From positions 1-41,412 of the forward strand of contig JAUNOM010000022.1 in NCBI GenBank assembly GCA_030531085.1: a DNA stretch of 41,412 nucleotides, in the 5' to 3' direction. Positions 1-41,412 of this stretch are shown here, in pieces. The position numbers were made by a program, and so were the translations under genes. A model generated the notes under the pieces. That model was not told where the DNA came from, ran no database searches, and saw nothing but the letters and a program-made list of their open reading frames with translations. This DNA comes from Prevotellaceae bacterium (lineage in GTDB: Bacteria > Bacteroidota > Bacteroidia > Bacteroidales > Bacteroidaceae). The first letter of the stretch is position 1, and every line of letters begins with the position of its first letter.

Positions 1-146
1 TTATTAGTGTTTTCGTTGATTGTTTTCAAAACTACAACCATCGTTTTGTTGTTTTGTTCTTTGGTTATTTAGTTGTTTTGTTAAAACTAATAACTCAAAC
101 TAACAACTCATCATTCATCACTCACAACTCATAACTACCCCAACCT
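1..146. other. T/G-rich then A/C-rich intergenic stretch
   Basis: No gene is visible. The first 80 bases are rich in T and G (repeated words such as GTTTTGTT and TTTGG) and the following 60 are rich in A and C (AACTCATCA-like words). The beginning (TTATTAGT, 1-8, then TTTT) is complementary to AAAACTAATAA at 83-93, so a weak hairpin is possible. It lies just downstream of the minus-strand sigma-factor gene and might end its transcript, but it has no clean terminator stem with a T tract. Confidence 0.4.
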
Positions 147-653
147 TTATATAATTCTCCTCATTCTCTCCCTTATTCTCTTTCTGCCGTTGAGCTGGTG
201 GCACTCCACCGTCCTGCGGCTGATGTTCAGTGTGGTTGCAATCTCGTCGATGGTCATGCCCTGTATTTGTGACATCTCGTAGACGCGTGCCGTGCATGGT
301 GTCAGTTCCATCATCAGGCAGCGCTCCTTCTCGGCCAGATCATGAAAGGCGGCCACCTGCTCGGGTGTCAGACTGGGCCGGCTCCTCTCCATGTCGAACA
401 CGTATGACATTACCTCCTGTCTCTTATAGTGGCGGCGGATATGGTCTATCACCAGATTGTTGGCTATGCGGTAACACAGACTCTTCACCGTGTCCGTAGT
501 CACTATGTCACAACCCAGCAGGCGTACAAACACATCCTGCACTATGTCGAGAGCCTCTTCGTAGTCGTTTATGCGAATTGACACATAGTTTACGAGTGGC
601 GCAGCGTACTGCTCATAGGCATGGCTTACTATTATATTATTGTCTATTGCCAT
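147..653 (-). CDS. ECF-type RNA polymerase sigma factor
   Basis: A 168-residue protein with the two-domain ECF (sigma-70 group 4) layout. The N-terminal half has the region 2 helix pattern YEEALDIVQDVFVRLL (about residues 31-46), followed by a YRIANNLVIDHIRRHYKRQE segment of the -10-binding type. The C-terminal part has a region 4 helix-turn-helix, MTIDEIATTLNISRRTVECH (about residues 132-151), that would read the -35 element. The length is normal for the family. No anti-sigma gene lies beside it; the next gene is a divergent AraC-type membrane regulator. A Bacteroidota promoter on the same strand lies upstream, TAATTTTG with CTTG 20 bp away (709-740). The family is clear; the regulon is unknown. 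Confidence 0.9.
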   Translation of the reverse strand: MAIDNNIIVSHAYEQYAAPLVNYVSIRINDYEEALDIVQDVFVRLLGCDIVTTDTVKSLCYRIANNLVIDHIRRHYKRQEVMSYVFDMERSRPSLTPEQVAAFHDLAEKERCLMMELTPCTARVYEMSQIQGMTIDEIATTLNISRRTVECHQLNGRKRIRERMRRII

Positions 654-708
654 CAGTTAGGTAAGTTTTAATAGTAGTTCGGTTTATCTGTAATGGTTTT
701 TACGGTTG

Positions 709-740
709 CAAAATTACAGCATTTTTTGCAGTTGTGCAAG
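709..740 (-). promoter_or_regulatory. Promoter of the ECF sigma-factor gene
   Basis: On the minus strand a -7 box TAATTTTG (709-716) is preceded, after 20 bp, by CTTG (737-740), close to the Bacteroidota TTTG/TAnnTTTG pattern. The start codon at 653 follows after a leader of about 50 nt. Called from sequence only. Confidence 0.5.
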
Positions 741-903
741 AAAATAATGGCGGACTGCTTCCATTCTACTACAAAAAGTATTATAAATAGAAATATATCT
801 TTAAATCAGTCAGTTACAAATAGTCCAAATAAATTAGACGGATTACAATGAATATATAACTTAACTTTATTTGGACATTTATGCGTTATTTTTATCCTAA
901 TTA

Positions 904-935
904 TTTGGCAGTATAAAGAAAAAGTTCTACCTTTG
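904..935 (+). promoter_or_regulatory. Promoter of the propeller/AraC regulator
   Basis: TTTG (904-907, continuing as TTTGGCAG), a 20-bp spacer and TACCTTTG (928-935) match the Bacteroidota consensus in full. The box decides the start of the next gene: the longest reading frame begins at the TTG inside this -7 element (933), which lies upstream of where transcription should begin (about 942), so the ATG at 1023 is preferred. Confidence 0.75.
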
Positions 936-1022
936 CCGACAACTAACTTATATCTAAATTCAATAACCATACTATTGGCTCACAGACACCATAACGTACA
1001 GACTATATCACACGCCATTATC

Positions 1023-3749
1023 ATGGCTCTGACGATACTGCTGCTGTCCCCCTGCATGACGGCGGCGGCTCCTGTGCGTATGCGCTCACTGACAATCTAT
1101 GACGGTCTGGCAGGGGAGTCCGTCAACTGCATAGCTAAAAGCCCGTCGGGAATGATATGGGCCGGTACTGTCAACGGTGTCACCATATATGACGGCAACG
1201 AGATGCGCAACATTAACGTCAACCTTGCGCGCGCGCAGAACATTATCTATGATATAGCATTCACGGAGGACCATACGGCCTGGGTGGGATCAAGCAGCGG
1301 ACTGTACCGCATGGATCCGGAGAAAGGAATCTTCAGCCTTGCCTCTGATCTGGTTCAGGACAAGGTGTCAAGCGTGTGCGCCAGGGGCAACACGCTGTTT
1401 GCAGGGTCCACGCACGGGTTCTACGTGTTCAGGAACAACAAGCGCTGGCAGGTCAAGATGTCAAGGGACCACCTGTCAAAGGCCAACAACGTGGAGGACA
1501 TAAAGACTGACGCGAGAGGCGGTGTGTGGATACTGGGAGGCAGGGAGCTGTACAAGTACAATGAGAAGACAAAGAAGGCGGCACCCGTAGGACTGAGGGA
1601 GCAGCTGCGCATACATAATAACATGAGGCGCATGACGATAGCCGGAGAGAGGATATTCATTGGCACGTATAACGACGGCCTGCTGGTCTATAACATGAGG
1701 ACGGGGAAGGTGAGCAGGTACGTGGACGTGGAGTGCCGCGTGGTGGTATGCGTGTCAAATGACGGAAAGTACCTGTATGTGGGTACCGACGGCGCGGGAC
1801 TGAAGGTGATATCGCTGATGGAAGACCGCATGGTCAAGGAGTACACCACATCGCCGTGCAGCGAGATGCGGCTGCTGGACAACACGGTGTACTCGTTCTA
1901 CCGCGACAGGAGCGGCGTGTGCTTTTTCGGATACTTCAGGCGCGGCATACACCACAGCTACAATGGCAGCGAGCTGTTCAAGTGTTACAGCACGCCGCAC
2001 TTCAACAGCGACAGCGTGAACGTGCGCTCCATCTGCATAGACGGTAAGGTCAAGGTGCTGGGATCAAGGGGAGGACTGTACTACATCGACGAGGAGAGCC
2101 AGAGGTACAAGTTCTTCACGCCGGAGGAGCTGGGCGGCTCCATAGTGACCAATGTGGTGAAGTACAACAATATGTACTACTGCTGCACGTTCAACGGCGG
2201 TGTGATGCGCATAGACCCGGAGACTCTCACCACGTCACGCTTCGGAAGTGACCCCGCACTGGCTACGGGCAGCTTCAGCTGGCTGGCCGTCTCGCCGGGA
2301 AACCAGCTGAACATGGCCAGTAACACGGGACTGTACATATACGACAGCGGTACGTGCAGCGAGAAGGTGCTTAACTCACAGAACTCGCAGCTGTACAACT
2401 CGCAGGTGTACAACATACTGTTTGACAGGCAGCGCAGATGCTGGATATCCACGAATGACGGCATCTGCCTGTACGACCCCGTGGACGACATAGTGAGGGC
2501 GGGCGGCTTTCCGTACGGCTTCTTCAACAAGGCGCAGGATGCCAACGGCGTGATAGGACACGGCAGCAACCTGATATTCTTCGGAATAAACGGCATATAC
2601 CGCACCAACGAGGAGCTGACGTCATTCGGACGCATAAACACCCAGCAGACAATAGGCGGAGACTACGTGTCGCAGGTAATCTACGACCCGTACTACAAGA
2701 ACTACTGGATAGGCACAGAGCGCGGACTGTTCAAGATGGACACCACCTTCACCCACGTGACAAAGTTCGCGCAGGAGGTGGGACTGAACTCAAGGGAGTT
2801 CAGCAACAACGCCATCTTCATTGACAAGGAGCGGAGACTGTGGACGGGAACGGTGAAGGGACTGTACTATGCCAGTCTGGACAGCCTGCAGAAGTATGAT
2901 GTGGGCAATGTGCCAATACATCTCAGCGAGATGATGATAGGCTCCAGGCACATATCGTTCGGCGAGCTTGTCTCCATAGTGTCCAGCCATACCATACGGC
3001 TGTCATACCACTGGGGCATACACACGCTGTCATTCCAGCCCTGCCTGCTTAACTTCAGCGACCAGGCCGGCCTGTGCTTCGAGTACAGGATAGGGGATGA
3101 CGGGCCGTGGACGGTGCTGAAGAACAACGAGCGCGCCGTCATAGACCACGGACTGTCCATAGGCCACAACGTGCTGCAGGTGCGTCTGGCCGGACAGAGG
3201 CACATAACGGAGTATGAGGTCTACGTATGGCCGTCTACGGCATACGTGTGCGAGTGGATAGCCTTCATACTAATGACCGTGGCAGTGGCGATAGTGTACG
3301 GACAGCGCAGACGGTTGCGCAGGCAGAGGGAGGAGATGCAGCGCGTACAGAAGGAGCTGGAGGAGGTGAAGCGCAAATACAGCCGCGTGAACACCAACGA
3401 GGACGAGCAGCAGAGACTGCTGGCAAGACTGGAGGAGTACATGAGGCACGACAAGCCATATCTGAGTCAGGAGGTGAAGCTGTCGGACATCGCGTCGCAC
3501 CTCGACATCTCCACCGTCAAGCTGTCGCAGCTGTTCAACGTTTACCTGCAGCGCAACTACTATGACTTCATGAACCATTACCGTCTGGAGGAGTTCAAGC
3601 GCCGCATAGACGACAAGCGCTATGCCCACTACACGCTGCTGGCACTGGCGGAGGAGTGCGGCTTCAAGCGCTCATCATTCTTCGCCACCTTCAAGAAGGT
3701 GGAGGGCATAACGCCGACAGAGTACGTGAAACGACATAGGGGAGGGTGA
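1023..3749 (+). CDS. Membrane-spanning regulator: propeller, Y_Y_Y, AraC HTH
   Basis: A 908-residue protein from the ATG at 1023; the frame is open back to a TTG at 933, but that codon is part of the promoter. A hydrophobic N-terminal segment (MALTILLLSPCMTAAA) is followed by many WxGT/GLY-type two-component-propeller repeats filling about residues 20-660, then a Y_Y_Y-like beta domain (about 670-736), one transmembrane helix (WIAFILMTVAVAIVYG, about 743-758), a charged coiled coil and a C-terminal AraC-family HTH (LALAEECGFKRSSFFATFKK, ending TPTEYVKRHR). Hybrid two-component systems of Bacteroidota share the sensor and AraC parts, but the kinase and receiver domains are absent here. The layout suggests direct signalling from periplasmic glycan binding to DNA binding. 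The downstream GH2 gene is the obvious candidate target, by position only. Confidence 0.85.
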   Translation: MALTILLLSPCMTAAAPVRMRSLTIYDGLAGESVNCIAKSPSGMIWAGTVNGVTIYDGNEMRNINVNLARAQNIIYDIAFTEDHTAWVGSSSGLYRMDPEKGIFSLASDLVQDKVSSVCARGNTLFAGSTHGFYVFRNNKRWQVKMSRDHLSKANNVEDIKTDARGGVWILGGRELYKYNEKTKKAAPVGLREQLRIHNNMRRMTIAGERIFIGTYNDGLLVYNMRTGKVSRYVDVECRVVVCVSNDGKYLYVGTDGAGLKVISLMEDRMVKEYTTSPCSEMRLLDNTVYSFYRDRSGVCFFGYFRRGIHHSYNGSELFKCYSTPHFNSDSVNVRSICIDGKVKVLGSRGGLYYIDEESQRYKFFTPEELGGSIVTNVVKYNNMYYCCTFNGGVMRIDPETLTTSRFGSDPALATGSFSWLAVSPGNQLNMASNTGLYIYDSGTCSEKVLNSQNSQLYNSQVYNILFDRQRRCWISTNDGICLYDPVDDIVRAGGFPYGFFNKAQDANGVIGHGSNLIFFGINGIYRTNEELTSFGRINTQQTIGGDYVSQVIYDPYYKNYWIGTERGLFKMDTTFTHVTKFAQEVGLNSREFSNNAIFIDKERRLWTGTVKGLYYASLDSLQKYDVGNVPIHLSEMMIGSRHISFGELVSIVSSHTIRLSYHWGIHTLSFQPCLLNFSDQAGLCFEYRIGDDGPWTVLKNNERAVIDHGLSIGHNVLQVRLAGQRHITEYEVYVWPSTAYVCEWIAFILMTVAVAIVYGQRRRLRRQREEMQRVQKELEEVKRKYSRVNTNEDEQQRLLARLEEYMRHDKPYLSQEVKLSDIASHLDISTVKLSQLFNVYLQRNYYDFMNHYRLEEFKRRIDDKRYAHYTLLALAEECGFKRSSFFATFKKVEGITPTEYVKRHRGG

Positions 3750-3978
3750 GGTGGCTTGGTTGGTTGTGGGTTGTTGGTTGTGGGTTTTAGGTCTTTGGTT
3801 ATGGGTTTTAGGTCAGTACGCTATAACTTTACAGTCTATTCAGAGACCAAGAACTTAAAAATCAACCCCCAAAAACAAAAAAAGACCAAATAACCCACAA
3901 CCTAAAACCAACAAAAGGCCCCCAACCAACAACCCCAAAAGACCTCCAACCCAAAACCAACAACCAACAACCATAACA
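3750..3978. repeat. G/T-rich and C/A-rich arms, possible large stem or G-quadruplex
   Basis: No gene. The left part (3750-3816) is built from GGTTGG, GTGGGTT and GGTTTTAGGTC words. The right part (about 3880-3975) holds complementary words such as AACCCACAACC, AACCAACAACC and AAGACC. The transcript could fold into a long imperfect stem between the regulator and the GH2 gene. The cluster GGTTGGTTGTGGGTTGTTGG also has four G-runs that could form a two-tetrad quadruplex. A conventional terminator and a TAnnTTTG promoter were not found here. Confidence 0.5.
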
Positions 3979-6900
3979 ATGAAAAAGCTATTCCCAACAA
4001 TTCTCTCACTGGCCCTGGCGTGCACCGTCCAGGCCGGAGAACGCTACAACTTCAACGCCGCATGGAAACTGGCGGTGGGCAATGAGCCACGGGGCTCGGA
4101 AGTGAAGTTCAACGATTCTGACTGGCAGAACGTCACACTGCCATACGCCTTCAACCAGCATGAGGCCTTCGGAAAGCTCTGCGCGGAGCTGAGCGACACC
4201 GTGATGTGGTACCGGAAGCGCTTCACCCTGCCCAAGAGCGCGAAGGGTAAGCGCGTGTATGTGGAGTTCGAGGGAGCGCGCTTCGGAGCACAGGTATTCA
4301 TAAACGGCCACGAGCTGGGATGGGGAGAGAACGGAGTGATGGCCTTCGGCTTTGACCTTACACCTTATATAAAATATAAAGGGGAGAATGTTCTGGCGGT
4401 ATTCGTGGACAACAACTGGAAATATCACGAGCATCTGATGTTCCCCGACCCGAAGACAGGACGCATGACAGGGTCTGGATTCCAGTGGAACGACAAGAAC
4501 TTCTACTGCAACTACGGCGGCATAAACAAGAATGTGTGGCTGCATATCATGCCGCAGGTGCACCAGACGCTGCCGCTTTACTCCAACCTCGGGACCACGG
4601 GAGTGTACGTTTACGCCAAGGACATAGACGTGAGGCGTGGCGCTGCCACGGTATGTGCCGAGACACAGGTGGTGAACGGGGGCAAGTCACGCCAGACAGT
4701 GCAGCACAAGGTCACCGTCATTGACAAGGACGGCCGCGAGGTGGCCTCCTTCCTTGGCGACAGCCGCACCGTCAGCCCCGGCGACACGGTGACATTGAAG
4801 TCGCAGAAGGCCCTCGAGGGGCTGCATCTGTGGTCCTGGGGCTACGGATACCTGTACACGGTGAAGTCCAGCCTGGTGCAGAATGGCAGGGTAACGGACG
4901 AGCAGAGCATACGCACTGGGTTCAGAAAGACGGAGTTTAAGGACGGCATGGTATACCTCAACGACCGCGTGCTGCAGCTGAAAGGCTTCGCGCAGCGCTC
5001 CACCAACGAGTGGCCCGCACTTGGCATCTCCATTCCTGCGTGGATGAGTGACTACTCCAACAGCCTGATACTGGGCTGTAACGGAAACTTTGTGCGCTGG
5101 ATGCACGTCACACCATCCAGACAGGACGTGCTGTCCTTTGACAGACTGGGACTGATACAGGCCATGCCGGCAGGCGACGCGGAACGCGATGTGACCGGAC
5201 GCAGATGGGAACAGAGGTGCGAGGTGATGCGTGACGCCATCATCTACAACCGCAACAACCCGTCAATACTGTTCTATGAGGGCGGCAACAACAACATCTC
5301 CGACCCGCACATGGCCGACCTGAAGGCCATACGCGACCAGTATGACCCGCACGGCGGACGCGCTGCCGGCTCACGTAATATGCTAAGCTCAAAGGAGGCG
5401 GAGTACGGCGGCGAGATGCTATACGTGAACAAGTCGGCAGGCAAGCCCATGTGGCAGATGGAATACAACCGTGACGAGGGCATACGCCGCTACTGGGACC
5501 GCTGGAGCTACCCGTATCACGAGGAGGGAGAGGGCCCGCTGTACCGCGGAGCACGCGCCGTGGCATACAACCACAATCAGGACGGACTGGCAATAGAGAA
5601 TATAATAAGGTGGAACGAGTACTGGATGGCGCGGCCGGGCACTGGCAGAAGGGTGAACTCCGGTGGTGCCAAGATCATATTCTCTGACTCAAACACCCAT
5701 GCGCGCGGCGAGAAGAACTACCGCACCAGTGGTGATGTGGACCCGATGCGCCTGCCAAAGGACTCGTGGTTCGTGCACCGCACCATGTGGGACGGATGGG
5801 TTGACACGGAACATCACAGCGCCCATATCATAGGTCACTGGAACTATCCCGACACAGTGGTGAAGCCCGTCTATGTATGCTCCACCGCCGACAGCGTGGA
5901 GCTGTTCCTTAACGGCAGGAACCTTGGGCCGGGACGCCGCTCCGAGACATTCCTGTTCACATGGGACAGCGTGGCCTACAATCCGGGAACTCTGCGTGCC
6001 GTGGCCTACAAGGACGGAAAGGCAGTGGCGGAGGACTCACGCCGCACCGTGGGACAGCCCGTAAGCCTGCGCATGAGGTGGGTGGACGCTCCGGAACAGT
6101 TCCGCGCTGACAATGCCGACATACGCATAGCCGAGATAGAGGCTGTGGACGCGCAGGGACAGCGGCATCCGCTGGCACACGACATGATAGAGTTCTCCGT
6201 AAGCGGTGAGGGCGAGTACATCGGAGGAGTGAGCGGAGTGGTGCCCGAAGAGGAGAAGGCTCTCAACGCGGCGGCGACACCACAGGGCCAGGAAGGCATC
6301 ATATCCGAGGGCGGACACTCCAAGGACAGCAACATGACAGGCTCCAGACAGCTTATGCTGGAGGCAGGAGTGATACGCGTGATGGTACGCTCAACACTGC
6401 AACCCGGCGACATCACGCTGACGGCCACACCGACATCATGCGACGGAGCGCCGTCCACGCTGAAGCCGGCACAGCTGACAGCCACCACGACAGCGTGCCC
6501 TGTGAAGGGCGGCTTCTACGTTAACAGCACGGGACAGCCCGTGGAGGCGGACTGGGCCGCACAGCTGCCGCTGTATCTGGAGCGCGGAGCCACCCCGCAG
6601 ACACCGTCCTTCACACAGAAATACATCACTGTGCCCGTGAAGAGCGTGGAGGCCGCCGTGAACAAGGACAAGCTGCACTACCTGACGGACGACATAGAGG
6701 CCACGGATGCCGGAATGTACGGCGTGGACTCACGATGGAGCAGCGACGGAATCATTGACAACGCATGGCTGAAGGTGACACTGGAGCGCCCGGCGGCAAT
6801 ATCACAGATAGCACTGCGCATGGCGGGATTCCGCACCACGAGCTATCCGCTGCAGGTCTTCGCACACATCAACGGCGAGCGGCGTCTCGTATGGCAGGGC

Positions 6901-7104
6901 TTCACACCCAAGAACCTCGGTGACGCATACATAGACATCGCGGAGCCGGTAATGACGGATCAGTATGAGATACGCATGATTGGCCCGGCAAACGTGAAGG
7001 AGGCCTTCGCCTCTATGACCGAGCTGGCGGCCAGGAAGAACGTATCCACCAAGGCGTCAAAGAGCAACGTGCTGTCAATAATAGAGATGCAGTTCAGTGA
7101 ATAG
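3979..7104 (+). CDS. Secreted glycoside hydrolase family 2 enzyme
   Basis: A 1041-residue exported enzyme of the GH2 type (beta-galactosidase/beta-glucuronidase-like). A signal peptide (MKKLFPTILSLALACTVQA) is followed by the sugar-binding jelly roll (WYRKRFTLP, GARFGAQVFINGHELG, YGGINKNVWL), an immunoglobulin-like domain, the TIM barrel (about residues 320-560), a DUF4982-like region (VELFLNGRNLG, about 635-700), a further Ig-like part and a C-terminal discoidin-like domain (RWSSDGIIDNAWLKVTLE). The likely nucleophile is Glu495 in QMEYNRDEG. The usual acid/base motif GNE reads G-N-N (Asn438), with Glu434 four residues earlier in YEGGNNN. It probably acts in the periplasm or outside; the substrate cannot be named. 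It lies 229 bp behind the sensor gene and ends before a terminator. Confidence 0.9.
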   Translation: MKKLFPTILSLALACTVQAGERYNFNAAWKLAVGNEPRGSEVKFNDSDWQNVTLPYAFNQHEAFGKLCAELSDTVMWYRKRFTLPKSAKGKRVYVEFEGARFGAQVFINGHELGWGENGVMAFGFDLTPYIKYKGENVLAVFVDNNWKYHEHLMFPDPKTGRMTGSGFQWNDKNFYCNYGGINKNVWLHIMPQVHQTLPLYSNLGTTGVYVYAKDIDVRRGAATVCAETQVVNGGKSRQTVQHKVTVIDKDGREVASFLGDSRTVSPGDTVTLKSQKALEGLHLWSWGYGYLYTVKSSLVQNGRVTDEQSIRTGFRKTEFKDGMVYLNDRVLQLKGFAQRSTNEWPALGISIPAWMSDYSNSLILGCNGNFVRWMHVTPSRQDVLSFDRLGLIQAMPAGDAERDVTGRRWEQRCEVMRDAIIYNRNNPSILFYEGGNNNISDPHMADLKAIRDQYDPHGGRAAGSRNMLSSKEAEYGGEMLYVNKSAGKPMWQMEYNRDEGIRRYWDRWSYPYHEEGEGPLYRGARAVAYNHNQDGLAIENIIRWNEYWMARPGTGRRVNSGGAKIIFSDSNTHARGEKNYRTSGDVDPMRLPKDSWFVHRTMWDGWVDTEHHSAHIIGHWNYPDTVVKPVYVCSTADSVELFLNGRNLGPGRRSETFLFTWDSVAYNPGTLRAVAYKDGKAVAEDSRRTVGQPVSLRMRWVDAPEQFRADNADIRIAEIEAVDAQGQRHPLAHDMIEFSVSGEGEYIGGVSGVVPEEEKALNAAATPQGQEGIISEGGHSKDSNMTGSRQLMLEAGVIRVMVRSTLQPGDITLTATPTSCDGAPSTLKPAQLTATTTACPVKGGFYVNSTGQPVEADWAAQLPLYLERGATPQTPSFTQKYITVPVKSVEAAVNKDKLHYLTDDIEATDAGMYGVDSRWSSDGIIDNAWLKVTLERPAAISQIALRMAGFRTTSYPLQVFAHINGERRLVWQGFTPKNLGDAYIDIAEPVMTDQYEIRMIGPANVKEAFASMTELAARKNVSTKASKSNVLSIIEMQFSE

Positions 7105-7150
7105 GGTCCGCAAGGGACGGAACGGACATCAACAGACAATAAATTCCATG

Positions 7151-7196
7151 ACATTGTCGGGAAAGGGAGCATCCCTTTTCCGGCAATGTGTTTTTT
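7151..7196 (+). terminator. Terminator after the GH2 gene
   Basis: ACATTGTCGGGAAAGGGA pairs with TCCCTTTTCCGGCAATGT around a GCA loop (7151-7189), followed by a T run. A strong intrinsic-terminator shape with few mismatches. Confidence 0.85.
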
Positions 7197-7265
7197 ATAC
7201 AGGCACCAGTATGGCTCATGAAAGTGGAGGAACGCAATATATATTCTTCATAAAACAATAATAAT

Positions 7266-8471
7266 ATGACAAGAACAAGTGTAAAACTGAAATTCCGTCC
7301 CTCTGCGACTCCTGACCGTATGGGAACTCTTTACTTCCAGGTTATCCATGAGCGCACAGTGCGCCAGTTTGCAACAGACTACAGGATATACGCCTCCGAA
7401 TGGGACAGGCGCAGGTCCACGGTTACTATATCCGGCGACAGTGGGCGCAGGCAGACGCTTGCCATGCTGCGTGAGCGTACATTCCATGACATGGAGAGGC
7501 TGAGGCGTGTGGTCCTTTCGTTCGAGCGGAGGGGGCTGGACTTCTGTGCGGACGACATAATCGCAGAATACCGCCGCATCATGCAGGAGCATACGCTGTT
7601 CCACTTCATGGAACATACCATCGCACAGCTGCGGCAACTCGGGAAGAGACGCACAAGCGAGACCTACCAGGCGGCACTGAACAGCTTCAGACAATACAGG
7701 GGCGGCGAGGACATAATGATTGACACCATGACATCGGACGAGATAAGGAACTATGAAGCCTCCATGAACAGGCGCGGGATATCACTGAACACATCATCAT
7801 TCTATATGCGGATACTGCGCGCGACATACAACCGCGCCGTGGAGAACGGAGTGACAGAACAGCACTATCCATTCAAACACGTCTATACCGGAGTGTGCAA
7901 GACCGTGAAACGGGCCATCACCATCGGTGACATCAGAAGGATAAGGCGGCTGTCCCTGCCCCCCGGCACATCACTGGCATTGGCACGTGACATATTCATG
8001 TTCAGCTTTTTCACACGCGGGATGGCTTTCGTGGACATAGCATTCCTCCGCAAGAGGGATGTCGAGGGCGGAATGATAACGTACAAGAGGCATAAGACGG
8101 GGCAGCTGCTCCGTGTCAGGATAGAGAAATGCACCCAGGAAATCATTGACAGAAACCATAATCCTGACACGGACTATCTGTTTCCACTCATAAGGAAGTC
8201 CGGAGACGAGTACCAGCAGTACCGCAACGCACTCAGACTTGTAAACCGCAGACTGAAACAAGTAGGCTGTATGGCAGGCATTCCCATAAGGCTGACAACA
8301 TACGTGGGCCGCCACTCATGGGGCAGTGCGGCGAAAAGCAGCAACATACCGATATCTGTAATAAGCGAGTCCATGGGACACGACAATATAAAAACCACGC
8401 AGATATACCTTATTTCCCTTGACACGTCGGTAATAGATGATGCCAACGCAAAAATACTTAAAGAACTGTAA
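7266..8471 (+). CDS. Tyrosine site-specific recombinase 1 (promoter-invertase type)
   Basis: A 401-residue tyrosine recombinase of the short Bacteroidota type: an arm-like N-terminal domain (SVKLKFRPSA...RIYASEWD), a core-binding SAM-like domain (about residues 115-205) and a C-terminal catalytic domain. Catalytic positions are Arg251 (FFTRGMAF), a lysine in YKRHKTGQ, Arg349-His350 in YVGRHSW, His372 in MGHDN and nucleophile Tyr381 in TTQIYL. The first histidine of the HxxR box is Tyr346, whereas the paralogue at 12671 has His. The gene ends 33 bp before an inverted repeat bounding a promoter-bearing segment, so its likely job is local DNA inversion for phase variation rather than phage integration; no phage or conjugation genes are near. 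Confidence 0.9.
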   Translation: MTRTSVKLKFRPSATPDRMGTLYFQVIHERTVRQFATDYRIYASEWDRRRSTVTISGDSGRRQTLAMLRERTFHDMERLRRVVLSFERRGLDFCADDIIAEYRRIMQEHTLFHFMEHTIAQLRQLGKRRTSETYQAALNSFRQYRGGEDIMIDTMTSDEIRNYEASMNRRGISLNTSSFYMRILRATYNRAVENGVTEQHYPFKHVYTGVCKTVKRAITIGDIRRIRRLSLPPGTSLALARDIFMFSFFTRGMAFVDIAFLRKRDVEGGMITYKRHKTGQLLRVRIEKCTQEIIDRNHNPDTDYLFPLIRKSGDEYQQYRNALRLVNRRLKQVGCMAGIPIRLTTYVGRHSWGSAAKSSNIPISVISESMGHDNIKTTQIYLISLDTSVIDDANAKILKEL

Positions 8472-8504
8472 GGGACGGTAGGCACCCATATACAATATAG
8501 TCTA

Positions 8505-8523
8505 TCTCTTTGCAAGAGAGCGA
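8505..8523 (+). repeat. Left inverted repeat of switch 1
   Basis: TCTCTTTGCAAGAGAGCGA, 19 bp, repeated exactly in reverse at 8663-8681. Within it, TCTCTT and AAGAGA form a perfect dyad around a TGC core, as expected for a tyrosine-recombinase crossover site with two opposed binding sites. Confidence 0.9.
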
Positions 8524-8644
8524 CAGGTGGGTTAACGCACTGTGTCTAAGGCTCTGAATAATGCTTTTTGCTAAATTTATTGACAATTTCAGTGTGAAAA
8601 GTGATTTTTTTTCTAAAAAATTCTTTTAATTTAAAATTAATTAC

Positions 8645-8652
8645 TACTTTTG
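8645..8652 (+). promoter_or_regulatory. -7 box of the switch 1 promoter
   Basis: TACTTTTG matches TAnnTTTG and reads toward the 8802 operon. It lies inside the invertible segment, so its direction depends on the state of the switch. Confidence 0.7.
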
Positions 8653-8662
8653 CAAATGTAAA

Positions 8663-8681
8663 TCGCTCTCTTGCAAAGAGA
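8663..8681 (-). repeat. Right inverted repeat of switch 1
   Basis: Exact reverse complement of 8505-8523. It would be transcribed within the leader of the surface operon, which runs about 140 nt to the ATG at 8802. Confidence 0.9.
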
Positions 8682-8801
8682 GGGTCAAAACGTCCGTGCA
8701 GCCATCATAATGCCCCGTGTGTTGATGCGCCTCCGTTGCCGAACGAGACAAATTATAACTTTCACAGTCACAGGAGGTGTGGCTACAGACATTTTAAAAC
8801 T

Positions 8802-9569
8802 ATGAAGAAATTCTTTCTCATGATGGCTCTGTCACTGGGTTTGGTAACAGTAGCAGACGCACAAATCTCAACAGGTGAGACAACCTCAAAGGTCATCCGT
8901 ACCGGTAACCGTGCCCAGGAAGGCAACTTCGGCATCTATCTTGGCGCAACAAGCGAGATCTTCAAGAACATCGGAGCCTCCGGCACGAAGTTCAGCGCCA
9001 TCCCACTCATCAACCTCAAGTACATGAAGACAGACCAGCTGGAGTACCGTCTGGGCTTTGAGTGGTACGACAAGTACACCAGCGAGAACCAATTCAGCGG
9101 AGATGACGACGAGATCAAGGCCAGCCAGACATCCAGCGAGTCCAAGTTCATGTTCTATCCAGGCGTGGCCTTCCACTTCTCACCGAAGAACCTGCTCGAC
9201 GTATACGTAGGCGCTGAGCTGCCAATCGGCTTCGGCACCGTAGGTAACCACACATTCATAGACGGACTGGAGGGTGAGGCCGCCGAGGGAGTCGAGACAC
9301 GTACCGGGCATACAGCCAAGGTATTCCGCATGGGCGCGGGCGCATTCATCGGACTTCAGGCCTACATCGCCAACCTGCCTTTAGCACTTGGAGTGGAATA
9401 CGGCGTAAGCACACTGTACAACCACTACTATCAGGGCACCTTTGAGAAGGACGGCTACTTCCTTAGCGCAATAGACGCGAACAGCATCGACACACAGCGC
9501 TCTGCAACAAAATGGAAGCTCGGCAACCAGGTGCGCGTGACACTTTCCTACTACTTCTCTCTCAAATAA
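8802..9569 (+). CDS. Outer-membrane beta-barrel-like protein, phase-variable
   Basis: A 255-residue exported protein. The frame stays open upstream to 8601, but that stretch crosses the promoter and inverted repeat; the ATG at 8802 begins a good signal peptide (MKKFFLMMALSLGLVTVADA, then Q). The mature part alternates polar and hydrophobic residues in aromatic-rich strands (FGIYLGATSEIF, LEYRLGFEWYDKY, KFMFYPGVAFHF, LDVYVGAELPIGFG, LALGVEYGVSTLYNHY) and ends VRVTLSYYFSLK; a terminal aromatic strand is typical of barrels assembled in the outer membrane. It is the first gene of a three-gene operon behind invertible promoter 1, so surface exposure with ON/OFF expression is likely. No specific family is recognised. 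Confidence 0.75.
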   Translation: MKKFFLMMALSLGLVTVADAQISTGETTSKVIRTGNRAQEGNFGIYLGATSEIFKNIGASGTKFSAIPLINLKYMKTDQLEYRLGFEWYDKYTSENQFSGDDDEIKASQTSSESKFMFYPGVAFHFSPKNLLDVYVGAELPIGFGTVGNHTFIDGLEGEAAEGVETRTGHTAKVFRMGAGAFIGLQAYIANLPLALGVEYGVSTLYNHYYQGTFEKDGYFLSAIDANSIDTQRSATKWKLGNQVRVTLSYYFSLK

Positions 9570-9589
9570 ACCATCTAAACCGTTGAAAC

Positions 9590-10075
9590 ATGAAAATCGT
9601 TAAAATAATGACACTCGCGGCACTCGTGCTATGTGTGGTCTCATGCGGAACAATGCAGAGGACGAACACATACAAGGTGCGCGCAAACACCATGGAACTG
9701 AGCATGAACGACTTTGTATTCCTTGGAGAAAGTGAGATATCATGTGAATATGACACATACCTGGGCTTCATACGCCACCTTAACACCGTTAACGGCAAGA
9801 TGTTCAACCCGGGCGAGAGGCTGTCACTGAACGTAAGCACCAACAACCACGCCATATTCCAGAACAAGGGAATGAAGTACGCGGCGTCCAAGCTGATGGA
9901 AAAGTATCCTGACGCACACTACTTCCAGGTCGTAATGGACAAGAAGACCACCGATGTGCTCTTCCTCGGCTCTACAACCAAGAGGGTGGCAAAGGTAAGA
10001 GTGTACAAGTTCAAGGACCGCAGCGCGTATAACATCAATGTAGACAAGGGCAGCTATATAAAGATTGGACAATAG
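9590..10075 (+). CDS. Lipoprotein of unknown function, second gene of switch 1 operon
   Basis: A 161-residue protein starting 20 bp after the barrel gene. A short lipoprotein signal ends in the lipobox VVSC (Cys19), followed by GTMQ with no acidic run, so the inner face of the outer membrane is as plausible as the surface. The rest is mixed alpha/beta with no family I recognise: MNDFVFLGESEISCEYDTYLGFIRHL in the middle and a basic C-terminal end (KVRVYKFKDRSAYNINVDKGSYIKIGQ). Two cysteines remain after lipidation of Cys19 is discounted poorly separated from the N-terminus, so no disulfide claim is made. It shares promoter and terminator with its neighbours and probably works with the barrel protein. 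Confidence 0.7.
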   Translation: MKIVKIMTLAALVLCVVSCGTMQRTNTYKVRANTMELSMNDFVFLGESEISCEYDTYLGFIRHLNTVNGKMFNPGERLSLNVSTNNHAIFQNKGMKYAASKLMEKYPDAHYFQVVMDKKTTDVLFLGSTTKRVAKVRVYKFKDRSAYNINVDKGSYIKIGQ

Positions 10076-10103
10076 CTGTATACAGACACTTTCAGAACAG
10101 AAT

Positions 10104-10964
10104 ATGAAGAAGATAGTATGCCTCCTGTGTCTGTGCATGACACTGACAGCATTATACTCGTGCAGTGAAGAGGAACCCCAGGAGCTTTCAGACATAGCGC
10201 TCATCATCACCCCATCCCTCGCCGACTCCATCGTGCTGCAGTCAGGCGACAGGAAACTCTTCAACATGAAGTATTATGTCAATACCGGCGGAAAGGTGGA
10301 ACGCCTGCAGGTCAAATCCGTAGACGTGGAGAACGGGGAGCTGACCCTTGCGGACACCACATACGCGGAAACGGTGCAGGAGGCTACCTTCATATACGTG
10401 GCACCGCAGACAACAAGGGAGAGACTGTCCGTAAAGCTGACGTTCACCCTAACCGAGACATCGGGCAGGAAGACAACGCAGACAAGGACAGTCACGGTGA
10501 ACAGCAGGCTGCTGATGCTACAGGAAGTGGGCCCCGTAGTGCTGTACATGGCCGGGGACAAGGCTGACGCCATCATGTTCAATGAGCCAACGCAGGTGTT
10601 CGACCACGTACTGGAGGCAGAGAGCAGACTGCCCGACCTGTATCTCGACGTCGACACCCTGGAGGACGGCACCCATCCGCTCGCCTTCATGAGCGGAACA
10701 GAGACACGCTTTGTCAGGGCTAACAGCTTTGACTACGCCTCAGCCAGCGCCAATGCCATACAGACCGTGTACGCCAACTCCGTAAGGATGGCGAGAATAG
10801 ACGCGCTGCAGACCAATGACATAATCATTGCCGGCCACGGCGCACAGGCGGAGGGCATAATGTTCATACAGAATATAGTAAGAATCGGCACAGACAACGA
10901 TCTGTGCCTGCAGATGCGATACAAGCCTTTGCATAAGATTACAGAGGAGAACATTGCAAAATAA
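10104..10964 (+). CDS. Surface lipoprotein of unknown function, third gene of switch 1 operon
   Basis: A 286-residue lipoprotein. The frame is open from 10065, but the ATG at 10104 gives a proper signal (MKKIVCLLCLCMTLTALYS) with the acylated cysteine at residue 20. That cysteine is followed by SEEE, an acidic run like the surface-export signal described for Bacteroidota lipoproteins. The mature protein begins with beta-rich, immunoglobulin-like sequence (MKYYVNTGGKVERLQVKSVDVENGELTL, VKLTFTLTETSGRKTTQTRTVTVNSRLL) and continues with a segment that matches nothing I know. It follows the second lipoprotein gene after 28 bp and ends 44 bp before a terminator, so it closes the operon. Confidence 0.75.
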   Translation: MKKIVCLLCLCMTLTALYSCSEEEPQELSDIALIITPSLADSIVLQSGDRKLFNMKYYVNTGGKVERLQVKSVDVENGELTLADTTYAETVQEATFIYVAPQTTRERLSVKLTFTLTETSGRKTTQTRTVTVNSRLLMLQEVGPVVLYMAGDKADAIMFNEPTQVFDHVLEAESRLPDLYLDVDTLEDGTHPLAFMSGTETRFVRANSFDYASASANAIQTVYANSVRMARIDALQTNDIIIAGHGAQAEGIMFIQNIVRIGTDNDLCLQMRYKPLHKITEENIAK

Positions 10965-11007
10965 TATAATAATATGACATTCCGGTTGCGGAGGCAATGG
11001 AAAAATG

Positions 11008-11040
11008 ACAGGTGGGCTGTGAAAGTTCGCCTGTTTTTCT
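11008..11040 (+). terminator. Terminator of the switch 1 operon
   Basis: ACAGGTG (11008-11014) pairs with CGCCTGT (11028-11034), with one G-T pair, around a 13-nt loop and is followed by TTTTTCTT. It closes the 8802-10964 operon. Confidence 0.7.
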
Positions 11041-11181
11041 TATTGTGAACATCCACTGAACCCGCCGGACCGGCAGCGGTAATGTTTAAGTCGGTTAAAA
11101 AAACTTTAGAGATATAACAGGATGGGGACATTCTACCAAAAATATTGTATATTTGCGGACAAATTGACATAATAATCATTC

Positions 11182-12219
11182 ATGACTGTTATTTTATTAT
11201 ACTTTACAGGCGCCCTGTCCGTCTCCTTTCTATGCTCTATACTGGAAGCCGTACTGCTCTCCACCCCCATGTCCTTCATATCGATGAAAGAGGCGCAGGG
11301 CAGTGGCACCGCCTCACTGCTGAAGAAGTACAAGAGCAATGTGGACAGGCCTGTCGGAGCCATCCTGTCACTTAACACCATAGCCCATACGATAGGCTCC
11401 GCCGGCGTGGGCGCGGAAGCGATGAAACTGTTCGGTGAGGAATACTTCGCGCTGATCTCCGCTATACTGACACTGCTCATACTTGTCCTGTCCGAGATAG
11501 TGCCCAAGACCATCGGAGCGTCATACTGGCGCACGCTGGCCCTGCCATGCACAAGAATCATCTACGGCATGATAATCATAACATATCCCCTGGTGTTGCT
11601 CTCTGAACTGATAACACGCATCTTCTCACCGAAGAACCCTCCATGCTCCGTGAGCCGCGAGGAGGTGTCGGCAATGGTGGACATGGGTACAGACGAGGGG
11701 GTGTTCCGCAAGGAGGAAAGCAAGATAATCAAGAGCTGTATGCACCTTGTGGACGTGAAGGCCAAGGAGATAATGACTCCATACATAGTGATAGAGTGCG
11801 CAAGCGAGCAGACCACCCTGAAGGACTTCTGCGCCACGGGCAACCCATCCTTCTCACGCATACCCGTGTTCAAGGACGAGAAGGAGCACATTACGGGATA
11901 TGTGCTGAAGGACACCATACTGAAGGAACTGTCCGAGGACAAGTTTGACACACCGCTGTCTGACCTGATGCGTCCCATACTCTCCTTCTCCGAGAACGAA
12001 TCCGTATTCAACATCTGGGAAAGAATGCTGCAGGAGAAGGAGCATATATCGGTAATCATTGACGAATACAGCTGCCTTCGCGGCATAGTGACGATGGAGG
12101 ACGTGCTGGAGACCATGATAGGCGTGGAGATAGTGGATGAGCAGGACACCACAACCGATATGCAGATGCTGGCGAGGGAGAAGTCCAGACAGTGGAGTAC
12201 GGTATACCGCAGGAAATAA
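11182..12219 (+). CDS. CNNM/CBS-domain membrane protein (HlyC/CorC family)
   Basis: A 345-residue inner-membrane protein. The N-terminal DUF21/CNNM-type domain has three or four hydrophobic segments (ILLYFTGALSVSFLCSILEAVLL; the conserved-type LSLNTIAHTIGSAGVGA; ALISAILTLLILVLSEIVPKTIGA; IIYGMIIITYPLVLLSELI). A linker (EEVSAMVDMGTDEGVFRKEESKII) leads to a pair of CBS domains (about residues 195-315: VKAKEIMTPYIVIECA and ISVIIDEYSCLRGIVTMEDVLETMIG). Relatives are linked to magnesium or cobalt efflux. The C-terminal transporter-associated HlyC domain found in many relatives is missing. It stands alone between the two phase-variation modules; a possible -7 box TATATTTG lies at 11148-11155 without a clear -33. 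Confidence 0.88.
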   Translation: MTVILLYFTGALSVSFLCSILEAVLLSTPMSFISMKEAQGSGTASLLKKYKSNVDRPVGAILSLNTIAHTIGSAGVGAEAMKLFGEEYFALISAILTLLILVLSEIVPKTIGASYWRTLALPCTRIIYGMIIITYPLVLLSELITRIFSPKNPPCSVSREEVSAMVDMGTDEGVFRKEESKIIKSCMHLVDVKAKEIMTPYIVIECASEQTTLKDFCATGNPSFSRIPVFKDEKEHITGYVLKDTILKELSEDKFDTPLSDLMRPILSFSENESVFNIWERMLQEKEHISVIIDEYSCLRGIVTMEDVLETMIGVEIVDEQDTTTDMQMLAREKSRQWSTVYRRK

Positions 12220-12285
12220 AGAAAGCGGCACCTGCTGAACAGAAGGCCGAAAACATCTTCGTCATTTGTAAAACTCCGAAGGCAA

Positions 12286-12387
12286 GAGCTATCAAATCAC
12301 CTTGCAATTTGATAGCTTTTGCAGTGTAATCTCTATGCTTTTACTGGGTAATCTGATAGCTATTACAAGGTAATTTGATAGCTTTTG
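12286..12387 (+). repeat. 22-bp tandem repeat array A
   Basis: Three full units and one partial unit of 22 bp: 12306-12327, 12328-12349, 12350-12371 and 12372-12387. Units follow AATYTGATAGCTTTTRCANNGT or the variant AATCTCTATGCTTTTACNGGGT. Just before it, GAGCTATCAAATCACCTTGC (from 12286) is an inverted copy, so the array starts with a hairpin. The same repeat occurs at 35037-35118. No spacers and no gene. Confidence 0.85.
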
Positions 12388-12464
12388 TTTGGTGGTCCTG
12401 TCCGAACTAGACAGTGAGAGAAATCGGGCTGAATATGCCCTTTACAACCCACAGACTTCTACAG

Positions 12465-12498
12465 GCCGTTAAGCTCCGATAGCTTAACGGCTTCTTTA
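12465..12498 (+). terminator. Intrinsic terminator-like hairpin
   Basis: GCCGTTAAGCT (12465-12475) and AGCTTAACGGC (12481-12491) form a perfect 11-bp stem with a CCGAT loop, followed by TTCTTTAT. It lies 245 bp after the CBS-domain gene and upstream of the recombinase 2 promoter, and may insulate the two. Confidence 0.7.
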
Positions 12499-12527
12499 TG
12501 CCCTTTTATTTTACAGTTTTCCACATT

Positions 12528-12581
12528 TTCGCAGGTGTTATTTTTTTGTTTTACCTTTGCCACCACAGATTTTAAATCTGT
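12528..12581 (+). promoter_or_regulatory. Promoter and dyad upstream of recombinase 2
   Basis: TTCG (12528-12531), a 20-bp spacer and TACCTTTG (12552-12559) form a near-consensus Bacteroidota promoter. Right at the expected transcript start is a near-perfect palindrome, ACAGATTTTAAATCTGT (12565-12581), which could be an operator or a 5' hairpin. The leader to the ATG at 12671 is about 105 nt. Confidence 0.6.
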
Positions 12582-12670
12582 ATGGTACAGGTGTCACGTC
12601 ATGAACTACAACAACGGGCAAGGGGGTGGAGAGAGAAAACATCAATCCAAACAACAAAAATAAAAAGAGA

Positions 12671-13879
12671 ATGGCATCAGTCAAGGTGAAATTTCGTCCT
12701 TCCACCGCAGGCAGCAGGGAGGGCAGCATATACTATCAGGTAATCCATGGGCGCATAGTCCGCCAAATCAAGACGGGCTACCGCATCTATGACACAGAAT
12801 GGGACAAGAGGACCTCATCCGTGAGAAAGCAGAATGGAACCGGTGAGGACAGAAAACGCTATCTTTTTGAGGTGGCTGAACATATCGACTGGGACACCAG
12901 ACGGTTGAGAGCCATTGCCGCCCAGTGTGAAAGGCAAGGCGGAATATATTCCGCTGACAGCATAGTTGAGAAGTTCAATGGGCAGACGGACGAACAGTCG
13001 CTGTCCTGCTTTACGCAGAACATCATCGGACAGCTGAAGCTGCTTGGCAGAGTCCGCACCTCGGAAACCTACACGGCGGCTTTGTCCAGTTTCATGAAGT
13101 TTCGCGATGGGCATGACATCCTGCTGTGCGAGATGGACGGCAACACCATGATGCTTTATGAGGCATGGCTCAAGGGCAAGGGCATCTGCTCCAACACCAT
13201 ATCCTTTTATATGCGCACACTCCGTGCTGTTTACAACCGTGCCGTGGAAAAGGGCCTGACGGAACAGATGAACCCTTTCAAGCACGTCTATACGGGCATC
13301 GGGAAGACTGTGAAACGCGCTCTCCCGTTGAAGGCCGTCAGGCACATCAAGGAACTTGACCTGACCCAGAAACCGCATCTGGATTATGCAAGGGATATGT
13401 TCCTCTTCTCCTTTTATACCCGTGGTATGTCATTCATTGATATGGCCTATTTGAAGAAATCAGATTTGAAGAACGGGGTCATCACGTACAGAAGAAGGAA
13501 GACGGGACAGCTACTCACCATAAAGTGGGAGAGGTGCATGGAGGAAATCATCGCCAAATACGGTGAGAACGCCACCTGTTACCTCCTGCCGATCATTACC
13601 AATCCGTCTTTAGACGAACGGACGCAATACCGTAACGCCATCTGCCGCATCAATGTGGCATTGAAGGAGGTCGCAAATATGGCTGGGCTGCATATACCGC
13701 TGACCATGCACGTTGCCCGCCATTGCTGGGCAAGCGTTGCCAAGAGCAAGAACATCCCCCTTTCGGTCATCAGCGAGGGCATGGGGCATGATTCAGAAGA
13801 GACCACACGCATCTATCTTGCATCGCTCGACACAAGCATTGTGGACAAGGCAAACAGCCTTATCCTAAGGGATTTGTAA
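12671..13879 (+). CDS. Tyrosine site-specific recombinase 2 (promoter-invertase type)
   Basis: A 402-residue paralogue of the recombinase at 7266, alignable along its whole length (MASVKVKFRPS against MTRTSVKLKFRPS at the start). That alignment and a purine-rich stretch just upstream favour the ATG at 12671 over the in-frame GTG at 12626. Catalytic positions are Arg251 (YTRGMSFID), a lysine in YRRRKTGQ, His347/Arg350/His351 in HVARHCW, a histidine in MGHDSEE and nucleophile Tyr382 (TTRIYL), so the HxxR box is complete here. The gene ends 39 bp before the left inverted repeat of switch 2, the same spacing logic as in module 1, and most likely inverts that segment. Confidence 0.9.
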   Translation: MASVKVKFRPSTAGSREGSIYYQVIHGRIVRQIKTGYRIYDTEWDKRTSSVRKQNGTGEDRKRYLFEVAEHIDWDTRRLRAIAAQCERQGGIYSADSIVEKFNGQTDEQSLSCFTQNIIGQLKLLGRVRTSETYTAALSSFMKFRDGHDILLCEMDGNTMMLYEAWLKGKGICSNTISFYMRTLRAVYNRAVEKGLTEQMNPFKHVYTGIGKTVKRALPLKAVRHIKELDLTQKPHLDYARDMFLFSFYTRGMSFIDMAYLKKSDLKNGVITYRRRKTGQLLTIKWERCMEEIIAKYGENATCYLLPIITNPSLDERTQYRNAICRINVALKEVANMAGLHIPLTMHVARHCWASVAKSKNIPLSVISEGMGHDSEETTRIYLASLDTSIVDKANSLILRDL

Positions 13880-13918
13880 CCAGATATCTATGGGAAAAAG
13901 TGTTGAAATGACAGATAT

Positions 13919-13934
13919 ATCTCTTGGTGAGAGA
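13919..13934 (+). repeat. Left inverted repeat of switch 2
   Basis: ATCTCTTGGTGAGAGA, 16 bp, with an exact reverse copy at 14095-14110. It has the same TCTCTT/RAGAGA half-sites as switch 1 but a GGT core. Confidence 0.9.
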
Positions 13935-13948
13935 TATAGTTTATAGTG

Positions 13949-13956
13949 CAAAGATA
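13949..13956 (-). promoter_or_regulatory. -7 box of the switch 2 promoter
   Basis: TATCTTTG on the minus strand. In the present orientation it would send transcripts antisense into the end of the recombinase 2 gene. No consensus TTTG lies at the expected distance. Confidence 0.6.
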
Positions 13957-14094
13957 CAAATATTATTTCAAATACTATGTTTTATCCTCGTTTATAATGG
14001 TGCATGAAGGACTTTTTGTAAGAATATGTTTTGCAAATCTGACATATTAGTTCTTTTAAACGCTGATTATTGGTACTTCTTCTTTTGGAATAGC

Positions 14095-14110
14095 TCTCTC
14101 ACCAAGAGAT
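14095..14110 (-). repeat. Right inverted repeat of switch 2
   Basis: Exact reverse complement of 13919-13934, 36 bp before the first start codon of the operon. Confidence 0.9.
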
Positions 14111-14146
14111 CTATTAGAATTGGCAATAATCAAAAAGAATTAGACT

Positions 14147-15439
14147 ATGGCACAGAATGTTTATATGGTGTCTTTGGCATGTTTCATTCCTTTGAAAAGA
14201 ATTAGGAGAAAATACCAAAAACTATGCGCATCTAAAATGTGTATAAAAACACCATTTGCTCATTTCCCCAATGCCAAATGTTACTATGAAACTTTTGAGA
14301 ATGCAAAACAATCGCCCGTTGTATGTGATCATGTTTTTTATTACAAATCACGTTACAACAGTAAAGACATTGTGTGGAGACAAGTTACGGTCAAACCTTT
14401 CTTGTTAGAGTTTAGATTAGGTAAAGGTGCCCTATTAAGGACATTAGCCTTGCTTATTTCTGTCGATAAAGTATTTGACAAAGAGAAACAGATGTACAAT
14501 GGTGAGGATTTTTGTACAGAATTTGATTTGGTCAATCTTAAAAAAGCATTCTTTGAAACATTTCCTAACGGTTTGCTGTCTTCTAAAGATGTAAACGCAA
14601 AAAGTCATCATGATTGGATTAAAGATTTGCTACATGAGATAGAAGGTATAAAACGCACTCAAATTATCATCCCATACTCCATTATTGATGTGAATGTCCA
14701 AAGGATTGAATTGAAGGACAATTCTATTGATTTAGAAAATCTGAGTGAACTGTTCAAGCAAGGATATTATTGCAATTCATCTAATACTTCAATAGACGAC
14801 TTTTTGTCTAAACCAATTGAGGTACAAGGCTTGACCAAGCAGCCTACCACTCCTGACGGAAAAACTGTTGATGAACGATGTTTCGCTTATGGCCTGCTAT
14901 ATGCAAATGACAATTTCATGATGCTACACAAAGGGGCGATGGAAACGGTAATAAATAATTTCTATACCAACAATCAGGTTGAGAAATTCTGGGCTGACGA
15001 TGGAAATATTGTGCATATTATCACACACACGCCTTTCTTTCAGTCTTCCTCCCAAAAAACAAAATCATTGATGGGAGATTTAGGTGAAGTTTCATGCCTA
15101 CTTGAAATGTGTATGCTCATATATCTAAAATGTAAGTTGACGCAACTAAAAATCAAGTACAATACAATTTCATCCGAAGAAATAGAACTTTCGTTAGAAG
15201 AAATTGTCGATGGTGTGTATGGTAGACTGTTTAACCAAACCGATTATGATAAGCGGATGATTTACTATAAAAGAATGTTTCGCCTATTTGAAACATTGGA
15301 AATGGTACGAGGGATAACGATACCTCGTAAAAACATTTTAAGCATGGTTTTCAATAGAAGGAATGCTTTTATAGCCTCTGTCATAGCTATCTTAACATTA
15401 ATTGTTACATGTGTCTCACTCTTAATAAGCAAAACATAA
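14147..15439 (+). CDS. Tail-anchored membrane protein of unknown function, switch 2 operon
   Basis: A 430-residue protein matching no family I can name. It has no signal peptide. Its one clear hydrophobic helix is at the C-terminus (NAFIASVIAILTLIVTCVSLLIS, about residues 405-427), preceded by a basic stretch (RKNILSMVFNRR), so most of it should face the cytoplasm and be tail-anchored in the inner membrane. The body is helical and lysine-rich with several cysteines (SLACFIP, QKLCASKMC, CFAYGLL, SCLLEMCMLIYLKCKL). Base composition is clearly more AT-rich than the flanking modules, a sign of separate origin. Its stop overlaps the next start (TAATG), so it is translationally coupled to a 47-residue membrane protein. 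It is the first gene behind invertible promoter 2. Confidence 0.75.
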   Translation: MAQNVYMVSLACFIPLKRIRRKYQKLCASKMCIKTPFAHFPNAKCYYETFENAKQSPVVCDHVFYYKSRYNSKDIVWRQVTVKPFLLEFRLGKGALLRTLALLISVDKVFDKEKQMYNGEDFCTEFDLVNLKKAFFETFPNGLLSSKDVNAKSHHDWIKDLLHEIEGIKRTQIIIPYSIIDVNVQRIELKDNSIDLENLSELFKQGYYCNSSNTSIDDFLSKPIEVQGLTKQPTTPDGKTVDERCFAYGLLYANDNFMMLHKGAMETVINNFYTNNQVEKFWADDGNIVHIITHTPFFQSSSQKTKSLMGDLGEVSCLLEMCMLIYLKCKLTQLKIKYNTISSEEIELSLEEIVDGVYGRLFNQTDYDKRMIYYKRMFRLFETLEMVRGITIPRKNILSMVFNRRNAFIASVIAILTLIVTCVSLLISKT

Positions 15440-15582
15440 TGGATATAAGGTGTTTTTGTATTATCGCAACAATATTAGGCATATTGGCTTTTATTGTAAT
15501 GGTTGTAATGATGGTATATATTATCATTATGAAAGAAAGAATAGATGATATTTGTCGTAAATTGGATGATGACAGCTTATGA
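15439..15582 (+). CDS. 47-residue single-pass membrane protein
   Basis: A small gene easily missed: ATG at 15439 overlapping the TAA of the preceding gene by one base, and TGA at 15580-15582 overlapping the next gene's ATG at 15579. It encodes MDIRCFCIIATILGILAFIV and then MVVMMVYIIIMKERIDDICR, ending KLDDDSL: one long transmembrane helix with a short charged tail. Overlaps with both neighbours argue strongly that it is translated. It could be a partner or anchor for the tail-anchored protein or the GH13 enzyme; no family is recognised. Confidence 0.75.
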   Translation: MDIRCFCIIATILGILAFIVMVVMMVYIIIMKERIDDICRKLDDDSL

Positions 15583-16631
15583 CTCAAGAACGAATATACC
15601 ATATTATGATAGATCGTTTTTTCCCCTCGAAAGACGAGGATATAAACGGAAATTTCAAGGGTGGATGTGTGCGAGATATCATCAATCATCTTGATTATAT
15701 CCAAGGGCTTGGCATGATTGGCATTATGCTTACACCTTTTTATAGGACACATACATATCATGGCTATCACATTGTGGATTTTGAGCAAATTGACCCTCAT
15801 TTTGGTACAAAAGAAGATGTGAAAGAACTTATTACTAAAGTACATGATAGGAACATGATTATTGTGGTTGATTTCGTAGCAAATCACTGCCACAAGAATT
15901 GTCGGTTATTTTCTGATGGAAAGCATAACGACTGGTTTCTTTTCCAGTCTGATGGAACATATAAGTGCTTTGCAGACATTGTTGATTTGCCAATGTTCAA
16001 TACAGACAATAATGAAGTGCAGGCTTATTTGACAGATCGAGTATTAGAATTGTGTGCTATGGGAGTTGACGCCATACGATTTGATCATGCCACAGGACCA
16101 AGTTATACATTTTGGGCATTCCTCAGGAAATCAGTGAAAAGACAGTACCCAAATGTTAGACTAATAGGAGAAGTGTGGGGGAGGCTTGATTTCAAGCCAC
16201 GCAACATCTTCCGCTACTTCTTTAACCGTATACGATATGATACGCAAGAAGCGAGGCAGCTTGAGTATGTGGGCATACTTGATGGAGTATTAGATTTTCG
16301 CTATCAGCAACTTCTTTGCAAAGCTGCCAATAGCGGAAAGTCCATAGCAAATAACTATGCCCTTAACAATGAAGTAAAGACGCATTTTGCTCGTTATCCC
16401 ACAGATTTCCAATTATGGTTGTTCCTTGATAATCACGATTTAAACAGGTTTCTTTTTGAATGCAATGGAGACAAAACGTTGTTTTGGGAAGGCATCGAGT
16501 TTTCTAAGCAATGGAACAAGCCCTGGCTGATGTTCTACGGAACAGAAAAAGAGTTTACAAATAATAAATCAATTTTCAACGGCACACCTTATGCAGATGA
16601 AATGGTGAGGATGTGTATAAAAAGCAAATAA
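15579..16631 (+). CDS. GH13 (alpha-amylase family) enzyme without signal peptide
   Basis: A 350-residue protein with the four GH13 signatures: region I DFVANHC, region II GVDAIRFDHA with nucleophile Asp169, region III IGEVW with acid/base Glu198, and region IV FLDNHD with His286-Asp287. The catalytic set is intact. It opens directly with the barrel (RIYHIMIDRFFPS...GCVRDIINHLDYIQGLGMIGIMLTPFY), lacks an export signal and seems to stop soon after the barrel, without the usual C-terminal beta domain. It should act in the cytoplasm on an alpha-glucan, trehalose-like or other alpha-glucoside; the substrate is not readable. The start ATGA overlap with the 47-residue gene and the 4-bp gap to the next gene place it in the switch 2 operon. 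Confidence 0.88.
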   Translation: MTQERIYHIMIDRFFPSKDEDINGNFKGGCVRDIINHLDYIQGLGMIGIMLTPFYRTHTYHGYHIVDFEQIDPHFGTKEDVKELITKVHDRNMIIVVDFVANHCHKNCRLFSDGKHNDWFLFQSDGTYKCFADIVDLPMFNTDNNEVQAYLTDRVLELCAMGVDAIRFDHATGPSYTFWAFLRKSVKRQYPNVRLIGEVWGRLDFKPRNIFRYFFNRIRYDTQEARQLEYVGILDGVLDFRYQQLLCKAANSGKSIANNYALNNEVKTHFARYPTDFQLWLFLDNHDLNRFLFECNGDKTLFWEGIEFSKQWNKPWLMFYGTEKEFTNNKSIFNGTPYADEMVRMCIKSK

Positions 16632-16635
16632 AATC

Positions 16636-17142
16636 ATGAAATATATACTATTTATAATAATGATGCTTACTTCATTATGTTCTACAGCACAAGTTTACTC
16701 ATCCGAAGCTTGTTTTTATATTGGGGCTGGTACAGATATATCAGACGACCAAGAGTCTTGTTTTGTATATAATTTTAATGGAAATAATCTTTATCACTAT
16801 GTTAACTCTTTATATAATATGAAGGATAAACTTAGAAATAATCCCAACTATTTTGAAAATGGCAAAAATATGTTCAAGGGTCCATACATATATGACAAAT
16901 CACGTACAACAAATTCATACTATGTCTACACTCTGCATCATCCAGAAAAAACAGTTAATATGTTTACACATTTTGTGCATTATCCAGAGAGCTTTGAATG
17001 TGTTGCAGTAAGCAAAGATAAATCCTCCATTATAACATGGACAGAAGAAAAAGGTGATATACACTCTAAACTTAGTTTTGTGCGAATAGACAAAAAACAA
17101 TTACAGCCCAAGGCAATAAACAGAGATTTTCTTTATGAATAA
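16636..17142 (+). CDS. Secreted protein of unknown function, switch 2 operon
   Basis: A 168-residue protein beginning 4 bp after the GH13 gene. A signal peptide (MKYILFIIMMLTSLCSTA, then QVYSS) without a convincing lipobox at the cleavage point predicts a periplasmic or secreted product. The mature part is rich in Tyr, Phe and Asn (CFVYNFNGNNLYHYVNSLYNMKDKLRNNPNYFENGKNMFKG, SYYVYTLHHPEKTVNMFTHFVHYPESFECVAVSKDKSS), suggesting a small beta-rich domain. No known family is recognised. It overlaps the next gene by 8 bases and shares the AT-rich composition of the operon. Confidence 0.7.
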   Translation: MKYILFIIMMLTSLCSTAQVYSSEACFYIGAGTDISDDQESCFVYNFNGNNLYHYVNSLYNMKDKLRNNPNYFENGKNMFKGPYIYDKSRTTNSYYVYTLHHPEKTVNMFTHFVHYPESFECVAVSKDKSSIITWTEEKGDIHSKLSFVRIDKKQLQPKAINRDFLYE

Positions 17143-17857
17143 GATGATGCTCTCGTTTGCCGTTTTATTCGTTATCTCGGCATTAGGAATAAAGGCACAA
17201 CGATGTAGTTACTACGCTCTTACGAAAAAGGTGTGCAACAATACTCAGACCACCAATGTGTCTGGAGGTCAATTTATATCTTTTATTGATGATATTTGCT
17301 ACGAGTCAGACAACAAACGTATCGGGGTAGGCCATGGCACACTTAAACTGAATAAGAACTACAGCAACAGTAGTTTTAAGGTATATATGGGTGATAGCTA
17401 TTGGGGTAGCAATACTACGTTTAAGTTTAAATCCGATTTGAGCGTGTTGAATGTAATTCTTGAAAATGGTGATGTGTATGTTTACAAAAGAAAGTCTGCT
17501 CCCTCTTCAATAACAACCTGTTCACTCATCCGTAAGAGAACGAAGGAAAACTCTGGTGGTGGTTACACACCTGTTTACCAACCTACTCCTGTGTATAGTG
17601 GTTCATCCAATACTCCAACAACAAGTAGTACACCGAGGCAGAACACAACGTCAGCCAAACGTCAACCGAACAAGCATACTTGTTCCTTATGCCGTGGACA
17701 GAAACGAATAGTGAAAGATACTTATCCTTCATTGTATGGGACAAAAGATTATCAAGTGAAATGTAATGAATGCGGTGGATATTTTATGCGTTCTACAGGA
17801 CATACGCACGTAACGTGTCCGCAATGTCATGGAAAAGGTTACTTTACGACAGACTAA
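17135..17857 (+). CDS. Secreted protein with DnaJ-like zinc-finger tail, switch 2 operon
   Basis: A 240-residue protein overlapping the preceding gene by 8 bases. A signal peptide (MNKMMLSFAVLFVISALGIKA, then Q) leads to a beta-rich domain (about residues 24-130) and a Ser/Thr/Pro-rich linker (about 140-178). The last 60 residues hold four Cys pairs or singles in DnaJ-like spacing: CSLCRGQ, CNECGG and CPQCHGKG. Such CxxCxGxG motifs bind zinc in DnaJ and related proteins and are unusual behind an export signal. An N-terminal glycan- or protein-binding part joined to a zinc-stabilised tail is a fair guess; the function is unknown. It is the last gene before a terminator. Confidence 0.72.
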   Translation: MNKMMLSFAVLFVISALGIKAQRCSYYALTKKVCNNTQTTNVSGGQFISFIDDICYESDNKRIGVGHGTLKLNKNYSNSSFKVYMGDSYWGSNTTFKFKSDLSVLNVILENGDVYVYKRKSAPSSITTCSLIRKRTKENSGGGYTPVYQPTPVYSGSSNTPTTSSTPRQNTTSAKRQPNKHTCSLCRGQKRIVKDTYPSLYGTKDYQVKCNECGGYFMRSTGHTHVTCPQCHGKGYFTTD

Positions 17858-17941
17858 CTATTAGTTGAACTCTTTTCTACAACTTCAATTTAATAGGACA
17901 AGAAAAGTATCAGATATTCGCTGTGAAGATGTTAGTTATCG

Positions 17942-17984
17942 CAACCTGATGGAGATTTTTACTTTGTCAGGTTGTATTTTTTTT
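17942..17984 (+). terminator. Terminator of the switch 2 operon
   Basis: CAACCTGA (17942-17949) pairs with TCAGGTTG (17967-17974), followed by TATTTTTTTT. It ends the five-gene operon and insulates it from the rpsU promoter. A short open frame across it (17865-18050) is not credible. Confidence 0.8.
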
Positions 17985-18050
17985 CTACCACATCTACTAA
18001 ACCACATACACTACACTAAACAATTAAAAACTAATATTTTCCGTGAATAA

Positions 18051-18082
18051 TTTGGTGGTGTCAGAAAAAAGTTGTAATTTTG
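18051..18082 (+). promoter_or_regulatory. Promoter of rpsU
   Basis: TTTG (18051-18054, extended TTTGGTGG), a 20-bp spacer and TAATTTTG (18075-18082). A full match; the leader to the ATG is about 70 nt and contains a small ACGG/CCGT hairpin followed by TTTT. Confidence 0.85.
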
Positions 18083-18160
18083 CAACCGCTAATTACGGTG
18101 TTATGCCGTTTTAGCATCTAAATACTTTATTATTAATCAAAAAAACAAAAAGACAAAGCA

Positions 18161-18355
18161 ATGATTATTGTACCTGTTAAGGAAGGCGAGAACATCGAGA
18201 AAGCCCTCAAGAAATTTAAGAGAAAGTTTGAGAAGACTGGTGTCGTTAAGGAACTCCGTGCACGTCAGCAGTTCGACAAGCCTTCTGTACTCAAGAGGCT
18301 CAAGATGGAGCGCGCCATCTACGTGCAGAAGCTGCGCCAGAATGAGGAGTGTTAA
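18161..18355 (+). CDS. rpsU: 30S ribosomal protein S21
   Basis: A 64-residue basic protein, the usual Bacteroidota length. It starts MIIVPVKEGENIEKALKKFKRKFEKTG, the hallmark N-terminus of S21, and continues VVKELRARQQFDKPSVLKRLKMERAIYV. S21 sits on the platform of the small subunit near the anti-Shine-Dalgarno end of 16S rRNA and in Bacteroidota contributes to its occlusion, which fits the scarcity of Shine-Dalgarno sites in this window. It has its own promoter (18051-18082) and is followed after 50 bp by the xer gene with a separate promoter. Confidence 0.96.
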   Translation: MIIVPVKEGENIEKALKKFKRKFEKTGVVKELRARQQFDKPSVLKRLKMERAIYVQKLRQNEEC

Positions 18356-18369
18356 AACTCACTAAAAAA

Positions 18370-18401
18370 TTTGGCGGTCTGAATTTAATTTCGTAAATTC
18401 G
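18370..18401 (+). promoter_or_regulatory. Promoter of the xer recombinase gene
   Basis: TTTG (18370-18373, extended TTTGGCGG), a 20-bp spacer and TAAATTCG (18394-18401), one base off the -7 consensus. The ATG at 18406 is only 5 bases beyond it, so a transcript from here would be leaderless or nearly so. Confidence 0.65.
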
Positions 18402-18405
18402 CAAC

Positions 18406-19308
18406 ATGATTGTTGAAGACTTCCTAAGGTATATGCAGGCTGAAAAGGATGCGTCGCCGCTGACGGTTGAAACCTACCGGGATGCGCTTGCGGACTATAT
18501 GGCCTATCTGAAGAAGCTCGATGACAATCTCTCTCCAGAGAATGTTGACAGTGACATAGTGCGCGACTGGGTGGAGGACATGATGGACAGGGGGCATAAG
18601 GCCTCGTCCACGTGTAAGAAACTCAGCGCGGTGAAGTCCCTGTACAAATATGCGCTGCGTAAGGGCGTGGTGGATAAGGATCCGGCTCATAATGTCAATG
18701 GTCCGAAGAAGCAGAAGACGCTGCCGTCCTTCTTGAAGGAGGCCGAGGTGGACAGGCTGTTTGACGAGGTGCATTGGGGTAATGATAATATAAAAGATGT
18801 ACGCGCACGTACATTATTATTATTGTTATATAGCACGGGTCTTAGACGTGCAGAGGCGGTGGCGCTGCGTGACGAGGATGTGGATCTGGTGGGCATGACG
18901 CTGAAGGTGCTCGGTAAACGGCGCAAGCAGCGTATGGTGCCTATAGGAAAGGAACTGGCTGAGACGCTGGACTTATATATGGGTCTGCGTGACAGGGAGA
19001 TACCGGCATCCGATGCAAGTGGCGCGCTGTTCAGAAACGATAAGGGCGGACAGTTTACTGTAAGTCAGGTGTACACCACTGTAAGGCGTTGTCTTGCTGG
19101 TGTCACCACGTTGAAGAAACGCTCGCCGCACGTGTTGAGGCATACATTTGCCACAGCGATGCTGAATAATGGTGCTTCGCTGGGCGCTGTGCAGAAGTTG
19201 TTAGGGCACGAAAGTCTCAATACCACGCAGATTTACACCCATGTCACATTCGAGGAGTTGAAGCGAACGTATGCCAAGGCTCATCCGAGGGCCGAGGGGA
19301 ATGGTTAA
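18406..19308 (+). CDS. Tyrosine recombinase XerC/XerD-type
   Basis: A 300-residue recombinase of standard Xer length: an N-terminal core-binding domain (MIVEDFLRYMQAEKDASPLTVETYRDAL, about residues 1-95) and a catalytic domain with Arg147 (YSTGLRRAE), a lysine in GKRRKQR, His242/Arg245 in HVLRHTF, His268 in LLGHES and nucleophile Tyr277 (TTQIYTHV). All active-site residues are present. Xer enzymes resolve chromosome dimers at dif. Its fixed place between rpsU and hpf is the housekeeping location in Bacteroidales, unlike the two invertase-type recombinases earlier in the window. Whether it is the XerC or XerD partner is not decided here. Confidence 0.92.
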   Translation: MIVEDFLRYMQAEKDASPLTVETYRDALADYMAYLKKLDDNLSPENVDSDIVRDWVEDMMDRGHKASSTCKKLSAVKSLYKYALRKGVVDKDPAHNVNGPKKQKTLPSFLKEAEVDRLFDEVHWGNDNIKDVRARTLLLLLYSTGLRRAEAVALRDEDVDLVGMTLKVLGKRRKQRMVPIGKELAETLDLYMGLRDREIPASDASGALFRNDKGGQFTVSQVYTTVRRCLAGVTTLKKRSPHVLRHTFATAMLNNGASLGAVQKLLGHESLNTTQIYTHVTFEELKRTYAKAHPRAEGNG

Positions 19309-19329
19309 CACTTAATCTTACAAAACACT

Positions 19330-19629
19330 ATGGAAATTAAAATTCAGGCGCTACATTTTGACGCGACAGAGAAATTACAGGAGTTCGCTACTAAGAAAGT
19401 GGAGAAGCTCGCTAAGTCTTACGAAGATATACAGAAAGTTGAGGTGCAACTAAAGGTCGTCAAGCCACAGACCGCTATGAACAAGACAACAAGCATCAGT
19501 GTGGCAGCGCCAGGCGGCACGCAGTACGTGGAGAAAACCTGCGATACTTTTGAGGAGGGAATAGACCTCTGCGTGGATGCGCTAAAGGTGAAGCTGACGA
19601 AAATGAAGGAAAAATCAAGAAATCATTAA
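19330..19629 (+). CDS. hpf: Ribosome hibernation promoting factor, short form
   Basis: A 99-residue protein of the HPF/RaiA (YfiA) family: MEIKIQALHFDATEKLQEFATKKVEKLAKSYEDIQKVEVQLKVV followed by the second beta-alpha part (FEEGIDLCVDALKVKLTKMKEK). It has the compact beta-alpha-beta-beta-beta-alpha fold without the long C-terminal dimerisation tail, so it is the short form. It binds the 30S decoding region and stabilises inactive ribosomes in slow growth. It follows xer after 21 bp, probably in the same transcript, and lies just before the tRNA/tuf promoter. Confidence 0.93.
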   Translation: MEIKIQALHFDATEKLQEFATKKVEKLAKSYEDIQKVEVQLKVVKPQTAMNKTTSISVAAPGGTQYVEKTCDTFEEGIDLCVDALKVKLTKMKEKSRNH

Positions 19630-19645
19630 AAAACTTTTAGAAAAG

Positions 19646-19677
19646 TTTGGTGGTTTGAAAAATTATGCGTACCTTTG
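19646..19677 (+). promoter_or_regulatory. Promoter of the tRNA-tuf operon
   Basis: TTTG (19646-19649, extended TTTGGTGG), a 20-bp spacer and TACCTTTG (19670-19677): a perfect match to the consensus, about 55 bp before the first tRNA. Confidence 0.88.
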
Positions 19678-19732
19678 CACTCGAAATCAAAAATGACGTC
19701 CCAAGTGATGTTCATCGGATGCAAAATAGCAT

Positions 19733-19806
19733 GCCTCTTTAGCTCAGTTGGCCAGAGCACGTGATTTGTAATCTCGGGGTCGTTGGTTCGAATCCGACAA
19801 GAGGCT
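19733..19806 (+). tRNA. tRNA-Thr (UGU)
   Basis: A 74-nt cloverleaf: acceptor GCCTCTT/AAGAGGC, D arm AGCTC...GAGC, anticodon loop TTTGTAA with anticodon TGT, T arm GTTGGTTCGAATCCGAC, discriminator T. CCA is not encoded. The anticodon stem has one T-T mismatch. Confidence 0.95.
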
Positions 19807-19853
19807 CTCCTTAGGGAGATACTTGCGGAAGAGACAAGGGGACGCATAATGAA

Positions 19854-19936
19854 GGGTAGTTACCAGAGTGGCCAAATGGGGCAGACTGTAAATCTGCTGT
19901 CTTTCGACTTCGGTGGTTCGAATCCATCACTACCCA
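19854..19936 (+). tRNA. tRNA-Tyr (GUA)
   Basis: An 83-nt class II tRNA: acceptor GGGTAGT/ACTACCC, anticodon stem GCAGA/TCTGC with loop CTGTAAA (anticodon GTA), a long variable arm, T loop TTCGAAT, discriminator A, no encoded CCA. Confidence 0.95.
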
Positions 19937-20029
19937 CAAATTGATAAAGTTCTGCGGAAACGCTTGTTCTTGTGATATTCCTTCTCTGTTTGAGAAAAGC
20001 ATGAAGCAACGTCTTCGCAAATTTTTTCT

Positions 20030-20102
20030 GCGGAAATAGCTCAGTTGATAGAGCACTAGCCTTCCAAGCTGGGGGTCGCGGGTTTGAGTCCCGTTTTCCG
20101 CT
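20030..20102 (+). tRNA. tRNA-Gly (UCC)
   Basis: A 73-nt cloverleaf: acceptor GCGGAAA/TTTCCGC, anticodon loop CTTCCAA with anticodon TCC, T arm CGGGTTTGAGTCCCG, discriminator T, no encoded CCA. Confidence 0.95.
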
Positions 20103-20115
20103 CAATGTTTTAAAT

Positions 20116-20187
<72 letters not shown>

Positions 20188-20277
20188 CGCGTTTTGCGTT
20201 ATTACAGTTTGTACGGACATTACAAACGGTGGTAAAGAATAAAATAAAGAAATTCACAATAAAAACAAGAAAAAACA

Positions 20278-21465
20278 ATGGCAAAAGAGAATTTTGTACG
20301 TGACAAAGTCCACGTAAACATTGGTACCATCGGTCACGTAGACCACGGTAAGACCACTCTGACCGCTGCTATCACTACTGTTCTTGCAAAGAAGGGCCTT
20401 TCTGAGGTTAAATCTTTCGACCAGATTGATAATGCTCCAGAGGAGAAAGAGCGCGGTATCACTATTAACACTGCACACGTAGAGTATCAGACAGCTAACC
20501 GTCACTATGCTCACGTTGACTGCCCGGGACACGCCGACTATGTGAAGAACATGGTTACTGGTGCCGCTCAGATGGATGGTGCTATCATCGTGGTTGCCGC
20601 TACTGATGGTCCTATGCCTCAGACTCGTGAGCACGTACTTCTCGCCCGTCAGGTGAACGTTCCTCGTCTTGTTGTATTCCTGAACAAGTGCGATATGGTT
20701 GACGATGAGGAGATGCTTGAGCTCGTTGAGATGGAAATGCGTGAGCTTCTCGCTCAGTACGATTTCGATGGCGACAATACTCCTATCATCCGTGGTTCCG
20801 CCCTCGGTGCCCTCAACGGTGTTGAGAAGTGGGAGGACAAGGTAATGGAGCTCATGGATGCTTGTGACACATGGATTCAGGATCCTCCACGTGACCTCGA
20901 CAAACCATTCCTTATGCCTGTAGAGGACGTGTTCTCTATCACAGGTCGTGGTACTGTTGCTACTGGCCGTATCGAGACAGGTCGTATCCATGTCGGTGAT
21001 GAGGTTGAGCTCCTCGGTCTTGGTGAGGACAAGAAGTCAGTTGTAACTGGCGTTGAGATGTTCCGCAAGCTCCTCGATGAGGGTCAGGCTGGTGATAACG
21101 TAGGTCTCCTCCTCCGTGGTATCGACAAGAAGGAAATCAAGCGTGGTATGGTTCTCTGCCATCCAGGACAGATTAAGCCTTACAAGCGTTTCAAGGCTTC
21201 TATCTATGTTCTGAAGAAGGAAGAGGGTGGCCGTCACACACCATTCGGTAACAAGTATCGTCCTCAGTTCTATCTCCGCACAATGGACTGCACAGGTGAG
21301 ATTTCTCTCCCAGCAGGCGTTGAGATGGTAATGCCTGGTGATAACGTAGAGATCACTGTAGAGCTTATCTACGCTGTGGCTCTTAACGCAGGTCTCCGCT
21401 TCGCTATCCGTGAGGGTGGCCGTACAGTGGGCTCTGGTCAGATCACAGAGGTTTACGAGGATTAA
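20278..21465 (+). CDS. tuf: Elongation factor Tu
   Basis: A 395-residue GTPase that carries aminoacyl-tRNA to the ribosome. The G1 P-loop GHVDHGKT is at residues 19-26, the switch I threonine lies in [10 protein letters not shown]3 is DCPGHADY (about 81-88), G4 is NKCD (about 136-139), and domains 2 and 3 end in [16 protein letters not shown]. Full length and intact. Codon use is strongly biased (CGT arginine, GGT glycine), as expected for very high expression. Four tRNA genes precede it in the same transcript and tRNA-Trp follows. Confidence 0.98.
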
Positions 21466-21497
21466 TCCTTTAGACAGATCTTATAAAGGAACATATA

Positions 21498-21539
21498 AAG
21501 TGTTGGGTGTGCCAGTGGTGACACTTCTCACCCACACTT
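21498..21539 (+). other. Hairpin between tuf and tRNA-Trp
   Basis: AAGTGTTGGGTG (21498-21509) pairs with CACCCACACTT (21529-21539), with one bulged base. No T tract follows and the tRNA-Trp gene begins 4 bp later, so it is more likely an RNA-processing or partial attenuation structure than a full terminator. Confidence 0.55.
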
Positions 21540-21543
21540 TCCT

Positions 21544-21616
21544 ACGGGATTAGCTCAGTCGGTAGAGCACTGGTCTCCAAAACCAGGTGTCGGGCGTTCG
21601 AGCCGCTCATCCCGTG
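21544..21616 (+). tRNA. tRNA-Trp (CCA)
   Basis: A 73-nt cloverleaf: acceptor ACGGGAT/ATCCCGT, D arm AGCTC...GAGC, anticodon stem CTGGT/ACCAG with loop CTCCAAA (anticodon CCA), T arm with TTCGAGC, discriminator G. It lies between tuf and secE, its standard place in many bacteria. Confidence 0.96.
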
Positions 21617-21632
21617 CTAAAAGAATATTTAT

Positions 21633-21821
21633 ATGAACAAGATAGTAAACTATTGCAAGGCATGTTATGAAGAGCTTGCATATAAGACTACTTGGCCTAC
21701 TCGCGCACAGCTGACACACTCCGCTATGGTAGTGCTGTCTGCTTCGCTTGTTATAGCCGTTGTGGTTTTTTGTATGGACTCTGTCTTTAAATTTATAATG
21801 AGTTCGATTTATCCAAATTAA
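21633..21821 (+). CDS. secE: Preprotein translocase subunit SecE
   Basis: A 62-residue short-form SecE. It has the amphipathic segment CKACYEELAYKTTWPTRAQL, with the conserved W-P-T/S motif, and one transmembrane helix (SAMVVLSASLVIAVVVFCMDSVF). It clamps SecY in the inner-membrane translocon. It starts 16 bp after tRNA-Trp and ends 8 bp before nusG. Confidence 0.95.
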   Translation: MNKIVNYCKACYEELAYKTTWPTRAQLTHSAMVVLSASLVIAVVVFCMDSVFKFIMSSIYPN

Positions 21822-21829
21822 TCGGGGAC

Positions 21830-22375
21830 ATGGCAGAGAAAGGAATGAAATGGTATGCTATGCGTTCCGTTAGCGGAAAGGAAGCAAAGCTGAAAGAGTA
21901 TATAGAAGCTGAATGCAGTCATAATCCGCAACTTGCCCAGCATGTGTCTCAGGTGTTACTGCCAATGGAGAAGCATGCCGTTTTGCGTAATGGCAAACGA
22001 GTGGTAAAGGAGAAGGTGGCTCTGCCAGGCTATCTCTTCGTTGAGGCGGATCTTATAGGCGATACAGCGCACACGCTGCGCTTCATGCCAAACTGTCTCG
22101 GCTTTCTTGGAGGACTTGACAATCCTACACCCGTGCGCCGTCAGGATATTAACCGTATGGTCGGTGCGGCTGAGGAGACAGTACTTGTAGAGGAGATGGA
22201 TATTCCTTACATGGTACAGGAGAACGTTAAGGTTACAGATGGTCCGTTCTCAGGCTTTACGGGCGTAATAGAAGAAGTGAATGCCGAGAAGCGCACACTG
22301 AAGGTGGTTGTGAAGATTTTTGGACGCAATACACCTCTGGAACTGAACTTCATGCAGGTGGAGAAAGAAGGCTGA
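21830..22375 (+). CDS. nusG: Transcription termination/antitermination protein NusG
   Basis: A 181-residue protein with an N-terminal NGN domain (KWYAMRSVSGKEAKLKEYIEAE, LPGYLFVEADL) and a C-terminal KOW domain (VKVTDGPFSGFTGVIEEVNAEKRTLKVVVKIFGR). NusG links RNA polymerase to Rho or to ribosomal protein S10. The order secE-nusG-rplK is the standard one, and length and motifs are normal. Confidence 0.97.
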   Translation: MAEKGMKWYAMRSVSGKEAKLKEYIEAECSHNPQLAQHVSQVLLPMEKHAVLRNGKRVVKEKVALPGYLFVEADLIGDTAHTLRFMPNCLGFLGGLDNPTPVRRQDINRMVGAAEETVLVEEMDIPYMVQENVKVTDGPFSGFTGVIEEVNAEKRTLKVVVKIFGRNTPLELNFMQVEKEG

Positions 22376-22493
22376 TGCCTTGATTAAGAATTTCCACGAT
22401 TTATATATATCAAAGAATGAAATGTGGGTTAACAAATATAATGCTTCCATTAACCCCTTTCTATATATCAACATTTAATCATTAACAACAAAG

Positions 22494-22937
22494 ATGGCTA
22501 AAGAAGTTGCTGGACAACTCAAATTACAGATTAAGGGTGGTGCCGCTAATCCTTCTCCTCCAGTAGGACCTGCACTGGGTTCTAAGGGTATTAACATCAT
22601 GGGCTTCTGCAAGGAGTTCAATGCGCGTACTCAGGACAAGGCTGGTAAGGTGCTTCCAGTTGTTATTACTTACTACGCCGACAAGTCATTCGATTTTGTC
22701 ATCAAGACTTCTCCTGCTGCTGTTCAGCTGAAGGAAGTTGCAAAGATCAAGTCTGGCTCAGCCGCTCCAAACCGTAATAAGGTTGCAGAGATCACTTGGG
22801 ACCAGGTGAAGGCTATTGCAGAGGACAAGTTGAAGGATCTCAACTGCTTTACAATCGAGTCTGCTATGAAGCAGATCGCAGGTACAGCACGTAGTATGGG
22901 TATCACTGTCAAGGGTGATTTCCCAGAGCAGGTGTAA
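22494..22937 (+). CDS. rplK: 50S ribosomal protein L11
   Basis: A 147-residue protein: [41 protein letters not shown] is the proline-rich N-terminal domain of L11, and the C-terminal RNA-binding domain ends in [21 protein letters not shown]. It forms the base of the L7/L12 stalk at the GTPase-associated centre. The 118-bp gap after nusG holds no clear promoter. Confidence 0.98.
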
Positions 22938-23035
22938 CAACAAAGGCGAGATTGTCCGCTGATTAATTAACATTTCCGGGAGGCATAAAGGGTATTTATC
23001 CTGTTGCCGTTTGTACCGAAAAAACTTCAAAAACA

Positions 23036-23728
23036 ATGAGTAAACTGACAAAAAATCAAAAGGCAGTAGCCGGTAAGGTTGAGCAGGGTAAGCTCTACAG
23101 CGTTGATGAGGCTGCAGCTCTTGTGAAGGAAATCACAACCACTAAGTTTGACGCTTCTGTGGATATAGACGTTCGTCTTGGTGTGGATCCCCGCAAGGCT
23201 AACCAGATGGTTCGCGGTGTAGTAAGCCTTCCTAACGGTACTGGTAAGGTTACACGTGTGCTTGCACTCTGTACACCTGATCAGGAAGCTGCTGCCAAGG
23301 AAGCTGGCGCTGACTACGTTGGTCTTGACGAGTATATCGAGAAGATCAAGGGTGGCTGGACTGATATTGACGTTATCATCACTATGCCTTCATGCATGGG
23401 TAAGATAGGTCCTATCGGCCGTATCCTCGGTCCCCGCGGACTGATGCCAAACCCAAAGAGTGGTACAGTGACTATGGACGTTGCCAAGGCTGTCAAGGAG
23501 GTGAAGCAGGGTAAGATTGACTTCAAGGTTGATAAGACCGGTATCATTCACACTTCTATAGGTAAGGTTTCCATGGATGCGAAGGCTATTGCCGGAAACG
23601 CCAAGGAGTTTATCGCTACAGTCGTTAAGCTGAAGCCAGCTGCTGCTAAGGGTACATACATCAAGAGTATCTTTATTTCAAGCACAATGAGTAAGGGTAT
23701 CAAGATTGATCCTAAATCAGCCGATTAA
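23036..23728 (+). CDS. rplA: 50S ribosomal protein L1
   Basis: A 230-residue protein of normal length with the L1 signature around [29 protein letters not shown]. It builds the mobile L1 stalk at the tRNA exit site and in many bacteria represses its own rplK-rplA mRNA; no such binding site was worked out here. It lies 98 bp after rplK and 18 bp before rplJ. Confidence 0.98.
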
Positions 23729-23746
23729 CTCTAAAAGTTTTGTAAA

Positions 23747-24262
23747 ATGAAAAAAGAAGTAAAAGATACTATTATCTCCGAGCTTGGTGAACTTATCAGC
23801 CAGTACCCACACTTCTATCTTGTAGATGTGACAGGTTTGGACGCTAAGGCTACCAGTGACCTCCGCCGTAAGGCTTTCCAGAGCGAGATTAAGACAGTTG
23901 TTGTGAAGAACAAGCTGCTCATCAAGGCTCTTGACGCCGCAGAGAAGGACTACACTGCGCTTTACGCCTGTCTGAAGGGTAATACAGCTGTTATGTTCAC
24001 ACAGACAGCGAACCTTCCTGCCAAGCTGCTTAAGGAGTACAAGGATGTCAATCCTTCACTCAAAGGCGCGTATGCAGAGGAGAGCATCTTCGTTGGAGCT
24101 GACAAGCTTGCAGAGCTCGCTGCTCTCAAGAGCAAGAACGAGCTTATCGCAGACGTTATCGCTCTGCTCCAGTCTCCGGCAAAGAACGTTGTTTCTGCAC
24201 TGCAGTCTGGTTCTGGTACTATCCACGGTCTTCTCCAGACATTGGGAGAGCGTGCTGAGTAA
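23747..24262 (+). CDS. rplJ: 50S ribosomal protein L10
   Basis: A 171-residue protein. The N-terminal rRNA-binding domain (LVDVTGLDAKATSDLRRKAFQSEIKTVVVKNKLL) is followed by the C-terminal helix that holds L7/L12 dimers (SPAKNVVSALQSGSGTIHGLLQTLGERAE). L10 anchors the stalk and commonly autoregulates with L12. Only 18 bp separate it from rplA, so any leader control must act from within the upstream transcript. Confidence 0.97.
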   Translation: MKKEVKDTIISELGELISQYPHFYLVDVTGLDAKATSDLRRKAFQSEIKTVVVKNKLLIKALDAAEKDYTALYACLKGNTAVMFTQTANLPAKLLKEYKDVNPSLKGAYAEESIFVGADKLAELAALKSKNELIADVIALLQSPAKNVVSALQSGSGTIHGLLQTLGERAE

Positions 24263-24365
24263 TTGCAATGTTGAGCAGGCGGCATAAGTCAGTTTGCTGA
24301 ATATTGAAAAACAATCTCTCTATTAACAATTATTAAAGTATAAACAAATAAAAATTTTAGATAAA

Positions 24366-24743
24366 ATGGCAGATATTAAAGCTATCGCAGAGGAACTTGT
24401 AAACCTCACCGTTAAGGAAGTAAATGAACTCGCACAGGTCCTCAAGGACGAGTATGGTATTGAGCCAGCTGCTGCAGCTGTTGCTGTTGCTGCTGCTCCT
24501 GCTGCTGCAGGTGCAGAGGCTGCTGCAGAGAAGGATTCTTTCGATGTAGTCCTCAAGGAGGTTGGTTCTGCTAAGCTTCAGGTTGTAAAGGCTGTTAAGG
24601 AGGCTTGTGGTCTCGGTCTGAAGGAGGCTAAGGAGCTTGTTGACGGTGCACCTTCTACAATCAAGGAGGGTCTCGCAAAGGCAGAGGCTGAGAACCTGAA
24701 GAAGGCTATCGAGGAGGCTGGTGCTGTTGTAGAGCTGAAGTAA
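24366..24743 (+). CDS. rplL: 50S ribosomal protein L7/L12
   Basis: A 125-residue acidic stalk protein: an N-terminal dimerisation helix ([30 protein letters not shown]), an alanine-rich hinge (about residues 36-58) and a C-terminal factor-binding domain ([39 protein letters not shown]). It recruits translational GTPases. It is followed by a 309-bp gap with a terminator-like hairpin before rpoB. Confidence 0.98.
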
Positions 24744-25052
24744 TTTTACTTCATTACGCTTTACAGCAAATAGCGAATTAAATAAAAACGCTTCCTACAA
24801 AACGGTGGCATATAGGATGTTTATTCTGGCCGCCGTTATGCTGAGAAACAAACAAGGTTAGGATCTACCAAGTAGGCAGGTCCTAACCTTCTTGTATCTA
24901 TGACGTCTATACTTTGTATTAATTAATGTGCTGCAAAGGCAGAGACCGTCTGCGTCAGATACAGCACCATGACGTTGTAGAATGTCAGAACCCTTTAGGG
25001 GTTAGAGAGAAAAAGATACGATACATTCAATATCATACTTATATAAAGAAGC
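24744..25052 (+). terminator. rplL-rpoB spacer with attenuator-like hairpin
   Basis: In this 309-bp spacer AAGGTTAGGA (24854-24863) pairs perfectly with TCCTAACCTT (24881-24890), followed by CTTGTATCT, a weak T tract. A smaller AACCC/GGGTT hairpin lies at 24989-25003. The layout resembles the partial terminator between rplL and rpoB of other bacteria, which lowers polymerase synthesis relative to ribosomal proteins. A TATACTTTG near 24908 resembles a -7 box but has wrong spacing. Confidence 0.65.
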
Positions 25053-28000
25053 ATGACATCTAAAGTTGTTGAAAACAGAATTAACTTCGCACACGTGAAG
25101 AATCCGATGCCTTATCCGGATTTTCTTGATGTGCAGCTGAAGTCGTTCCGTGACTTCCTCCAGCTTGACACGCCGCCGGAGGAGCGCAAGAAGGATGGTC
25201 TCTATAAGGTGTTCTCCGAGAACTTCCCTATAGCAGACACCCGTAATAACTTCGTTCTGGAGTTCCTTGACTATTTCATTGATCCGCCACGCTATTCTAT
25301 CGAGGAGTGTCTGGAGCGCGGACTGACATACAGTGTGCCTATGAAGGCAAAGATGAAGCTGTACTGTACAGACGAGGACCATACGGACTTTGAGACTATC
25401 ATCTCTGACGTGTTCCTGGGTACTATACCATATATGACAAGCAACGGTACATTTATCATAAATGGTGCCGAGCGTGTGGTTGTATCCCAGCTGCACCGTT
25501 CTCCAGGTGTGTTCTTCGGTCAGGGTGTGCACGCTAATGGCTCCGTGCTTTACAGTGCGCGTATTATTCCTTTCAAGGGCTCCTGGATTGAGTTTGCCAC
25601 TGACATCAACAATGTCATGTATGCCTACATTGACAGAAAGAAGAAGTTGCCTGTTACAACACTGCTTCGTGCCATAGGTTTCGAGAAGGATAAGGATATT
25701 CTGGAGATCTTTGATCTTGCGGAGGAGATAAAGGTTACCAAAAAGAATATTAAGGAGGCAATAGGCCGTAAGCTGGCTGCGCATATCATGAAGACATGGT
25801 CCGAGGACTTTGTTGATGAGGATACCGGTGAGGTCGTTTCACTGGAGCGTAACGAGATTCTTATGCAGCGTGAGACTGTTATCACAGAGGAGAATATGCA
25901 GGATATTCTGGACAGTGAACAGTCTACGATACTTCTTCATAAGGATGAGGACAGTGCTTCCAAGTATGGTATTATCTTCAACACACTGGCAAAAGACACC
26001 TCAAACACCGAGAAGGAGGCTGTGTACTATATTTTCCGTCAGTTGCGTAATGCAGATCCTGCTGATGAGGCCAGCGCCCGTGAGGTTATTCAGAACCTCT
26101 TCTTCTCTGACAAGCGTTATGACCTTGGAGAGGTGGGCCGCTACCGTATAAACAAGAAGCTTGGTCTTGACACAGGCATGGATGTGCGTATCCTTACAAA
26201 GGAGGATATTATAGAGATTATCAAGTATCTTATACAGTTGATAAACAGTAATGCGACTGTTGATGATATTGACCACTTGTCCAACCGCCGTGTACGTACT
26301 GTTGGCGAGCAGCTGGCTAATCAGTTCTCTATCGGACTGTCACGTATGAGCCGTACAATACGCGAGAGGATGAATGTGCGTGATAATGAGGTGTTCACAC
26401 CTACAGACCTTATTAACGCCAAGACCATATCCAGTGTCATAAACTCGTTCTTCGGTACAAATCCGCTCTCACAGTTCATGGACCAGACAAACCCGTTGGC
26501 AGAGGTGACACACAAGCGTCGTCTGTCAGCATTGGGCCCCGGTGGTCTGTCACGTGAGCGTGCAGGTTTCGAGGTGCGTGATGTGCACTATACGCATTAC
26601 GGCCGTCTTTGTCCTATCGAGTCACCTGAAGGACCTAACATCGGTCTTATATCATCACTCTGTATGTTTGCCCAGATTAACGATCTCGGCTTCATTGAGA
26701 CACCTTACCGTAAGGTGGAGAATGGCGTTGTGGATCTTGATAACGATCATGTGGAGTATCTCACAGCAGAGGAGGAGGAATCACACATCATAGGTCAGGG
26801 CAATGCGCCGCTGAATGACGATGGTACATTTATCCGTGAGGTTGTGAAATGCCGTGAGAAGGCAGACTTCCCGGTTGTTCCACCTTCTGATGTGGATCTG
26901 ATGGATGTGTCACCGCAGCAGATCGCGTCTGTGTCTGCCGGACTTATCCCGTTCCTTGAGCATGACGATGGACACCGTGCGCTGATGGGATGTAACATGA
27001 TGCGCCAGGCAGTGCCTCTGCTGCATAATGACGCGCCAATCGTGGGTACAGGTCTTGAGCGTCAGGTATGTGAGGACTCACGTACCATGATCACTGCAGA
27101 GGGTGATGGTGTCATAGAGTATGTTGACGCTACGACAATACGTATTCTTTATGACCGTACAGAGGACGAGGAGTTTGTAAGTTTTGAGCCGGCCATTAAG
27201 GAATACCGTATACCGAAGTTCCGCCGTACCAATCAGAACATGACTATCGACCTGCGTCCTATATGTAATAAGGGACAGCGTGTGAAGGCTGGTGACATTC
27301 TTACAGAGGGTTATGCCACAGAAAACGGTGAGCTTGCTTTGGGACGTAACCTTCTTGTTGCTTATATGCCATGGAAGGGTTACAACTATGAGGATGCCAT
27401 AGTGCTTTCTGAGCGTATTGTGCGTGATGATGTACTTACTTCCGTACACGTGGATGAGTATTCTCTTGATGTGCGCGAGACAAAGCGAGGCATGGAGGAA
27501 CTGACCTCTGATATTCCAAATGTATCAGAGGATGCGACAAAGGACCTTGACGAGAATGGTATCATCCGCATCGGTGCGCGTGTGGAGCCTGGTGACATCA
27601 TGATAGGTAAGATTTCTCCAAAGGGTGAGAGTGACCCTTCACCAGAAGAGAAGCTGCTTCGCGCCATCTTCGGTGATAAGGCCGGTGATGTGAAGGACTC
27701 TTCACTGAAGGCCAATCCTTCACTGTCTGGTGTCGTTATTGATAAGAAACTCTTCTCACGTGCAGTAAAGACCCGTGAGTCCAAGAAGCAGGATAAGGTT
27801 ATTCTTGCCAAGATAGACGAGGAATATGAGGCAAAGGGTAATGACCTGAAGGAGATACTGGTTGACAAACTCCTTACTCTTACAGAGGGTAAGACCTGTA
27901 CAGGTGTTACAGACTATACTGGCGCTGAGGTGATAACCAAGGGCAGTAAGTTCACTGCTACAATGCTTGCCAATCTGGAATATGATGGTGTACAGTCAGG

Positions 28001-28865
28001 CAACTGGACGGGCGATGAGCATACAGACAAGCTCATCAAGATGCTTATAATGAATTATATCCGTAAGTATAAGCTCCTTGATGCAGAGCTGAAGCGTCGT
28101 AAGTTCGCTATCACTATAGGTGATGACCTGCCTTCTGGCGTGCTTCAGATGGCAAAGGTATATATTGCCAAGAAACGTAAGATTGGTGTGGGTGACAAAC
28201 TTGCCGGTCGTCACGGTAACAAGGGTATTGTCTCCAAGGTAGTACGTCAGGAGGATATGCCGTTCCTCGAGGATGGCCGTCCTGTCGACCTTGTGCTCAA
28301 TCCGCTTGGTGTGCCTTCACGAATGAATCTCGGACAGATATTCGAGGCTATCCTTGGAGCTGCCGGCCGCAAGTTGGGTGTAAAGTTCGCCACTCCAATC
28401 TTTGACGGCGCTAAGCTTGAGGACCTTTCTGAGTGGACGGACAAGGCCGGACTGCCGCGTCTGTGCTCAACGCACCTCTACGACGGTGAGACAGGTGAGC
28501 GCTTTGACCAGCCGGCTACGGTGGGTGTGACATACTTCCTCAAACTCGGACACATGGTTGAGGACAAGATGCACGCACGTTCAATAGGTCCTTACTCTCT
28601 TATCACACAGCAGCCGCTTGGTGGTAAGGCGCAGTTTGGTGGACAGCGCTTCGGAGAGATGGAGGTATGGGCCATCGAGGCCTTCGGCGCGAGCCACGTA
28701 CTCCAGGAGATACTCACTGTCAAGTCAGATGATGTCACAGGCCGTTCCAAGAGCTATGAGGCTATTGTCAAGGGTGACGCTATGCCTACACCGGGTATCC
28801 CAGAGTCTCTCAATGTGCTTCTGCATGAGCTTCGCGGACTTGGTCTCAGCATCAAGCTTGATTAA
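25053..28865 (+). CDS. rpoB: RNA polymerase beta subunit
   Basis: A 1270-residue beta subunit, normal for Bacteroidota. The rifampicin-binding region reads [28 protein letters not shown], with Asp477, His487 and Ser492 at the positions matching E. coli Asp516, His526 and Ser531, all in the sensitive form. Other hallmarks are [10 protein letters not shown], the lysine-rich [24 protein letters not shown] region, [24 protein letters not shown] and the C-terminal [23 protein letters not shown]. Several reverse-strand frames across it are shadows. It starts after the attenuator spacer and is followed by rpoC after 19 bp. Confidence 0.98.
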
Positions 28866-28884
28866 TTCATTAATATAGACAACT

Positions 28885-31800
28885 ATGGCTTTCAAGAAAG
28901 ACAACAAGATAAAGAATAACTTTACCAAGATTACCGTAGGACTGGCTTCACCGGAGGACATCCTTGAGCATTCTTTCGGTGAGGTTACAAAGCCTGAGAC
29001 CATCAACTACCGCACATACAAGCCAGAGCGTGACGGTCTCTTCTGCGAGCGCATCTTCGGTCCTACGAAGGACTTTGAGTGCGCCTGTGGCAAATATAAG
29101 CGCATACGCTATAAGGGTATCGTCTGTGACAGGTGTGGTGTGGAGGTCACAGAGAAGAAAGTGCGCCGTGAGCGTTCCGGACATATTGAGCTGGTGGTGC
29201 CCGTGGCACATATCTGGTATTTCCGTTCACTGCCAAACAAGATAGGTTATCTTCTTGGTATTCCTACAAAGAAACTTGAGGCTGTGATATACTATGAGAA
29301 GTATGTCATAATACAGCCCGGTGCACTTGAGGGAAAGAAGAACGATGACGGTACAGACCTTAACGGCTCGCACAGACTCGACTTTATCAATGAGGAGGAA
29401 TACATCAACATCGTTGATAACCACCTTGATCCTAATAATGACTATCTTGACGATTCTGATCCTAATAAGTTTATCGCCAAGATGGGTGCCGAGGCTATCT
29501 ACATACTTTTGCAGAACCTTGACCTTGACACACTGTCATACGAATTGCGTGATCAGGCCAGCAATGAGGGTTCCGTACAGCGTAAGACAGAGGCACTGAA
29601 GCGTCTGCAGGTGGTAGAGGCGTTCCGTAACAGCCGTGGCCCGGAGGGCAATGACAACCGTCCGGAATGGATGATAATGAAGATTCTGCCCGTGACACCG
29701 CCGGAGCTTCGTCCGCTTGTGCCGCTGGACGGTGGACGCTTTGCCACATCAGACCTTAACGACCTGTATCGCCGTGTCATAATACGTAACAACCGCCTGA
29801 AGCGTCTTATGGAGATTCATGCCCCGGAGGTTATTCTCCGTAATGAGAAGCGTATGCTTCAGGAGGCAGTGGACTCTCTGTTTGACAACTCACGCAAGAG
29901 CAGTGCGGTGAAGAGCGAGGGCAACCGTCCTTTGAAATCACTGTCAGACTCTTTGAAGGGTAAGGCCGGCCGTTTCCGTCAGAACCTTCTCGGTAAGCGT
30001 GTGGACTATTCCGCACGTTCGGTTATCGTTGTTGGACCGGAGCTGAATATGGGTGAGTGCGGTCTGCCAAAGCTCATGGCCGCCGAACTGTACAAACCGT
30101 TCATTATCCGTAAGCTCATAGAGCGCGGCATAGTGAAGACAGTGAAGAGCGCCAAGCGTATTGTTGACCGTCGTGAGCCTATCATCTGGGACATCCTTGA
30201 GAATGTGATGAAGGGACACCCCGTTCTCCTTAACCGTGCTCCAACACTGCACCGTCTCGGCATACAGGCGTTCCAGCCAAAACTCATTGAGGGCAAGGCC
30301 ATACAGCTCCATCCACTGGCATGTACAGCGTTTAATGCGGACTTTGACGGTGACCAGATGGCCGTGCACCTTCCACTTTCCAATGAGGCTATCCTTGAGG
30401 CGCAGCTTCTTATGTTGCAGAGCCATAATATCCTTAACCCGGCCAATGGCGCTCCTATCACAGTGCCTTCACAGGACATGGTGCTTGGTCTGTATTACAT
30501 CACCAAGATGCGCCCAGGCGCAAAGGGTGAGGGACTTACATTCTATGGTCCGGAAGAGGCAATCATCGCATACAATGAGAAGCGCTGTGACCTGCACGCG
30601 CCGGTCAAGGTTGTTGTTGACGACATTGTTGACGGTGAGAGGCAGAAGCGTATGGTGGAGACATCCGTAGGCCGTGTCATCGTTAATGGACTCGTTCCTG
30701 ACGAGATGGGATATGTTAACACCATTATCTCAAAGAAGTCCCTGCGTGACATCATCCAGAACGTTATCAACGTTGTCGGTTTTGCACGCGCCTGCACCTT
30801 CCTTGATGGTATCAAGAACCTTGGTTACCGTATGGCATACCTCGCCGGTCTGTCATTCAACCTTGATGACATCATCATACCACCAGAGAAGGAAGAGCTT
30901 ATCAATAAGGGTAATGAGGAAGTGCGCCAGATTACTGACAACTATAATATGGGCTTCATCACCGATACAGAGCGTTACAACCAGGTTATCGACACATGGA
31001 CTCATGTGAACAATGACATTGGTAACATACTGTTGAAGGAGATGACAGAGGCGGATCAGGGCTTCAATGCTGTGTTCATGATGCTTGACTCCGGTGCCCG
31101 TGGCTCTAAGGATCAGATCAAGCAGCTTTCAGGTATCCGCGGTCTTATGTCAAAGCCACAGAAGGCCGGCGCCGATGAGCGTCCTACCATTGAGAACCCA
31201 ATCCTTTCCAACTTTAAGGAGGGTATGTCAGTGCTTGAGTACTTCATTGCCTCACACGGTGCCCGTAAGGGTCTGGCCGATACCGCCATGAAGACGGCCG
31301 ATGCCGGATACCTCACACGCCGACTTGTTGACGTTTCACATGACGTTATCATCAATGAGGATGATTGTGGCACACTCCGTGGCCTTGTATGCTCTGCATT
31401 GAAGAATGGCGATGACGTAATCTCCAGCCTCTATGACCGTATCCTTGGCCGTGTCAGCGTGCATGACGTTATCAATCCGCATACCAACGAGGTTATCTGT
31501 CCTGCTGGTGAGGAGATAAACGAGGCCCGCGCCAAGGCTATCGAGGATGCAGGCATCGAGACTGTAGAGATACGCTCCGTTCTTACCTGTGAGTCAAGAC
31601 ATGGTGTCTGCAAGAAGTGCTATGGCCGTAACCTTGCAACTCAGCGCATGGTACAGAAGGGTGAGGCTGTCGGCGTGATTGCCGCACAGGCTATCGGTGA
31701 GCCGGGTACCCAGCTTACTCTGCGTACATTCCACGCCGGTGGTATTGCCGGTGGTGCGGCAGCCAACGCTACCGTTACTTGTAAGACAGAAGAGGCTGTA

Positions 31801-33213
31801 GTGGAGTTCGACGAGCTGCGTTCAGTACCTTTCGTCGATAACAGTGAGGGCAGTGAGATAAAGTGCGAGATGGTAGTCAGCCGACTGACCGAGTGTCGTT
31901 TTGTTGACCCAGCCACACATATCACACTTTCCAATGTCCCTGTGCCATACGGCTCATCACTGTTCTTCAAGAGTGGTGACACCGTGAAGAAGGGTGATGT
32001 GATAGCACGTTGGGACCCGTTCAATGCCGTTATCGTGTCCGAATTCTCTGGTACTGTGCGCCTCAATGACTTTGTCGAGGGCACAACATATAAATCAGAG
32101 ACCGATGACACCACAGGCATGACCGAGCGTATCCTTATCGAGACCAAGGATCGCTCTATGGTTCCAACCTGTAACATCCTTGATAAGAATGGTGATGTGG
32201 TTGCCACATACAACCTCCCTGTTGACGGTCACGTAGTAGTGGAGGACGGTGCGAAGATAGCATCTGGTGTTACAATCGTGAAGATACCACGTACCGTAGG
32301 CCGTGCAGGTGACATCACCGGTGGTCTGCCACGTGTGACAGAGCTGTTCGAGGCACGTAATCCAAGTAACCCTGCTGTGGTGTCAGAGATTGACGGTGAG
32401 GTGACGATGGGAGCGCTCAAGCGCGGTAACCGTGAGATCACCGTTACCTCCAAAACAGGTGAGCAGCGTAAGTATCTCGTGCCGCTGTCAAAGCAGCTGC
32501 TTGTCCAGGAGCACGATGCGGTACGTGCAGGCACACCGCTGTCTGCCGGTGTCATAACACCTAATGACATCCTTGCCATCAAGGGTCTGACAGCCGTGCA
32601 GGAGTACATTGTCAACGAGGTGCAGGACGTTTACCGCCTGCAGGGTGTTAAGATCAACGACAAGCACTTCGAGATTATAGTACGCCAGATGATGCGCAAG
32701 GTACAGATCAACGAGCCGGGCGACACCTGCTTCCTTGAGAGTGACATAGTGGACAAGCTGGACTTTGCGGAGGAGAATGACCGTATCTGGGGCAAGAAGG
32801 TTGTCGTTGATGCCGGTGACTCTGAGAACCTCCATAAGGGTCAGATTGTCACAGCACGCAAGCTGCGCGACGAGAATTCTATCCTCAAGCGCCGTGACCA
32901 GCGTCTGGTAGAGGTACGCGATGCCATCCCAGCCACATCAACACAGATATTGCAGGGTATCACACGTGCTGCTCTCCATACCAAGAGCTTCATGTCGGCT
33001 GCATCATTCCAGGAGACCACGAAGGTGCTCAACGAGGCGGCTATCCGTCGCAAGAGTGACTCACTCCAGGGTATGAAGGAGAACGTGATCTGCGGCCACC
33101 TGATACCAGCCGGTACAGGTCTGCGTGAGTTCGAGAAGATCATCGTAGGCTGCCGCGAGGACATGGACCGCCGTCAGATGAGCCGTCAGAATGTCTTTGA
33201 GTACCGCAGCTAA
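28885..33213 (+). CDS. rpoC: RNA polymerase beta' subunit
   Basis: A 1442-residue beta' subunit. The N-terminal zinc site reads [23 protein letters not shown]; the catalytic magnesium loop is NADFDGD with Asp486, Asp488 and Asp490; the second zinc site has [11 protein letters not shown]; and the trigger-loop/bridge-helix region is represented by [20 protein letters not shown]. All essential residues are intact. It closes the block and is followed by two tandem hairpins acting as terminator. Confidence 0.98.
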
Positions 33214-33230
33214 AATAAACTTACGCCATA

Positions 33231-33320
33231 GAATGCTTGCCAAAACAAGCATTCATGGCAATACATAAAAACCAATATAGGGGCACTGGTGTAATATCCT
33301 GTGTCCCTATATTGGTTTTG
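33231..33320 (+). terminator. Double hairpin terminator after rpoC
   Basis: The first hairpin is GAATGCTTG/CAAGCATTC (33231-33239 and 33246-33254). The second is a 14-15-bp stem (33268-33282 with 33305-33319) whose 3' arm ends in GGTTTTG. The A-rich start and T-rich end make the second hairpin work in both directions, which suits the convergent gene on the minus strand. Confidence 0.85.
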
Positions 33321-33369
33321 TAAGTATTATCGCATTAAATATTAAATGCCAATTTATCATTGTTCTGTG

Positions 33370-34782
33370 TCACTCTGCAAACAAGTCGTCCAATATGACC
33401 TCGCTCTGCACGTTTCCGCTGTACATATTCTTTTTTACTCCGTATGTAGTGACGAATGTCTGGTGCAGTGCCTTGCGTGTCTTCGTTGTGGAGCGGAAGG
33501 ATTCTGCCCGTCCGCGCAGGTGCTCGTCGTACTGTCTGGTGATAGCGAACTCGCCTTGTGAGAATTTCATCTCGCAAAGATTGATGGTCTGGTCCCGGCG
33601 GTCTATCAGTAAGTCAATCTGGCCGCCATCGCCTTTCCATGCGCATACATCACTTTGTATGCCACTTATGCCCAGCTTCTGCTTTATCTGACGGATATGA
33701 TGCAGGCATAACTGCTCAAAGGAGTATCCGCTCCATGCTCTTCGGGAGGGTGAGTCTATCATGTTCTGCCAATGATTCTCATCCTGTCCGCGATATCCTT
33801 TGACATAACGCAGATGGAACAGTGTGAACAGGTCTGTCAGCTGATATATCGTTCCACGCTCTGTCTTTCCAAATGCGGTGTATTGGCGTATAAACTCGCA
33901 ATCGCTCAAGTTCCGCAGGGCTTTTGTCAGTGCCCCACCATCTTCTATCTTTGCAGAGGCTATAATTTCCGTCCGGGTCATTCCAACCGCTTTGCCTGCC
34001 AGTGTCTCAATGATTTGTCGATGTAATGCGGCGTCATTGAACAGTGAGCGGAACAGGAAGTCATACTCACGTGCCAATGGCGCGTTGTGTATGAAAAAGA
34101 GATTGTCCACATTCTGTGTAAGACTCAAATTGCGTTCTAACATTTGCAGATAAAGCGGTGTGCCCCCGAGAACCATATAACATTCCGCTATCTGGTAACG
34201 GTTCCAGCTAATGCCGCGTGACAGGAGATACTGTTCTGTTTCATGCAGTGTAAACGGTGCAAGGTATATGCTGCGCGTAGTACGGTTGTACAGTCCGCCT
34301 TTATCAGAAAGCATATTCTCGCGCATCCAAGTCGTCGCGCTGCCACAGACAATCAGTTTCAGACGGTTATTCGTTGCGCCCCATGAGTTCCAGAAATACT
34401 CGAAGGCCTTGATGAAACGGCTTTTCTGCGTATCCATCCATGGCAGTTCATCAAGAAAGACTACAAGGGGCTTTGTGCCGTTTAACGATTCAAGGTATTC
34501 ACGTAATTGGGCAAATGCCTCAAACCATTCCTTGGCCATGGCCCATTTGCGACCTGAATAGTATTCCAGCTGCCGGTTGAATGCTCCGAGTTGTTCCTTC
34601 TTCGTACCTTGATAAATACCCGTAGAGTAGAAGCTGAATGCGTCATTGAAATACTGGCGTACCAGAAAGGTCTTGCCAATTCGACGGCGGCCGTAGATTG
34701 CTATCAGTTCAGAAGAGTCCGAACTGATGCGCTGGCGCAGTATCTCCTGCTCTATGGTTCTGCCTATAATCGTGTCTGCCAT
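33370..34782 (-). CDS. AAA-type ATPase with nuclease-like C-terminus (DUF234 type)
   Basis: A 470-residue protein from the ATG at 34782; the frame extends to a TTG at 34812, but that lies inside a -7 promoter box. The P-loop is GRRRIGKT (Gly31-Thr38), Walker B is LVVFLDELPW (Asp111-Glu112), and CGSATTWM resembles a sensor motif. A winged-helix-like middle part (TRTEIIASAKIEDGGALTKALRNL) is followed by a C-terminal domain with the PD-(D/E)xK-like pattern QIDLLIDRRDQTINLCEMKF. This is the 'archaeal ATPase' family, common in multiple copies in Bacteroidales; its cellular role is unknown. It converges on rpoC and has a striking perfect hairpin just upstream. Confidence 0.85.
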   Translation of the reverse strand: MADTIIGRTIEQEILRQRISSDSSELIAIYGRRRIGKTFLVRQYFNDAFSFYSTGIYQGTKKEQLGAFNRQLEYYSGRKWAMAKEWFEAFAQLREYLESLNGTKPLVVFLDELPWMDTQKSRFIKAFEYFWNSWGATNNRLKLIVCGSATTWMRENMLSDKGGLYNRTTRSIYLAPFTLHETEQYLLSRGISWNRYQIAECYMVLGGTPLYLQMLERNLSLTQNVDNLFFIHNAPLAREYDFLFRSLFNDAALHRQIIETLAGKAVGMTRTEIIASAKIEDGGALTKALRNLSDCEFIRQYTAFGKTERGTIYQLTDLFTLFHLRYVKGYRGQDENHWQNMIDSPSRRAWSGYSFEQLCLHHIRQIKQKLGISGIQSDVCAWKGDGGQIDLLIDRRDQTINLCEMKFSQGEFAITRQYDEHLRGRAESFRSTTKTRKALHQTFVTTYGVKKNMYSGNVQSEVILDDLFAE

Positions 34783-34809
34783 ATCTGATAATATGTTTAT
34801 TCTTTTCTG

Positions 34810-34817
34810 CAAAGGTA
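34810..34817 (-). promoter_or_regulatory. -7 box of the AAA ATPase gene
   Basis: TACCTTTG on the minus strand, 28 bp before the ATG at 34782. The -33 element at the expected distance falls within the left arm of the large hairpin and does not match TTTG. Confidence 0.55.
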
Positions 34818-34829
34818 GTAATAATTCTT

Positions 34830-34880
34830 CGATTCTTGGTCGGTAACTCGTTTTTTTTTCGAGTTACCGACCAAGAATCG
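34830..34880. repeat. Perfect 21-bp inverted repeat with T9 loop
   Basis: Arms at 34830-34850 and 34860-34880 are exact reverse complements (CGATTCTTGG at the outer end, TAACTCG at the inner end) separated by nine T. The stem has no mismatch. It lies across the expected -33 region of the ATPase promoter. Confidence 0.85.
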
Positions 34881-35036
34881 TATGTGGCGGACATTATGCA
34901 AAGGTCTTTCCTCTCCCTCCGCCACGCATTTTATTATAGTCCCGACTGTTGTCCCGTATGTCTGACGCAGGTTCGCCGCCACTTCTGTGGGTGGGCTTCT
35001 AACGTGTTGTAAATCAGAGGGTAATGGAGGCGCTGT
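34881..35036. other. Intergenic stretch without recognisable gene
   Basis: No convincing coding frame, RNA gene or promoter is seen between the large hairpin and the second 22-bp repeat array. Confidence 0.4.
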
Positions 35037-35118
35037 AATCTCTATGCTTTTACAGTGTAATCTGATAGCTTTTACTGGGTAATCTCTATGCTTTTACAAG
35101 GTAATTTGATAGCTTTTG
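35037..35118 (+). repeat. 22-bp tandem repeat array B
   Basis: Units at 35037-35058, 35059-35080, 35081-35102 and a partial one at 35103-35118. CTATGC and GATAGC versions alternate regularly, and the final AATTTGATAGCTTTTG is identical to the end of array A at 12372-12387. No spacers. Confidence 0.85.
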
Positions 35119-35214
35119 CGGCGCAGTCAATATCATATCATTTTTGGCGATGAATATTTCCATCTTCGCGTTAAAAAACTTTGAGGAAAAGAGCAGTAAT
35201 ACAAAGAATTTTTG

Positions 35215-35222
35215 TAACTTTG
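35215..35222 (+). promoter_or_regulatory. -7 box of the GH59-like gene
   Basis: TAACTTTG matches TAnnTTTG and lies 72 bp before the ATG at 35295. No TTTG is found at the usual distance upstream. Confidence 0.5.
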
Positions 35223-35294
35223 TTCCCTGTGATTATGGCCGTTGCTTTACATTAAATGGCCGGCCGTACGTTTAATGTATAAATATTGATTAGT

Positions 35295-37406
35295 ATGAAG
35301 CAACTGGTGTTGTCCTTGGTGGCGTTGGCTGTATGCCTCATGGCGTACGCACATCCTACGGTCTCCGTGGAGCTTGACGGGGATGCTAAGGGTAAGGTTT
35401 TCGAGGGAATAGGTTTTGTCAATGGCGGTGGGGGCACCTCTGTGCTGTTGAAAGACTATCCGGAACCACAGCGCAGCCAGATTCTTGATATGGTCTATAA
35501 GCCCATGTTCGGTGCCTCTGTCAGCGCTCTTCTCGTTGAGATTCCGGGTGACGGCAACGCCACCCAGGGCTCCATGCCCAGTCACAGGCATACGCGTGAT
35601 GACCTGAGTTATTCACGCGGATATACCTGGTGGATATTGAACGAGGCTAAGAGACGTAATGCCGACCTTACGCTTGACGGTGCGGCGTGGAGCGCTCCGG
35701 GATGGATTGGCGGCGGGCAGTTCTGGAGTCAGGATGCCGCCGACTATTATGTGGACTGGCTCAGAGGGCTGCGCCATGTCTATGGTCATGAGCTGACGGC
35801 CATAGGATGCCGCAATGAGAAGGGTGACAGCAAGGATTTTGTGAAGCTGTTCAGAAGGACGCTTGATGCTAATGGATTTGACAACGTCCGTATCCATGCC
35901 TTTGATAACTGGTACAGGGGTAAGCTGGATTTTGTTAAGGATATGCTGCACGATGCGGAACTGAGGGATGCCGTGGACATTATCGGTGGGCATATCTTCT
36001 ATGTCGGCGACCCTGTCTCCGCCGAGGAGCGTGATATTGCGGAGAGGCTGGGCAAGCCTATATGGAATACGGAGGATCATGTGTACCTGAAGGGGTTCGA
36101 CTGTCTTATAAGCATAGTGCAGTGTTTCAACCACAACTTCATACGCAGCGGTGTCACCAAGGTGGTGAACTGGTATGATGTGTGTGGCACGTATCCGTTG
36201 GAGCCCTATTCGCAGGAGCCGCCGGCTGTCCTGGCCTATGAGCCATGGAGCGGTCATTACAAGGTCAGGGAGGCTCTCTGGGGATATGCGCATTATGGAC
36301 AGTTTACAAAAGTGGGATGGACATATATGTCTGACGGTTGCCGTGAGCTGCCCGAGGGCGGTTCTATGGTTGCCCTGCGCTCTGCCTCCGGGGATTACAG
36401 TGTCATCATTGAGACGAAGAGGGCCGGTGTGCCGCAGACTGTCAGGATAAGGCCGGGCGGAAGCCTCTCGGGAGATGCCTTGTGTGTATGGCAAAGCGAC
36501 TCCGTGTCGCAGTTTGTGCGTAGGGATGACATCAGACGGGAGAACGGGGAGTTTGTCATTACGGCCATGCCTAACACCGTATATTCCCTTTCCACCCTCC
36601 GTGGACAGCAGAAGGGGACTTACGCCGTGCCGGAGTCCAGACCGTTTCCATTGCCGTACCATGAGACTTTTGAACAGTATTCCAATCCGGAGGAGTGGGG
36701 TTGTCTGCCTCATTACACTGCCGACATAAACGGTGCGTTTGAATTGGTGGACAGACCGGACGGAAAGGGCCGGTGTGTGCGGCAGGTAGTGCCGGCACCT
36801 ACTATATGTTGGGCTCCTGACTGGCATTGCTACACCATACTTGGCGATAGCGCCTGGAGGGATTACGATGTCAGTGCGGACATAATGCTCAATCTGGAGG
36901 ATGCGGCCGGCGTTATGGGCCGTATCTGTGATGTCGGCTCTGGGTACGGGTTCATACCCAAGTGCTATGTCCTGAAGCTGGATGATAGGGGGAATTGCAT
37001 CCTTAGTGTGATACGGGGAAAGATAGACAAGAAGAAACTTGAGGGAGACGCGGAGCAGCAGGCTTTCATAAGAAACTCCAAAGATGAGGGTGAGGGAGGT
37101 GAGAAAATACTTTCTTCAGCAAGGTTGAAGAATGTGAAGGCCGGCGGATGGCATAATCTGAAGTTACGTTTTGAAGGCTCGCATATCACAGGATATGCGG
37201 ACAACGTACTGGTTGTGGAGGCGGATGACACCATGTATAGCCATGGCATGGCCGGTATGCTTGCCGAACAGCATGGCAAGTCTGTCAGCACTCCTTTCTT
37301 TGACAATGTACAGATTGCTCCTGTAGGCGAGAGTGCGGGCAGGCCTGCCAGGGAGCCTTTGTCTGTCAGGCCGCTGTACCCTAAGCGTGTTGCGGACGCA
37401 AGGTGA
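35295..37406 (+). CDS. GH59 galactocerebrosidase-like beta-galactosidase
   Basis: A 703-residue exported enzyme from the ATG at 35295 (a TTG three codons earlier is less likely). After the signal peptide (MKQLVLSLVALAVCLMAYA) comes sequence very like lysosomal galactocerebrosidase: FEGIGFVNGGGGTSVLLKDYPEPQRSQILDMVYKPMFGAS, then SRGYTWWILNEAKRRNADLTLDGAAWSAPGWIGGG. The acid/base should be Glu175 (IGCRNEKGD) and the nucleophile Glu260 (IWNTEDH). A beta-sandwich and a C-terminal lectin-like domain (about residues 450-690; GGWHNLKLRFEGSHITGYADNVLV) complete the GH59 layout. It would remove beta-linked galactose, in animals from galactosylceramide. It stands alone, with no SusC/SusD pair or regulator. 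Confidence 0.88.
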   Translation: MKQLVLSLVALAVCLMAYAHPTVSVELDGDAKGKVFEGIGFVNGGGGTSVLLKDYPEPQRSQILDMVYKPMFGASVSALLVEIPGDGNATQGSMPSHRHTRDDLSYSRGYTWWILNEAKRRNADLTLDGAAWSAPGWIGGGQFWSQDAADYYVDWLRGLRHVYGHELTAIGCRNEKGDSKDFVKLFRRTLDANGFDNVRIHAFDNWYRGKLDFVKDMLHDAELRDAVDIIGGHIFYVGDPVSAEERDIAERLGKPIWNTEDHVYLKGFDCLISIVQCFNHNFIRSGVTKVVNWYDVCGTYPLEPYSQEPPAVLAYEPWSGHYKVREALWGYAHYGQFTKVGWTYMSDGCRELPEGGSMVALRSASGDYSVIIETKRAGVPQTVRIRPGGSLSGDALCVWQSDSVSQFVRRDDIRRENGEFVITAMPNTVYSLSTLRGQQKGTYAVPESRPFPLPYHETFEQYSNPEEWGCLPHYTADINGAFELVDRPDGKGRCVRQVVPAPTICWAPDWHCYTILGDSAWRDYDVSADIMLNLEDAAGVMGRICDVGSGYGFIPKCYVLKLDDRGNCILSVIRGKIDKKKLEGDAEQQAFIRNSKDEGEGGEKILSSARLKNVKAGGWHNLKLRFEGSHITGYADNVLVVEADDTMYSHGMAGMLAEQHGKSVSTPFFDNVQIAPVGESAGRPAREPLSVRPLYPKRVADAR

Positions 37407-37423
37407 CACAGCCGTGGTGCAGG

Positions 37424-37912
37424 TCAGTATTCTATCCTGTCGTCTTTCAGCGTCCACATCCTGAATGCGCGTATGGCCTCGCCCTCAAGCAGCCTTTCTG
37501 ACGGCAGCTTCCGCAGTGCGCGCGGCAGTGACAGCTCATCGTATATGAACGAGTCGTCAAAGCCTATCTCCCTGGCGTCGCACTTGTCGTTGCCATAGTA
37601 CACCCTGTCGATGTGCGCCCAGTATATGGCGCCCAGGCACATGGGGCACGGTTCGCAGGAGGTGTATATCTCGCAGCCGCTCAGGTTGAACGTTTCCAGC
37701 CTCTTGCAGGCGTCGCGTATCGCGCTCACCTCGGCGTGCGCGGTGGGGTCGTGGCTTGCTGTGACACGGTTAACGCCCGTTGCCACTATCCTGCCGTTGC
37801 GTGCTATCACCGCTCCGAATGGTCCTCCGCCGTTGGCGACACTCTCTTCAGAAAGCTTTATGGCCCTCCTCATCAGCTCCTCTTTGCTCATTGCCTTGTC
37901 ATCTGTCCTCAT
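37424..37912 (-). CDS. Nucleoside/guanine deaminase-like zinc enzyme
   Basis: A 162-residue member of the cytidine deaminase superfamily. From the ATG at 37912 the zinc site is His59 with Glu61 as proton shuttle (TAHAEVSAI), and Cys89 and Cys92 in SCEPCPMC. The C-terminal part (AFRMWTLKDDRIEY) is closer to bacterial guanine deaminase than to the tRNA adenosine deaminase TadA, so conversion of guanine to xanthine is the best guess, not proven. The frame is open to a TTG at 37966, but this is upstream of the transcript start. A second possible ATG is at 37888 (MSKEEL). It converges with the GH59-like gene, 17 bp away. Confidence 0.85.
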   Translation of the reverse strand: MRTDDKAMSKEELMRRAIKLSEESVANGGGPFGAVIARNGRIVATGVNRVTASHDPTAHAEVSAIRDACKRLETFNLSGCEIYTSCEPCPMCLGAIYWAHIDRVYYGNDKCDAREIGFDDSFIYDELSLPRALRKLPSERLLEGEAIRAFRMWTLKDDRIEY

Positions 37913-37954
37913 GCCGTGTACTGTTAATGTGAATGGACAACTCTGTCTTGTGGG

Positions 37955-37986
37955 CAAAGATAACACATTTTTTCCTCTCCGCCAAA
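37955..37986 (-). promoter_or_regulatory. Promoter of the deaminase gene
   Basis: On the minus strand TTTG (37983-37986, extended TTTGGCGG), a 20-bp spacer and TATCTTTG (37955-37962): a perfect consensus match, placing the transcript start near 37948. Confidence 0.85.
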
Positions 37987-38025
37987 TTTTTCACCAAGTT
38001 TTGGAGCGGTTTATTGATACTGATA

Positions 38026-38060
38026 CACGGAGATACATAGTTGTCTTATGCATCTCCGTG
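38026..38060 (-). terminator. Hairpin after the minus-strand lipoprotein gene
   Basis: CACGGAGAT (38026-38034) and ATCTCCGTG (38052-38060) form a perfect 9-bp stem between the lipoprotein gene and the deaminase promoter. No T tract follows on either strand, so it may be a weak or factor-dependent terminator. Confidence 0.5.
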
Positions 38061-38096
38061 AAATCCTTAATAAAAAACAGTTGCTTCTTTATGCCA

Positions 38097-39125
38097 TTAA
38101 TGTATTCCTGTAGGCATGAATAATGCTTTCCGCATGAACTTCTTTATGCGCTTGTCCTTGTTCATGGATGTGTTGCCTGTGCGAGTTACTGCGGCTCTTG
38201 TTCCGCTTGCCTTATACTCGTTTGCCGGAGTATAGTGGTATTGGGCGTCTATGCGTATGTGGCCGTCTTGGGAGTCAATCTGTTTCTCTGTGTTGATGGT
38301 TCCGTTTTCATTCTGCGTGAACTCAAGTCTCCAATTGCTTTCATAAGTTTCCTTGTGACCTTCTGATATCCCCAATGAGTGTTCTGTCTGTGGCAACATA
38401 TTAGGTCCTACGCCATATAGGCCCGTCATAATCATTTCTGTATCTGTTTTTCCATATGCATATACGAAGCAGAATTGTTTGTACTTGTTGGGTATATTGC
38501 TGTATGTGAATGTTTCTGTATACTTCTCGCTTCCCTGTATTTTGCCAGACCATATAGAGTTGGTCTCACGTTTTGTCAGGTTTCCGTTTTCCCATGTGAG
38601 GATACTCTTGCTGACTTTTTTTTCATAGTTTCCATCCTCCTCGTACGACTCATGGACTCTTTCTATACCAATAACATGCCCGTTATTGTCATAGCTTGCT
38701 GTTGTCAACTGAGAGCCACCGTTCCATGAACCTTGGATTTTATTTATGTATCCATTGCTATTGAAAGATACTGACACATACCCTATATTATTATATAATA
38801 TCTTGCCGGTATTATAGTCTATAGTGAACATGACATCTTCAACTTCATTAAAGGAGTATGTCGTTTTTGCAGAGATAGGGCGCAGCAGTTCATCGTATGC
38901 AAATGTATACGTATACGTCTCTTGTTTTCTGCTGTTCGTAATACTGGTAAGCAGGATATTGCCGTCCTTTACCAATGAACTATTGTTGCCAGTGACACTG
39001 GAGCCACCCCCCCCGTTGTTATTATTGTTGTTGTCGTCATCATCATCACTGCCGCATGATGTAAGCGCAGTGGTGGAAAGTGCTGTCAGCATAACAGCCA
39101 GCAGGCAGTAAAAATACTTTTTCAT
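38097..39125 (-). CDS. Surface lipoprotein with poly-Asp/Asn/Gly stalk
   Basis: A 342-residue lipoprotein. The signal (MKKYFYCLLAVMLTALSTTALTS) ends at Cys24, followed by GSDDDDD, a surface-export type acidic run, then N6 and G4. The rest has YD- and NG-rich strands (YTYTFAYDELLRPISAKTTYSF, GYINKIQGSWNGGSQLTTASYDNNGHVIGIER), as in DUF4595-type lipoproteins that resemble Rhs/YD repeats. The glycine run is encoded by an unbroken G8 tract in the coding strand (39007-39014, read as C8 here), so slippage would shift the frame at about residue 40. It is the last of three minus-strand genes; the function is unknown. Confidence 0.8.
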   Translation of the reverse strand: MKKYFYCLLAVMLTALSTTALTSCGSDDDDDNNNNNNGGGGSSVTGNNSSLVKDGNILLTSITNSRKQETYTYTFAYDELLRPISAKTTYSFNEVEDVMFTIDYNTGKILYNNIGYVSVSFNSNGYINKIQGSWNGGSQLTTASYDNNGHVIGIERVHESYEEDGNYEKKVSKSILTWENGNLTKRETNSIWSGKIQGSEKYTETFTYSNIPNKYKQFCFVYAYGKTDTEMIMTGLYGVGPNMLPQTEHSLGISEGHKETYESNWRLEFTQNENGTINTEKQIDSQDGHIRIDAQYHYTPANEYKASGTRAAVTRTGNTSMNKDKRIKKFMRKALFMPTGIH

Positions 39126-39165
39126 TGTTTCGTTAGTTTTTATAAGTTAAATCCGTTGACGGAGA

Positions 39166-40386
39166 TTAACGAGTGCTTACGGCACGTATTGAACAACCGG
39201 CATAACGCGGCTGACCATTAACTGTAATCTCCGTATTTATGTCATTGTTTTGGAAACAAAGATGATATGCCTCTTGATTAGGGTATCTAACATTTTCGCA
39301 CAGTTCACTTGTCCAATATGAACCTATTTGGCGATATCTACGAGGGAAACCATATAACTCCAAATAATGATTGGTATTCACTTCTAAGTTACCTGCTGCG
39401 GGCAGGAATATACTGTTACCATTTGGCCCCTCAACCTTATAGCCTTTTTCTTCATTGTAGACACCCCATGTCCATGTACATTTTTCTACTAACTCCCTTG
39501 CTTCATTTGCTGTTGGCAAACGGCAGAAGTCATTACCTCCATAAAAAACTCTGTTGACATAGGCAGCGTCATCCTCCTGCTGAAGTGTTGATAATCCGTC
39601 TACTCCCATTTTATACTTTGATATACCATTGGAGCCCCACCATTTGTAGTTGTTCCATGTATAATTGTCATGCTTGGTATTAACCTCACCCCATGCAAAA
39701 TATCTGTTATACCAAGAATTATAAGGTTCTATCGCAAGGTTCTTGCTTGCCCACTTTACGCTGAGGCCAAGGTCCACGAATGTCTCACCTTCTGTTATGG
39801 TAACAGTGTTAGCGTCTTTGTTCACATATTCCACTTCATTGTAAGACTGGAATTCTAATTCCGTATTTCCTTTCTTATAATTTAGGTCATAGTTCTGTTC
39901 GAAGTAGTTTAAGTTGTTTTTTAAGCGAAGGCCGGTAAGACTTCTTGATGAGGAGCCTACCTGTGTGAACAGTTCTTTGTTCTTGCTGTCAACAATCTTT
40001 ACGTTAGATGGATGTTCTGGAAACTGATACATCCGTGTGTCCTCTATCCTGTCAAACGCGTCTTTCTTCAATGTAGACCTGTATGTGATGTTGAAGTCCT
40101 GATAGGTGTTTGAGGTATGTGTGACAATTTCATTGGTTTCCGACAGCCTCTTGGCTGTCTTTGTTCCATCCGCCATTATAATCGTTACATATATATCGTA
40201 GAAGTCAAGCTGGTCTTGGGTCGTATATGTAGCGAATGAGTATGTGTATGGGCTATTCTCCTGTTCGTAATTATTCTGATTTCCGTCAGGAATAAAATCA
40301 TCGTCAGAACTGCTGGAGCATGAAGACAGGCTGAATAGTGTAAACAATGCCATGAGGGGCATTATATATAGAAACTTTTTTAGCAT
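39166..40386 (-). CDS. Lipoprotein with FISUMP-like C-terminal domain
   Basis: A 406-residue lipoprotein: the signal MLKKFLYIMPLMALFTLFSLSS ends at Cys23, followed by SSSSDDD, again a surface-export type tail. The first half (about residues 45-195) is beta-rich and unrecognised. The second half has the pattern of the Fibrobacter succinogenes major paralogous (FISUMP) domain: VDLGLSVKWASKNLA, YFAWGEV, FCRLPTANEARELVEKCTWTW, GNSIFLPAAG, YWTSELCE and CSIRAVSTR. Such domains occur in large numbers in Bacteroidales surface proteins and resemble C-type-lectin-like folds. It lies 40 bp before the next lipoprotein gene on the same strand. Confidence 0.82.
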   Translation of the reverse strand: MLKKFLYIMPLMALFTLFSLSSCSSSSDDDFIPDGNQNNYEQENSPYTYSFATYTTQDQLDFYDIYVTIIMADGTKTAKRLSETNEIVTHTSNTYQDFNITYRSTLKKDAFDRIEDTRMYQFPEHPSNVKIVDSKNKELFTQVGSSSRSLTGLRLKNNLNYFEQNYDLNYKKGNTELEFQSYNEVEYVNKDANTVTITEGETFVDLGLSVKWASKNLAIEPYNSWYNRYFAWGEVNTKHDNYTWNNYKWWGSNGISKYKMGVDGLSTLQQEDDAAYVNRVFYGGNDFCRLPTANEARELVEKCTWTWGVYNEEKGYKVEGPNGNSIFLPAAGNLEVNTNHYLELYGFPRRYRQIGSYWTSELCENVRYPNQEAYHLCFQNNDINTEITVNGQPRYAGCSIRAVSTR

Positions 40387-40430
40387 AATTCTTTTGTGTT
40401 AATCTATTGACATACTGCTCTTAATGTTTT

Positions 40431-40465
40431 GGGGACAGAGCGGTAATCACATCCGCCCCGTCCCC
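40431..40465 (-). other. GC-rich hairpin between two minus-strand genes
   Basis: GGGGACAGAGCGG (40431-40443) pairs with CCGCCCCGTCCCC (40453-40465) with two mismatches and a 9-nt loop. On the minus strand it is followed by AAAACATT rather than T residues, so it may be an mRNA-stabilising or attenuating structure downstream of the 40485-41393 gene. Confidence 0.5.
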
Positions 40466-40484
40466 ATTATAAAAGCGAAAACAT

Positions 40485-41393
40485 TTAGAAAATTCTGAAC
40501 TCGGAATAGTTCTTCTCTGGTATAGACACGCCGTCGACATAGCTGCTGCCGCTGCGTGTTCCCTGCTCCTCTATAATCTCTCCCTGTGGCATACGTACAG
40601 AAACTATATATTTCACTCTGTCGTTTACGTTTATCATTACGTCCTTAGAGTAAATAGATCTGCCATCCTTATAAACGGCGAGATTACACATACCACTCCT
40701 TGTGTTAGTGAAGTTGTCAAGACACAGTTTGTATACACCGTCCTGTGGGGATTCTTTCCAGTATATGTTCTCCACTGCTGCAAGACTTGTGTTGCTCTCA
40801 CCTGTGAGAGGATTGATGTAGTATCCGCTTCTGTTGTCAATGTCAAGATATCCGTCTGTGAAAGAGTTCCGTGACGCAGCGTAGTAGATGTGTCCTGTGG
40901 TAGTGACAAATCCCGGCTCGAACACGTGCAGGTCAATGTCAGAAGGGAAGAACCATGTCAGTGTAACCTTCAGCGCTCCCTTTCCGGATACAACCGCTCC
41001 GTTGCCGCTGTTGGTGTTGTTGTTGGCCACGTTGTCTGTCTCTGCTACTGCGTCCTTGTCCACATTCACTGGCTGGTTGCCCGGGTTTGTAATCAGCTGT
41101 CCTGTGTTGCCATCATTGCCAAGCCACTGTGAGTCACCTTTCAGGCTGGAAAGATATGCCTGCAGTCCGTTTATGTAGGCATAAAGCGCTGACTCGTTGT
41201 TTATGAGTGAGTTCACAGACGATGCGATTTCGGCAGAGTTGCCTACGCCCTTGAATGCCGCAGCTATCTTATTGTCTGTTGGTGCTATTCCTATCAGTTG
41301 CGCATCTGCCACGTTGCTGTACAGTTCGCTGACGTTGTTGTAGGTAACAGCCACGTCAACCGGCTCACCTGAAAAAGTGTGTGGATTAAGCAT
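40485..41393 (-). CDS. Protein with DUF2135-like domain, unusual N-terminus
   Basis: A 302-residue protein whose C-terminal part looks like the DUF2135/YfaP beta-sandwich: LKVTLTWFFPSDIDLHVFEPG, HIYYAASRNSFTDGYLDIDNRSGY, ENIYWKESPQDGVYKLCLDNF. The N-terminal part (about residues 1-90) is helical, and residues 95-135 form an Asn/Gly-rich linker. The only ATG near the start (41393) gives MLNPHTFSGEPVDVAVTYNNV, without any signal peptide, although the neighbours are lipoproteins. An in-frame stop lies three codons further upstream (41403-41405). Either the product is not exported or the true beginning is in another frame beyond the window edge. It heads the minus-strand group. Confidence 0.6.
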   Translation of the reverse strand: MLNPHTFSGEPVDVAVTYNNVSELYSNVADAQLIGIAPTDNKIAAAFKGVGNSAEIASSVNSLINNESALYAYINGLQAYLSSLKGDSQWLGNDGNTGQLITNPGNQPVNVDKDAVAETDNVANNNTNSGNGAVVSGKGALKVTLTWFFPSDIDLHVFEPGFVTTTGHIYYAASRNSFTDGYLDIDNRSGYYINPLTGESNTSLAAVENIYWKESPQDGVYKLCLDNFTNTRSGMCNLAVYKDGRSIYSKDVMINVNDRVKYIVSVRMPQGEIIEEQGTRSGSSYVDGVSIPEKNYSEFRIF

Positions 41394-41412
41394 ACAATCT
41401 TGTTAGTCTGAA

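Follow-up and report, generated by a model that had tools for sequence, protein, structure and literature searches.

A putative invertible promoter before an operon pairing a predicted CorA-like membrane protein with a GH13 enzyme in Bacteroidaceae

The closest described counterpart of the locus presented here is the CRISPR CorA protein. As far as the available part of the report describes it, this protein alone shows some toxicity, and immunity requires active NrN, the enzyme that destroys SAM-AMP (PMC10600005). For the invertons of gut bacteria it was reported, in the accessible part of another source, that cell-surface genes are often located nearby (PMC11892184). The window, i.e., the whole stretch of 41,412 nucleotides that was analysed, makes up the full length of contig 32 in the draft genome of a Prevotellaceae bacterium (2.37 Mb, 61 contigs, 81% complete). 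In this window five coupled genes, among them the genes of a putative CorA-like membrane protein and of an enzyme from the glycoside hydrolase family GH13, are preceded by a segment (13935–14094) that, judged from its sequence, appears to be built like an invertible promoter. The switch itself would be of a known kind, and the cargo is, as far as could be seen, a new combination. No description of the linked genes was found in the open-access literature, where we found no title on the pairing of a CorA-like or other membrane protein with GH13; the sequence-only reading of this DNA had called the operon undescribed.

The switch segment and the operon

The features of the window that are relevant for the switch and the operon are (coordinates, strand, description):
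7266–8471, plus strand: second tyrosine recombinase (Phage_int_SAM_5 and Phage_integrase domains), belonging to the neighbouring unit
8505–8681, no strand: neighbouring unit of like design, with perfect 19-bp arms (8505–8523/8663–8681)
12626–13879, plus strand: tyrosine recombinase, the presumed inverter (GTG start listed; ATG 15 codons in)
13919–13934, plus strand: left repeat arm ATCTCTTGGTGAGAGA, perfect 16-bp inverted repeat (13915–13934 with one mismatch)
13935–14094, no strand: segment of 160 bp between the arms, presumed invertible
13949–13956, minus strand: TATCTTTG, the sole exact TAnnTTTG in 13880–14150, directed away from the operon
14095–14110, plus strand: right repeat arm, perfect 16-bp, inverted relative to 13919–13934
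14147–15439, plus strand: P0001, 430 aa, with a CorA-like model in which a cytoplasmic domain and a stalk lead to the first transmembrane helix
15439–15582, plus strand: P0006, 47 aa, taken as the second transmembrane helix, which is fused with the first in three relatives
15579–16631, plus strand: P0002, 350 aa, GH13 enzyme (Pfam Alpha-amylase, 1.5e-36)
16636–17142, plus strand: P0003, 168 aa, exported-looking (signal-like N-terminus by eye)
17135–17857, plus strand: P0004, 240 aa, exported-looking, with a DnaJ-type CxxC tail (DnaJ_CXXCXGXG, 7.3e-5, below the Pfam cut-off)
17941–17985, plus strand: intrinsic terminator-like hairpin with T-run (terminator search)

Perfect 16-mer inverted pairs spaced by 60–400 nt form two units in the window (13919–14110 and 8505–8681), each with its own tyrosine recombinase gene upstream, and in 100 sequences obtained by dinucleotide shuffling of the window no such pair appeared, which bears out the perfect repeats that the sequence-only reading had seen as the bounds of a segment. 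The arms at 13919–13934 and 14095–14110 extend to 20 nt at the cost of one mismatch. When the 14-base core of the arm was searched with at most one mismatch, it was found in its own genome solely at the two arm sites; this genome search says little on chance, since the reversed control pattern occurs at three sites. The arms of both units are palindrome-like (TCTCT-N5-AGAGA), which is what the crossover site of a tyrosine recombinase should look like. The recombinase encoded at 12626–13879, a gene left unmentioned in the earlier reading, matches Phage_int_SAM_5 (8.9e-18), Phage_integrase (1.1e-7) and Arm-DNA-bind_5 (3.8e-7) of Pfam, and the residues R/K/HxxR/H/Y are present in its translation, as judged by eye.

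The sequence TAnnTTTG is the −7 consensus of Bacteroidetes promoters. It had been claimed that the only good −7 box of the segment points away from the genes, leaving the operon OFF in this assembly, and the single exact box is indeed located on the minus strand; inversion in silico moves it to 14073–14080 on the plus strand, 66 nt upstream of the ATG at 14147. However, boxes with one mismatch are present on the plus strand at 13885, 13976, 14025, 14080 and 14115, and inspection by eye showed no TTTG some 19 nt upstream of the −7 box (the usual −33 spacing), even after inversion, so that neither the strength of the promoter nor a tight OFF state is assured. The direction of the exact box suggests that the switch is likely OFF in the assembly. 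The coupling of the five genes (14147–17857) is as had been described: three junctions overlap, by 1, 4 and 8 nt, and at the remaining one the genes are separated by 4 nt. Less firm is the terminator that had been placed at the end of the operon: the hairpin and T-run are present, but the 4.4 kb of 13800–18200 contain two terminator-like sites, where shuffled sequence gives 1.7 on average.

Relatives and the three parts of the module

Relatives of P0001 are rare. When 399 genomes of the family were searched, two relatives other than P0001 itself reached E ≤ 1e-3 (L036 and L039), and in both the same operon contains a GH13 that shares 58% identity with the window enzyme; 33 further family genomes gave weak matches only (up to E 1). 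The search of 99 other genomes of the genus and order yielded no relative, and neither did phages or plasmids. A contig scan with P0001 alone returned seven pattern matches and no relative, and a scan with the GH13 alignment led to 38 loci. Altogether, seven distinct loci of the P0001 family are known to us (the window, L035, L036, L037, L039, L040 and L069), and in all seven a GH13 gene is next or next but one to the P0001 relative. Because four of the seven were reached via GH13, this linkage is partly built in; L036 and L039 were also reached via P0001 alone. Relatives with scattered, unlinked genes, which would have spoken against the operon, were not seen. The distribution suggests that P0001 and GH13 form a rare, patchily spread but conserved operon unit, whose core consists of a membrane protein encoded by one gene or by two, of GH13 and of a variable exported-looking protein. 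The five-gene synteny behind an invertible promoter, for which the sequence-only reading had proposed a search, is retained as this core; it does not extend to P0003, for which no relative turned up in the loci that were fetched, nor to the repeats, which are present at 2 of 11 GH13 loci.

Congeners with the xerD neighbour numbered 18 in the 25 genomes searched (own included), and five were compared. In these five the likeness to the window ends just upstream of rpsU (18126–18159), and none of 13 window proteins (147–17857) has a relative in the approximately 6–12 kb upstream, which indicates that the region is accessory. The sole further congener match was that of the recombinase at 7266–8471, on xerD itself. 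Prophage or plasmid origin was considered and rejected, as relatives are absent from the phage, plasmid and viral sets; the GH13 alone matched 27 plasmid records, every one at less than 60% identity. On the upstream side, L035 and L069 carry Abi_2/AbiD genes and L040 a C5-methyltransferase gene, and L035 also has an abiF RNA; as a hint at defence these neighbours are suggestive only.

P0001 has no Pfam family, and neither it nor P0003–P0006 matched the PADLOC 2023 models. Its AlphaFold (AF2) model (pTM 0.81) was compared with known folds, as had been proposed for the 430-residue protein, and the best likeness, a weak one, is to the CorA/ZntB stalk, the top seven VIA rows all being CorA/ZntB. 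Searches of PDB sequences with P0001 or its profile found nothing, there was no CorA match by sequence, and the GMN motif at the end of TM1 is absent from all seven proteins of the family. Two C-terminal transmembrane helices are carried by one chain at L040 and L069 (hydropathy) and at L036 (by eye), and are divided between two genes at the remaining four loci. Since both helices are found in one chain in these three relatives, P0006 is taken as the second helix, and P0001 and P0006, best read together with the model, would be two halves of one GMN-less CorA-like membrane protein, which replaces the earlier view of a separate tail-anchored protein and a 47-residue membrane protein. A lone tail-anchored P0001 was rejected on account of the same three chains; a SLATT assignment was also rejected (E 0.041, 13.8 bits versus a cut-off of 41).

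The GH13 is the sole gene of the operon with a clear family assignment. P0002 belongs to GH13 by family match and by its catalytic Asp/Glu/Asp, the triad being intact (D169, E198, D287), and its alpha-glucanase activity is only predicted. It is 51–70% identical to six linked relatives, it matched the GlgB model alone among those of PADLOC 2023 (E 2.6e-21), and it is probably cytoplasmic, as no signal peptide was seen by eye. Of the 38 loci, 24 were placed in a tree together with the window (the 14 omitted were duplicates, fragments, distant or similar ones). In this tree 11 Bacteroidales rows form one clade with support 100/100, the Bacteroidales rows L060 and L062 fall outside, and R-x-D, E and HD are kept in all 25 rows. 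Within the clade the partner is the CorA-like protein at seven loci and a different membrane protein at four (L038, L044, L046 and L053), fused to GH13 in L044 and L053; the partners at L038 and L046 match 8xMP (PF24838) below the cut-off (5.9e-5 and 0.0024). FHA and Ser/Thr kinase genes were found near the GH13 of L053, a caspase-domain gene at L046, a P-loop gene at L044 and, by eye, sigma-like genes at L038 and L046. Outside the clade, at L041, L042, L045, L048, L057, L060 and L062, the GH13 stands alone and no membrane partner was noticed.

The third part, the exported-looking protein, is present by eye in all seven P0001-family operons (at L036 upstream of GH13) and carries a CxxC-rich tail in six, L040 being the exception. 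Its repeats vary: Sel1 in L036, L037 and L039, BspA LRR in L040 and, below the cut-off, WG in L069; no family was assigned to that of L035. P0004 has a relative at L039 (3.3e-16). It was rejected as a DnaJ chaperone, as its match is to the CxxCxGxG part alone, below the cut-off, with no J domain match.

Switches and leader RNA in relatives

Repeats of the invertible type are found at two of the 11 loci of the GH13 clade, the window and L038. At L038 repeats of the same arm type (6221–6239/6383–6401, one mismatch) enclose TAATTTTG, which is likewise directed away. At L036, L040 and L069 an exact box is directed toward the gene and comparable repeats are lacking, so promoter switching is not general. 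L036, with a recombinase upstream, was considered as another invertible promoter and rejected, as the 1 kb that precedes the gene contains no inverted pair of at least 12 nt.

Five of the 11 loci (L035, L037, L039, L044 and L053) share a conserved leader of about 105 nt that ends in a T-run; the copy of L044 precedes another gene of the cluster, and the window has none. The element has no match in Rfam, matches were found in 69 of 201 family genomes, and no title on an attenuator-like leader RNA of this kind was found in the open-access literature. The leader alignment A6 comprises 24 of 30 fetched copies together with L035 and L037 (L085, L098, L100, L103, L104 and L108 were left out). Its 26 copies are compatible with two mutually exclusive folds: the share of cells that pair is 98.2% for the terminator form and 96.6% for the alternative form, values that fall to 41–58% when the fold is slid. 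The terminator form has three pairs with two-sided change, which one of 500 shuffles reaches; the alternative form has no two-sided pairs and no measure above shuffles, so that what supports it is the pairing and not covariation. The two folds suggest that the leader may act as an attenuator. Behind nine of the 30 copies ten proteins were picked by eye: one HSP70, one protein kinase, three BspA LRR proteins, one dynamin-like GTPase (487 nt downstream), one vWA and one PP2C protein (both just below the cut-off) and two without family. Such an attenuator-like RNA offers a handle for finding more operons of this type in Bacteroidaceae.

Proposed mechanism and comparison with known systems

How may these parts act together? 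The reading that we put forward tentatively, at somewhat less than an even chance, is that of a switchable membrane-effector module, in which the CorA-like protein would be gated by a ligand and the GH13 would remove that ligand; such a module may possibly be a new kind of cell-protection device. P0001 and P0006 would constitute one GMN-less CorA-like protein, consisting of a cytoplasmic domain, a helical stalk and TM1, followed by TM2. The ligand would bind to the cytoplasmic domain, upon which the membrane would be opened or disturbed; it is probably a small molecule, alpha-glucosidic or glucosylated, that is produced or set free during stress, infection or attack. By hydrolysing the ligand the GH13 would keep the channel shut or reset it, in analogy to NrN with CRISPR CorA and SAM-AMP. 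The exported protein might stabilise or sense at the envelope, and the invertible promoter would confine the cost to a fraction of cells. Inversion, channel activity, the ligand, the role of GH13 and the protective function are what we infer for this locus.

An alternative that we consider unlikely is phase-variable alpha-glucan metabolism, where the GH13 would act on glycogen or maltodextrin, the CorA-like protein would be a cation carrier or an anchor, and the exported proteins would bind glucan or the envelope. The enzyme lies well within the alpha-amylase family with its triad present, it stands alone at the seven inspected loci outside the clade, and at L037 a second GH13-type gene, branching-enzyme-like by eye, is located upstream on the opposite strand. 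Yet by eye none of the seven operons contains a sugar transporter, SusC/D or phosphorylase gene, the CorA-like proteins lack the GMN motif, and a poorly conserved membrane partner with patchy presence is ill-suited to core metabolism. Slightly less probable still is an envelope-stress or contact device, in which the exported Sel1/WG/LRR/CxxC protein would sense, the CorA-like protein would relay inward and the GH13 would trim a glucosylated envelope precursor or glycoconjugate. The exported-looking gene in seven of seven operons, with its interchangeable repeats, fits such a device, as does the vicinity of cell-surface genes to gut-bacterial invertons in the part of the source cited above (PMC11892184); by eye, however, the GH13 lacks a signal peptide, and we noticed neither a glycosyltransferase gene nor an envelope gene in the operons. 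A toxin-antitoxin pair, with the CorA-like protein as toxin and the GH13, or its catalysis-independent binding, as antidote, would agree with the ATGA overlap of P0006 and GH13, with their constant pairing and with the defence-type neighbours at L035, L040 and L069, but is quite improbable, since the triad intact in 25 of 25 rows points to catalysis, and the promoter switch would flip the genes of toxin and antidote together.

Should the CorA-like/GH13 pairing work as proposed for the ligand-gated module, carbohydrate hydrolases would join phosphodiesterases, lyases and ring nucleases as enzymes that control how much of an immune or stress signal is present, and CorA-like effectors would also occur beyond CRISPR systems. 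With low confidence this can be widened to a new class of bacterial immunity or stress signalling with a sugar compound as second messenger. In such a class an alpha-glucosidic ligand would gate a GMN-less CorA-like channel and be destroyed by a dedicated GH13, the GH13 would be repeatedly combined with different membrane effectors, and either DNA inversion or an attenuator RNA common to several loci would restrain the operons. With about 4 kb the locus is small, the partners in it are defined, and it is amenable to a direct test by expression in a laboratory strain.

To our knowledge, the cargo of the window lies outside the known cargo of invertible promoters, i.e., capsule, fimbria, receptor and resistance genes. 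The switch resembles the invertible promoters of Bacteroidales, as depicted in the available part of an example (PMC8748976), in its inverted repeats, internal box and adjacent recombinase. The sister GH13 loci, where a membrane protein occurs together with genes of the FHA, Ser/Thr kinase, caspase-like or P-loop type, are reminiscent of the NTP-dependent conflict systems (SLATT, GTPase, vWA, FHA, kinase; PMC7159879, as far as the accessible text goes), whereas the window operon is without their NTPases; in the available main text of that report the word 'amylase' has no occurrence. A weak likeness, below the cut-off, to the 8xMP octameric membrane proteins (PF24838) concerns the partners of L038 and L046 and not the window protein. 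With the CorA/ZntB channels (PDB 8zah, 5n77, 3nwi) the P0001 model shares a helical stalk that runs into TM1, and both have two transmembrane helices, carried in the P0001 family by a single chain or by two; unlike these channels, the family has no GMN in any of seven members and no CorA match by sequence. No NrN, DEDD or SAM-AMP lyase gene was noticed in the seven P0001-family operons, and Cas10 (Cmr2 model TIGR02577) was found in none of the three genomes checked (that of the window being 81% complete), so that, to the extent of this test, the protein does not belong to the CRISPR effectors. Nevertheless, the type III-B CRISPR CorA of Bacteroides fragilis, as portrayed in the accessible parts of the reports (PMC10600005, PMC11229360), has the same combination of a large cytoplasmic part with a CorA-like membrane part, and it too has a degradative enzyme as partner (NrN or SAM-AMP lyase, sometimes fused) and occurs in Bacteroides. 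In contrast to what is described there, the partner at all seven loci is a GH13 rather than a phosphodiesterase or lyase, and TM2 can be encoded by a separate gene.

A second unit in the window

The stretch 7266-12219 of the window holds a second unit, the design of which is as in the main, presumably invertible promoter unit, and its repeats are accompanied by -7-type boxes on both strands (TACTTTTG on the plus strand, TACATTTG on the minus strand).

7266-8471: recombinase of the second unit
8505-8523/8663-8681: perfect 19-bp repeats

Downstream of the repeats lie proteins of 322, 161 and 299 aa, all three without a Pfam match, and a CNNM/CBS protein. Elsewhere in the window, perfect 21-bp inverted repeats with a 9-nt spacer are present at 34830-34880.

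Inverted repeats and GH13 fusions at related loci

Inverted repeats were also found at L038 and L044, two loci of other genomes with a related GH13 gene. At L044 (Bacteroides acidifaciens) and at L053 the GH13 enzyme is a fusion protein whose N-terminal part is a membrane domain.

L038:6221-6401: inverted repeats with the window's arm type, upstream of an operon that encodes a membrane protein and GH13
L044:6050-6155: perfect 20-bp inverted repeats, spacing 66 nt, immediately upstream of the fusion gene
L044:6203-8098: GH13 fusion gene
L053:6197-8107: GH13 fusion gene

The L038 repeats enclose a -7-like box oriented away from the operon, and no relative of the window's recombinase was found within this locus. 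No exact box lies between the L044 repeats. The fusions are neighboured by a P-loop gene, or by FHA and Ser/Thr kinase genes.

A candidate leader RNA element

A conserved leader element of about 105 nt occurs at five of the loci with a related GH13 gene.

L035:1606-1713
L037:1809-1912
L039:5350-5458
L044:4540-4643
L053:6033-6136

At the L044 copy sits a coding region (4506-5384), the product of which we take, by eye, to be NusG/UpxY-like. Matches to the element were obtained in 69 of 201 genomes in the window's family and none in Rfam 15, and behind some copies lie HSP70, kinase or LRR genes. It has a terminator hairpin and an alternative hairpin, which exclude each other (alignment A6, 26 copies), and the element is a candidate attenuator-type RNA.
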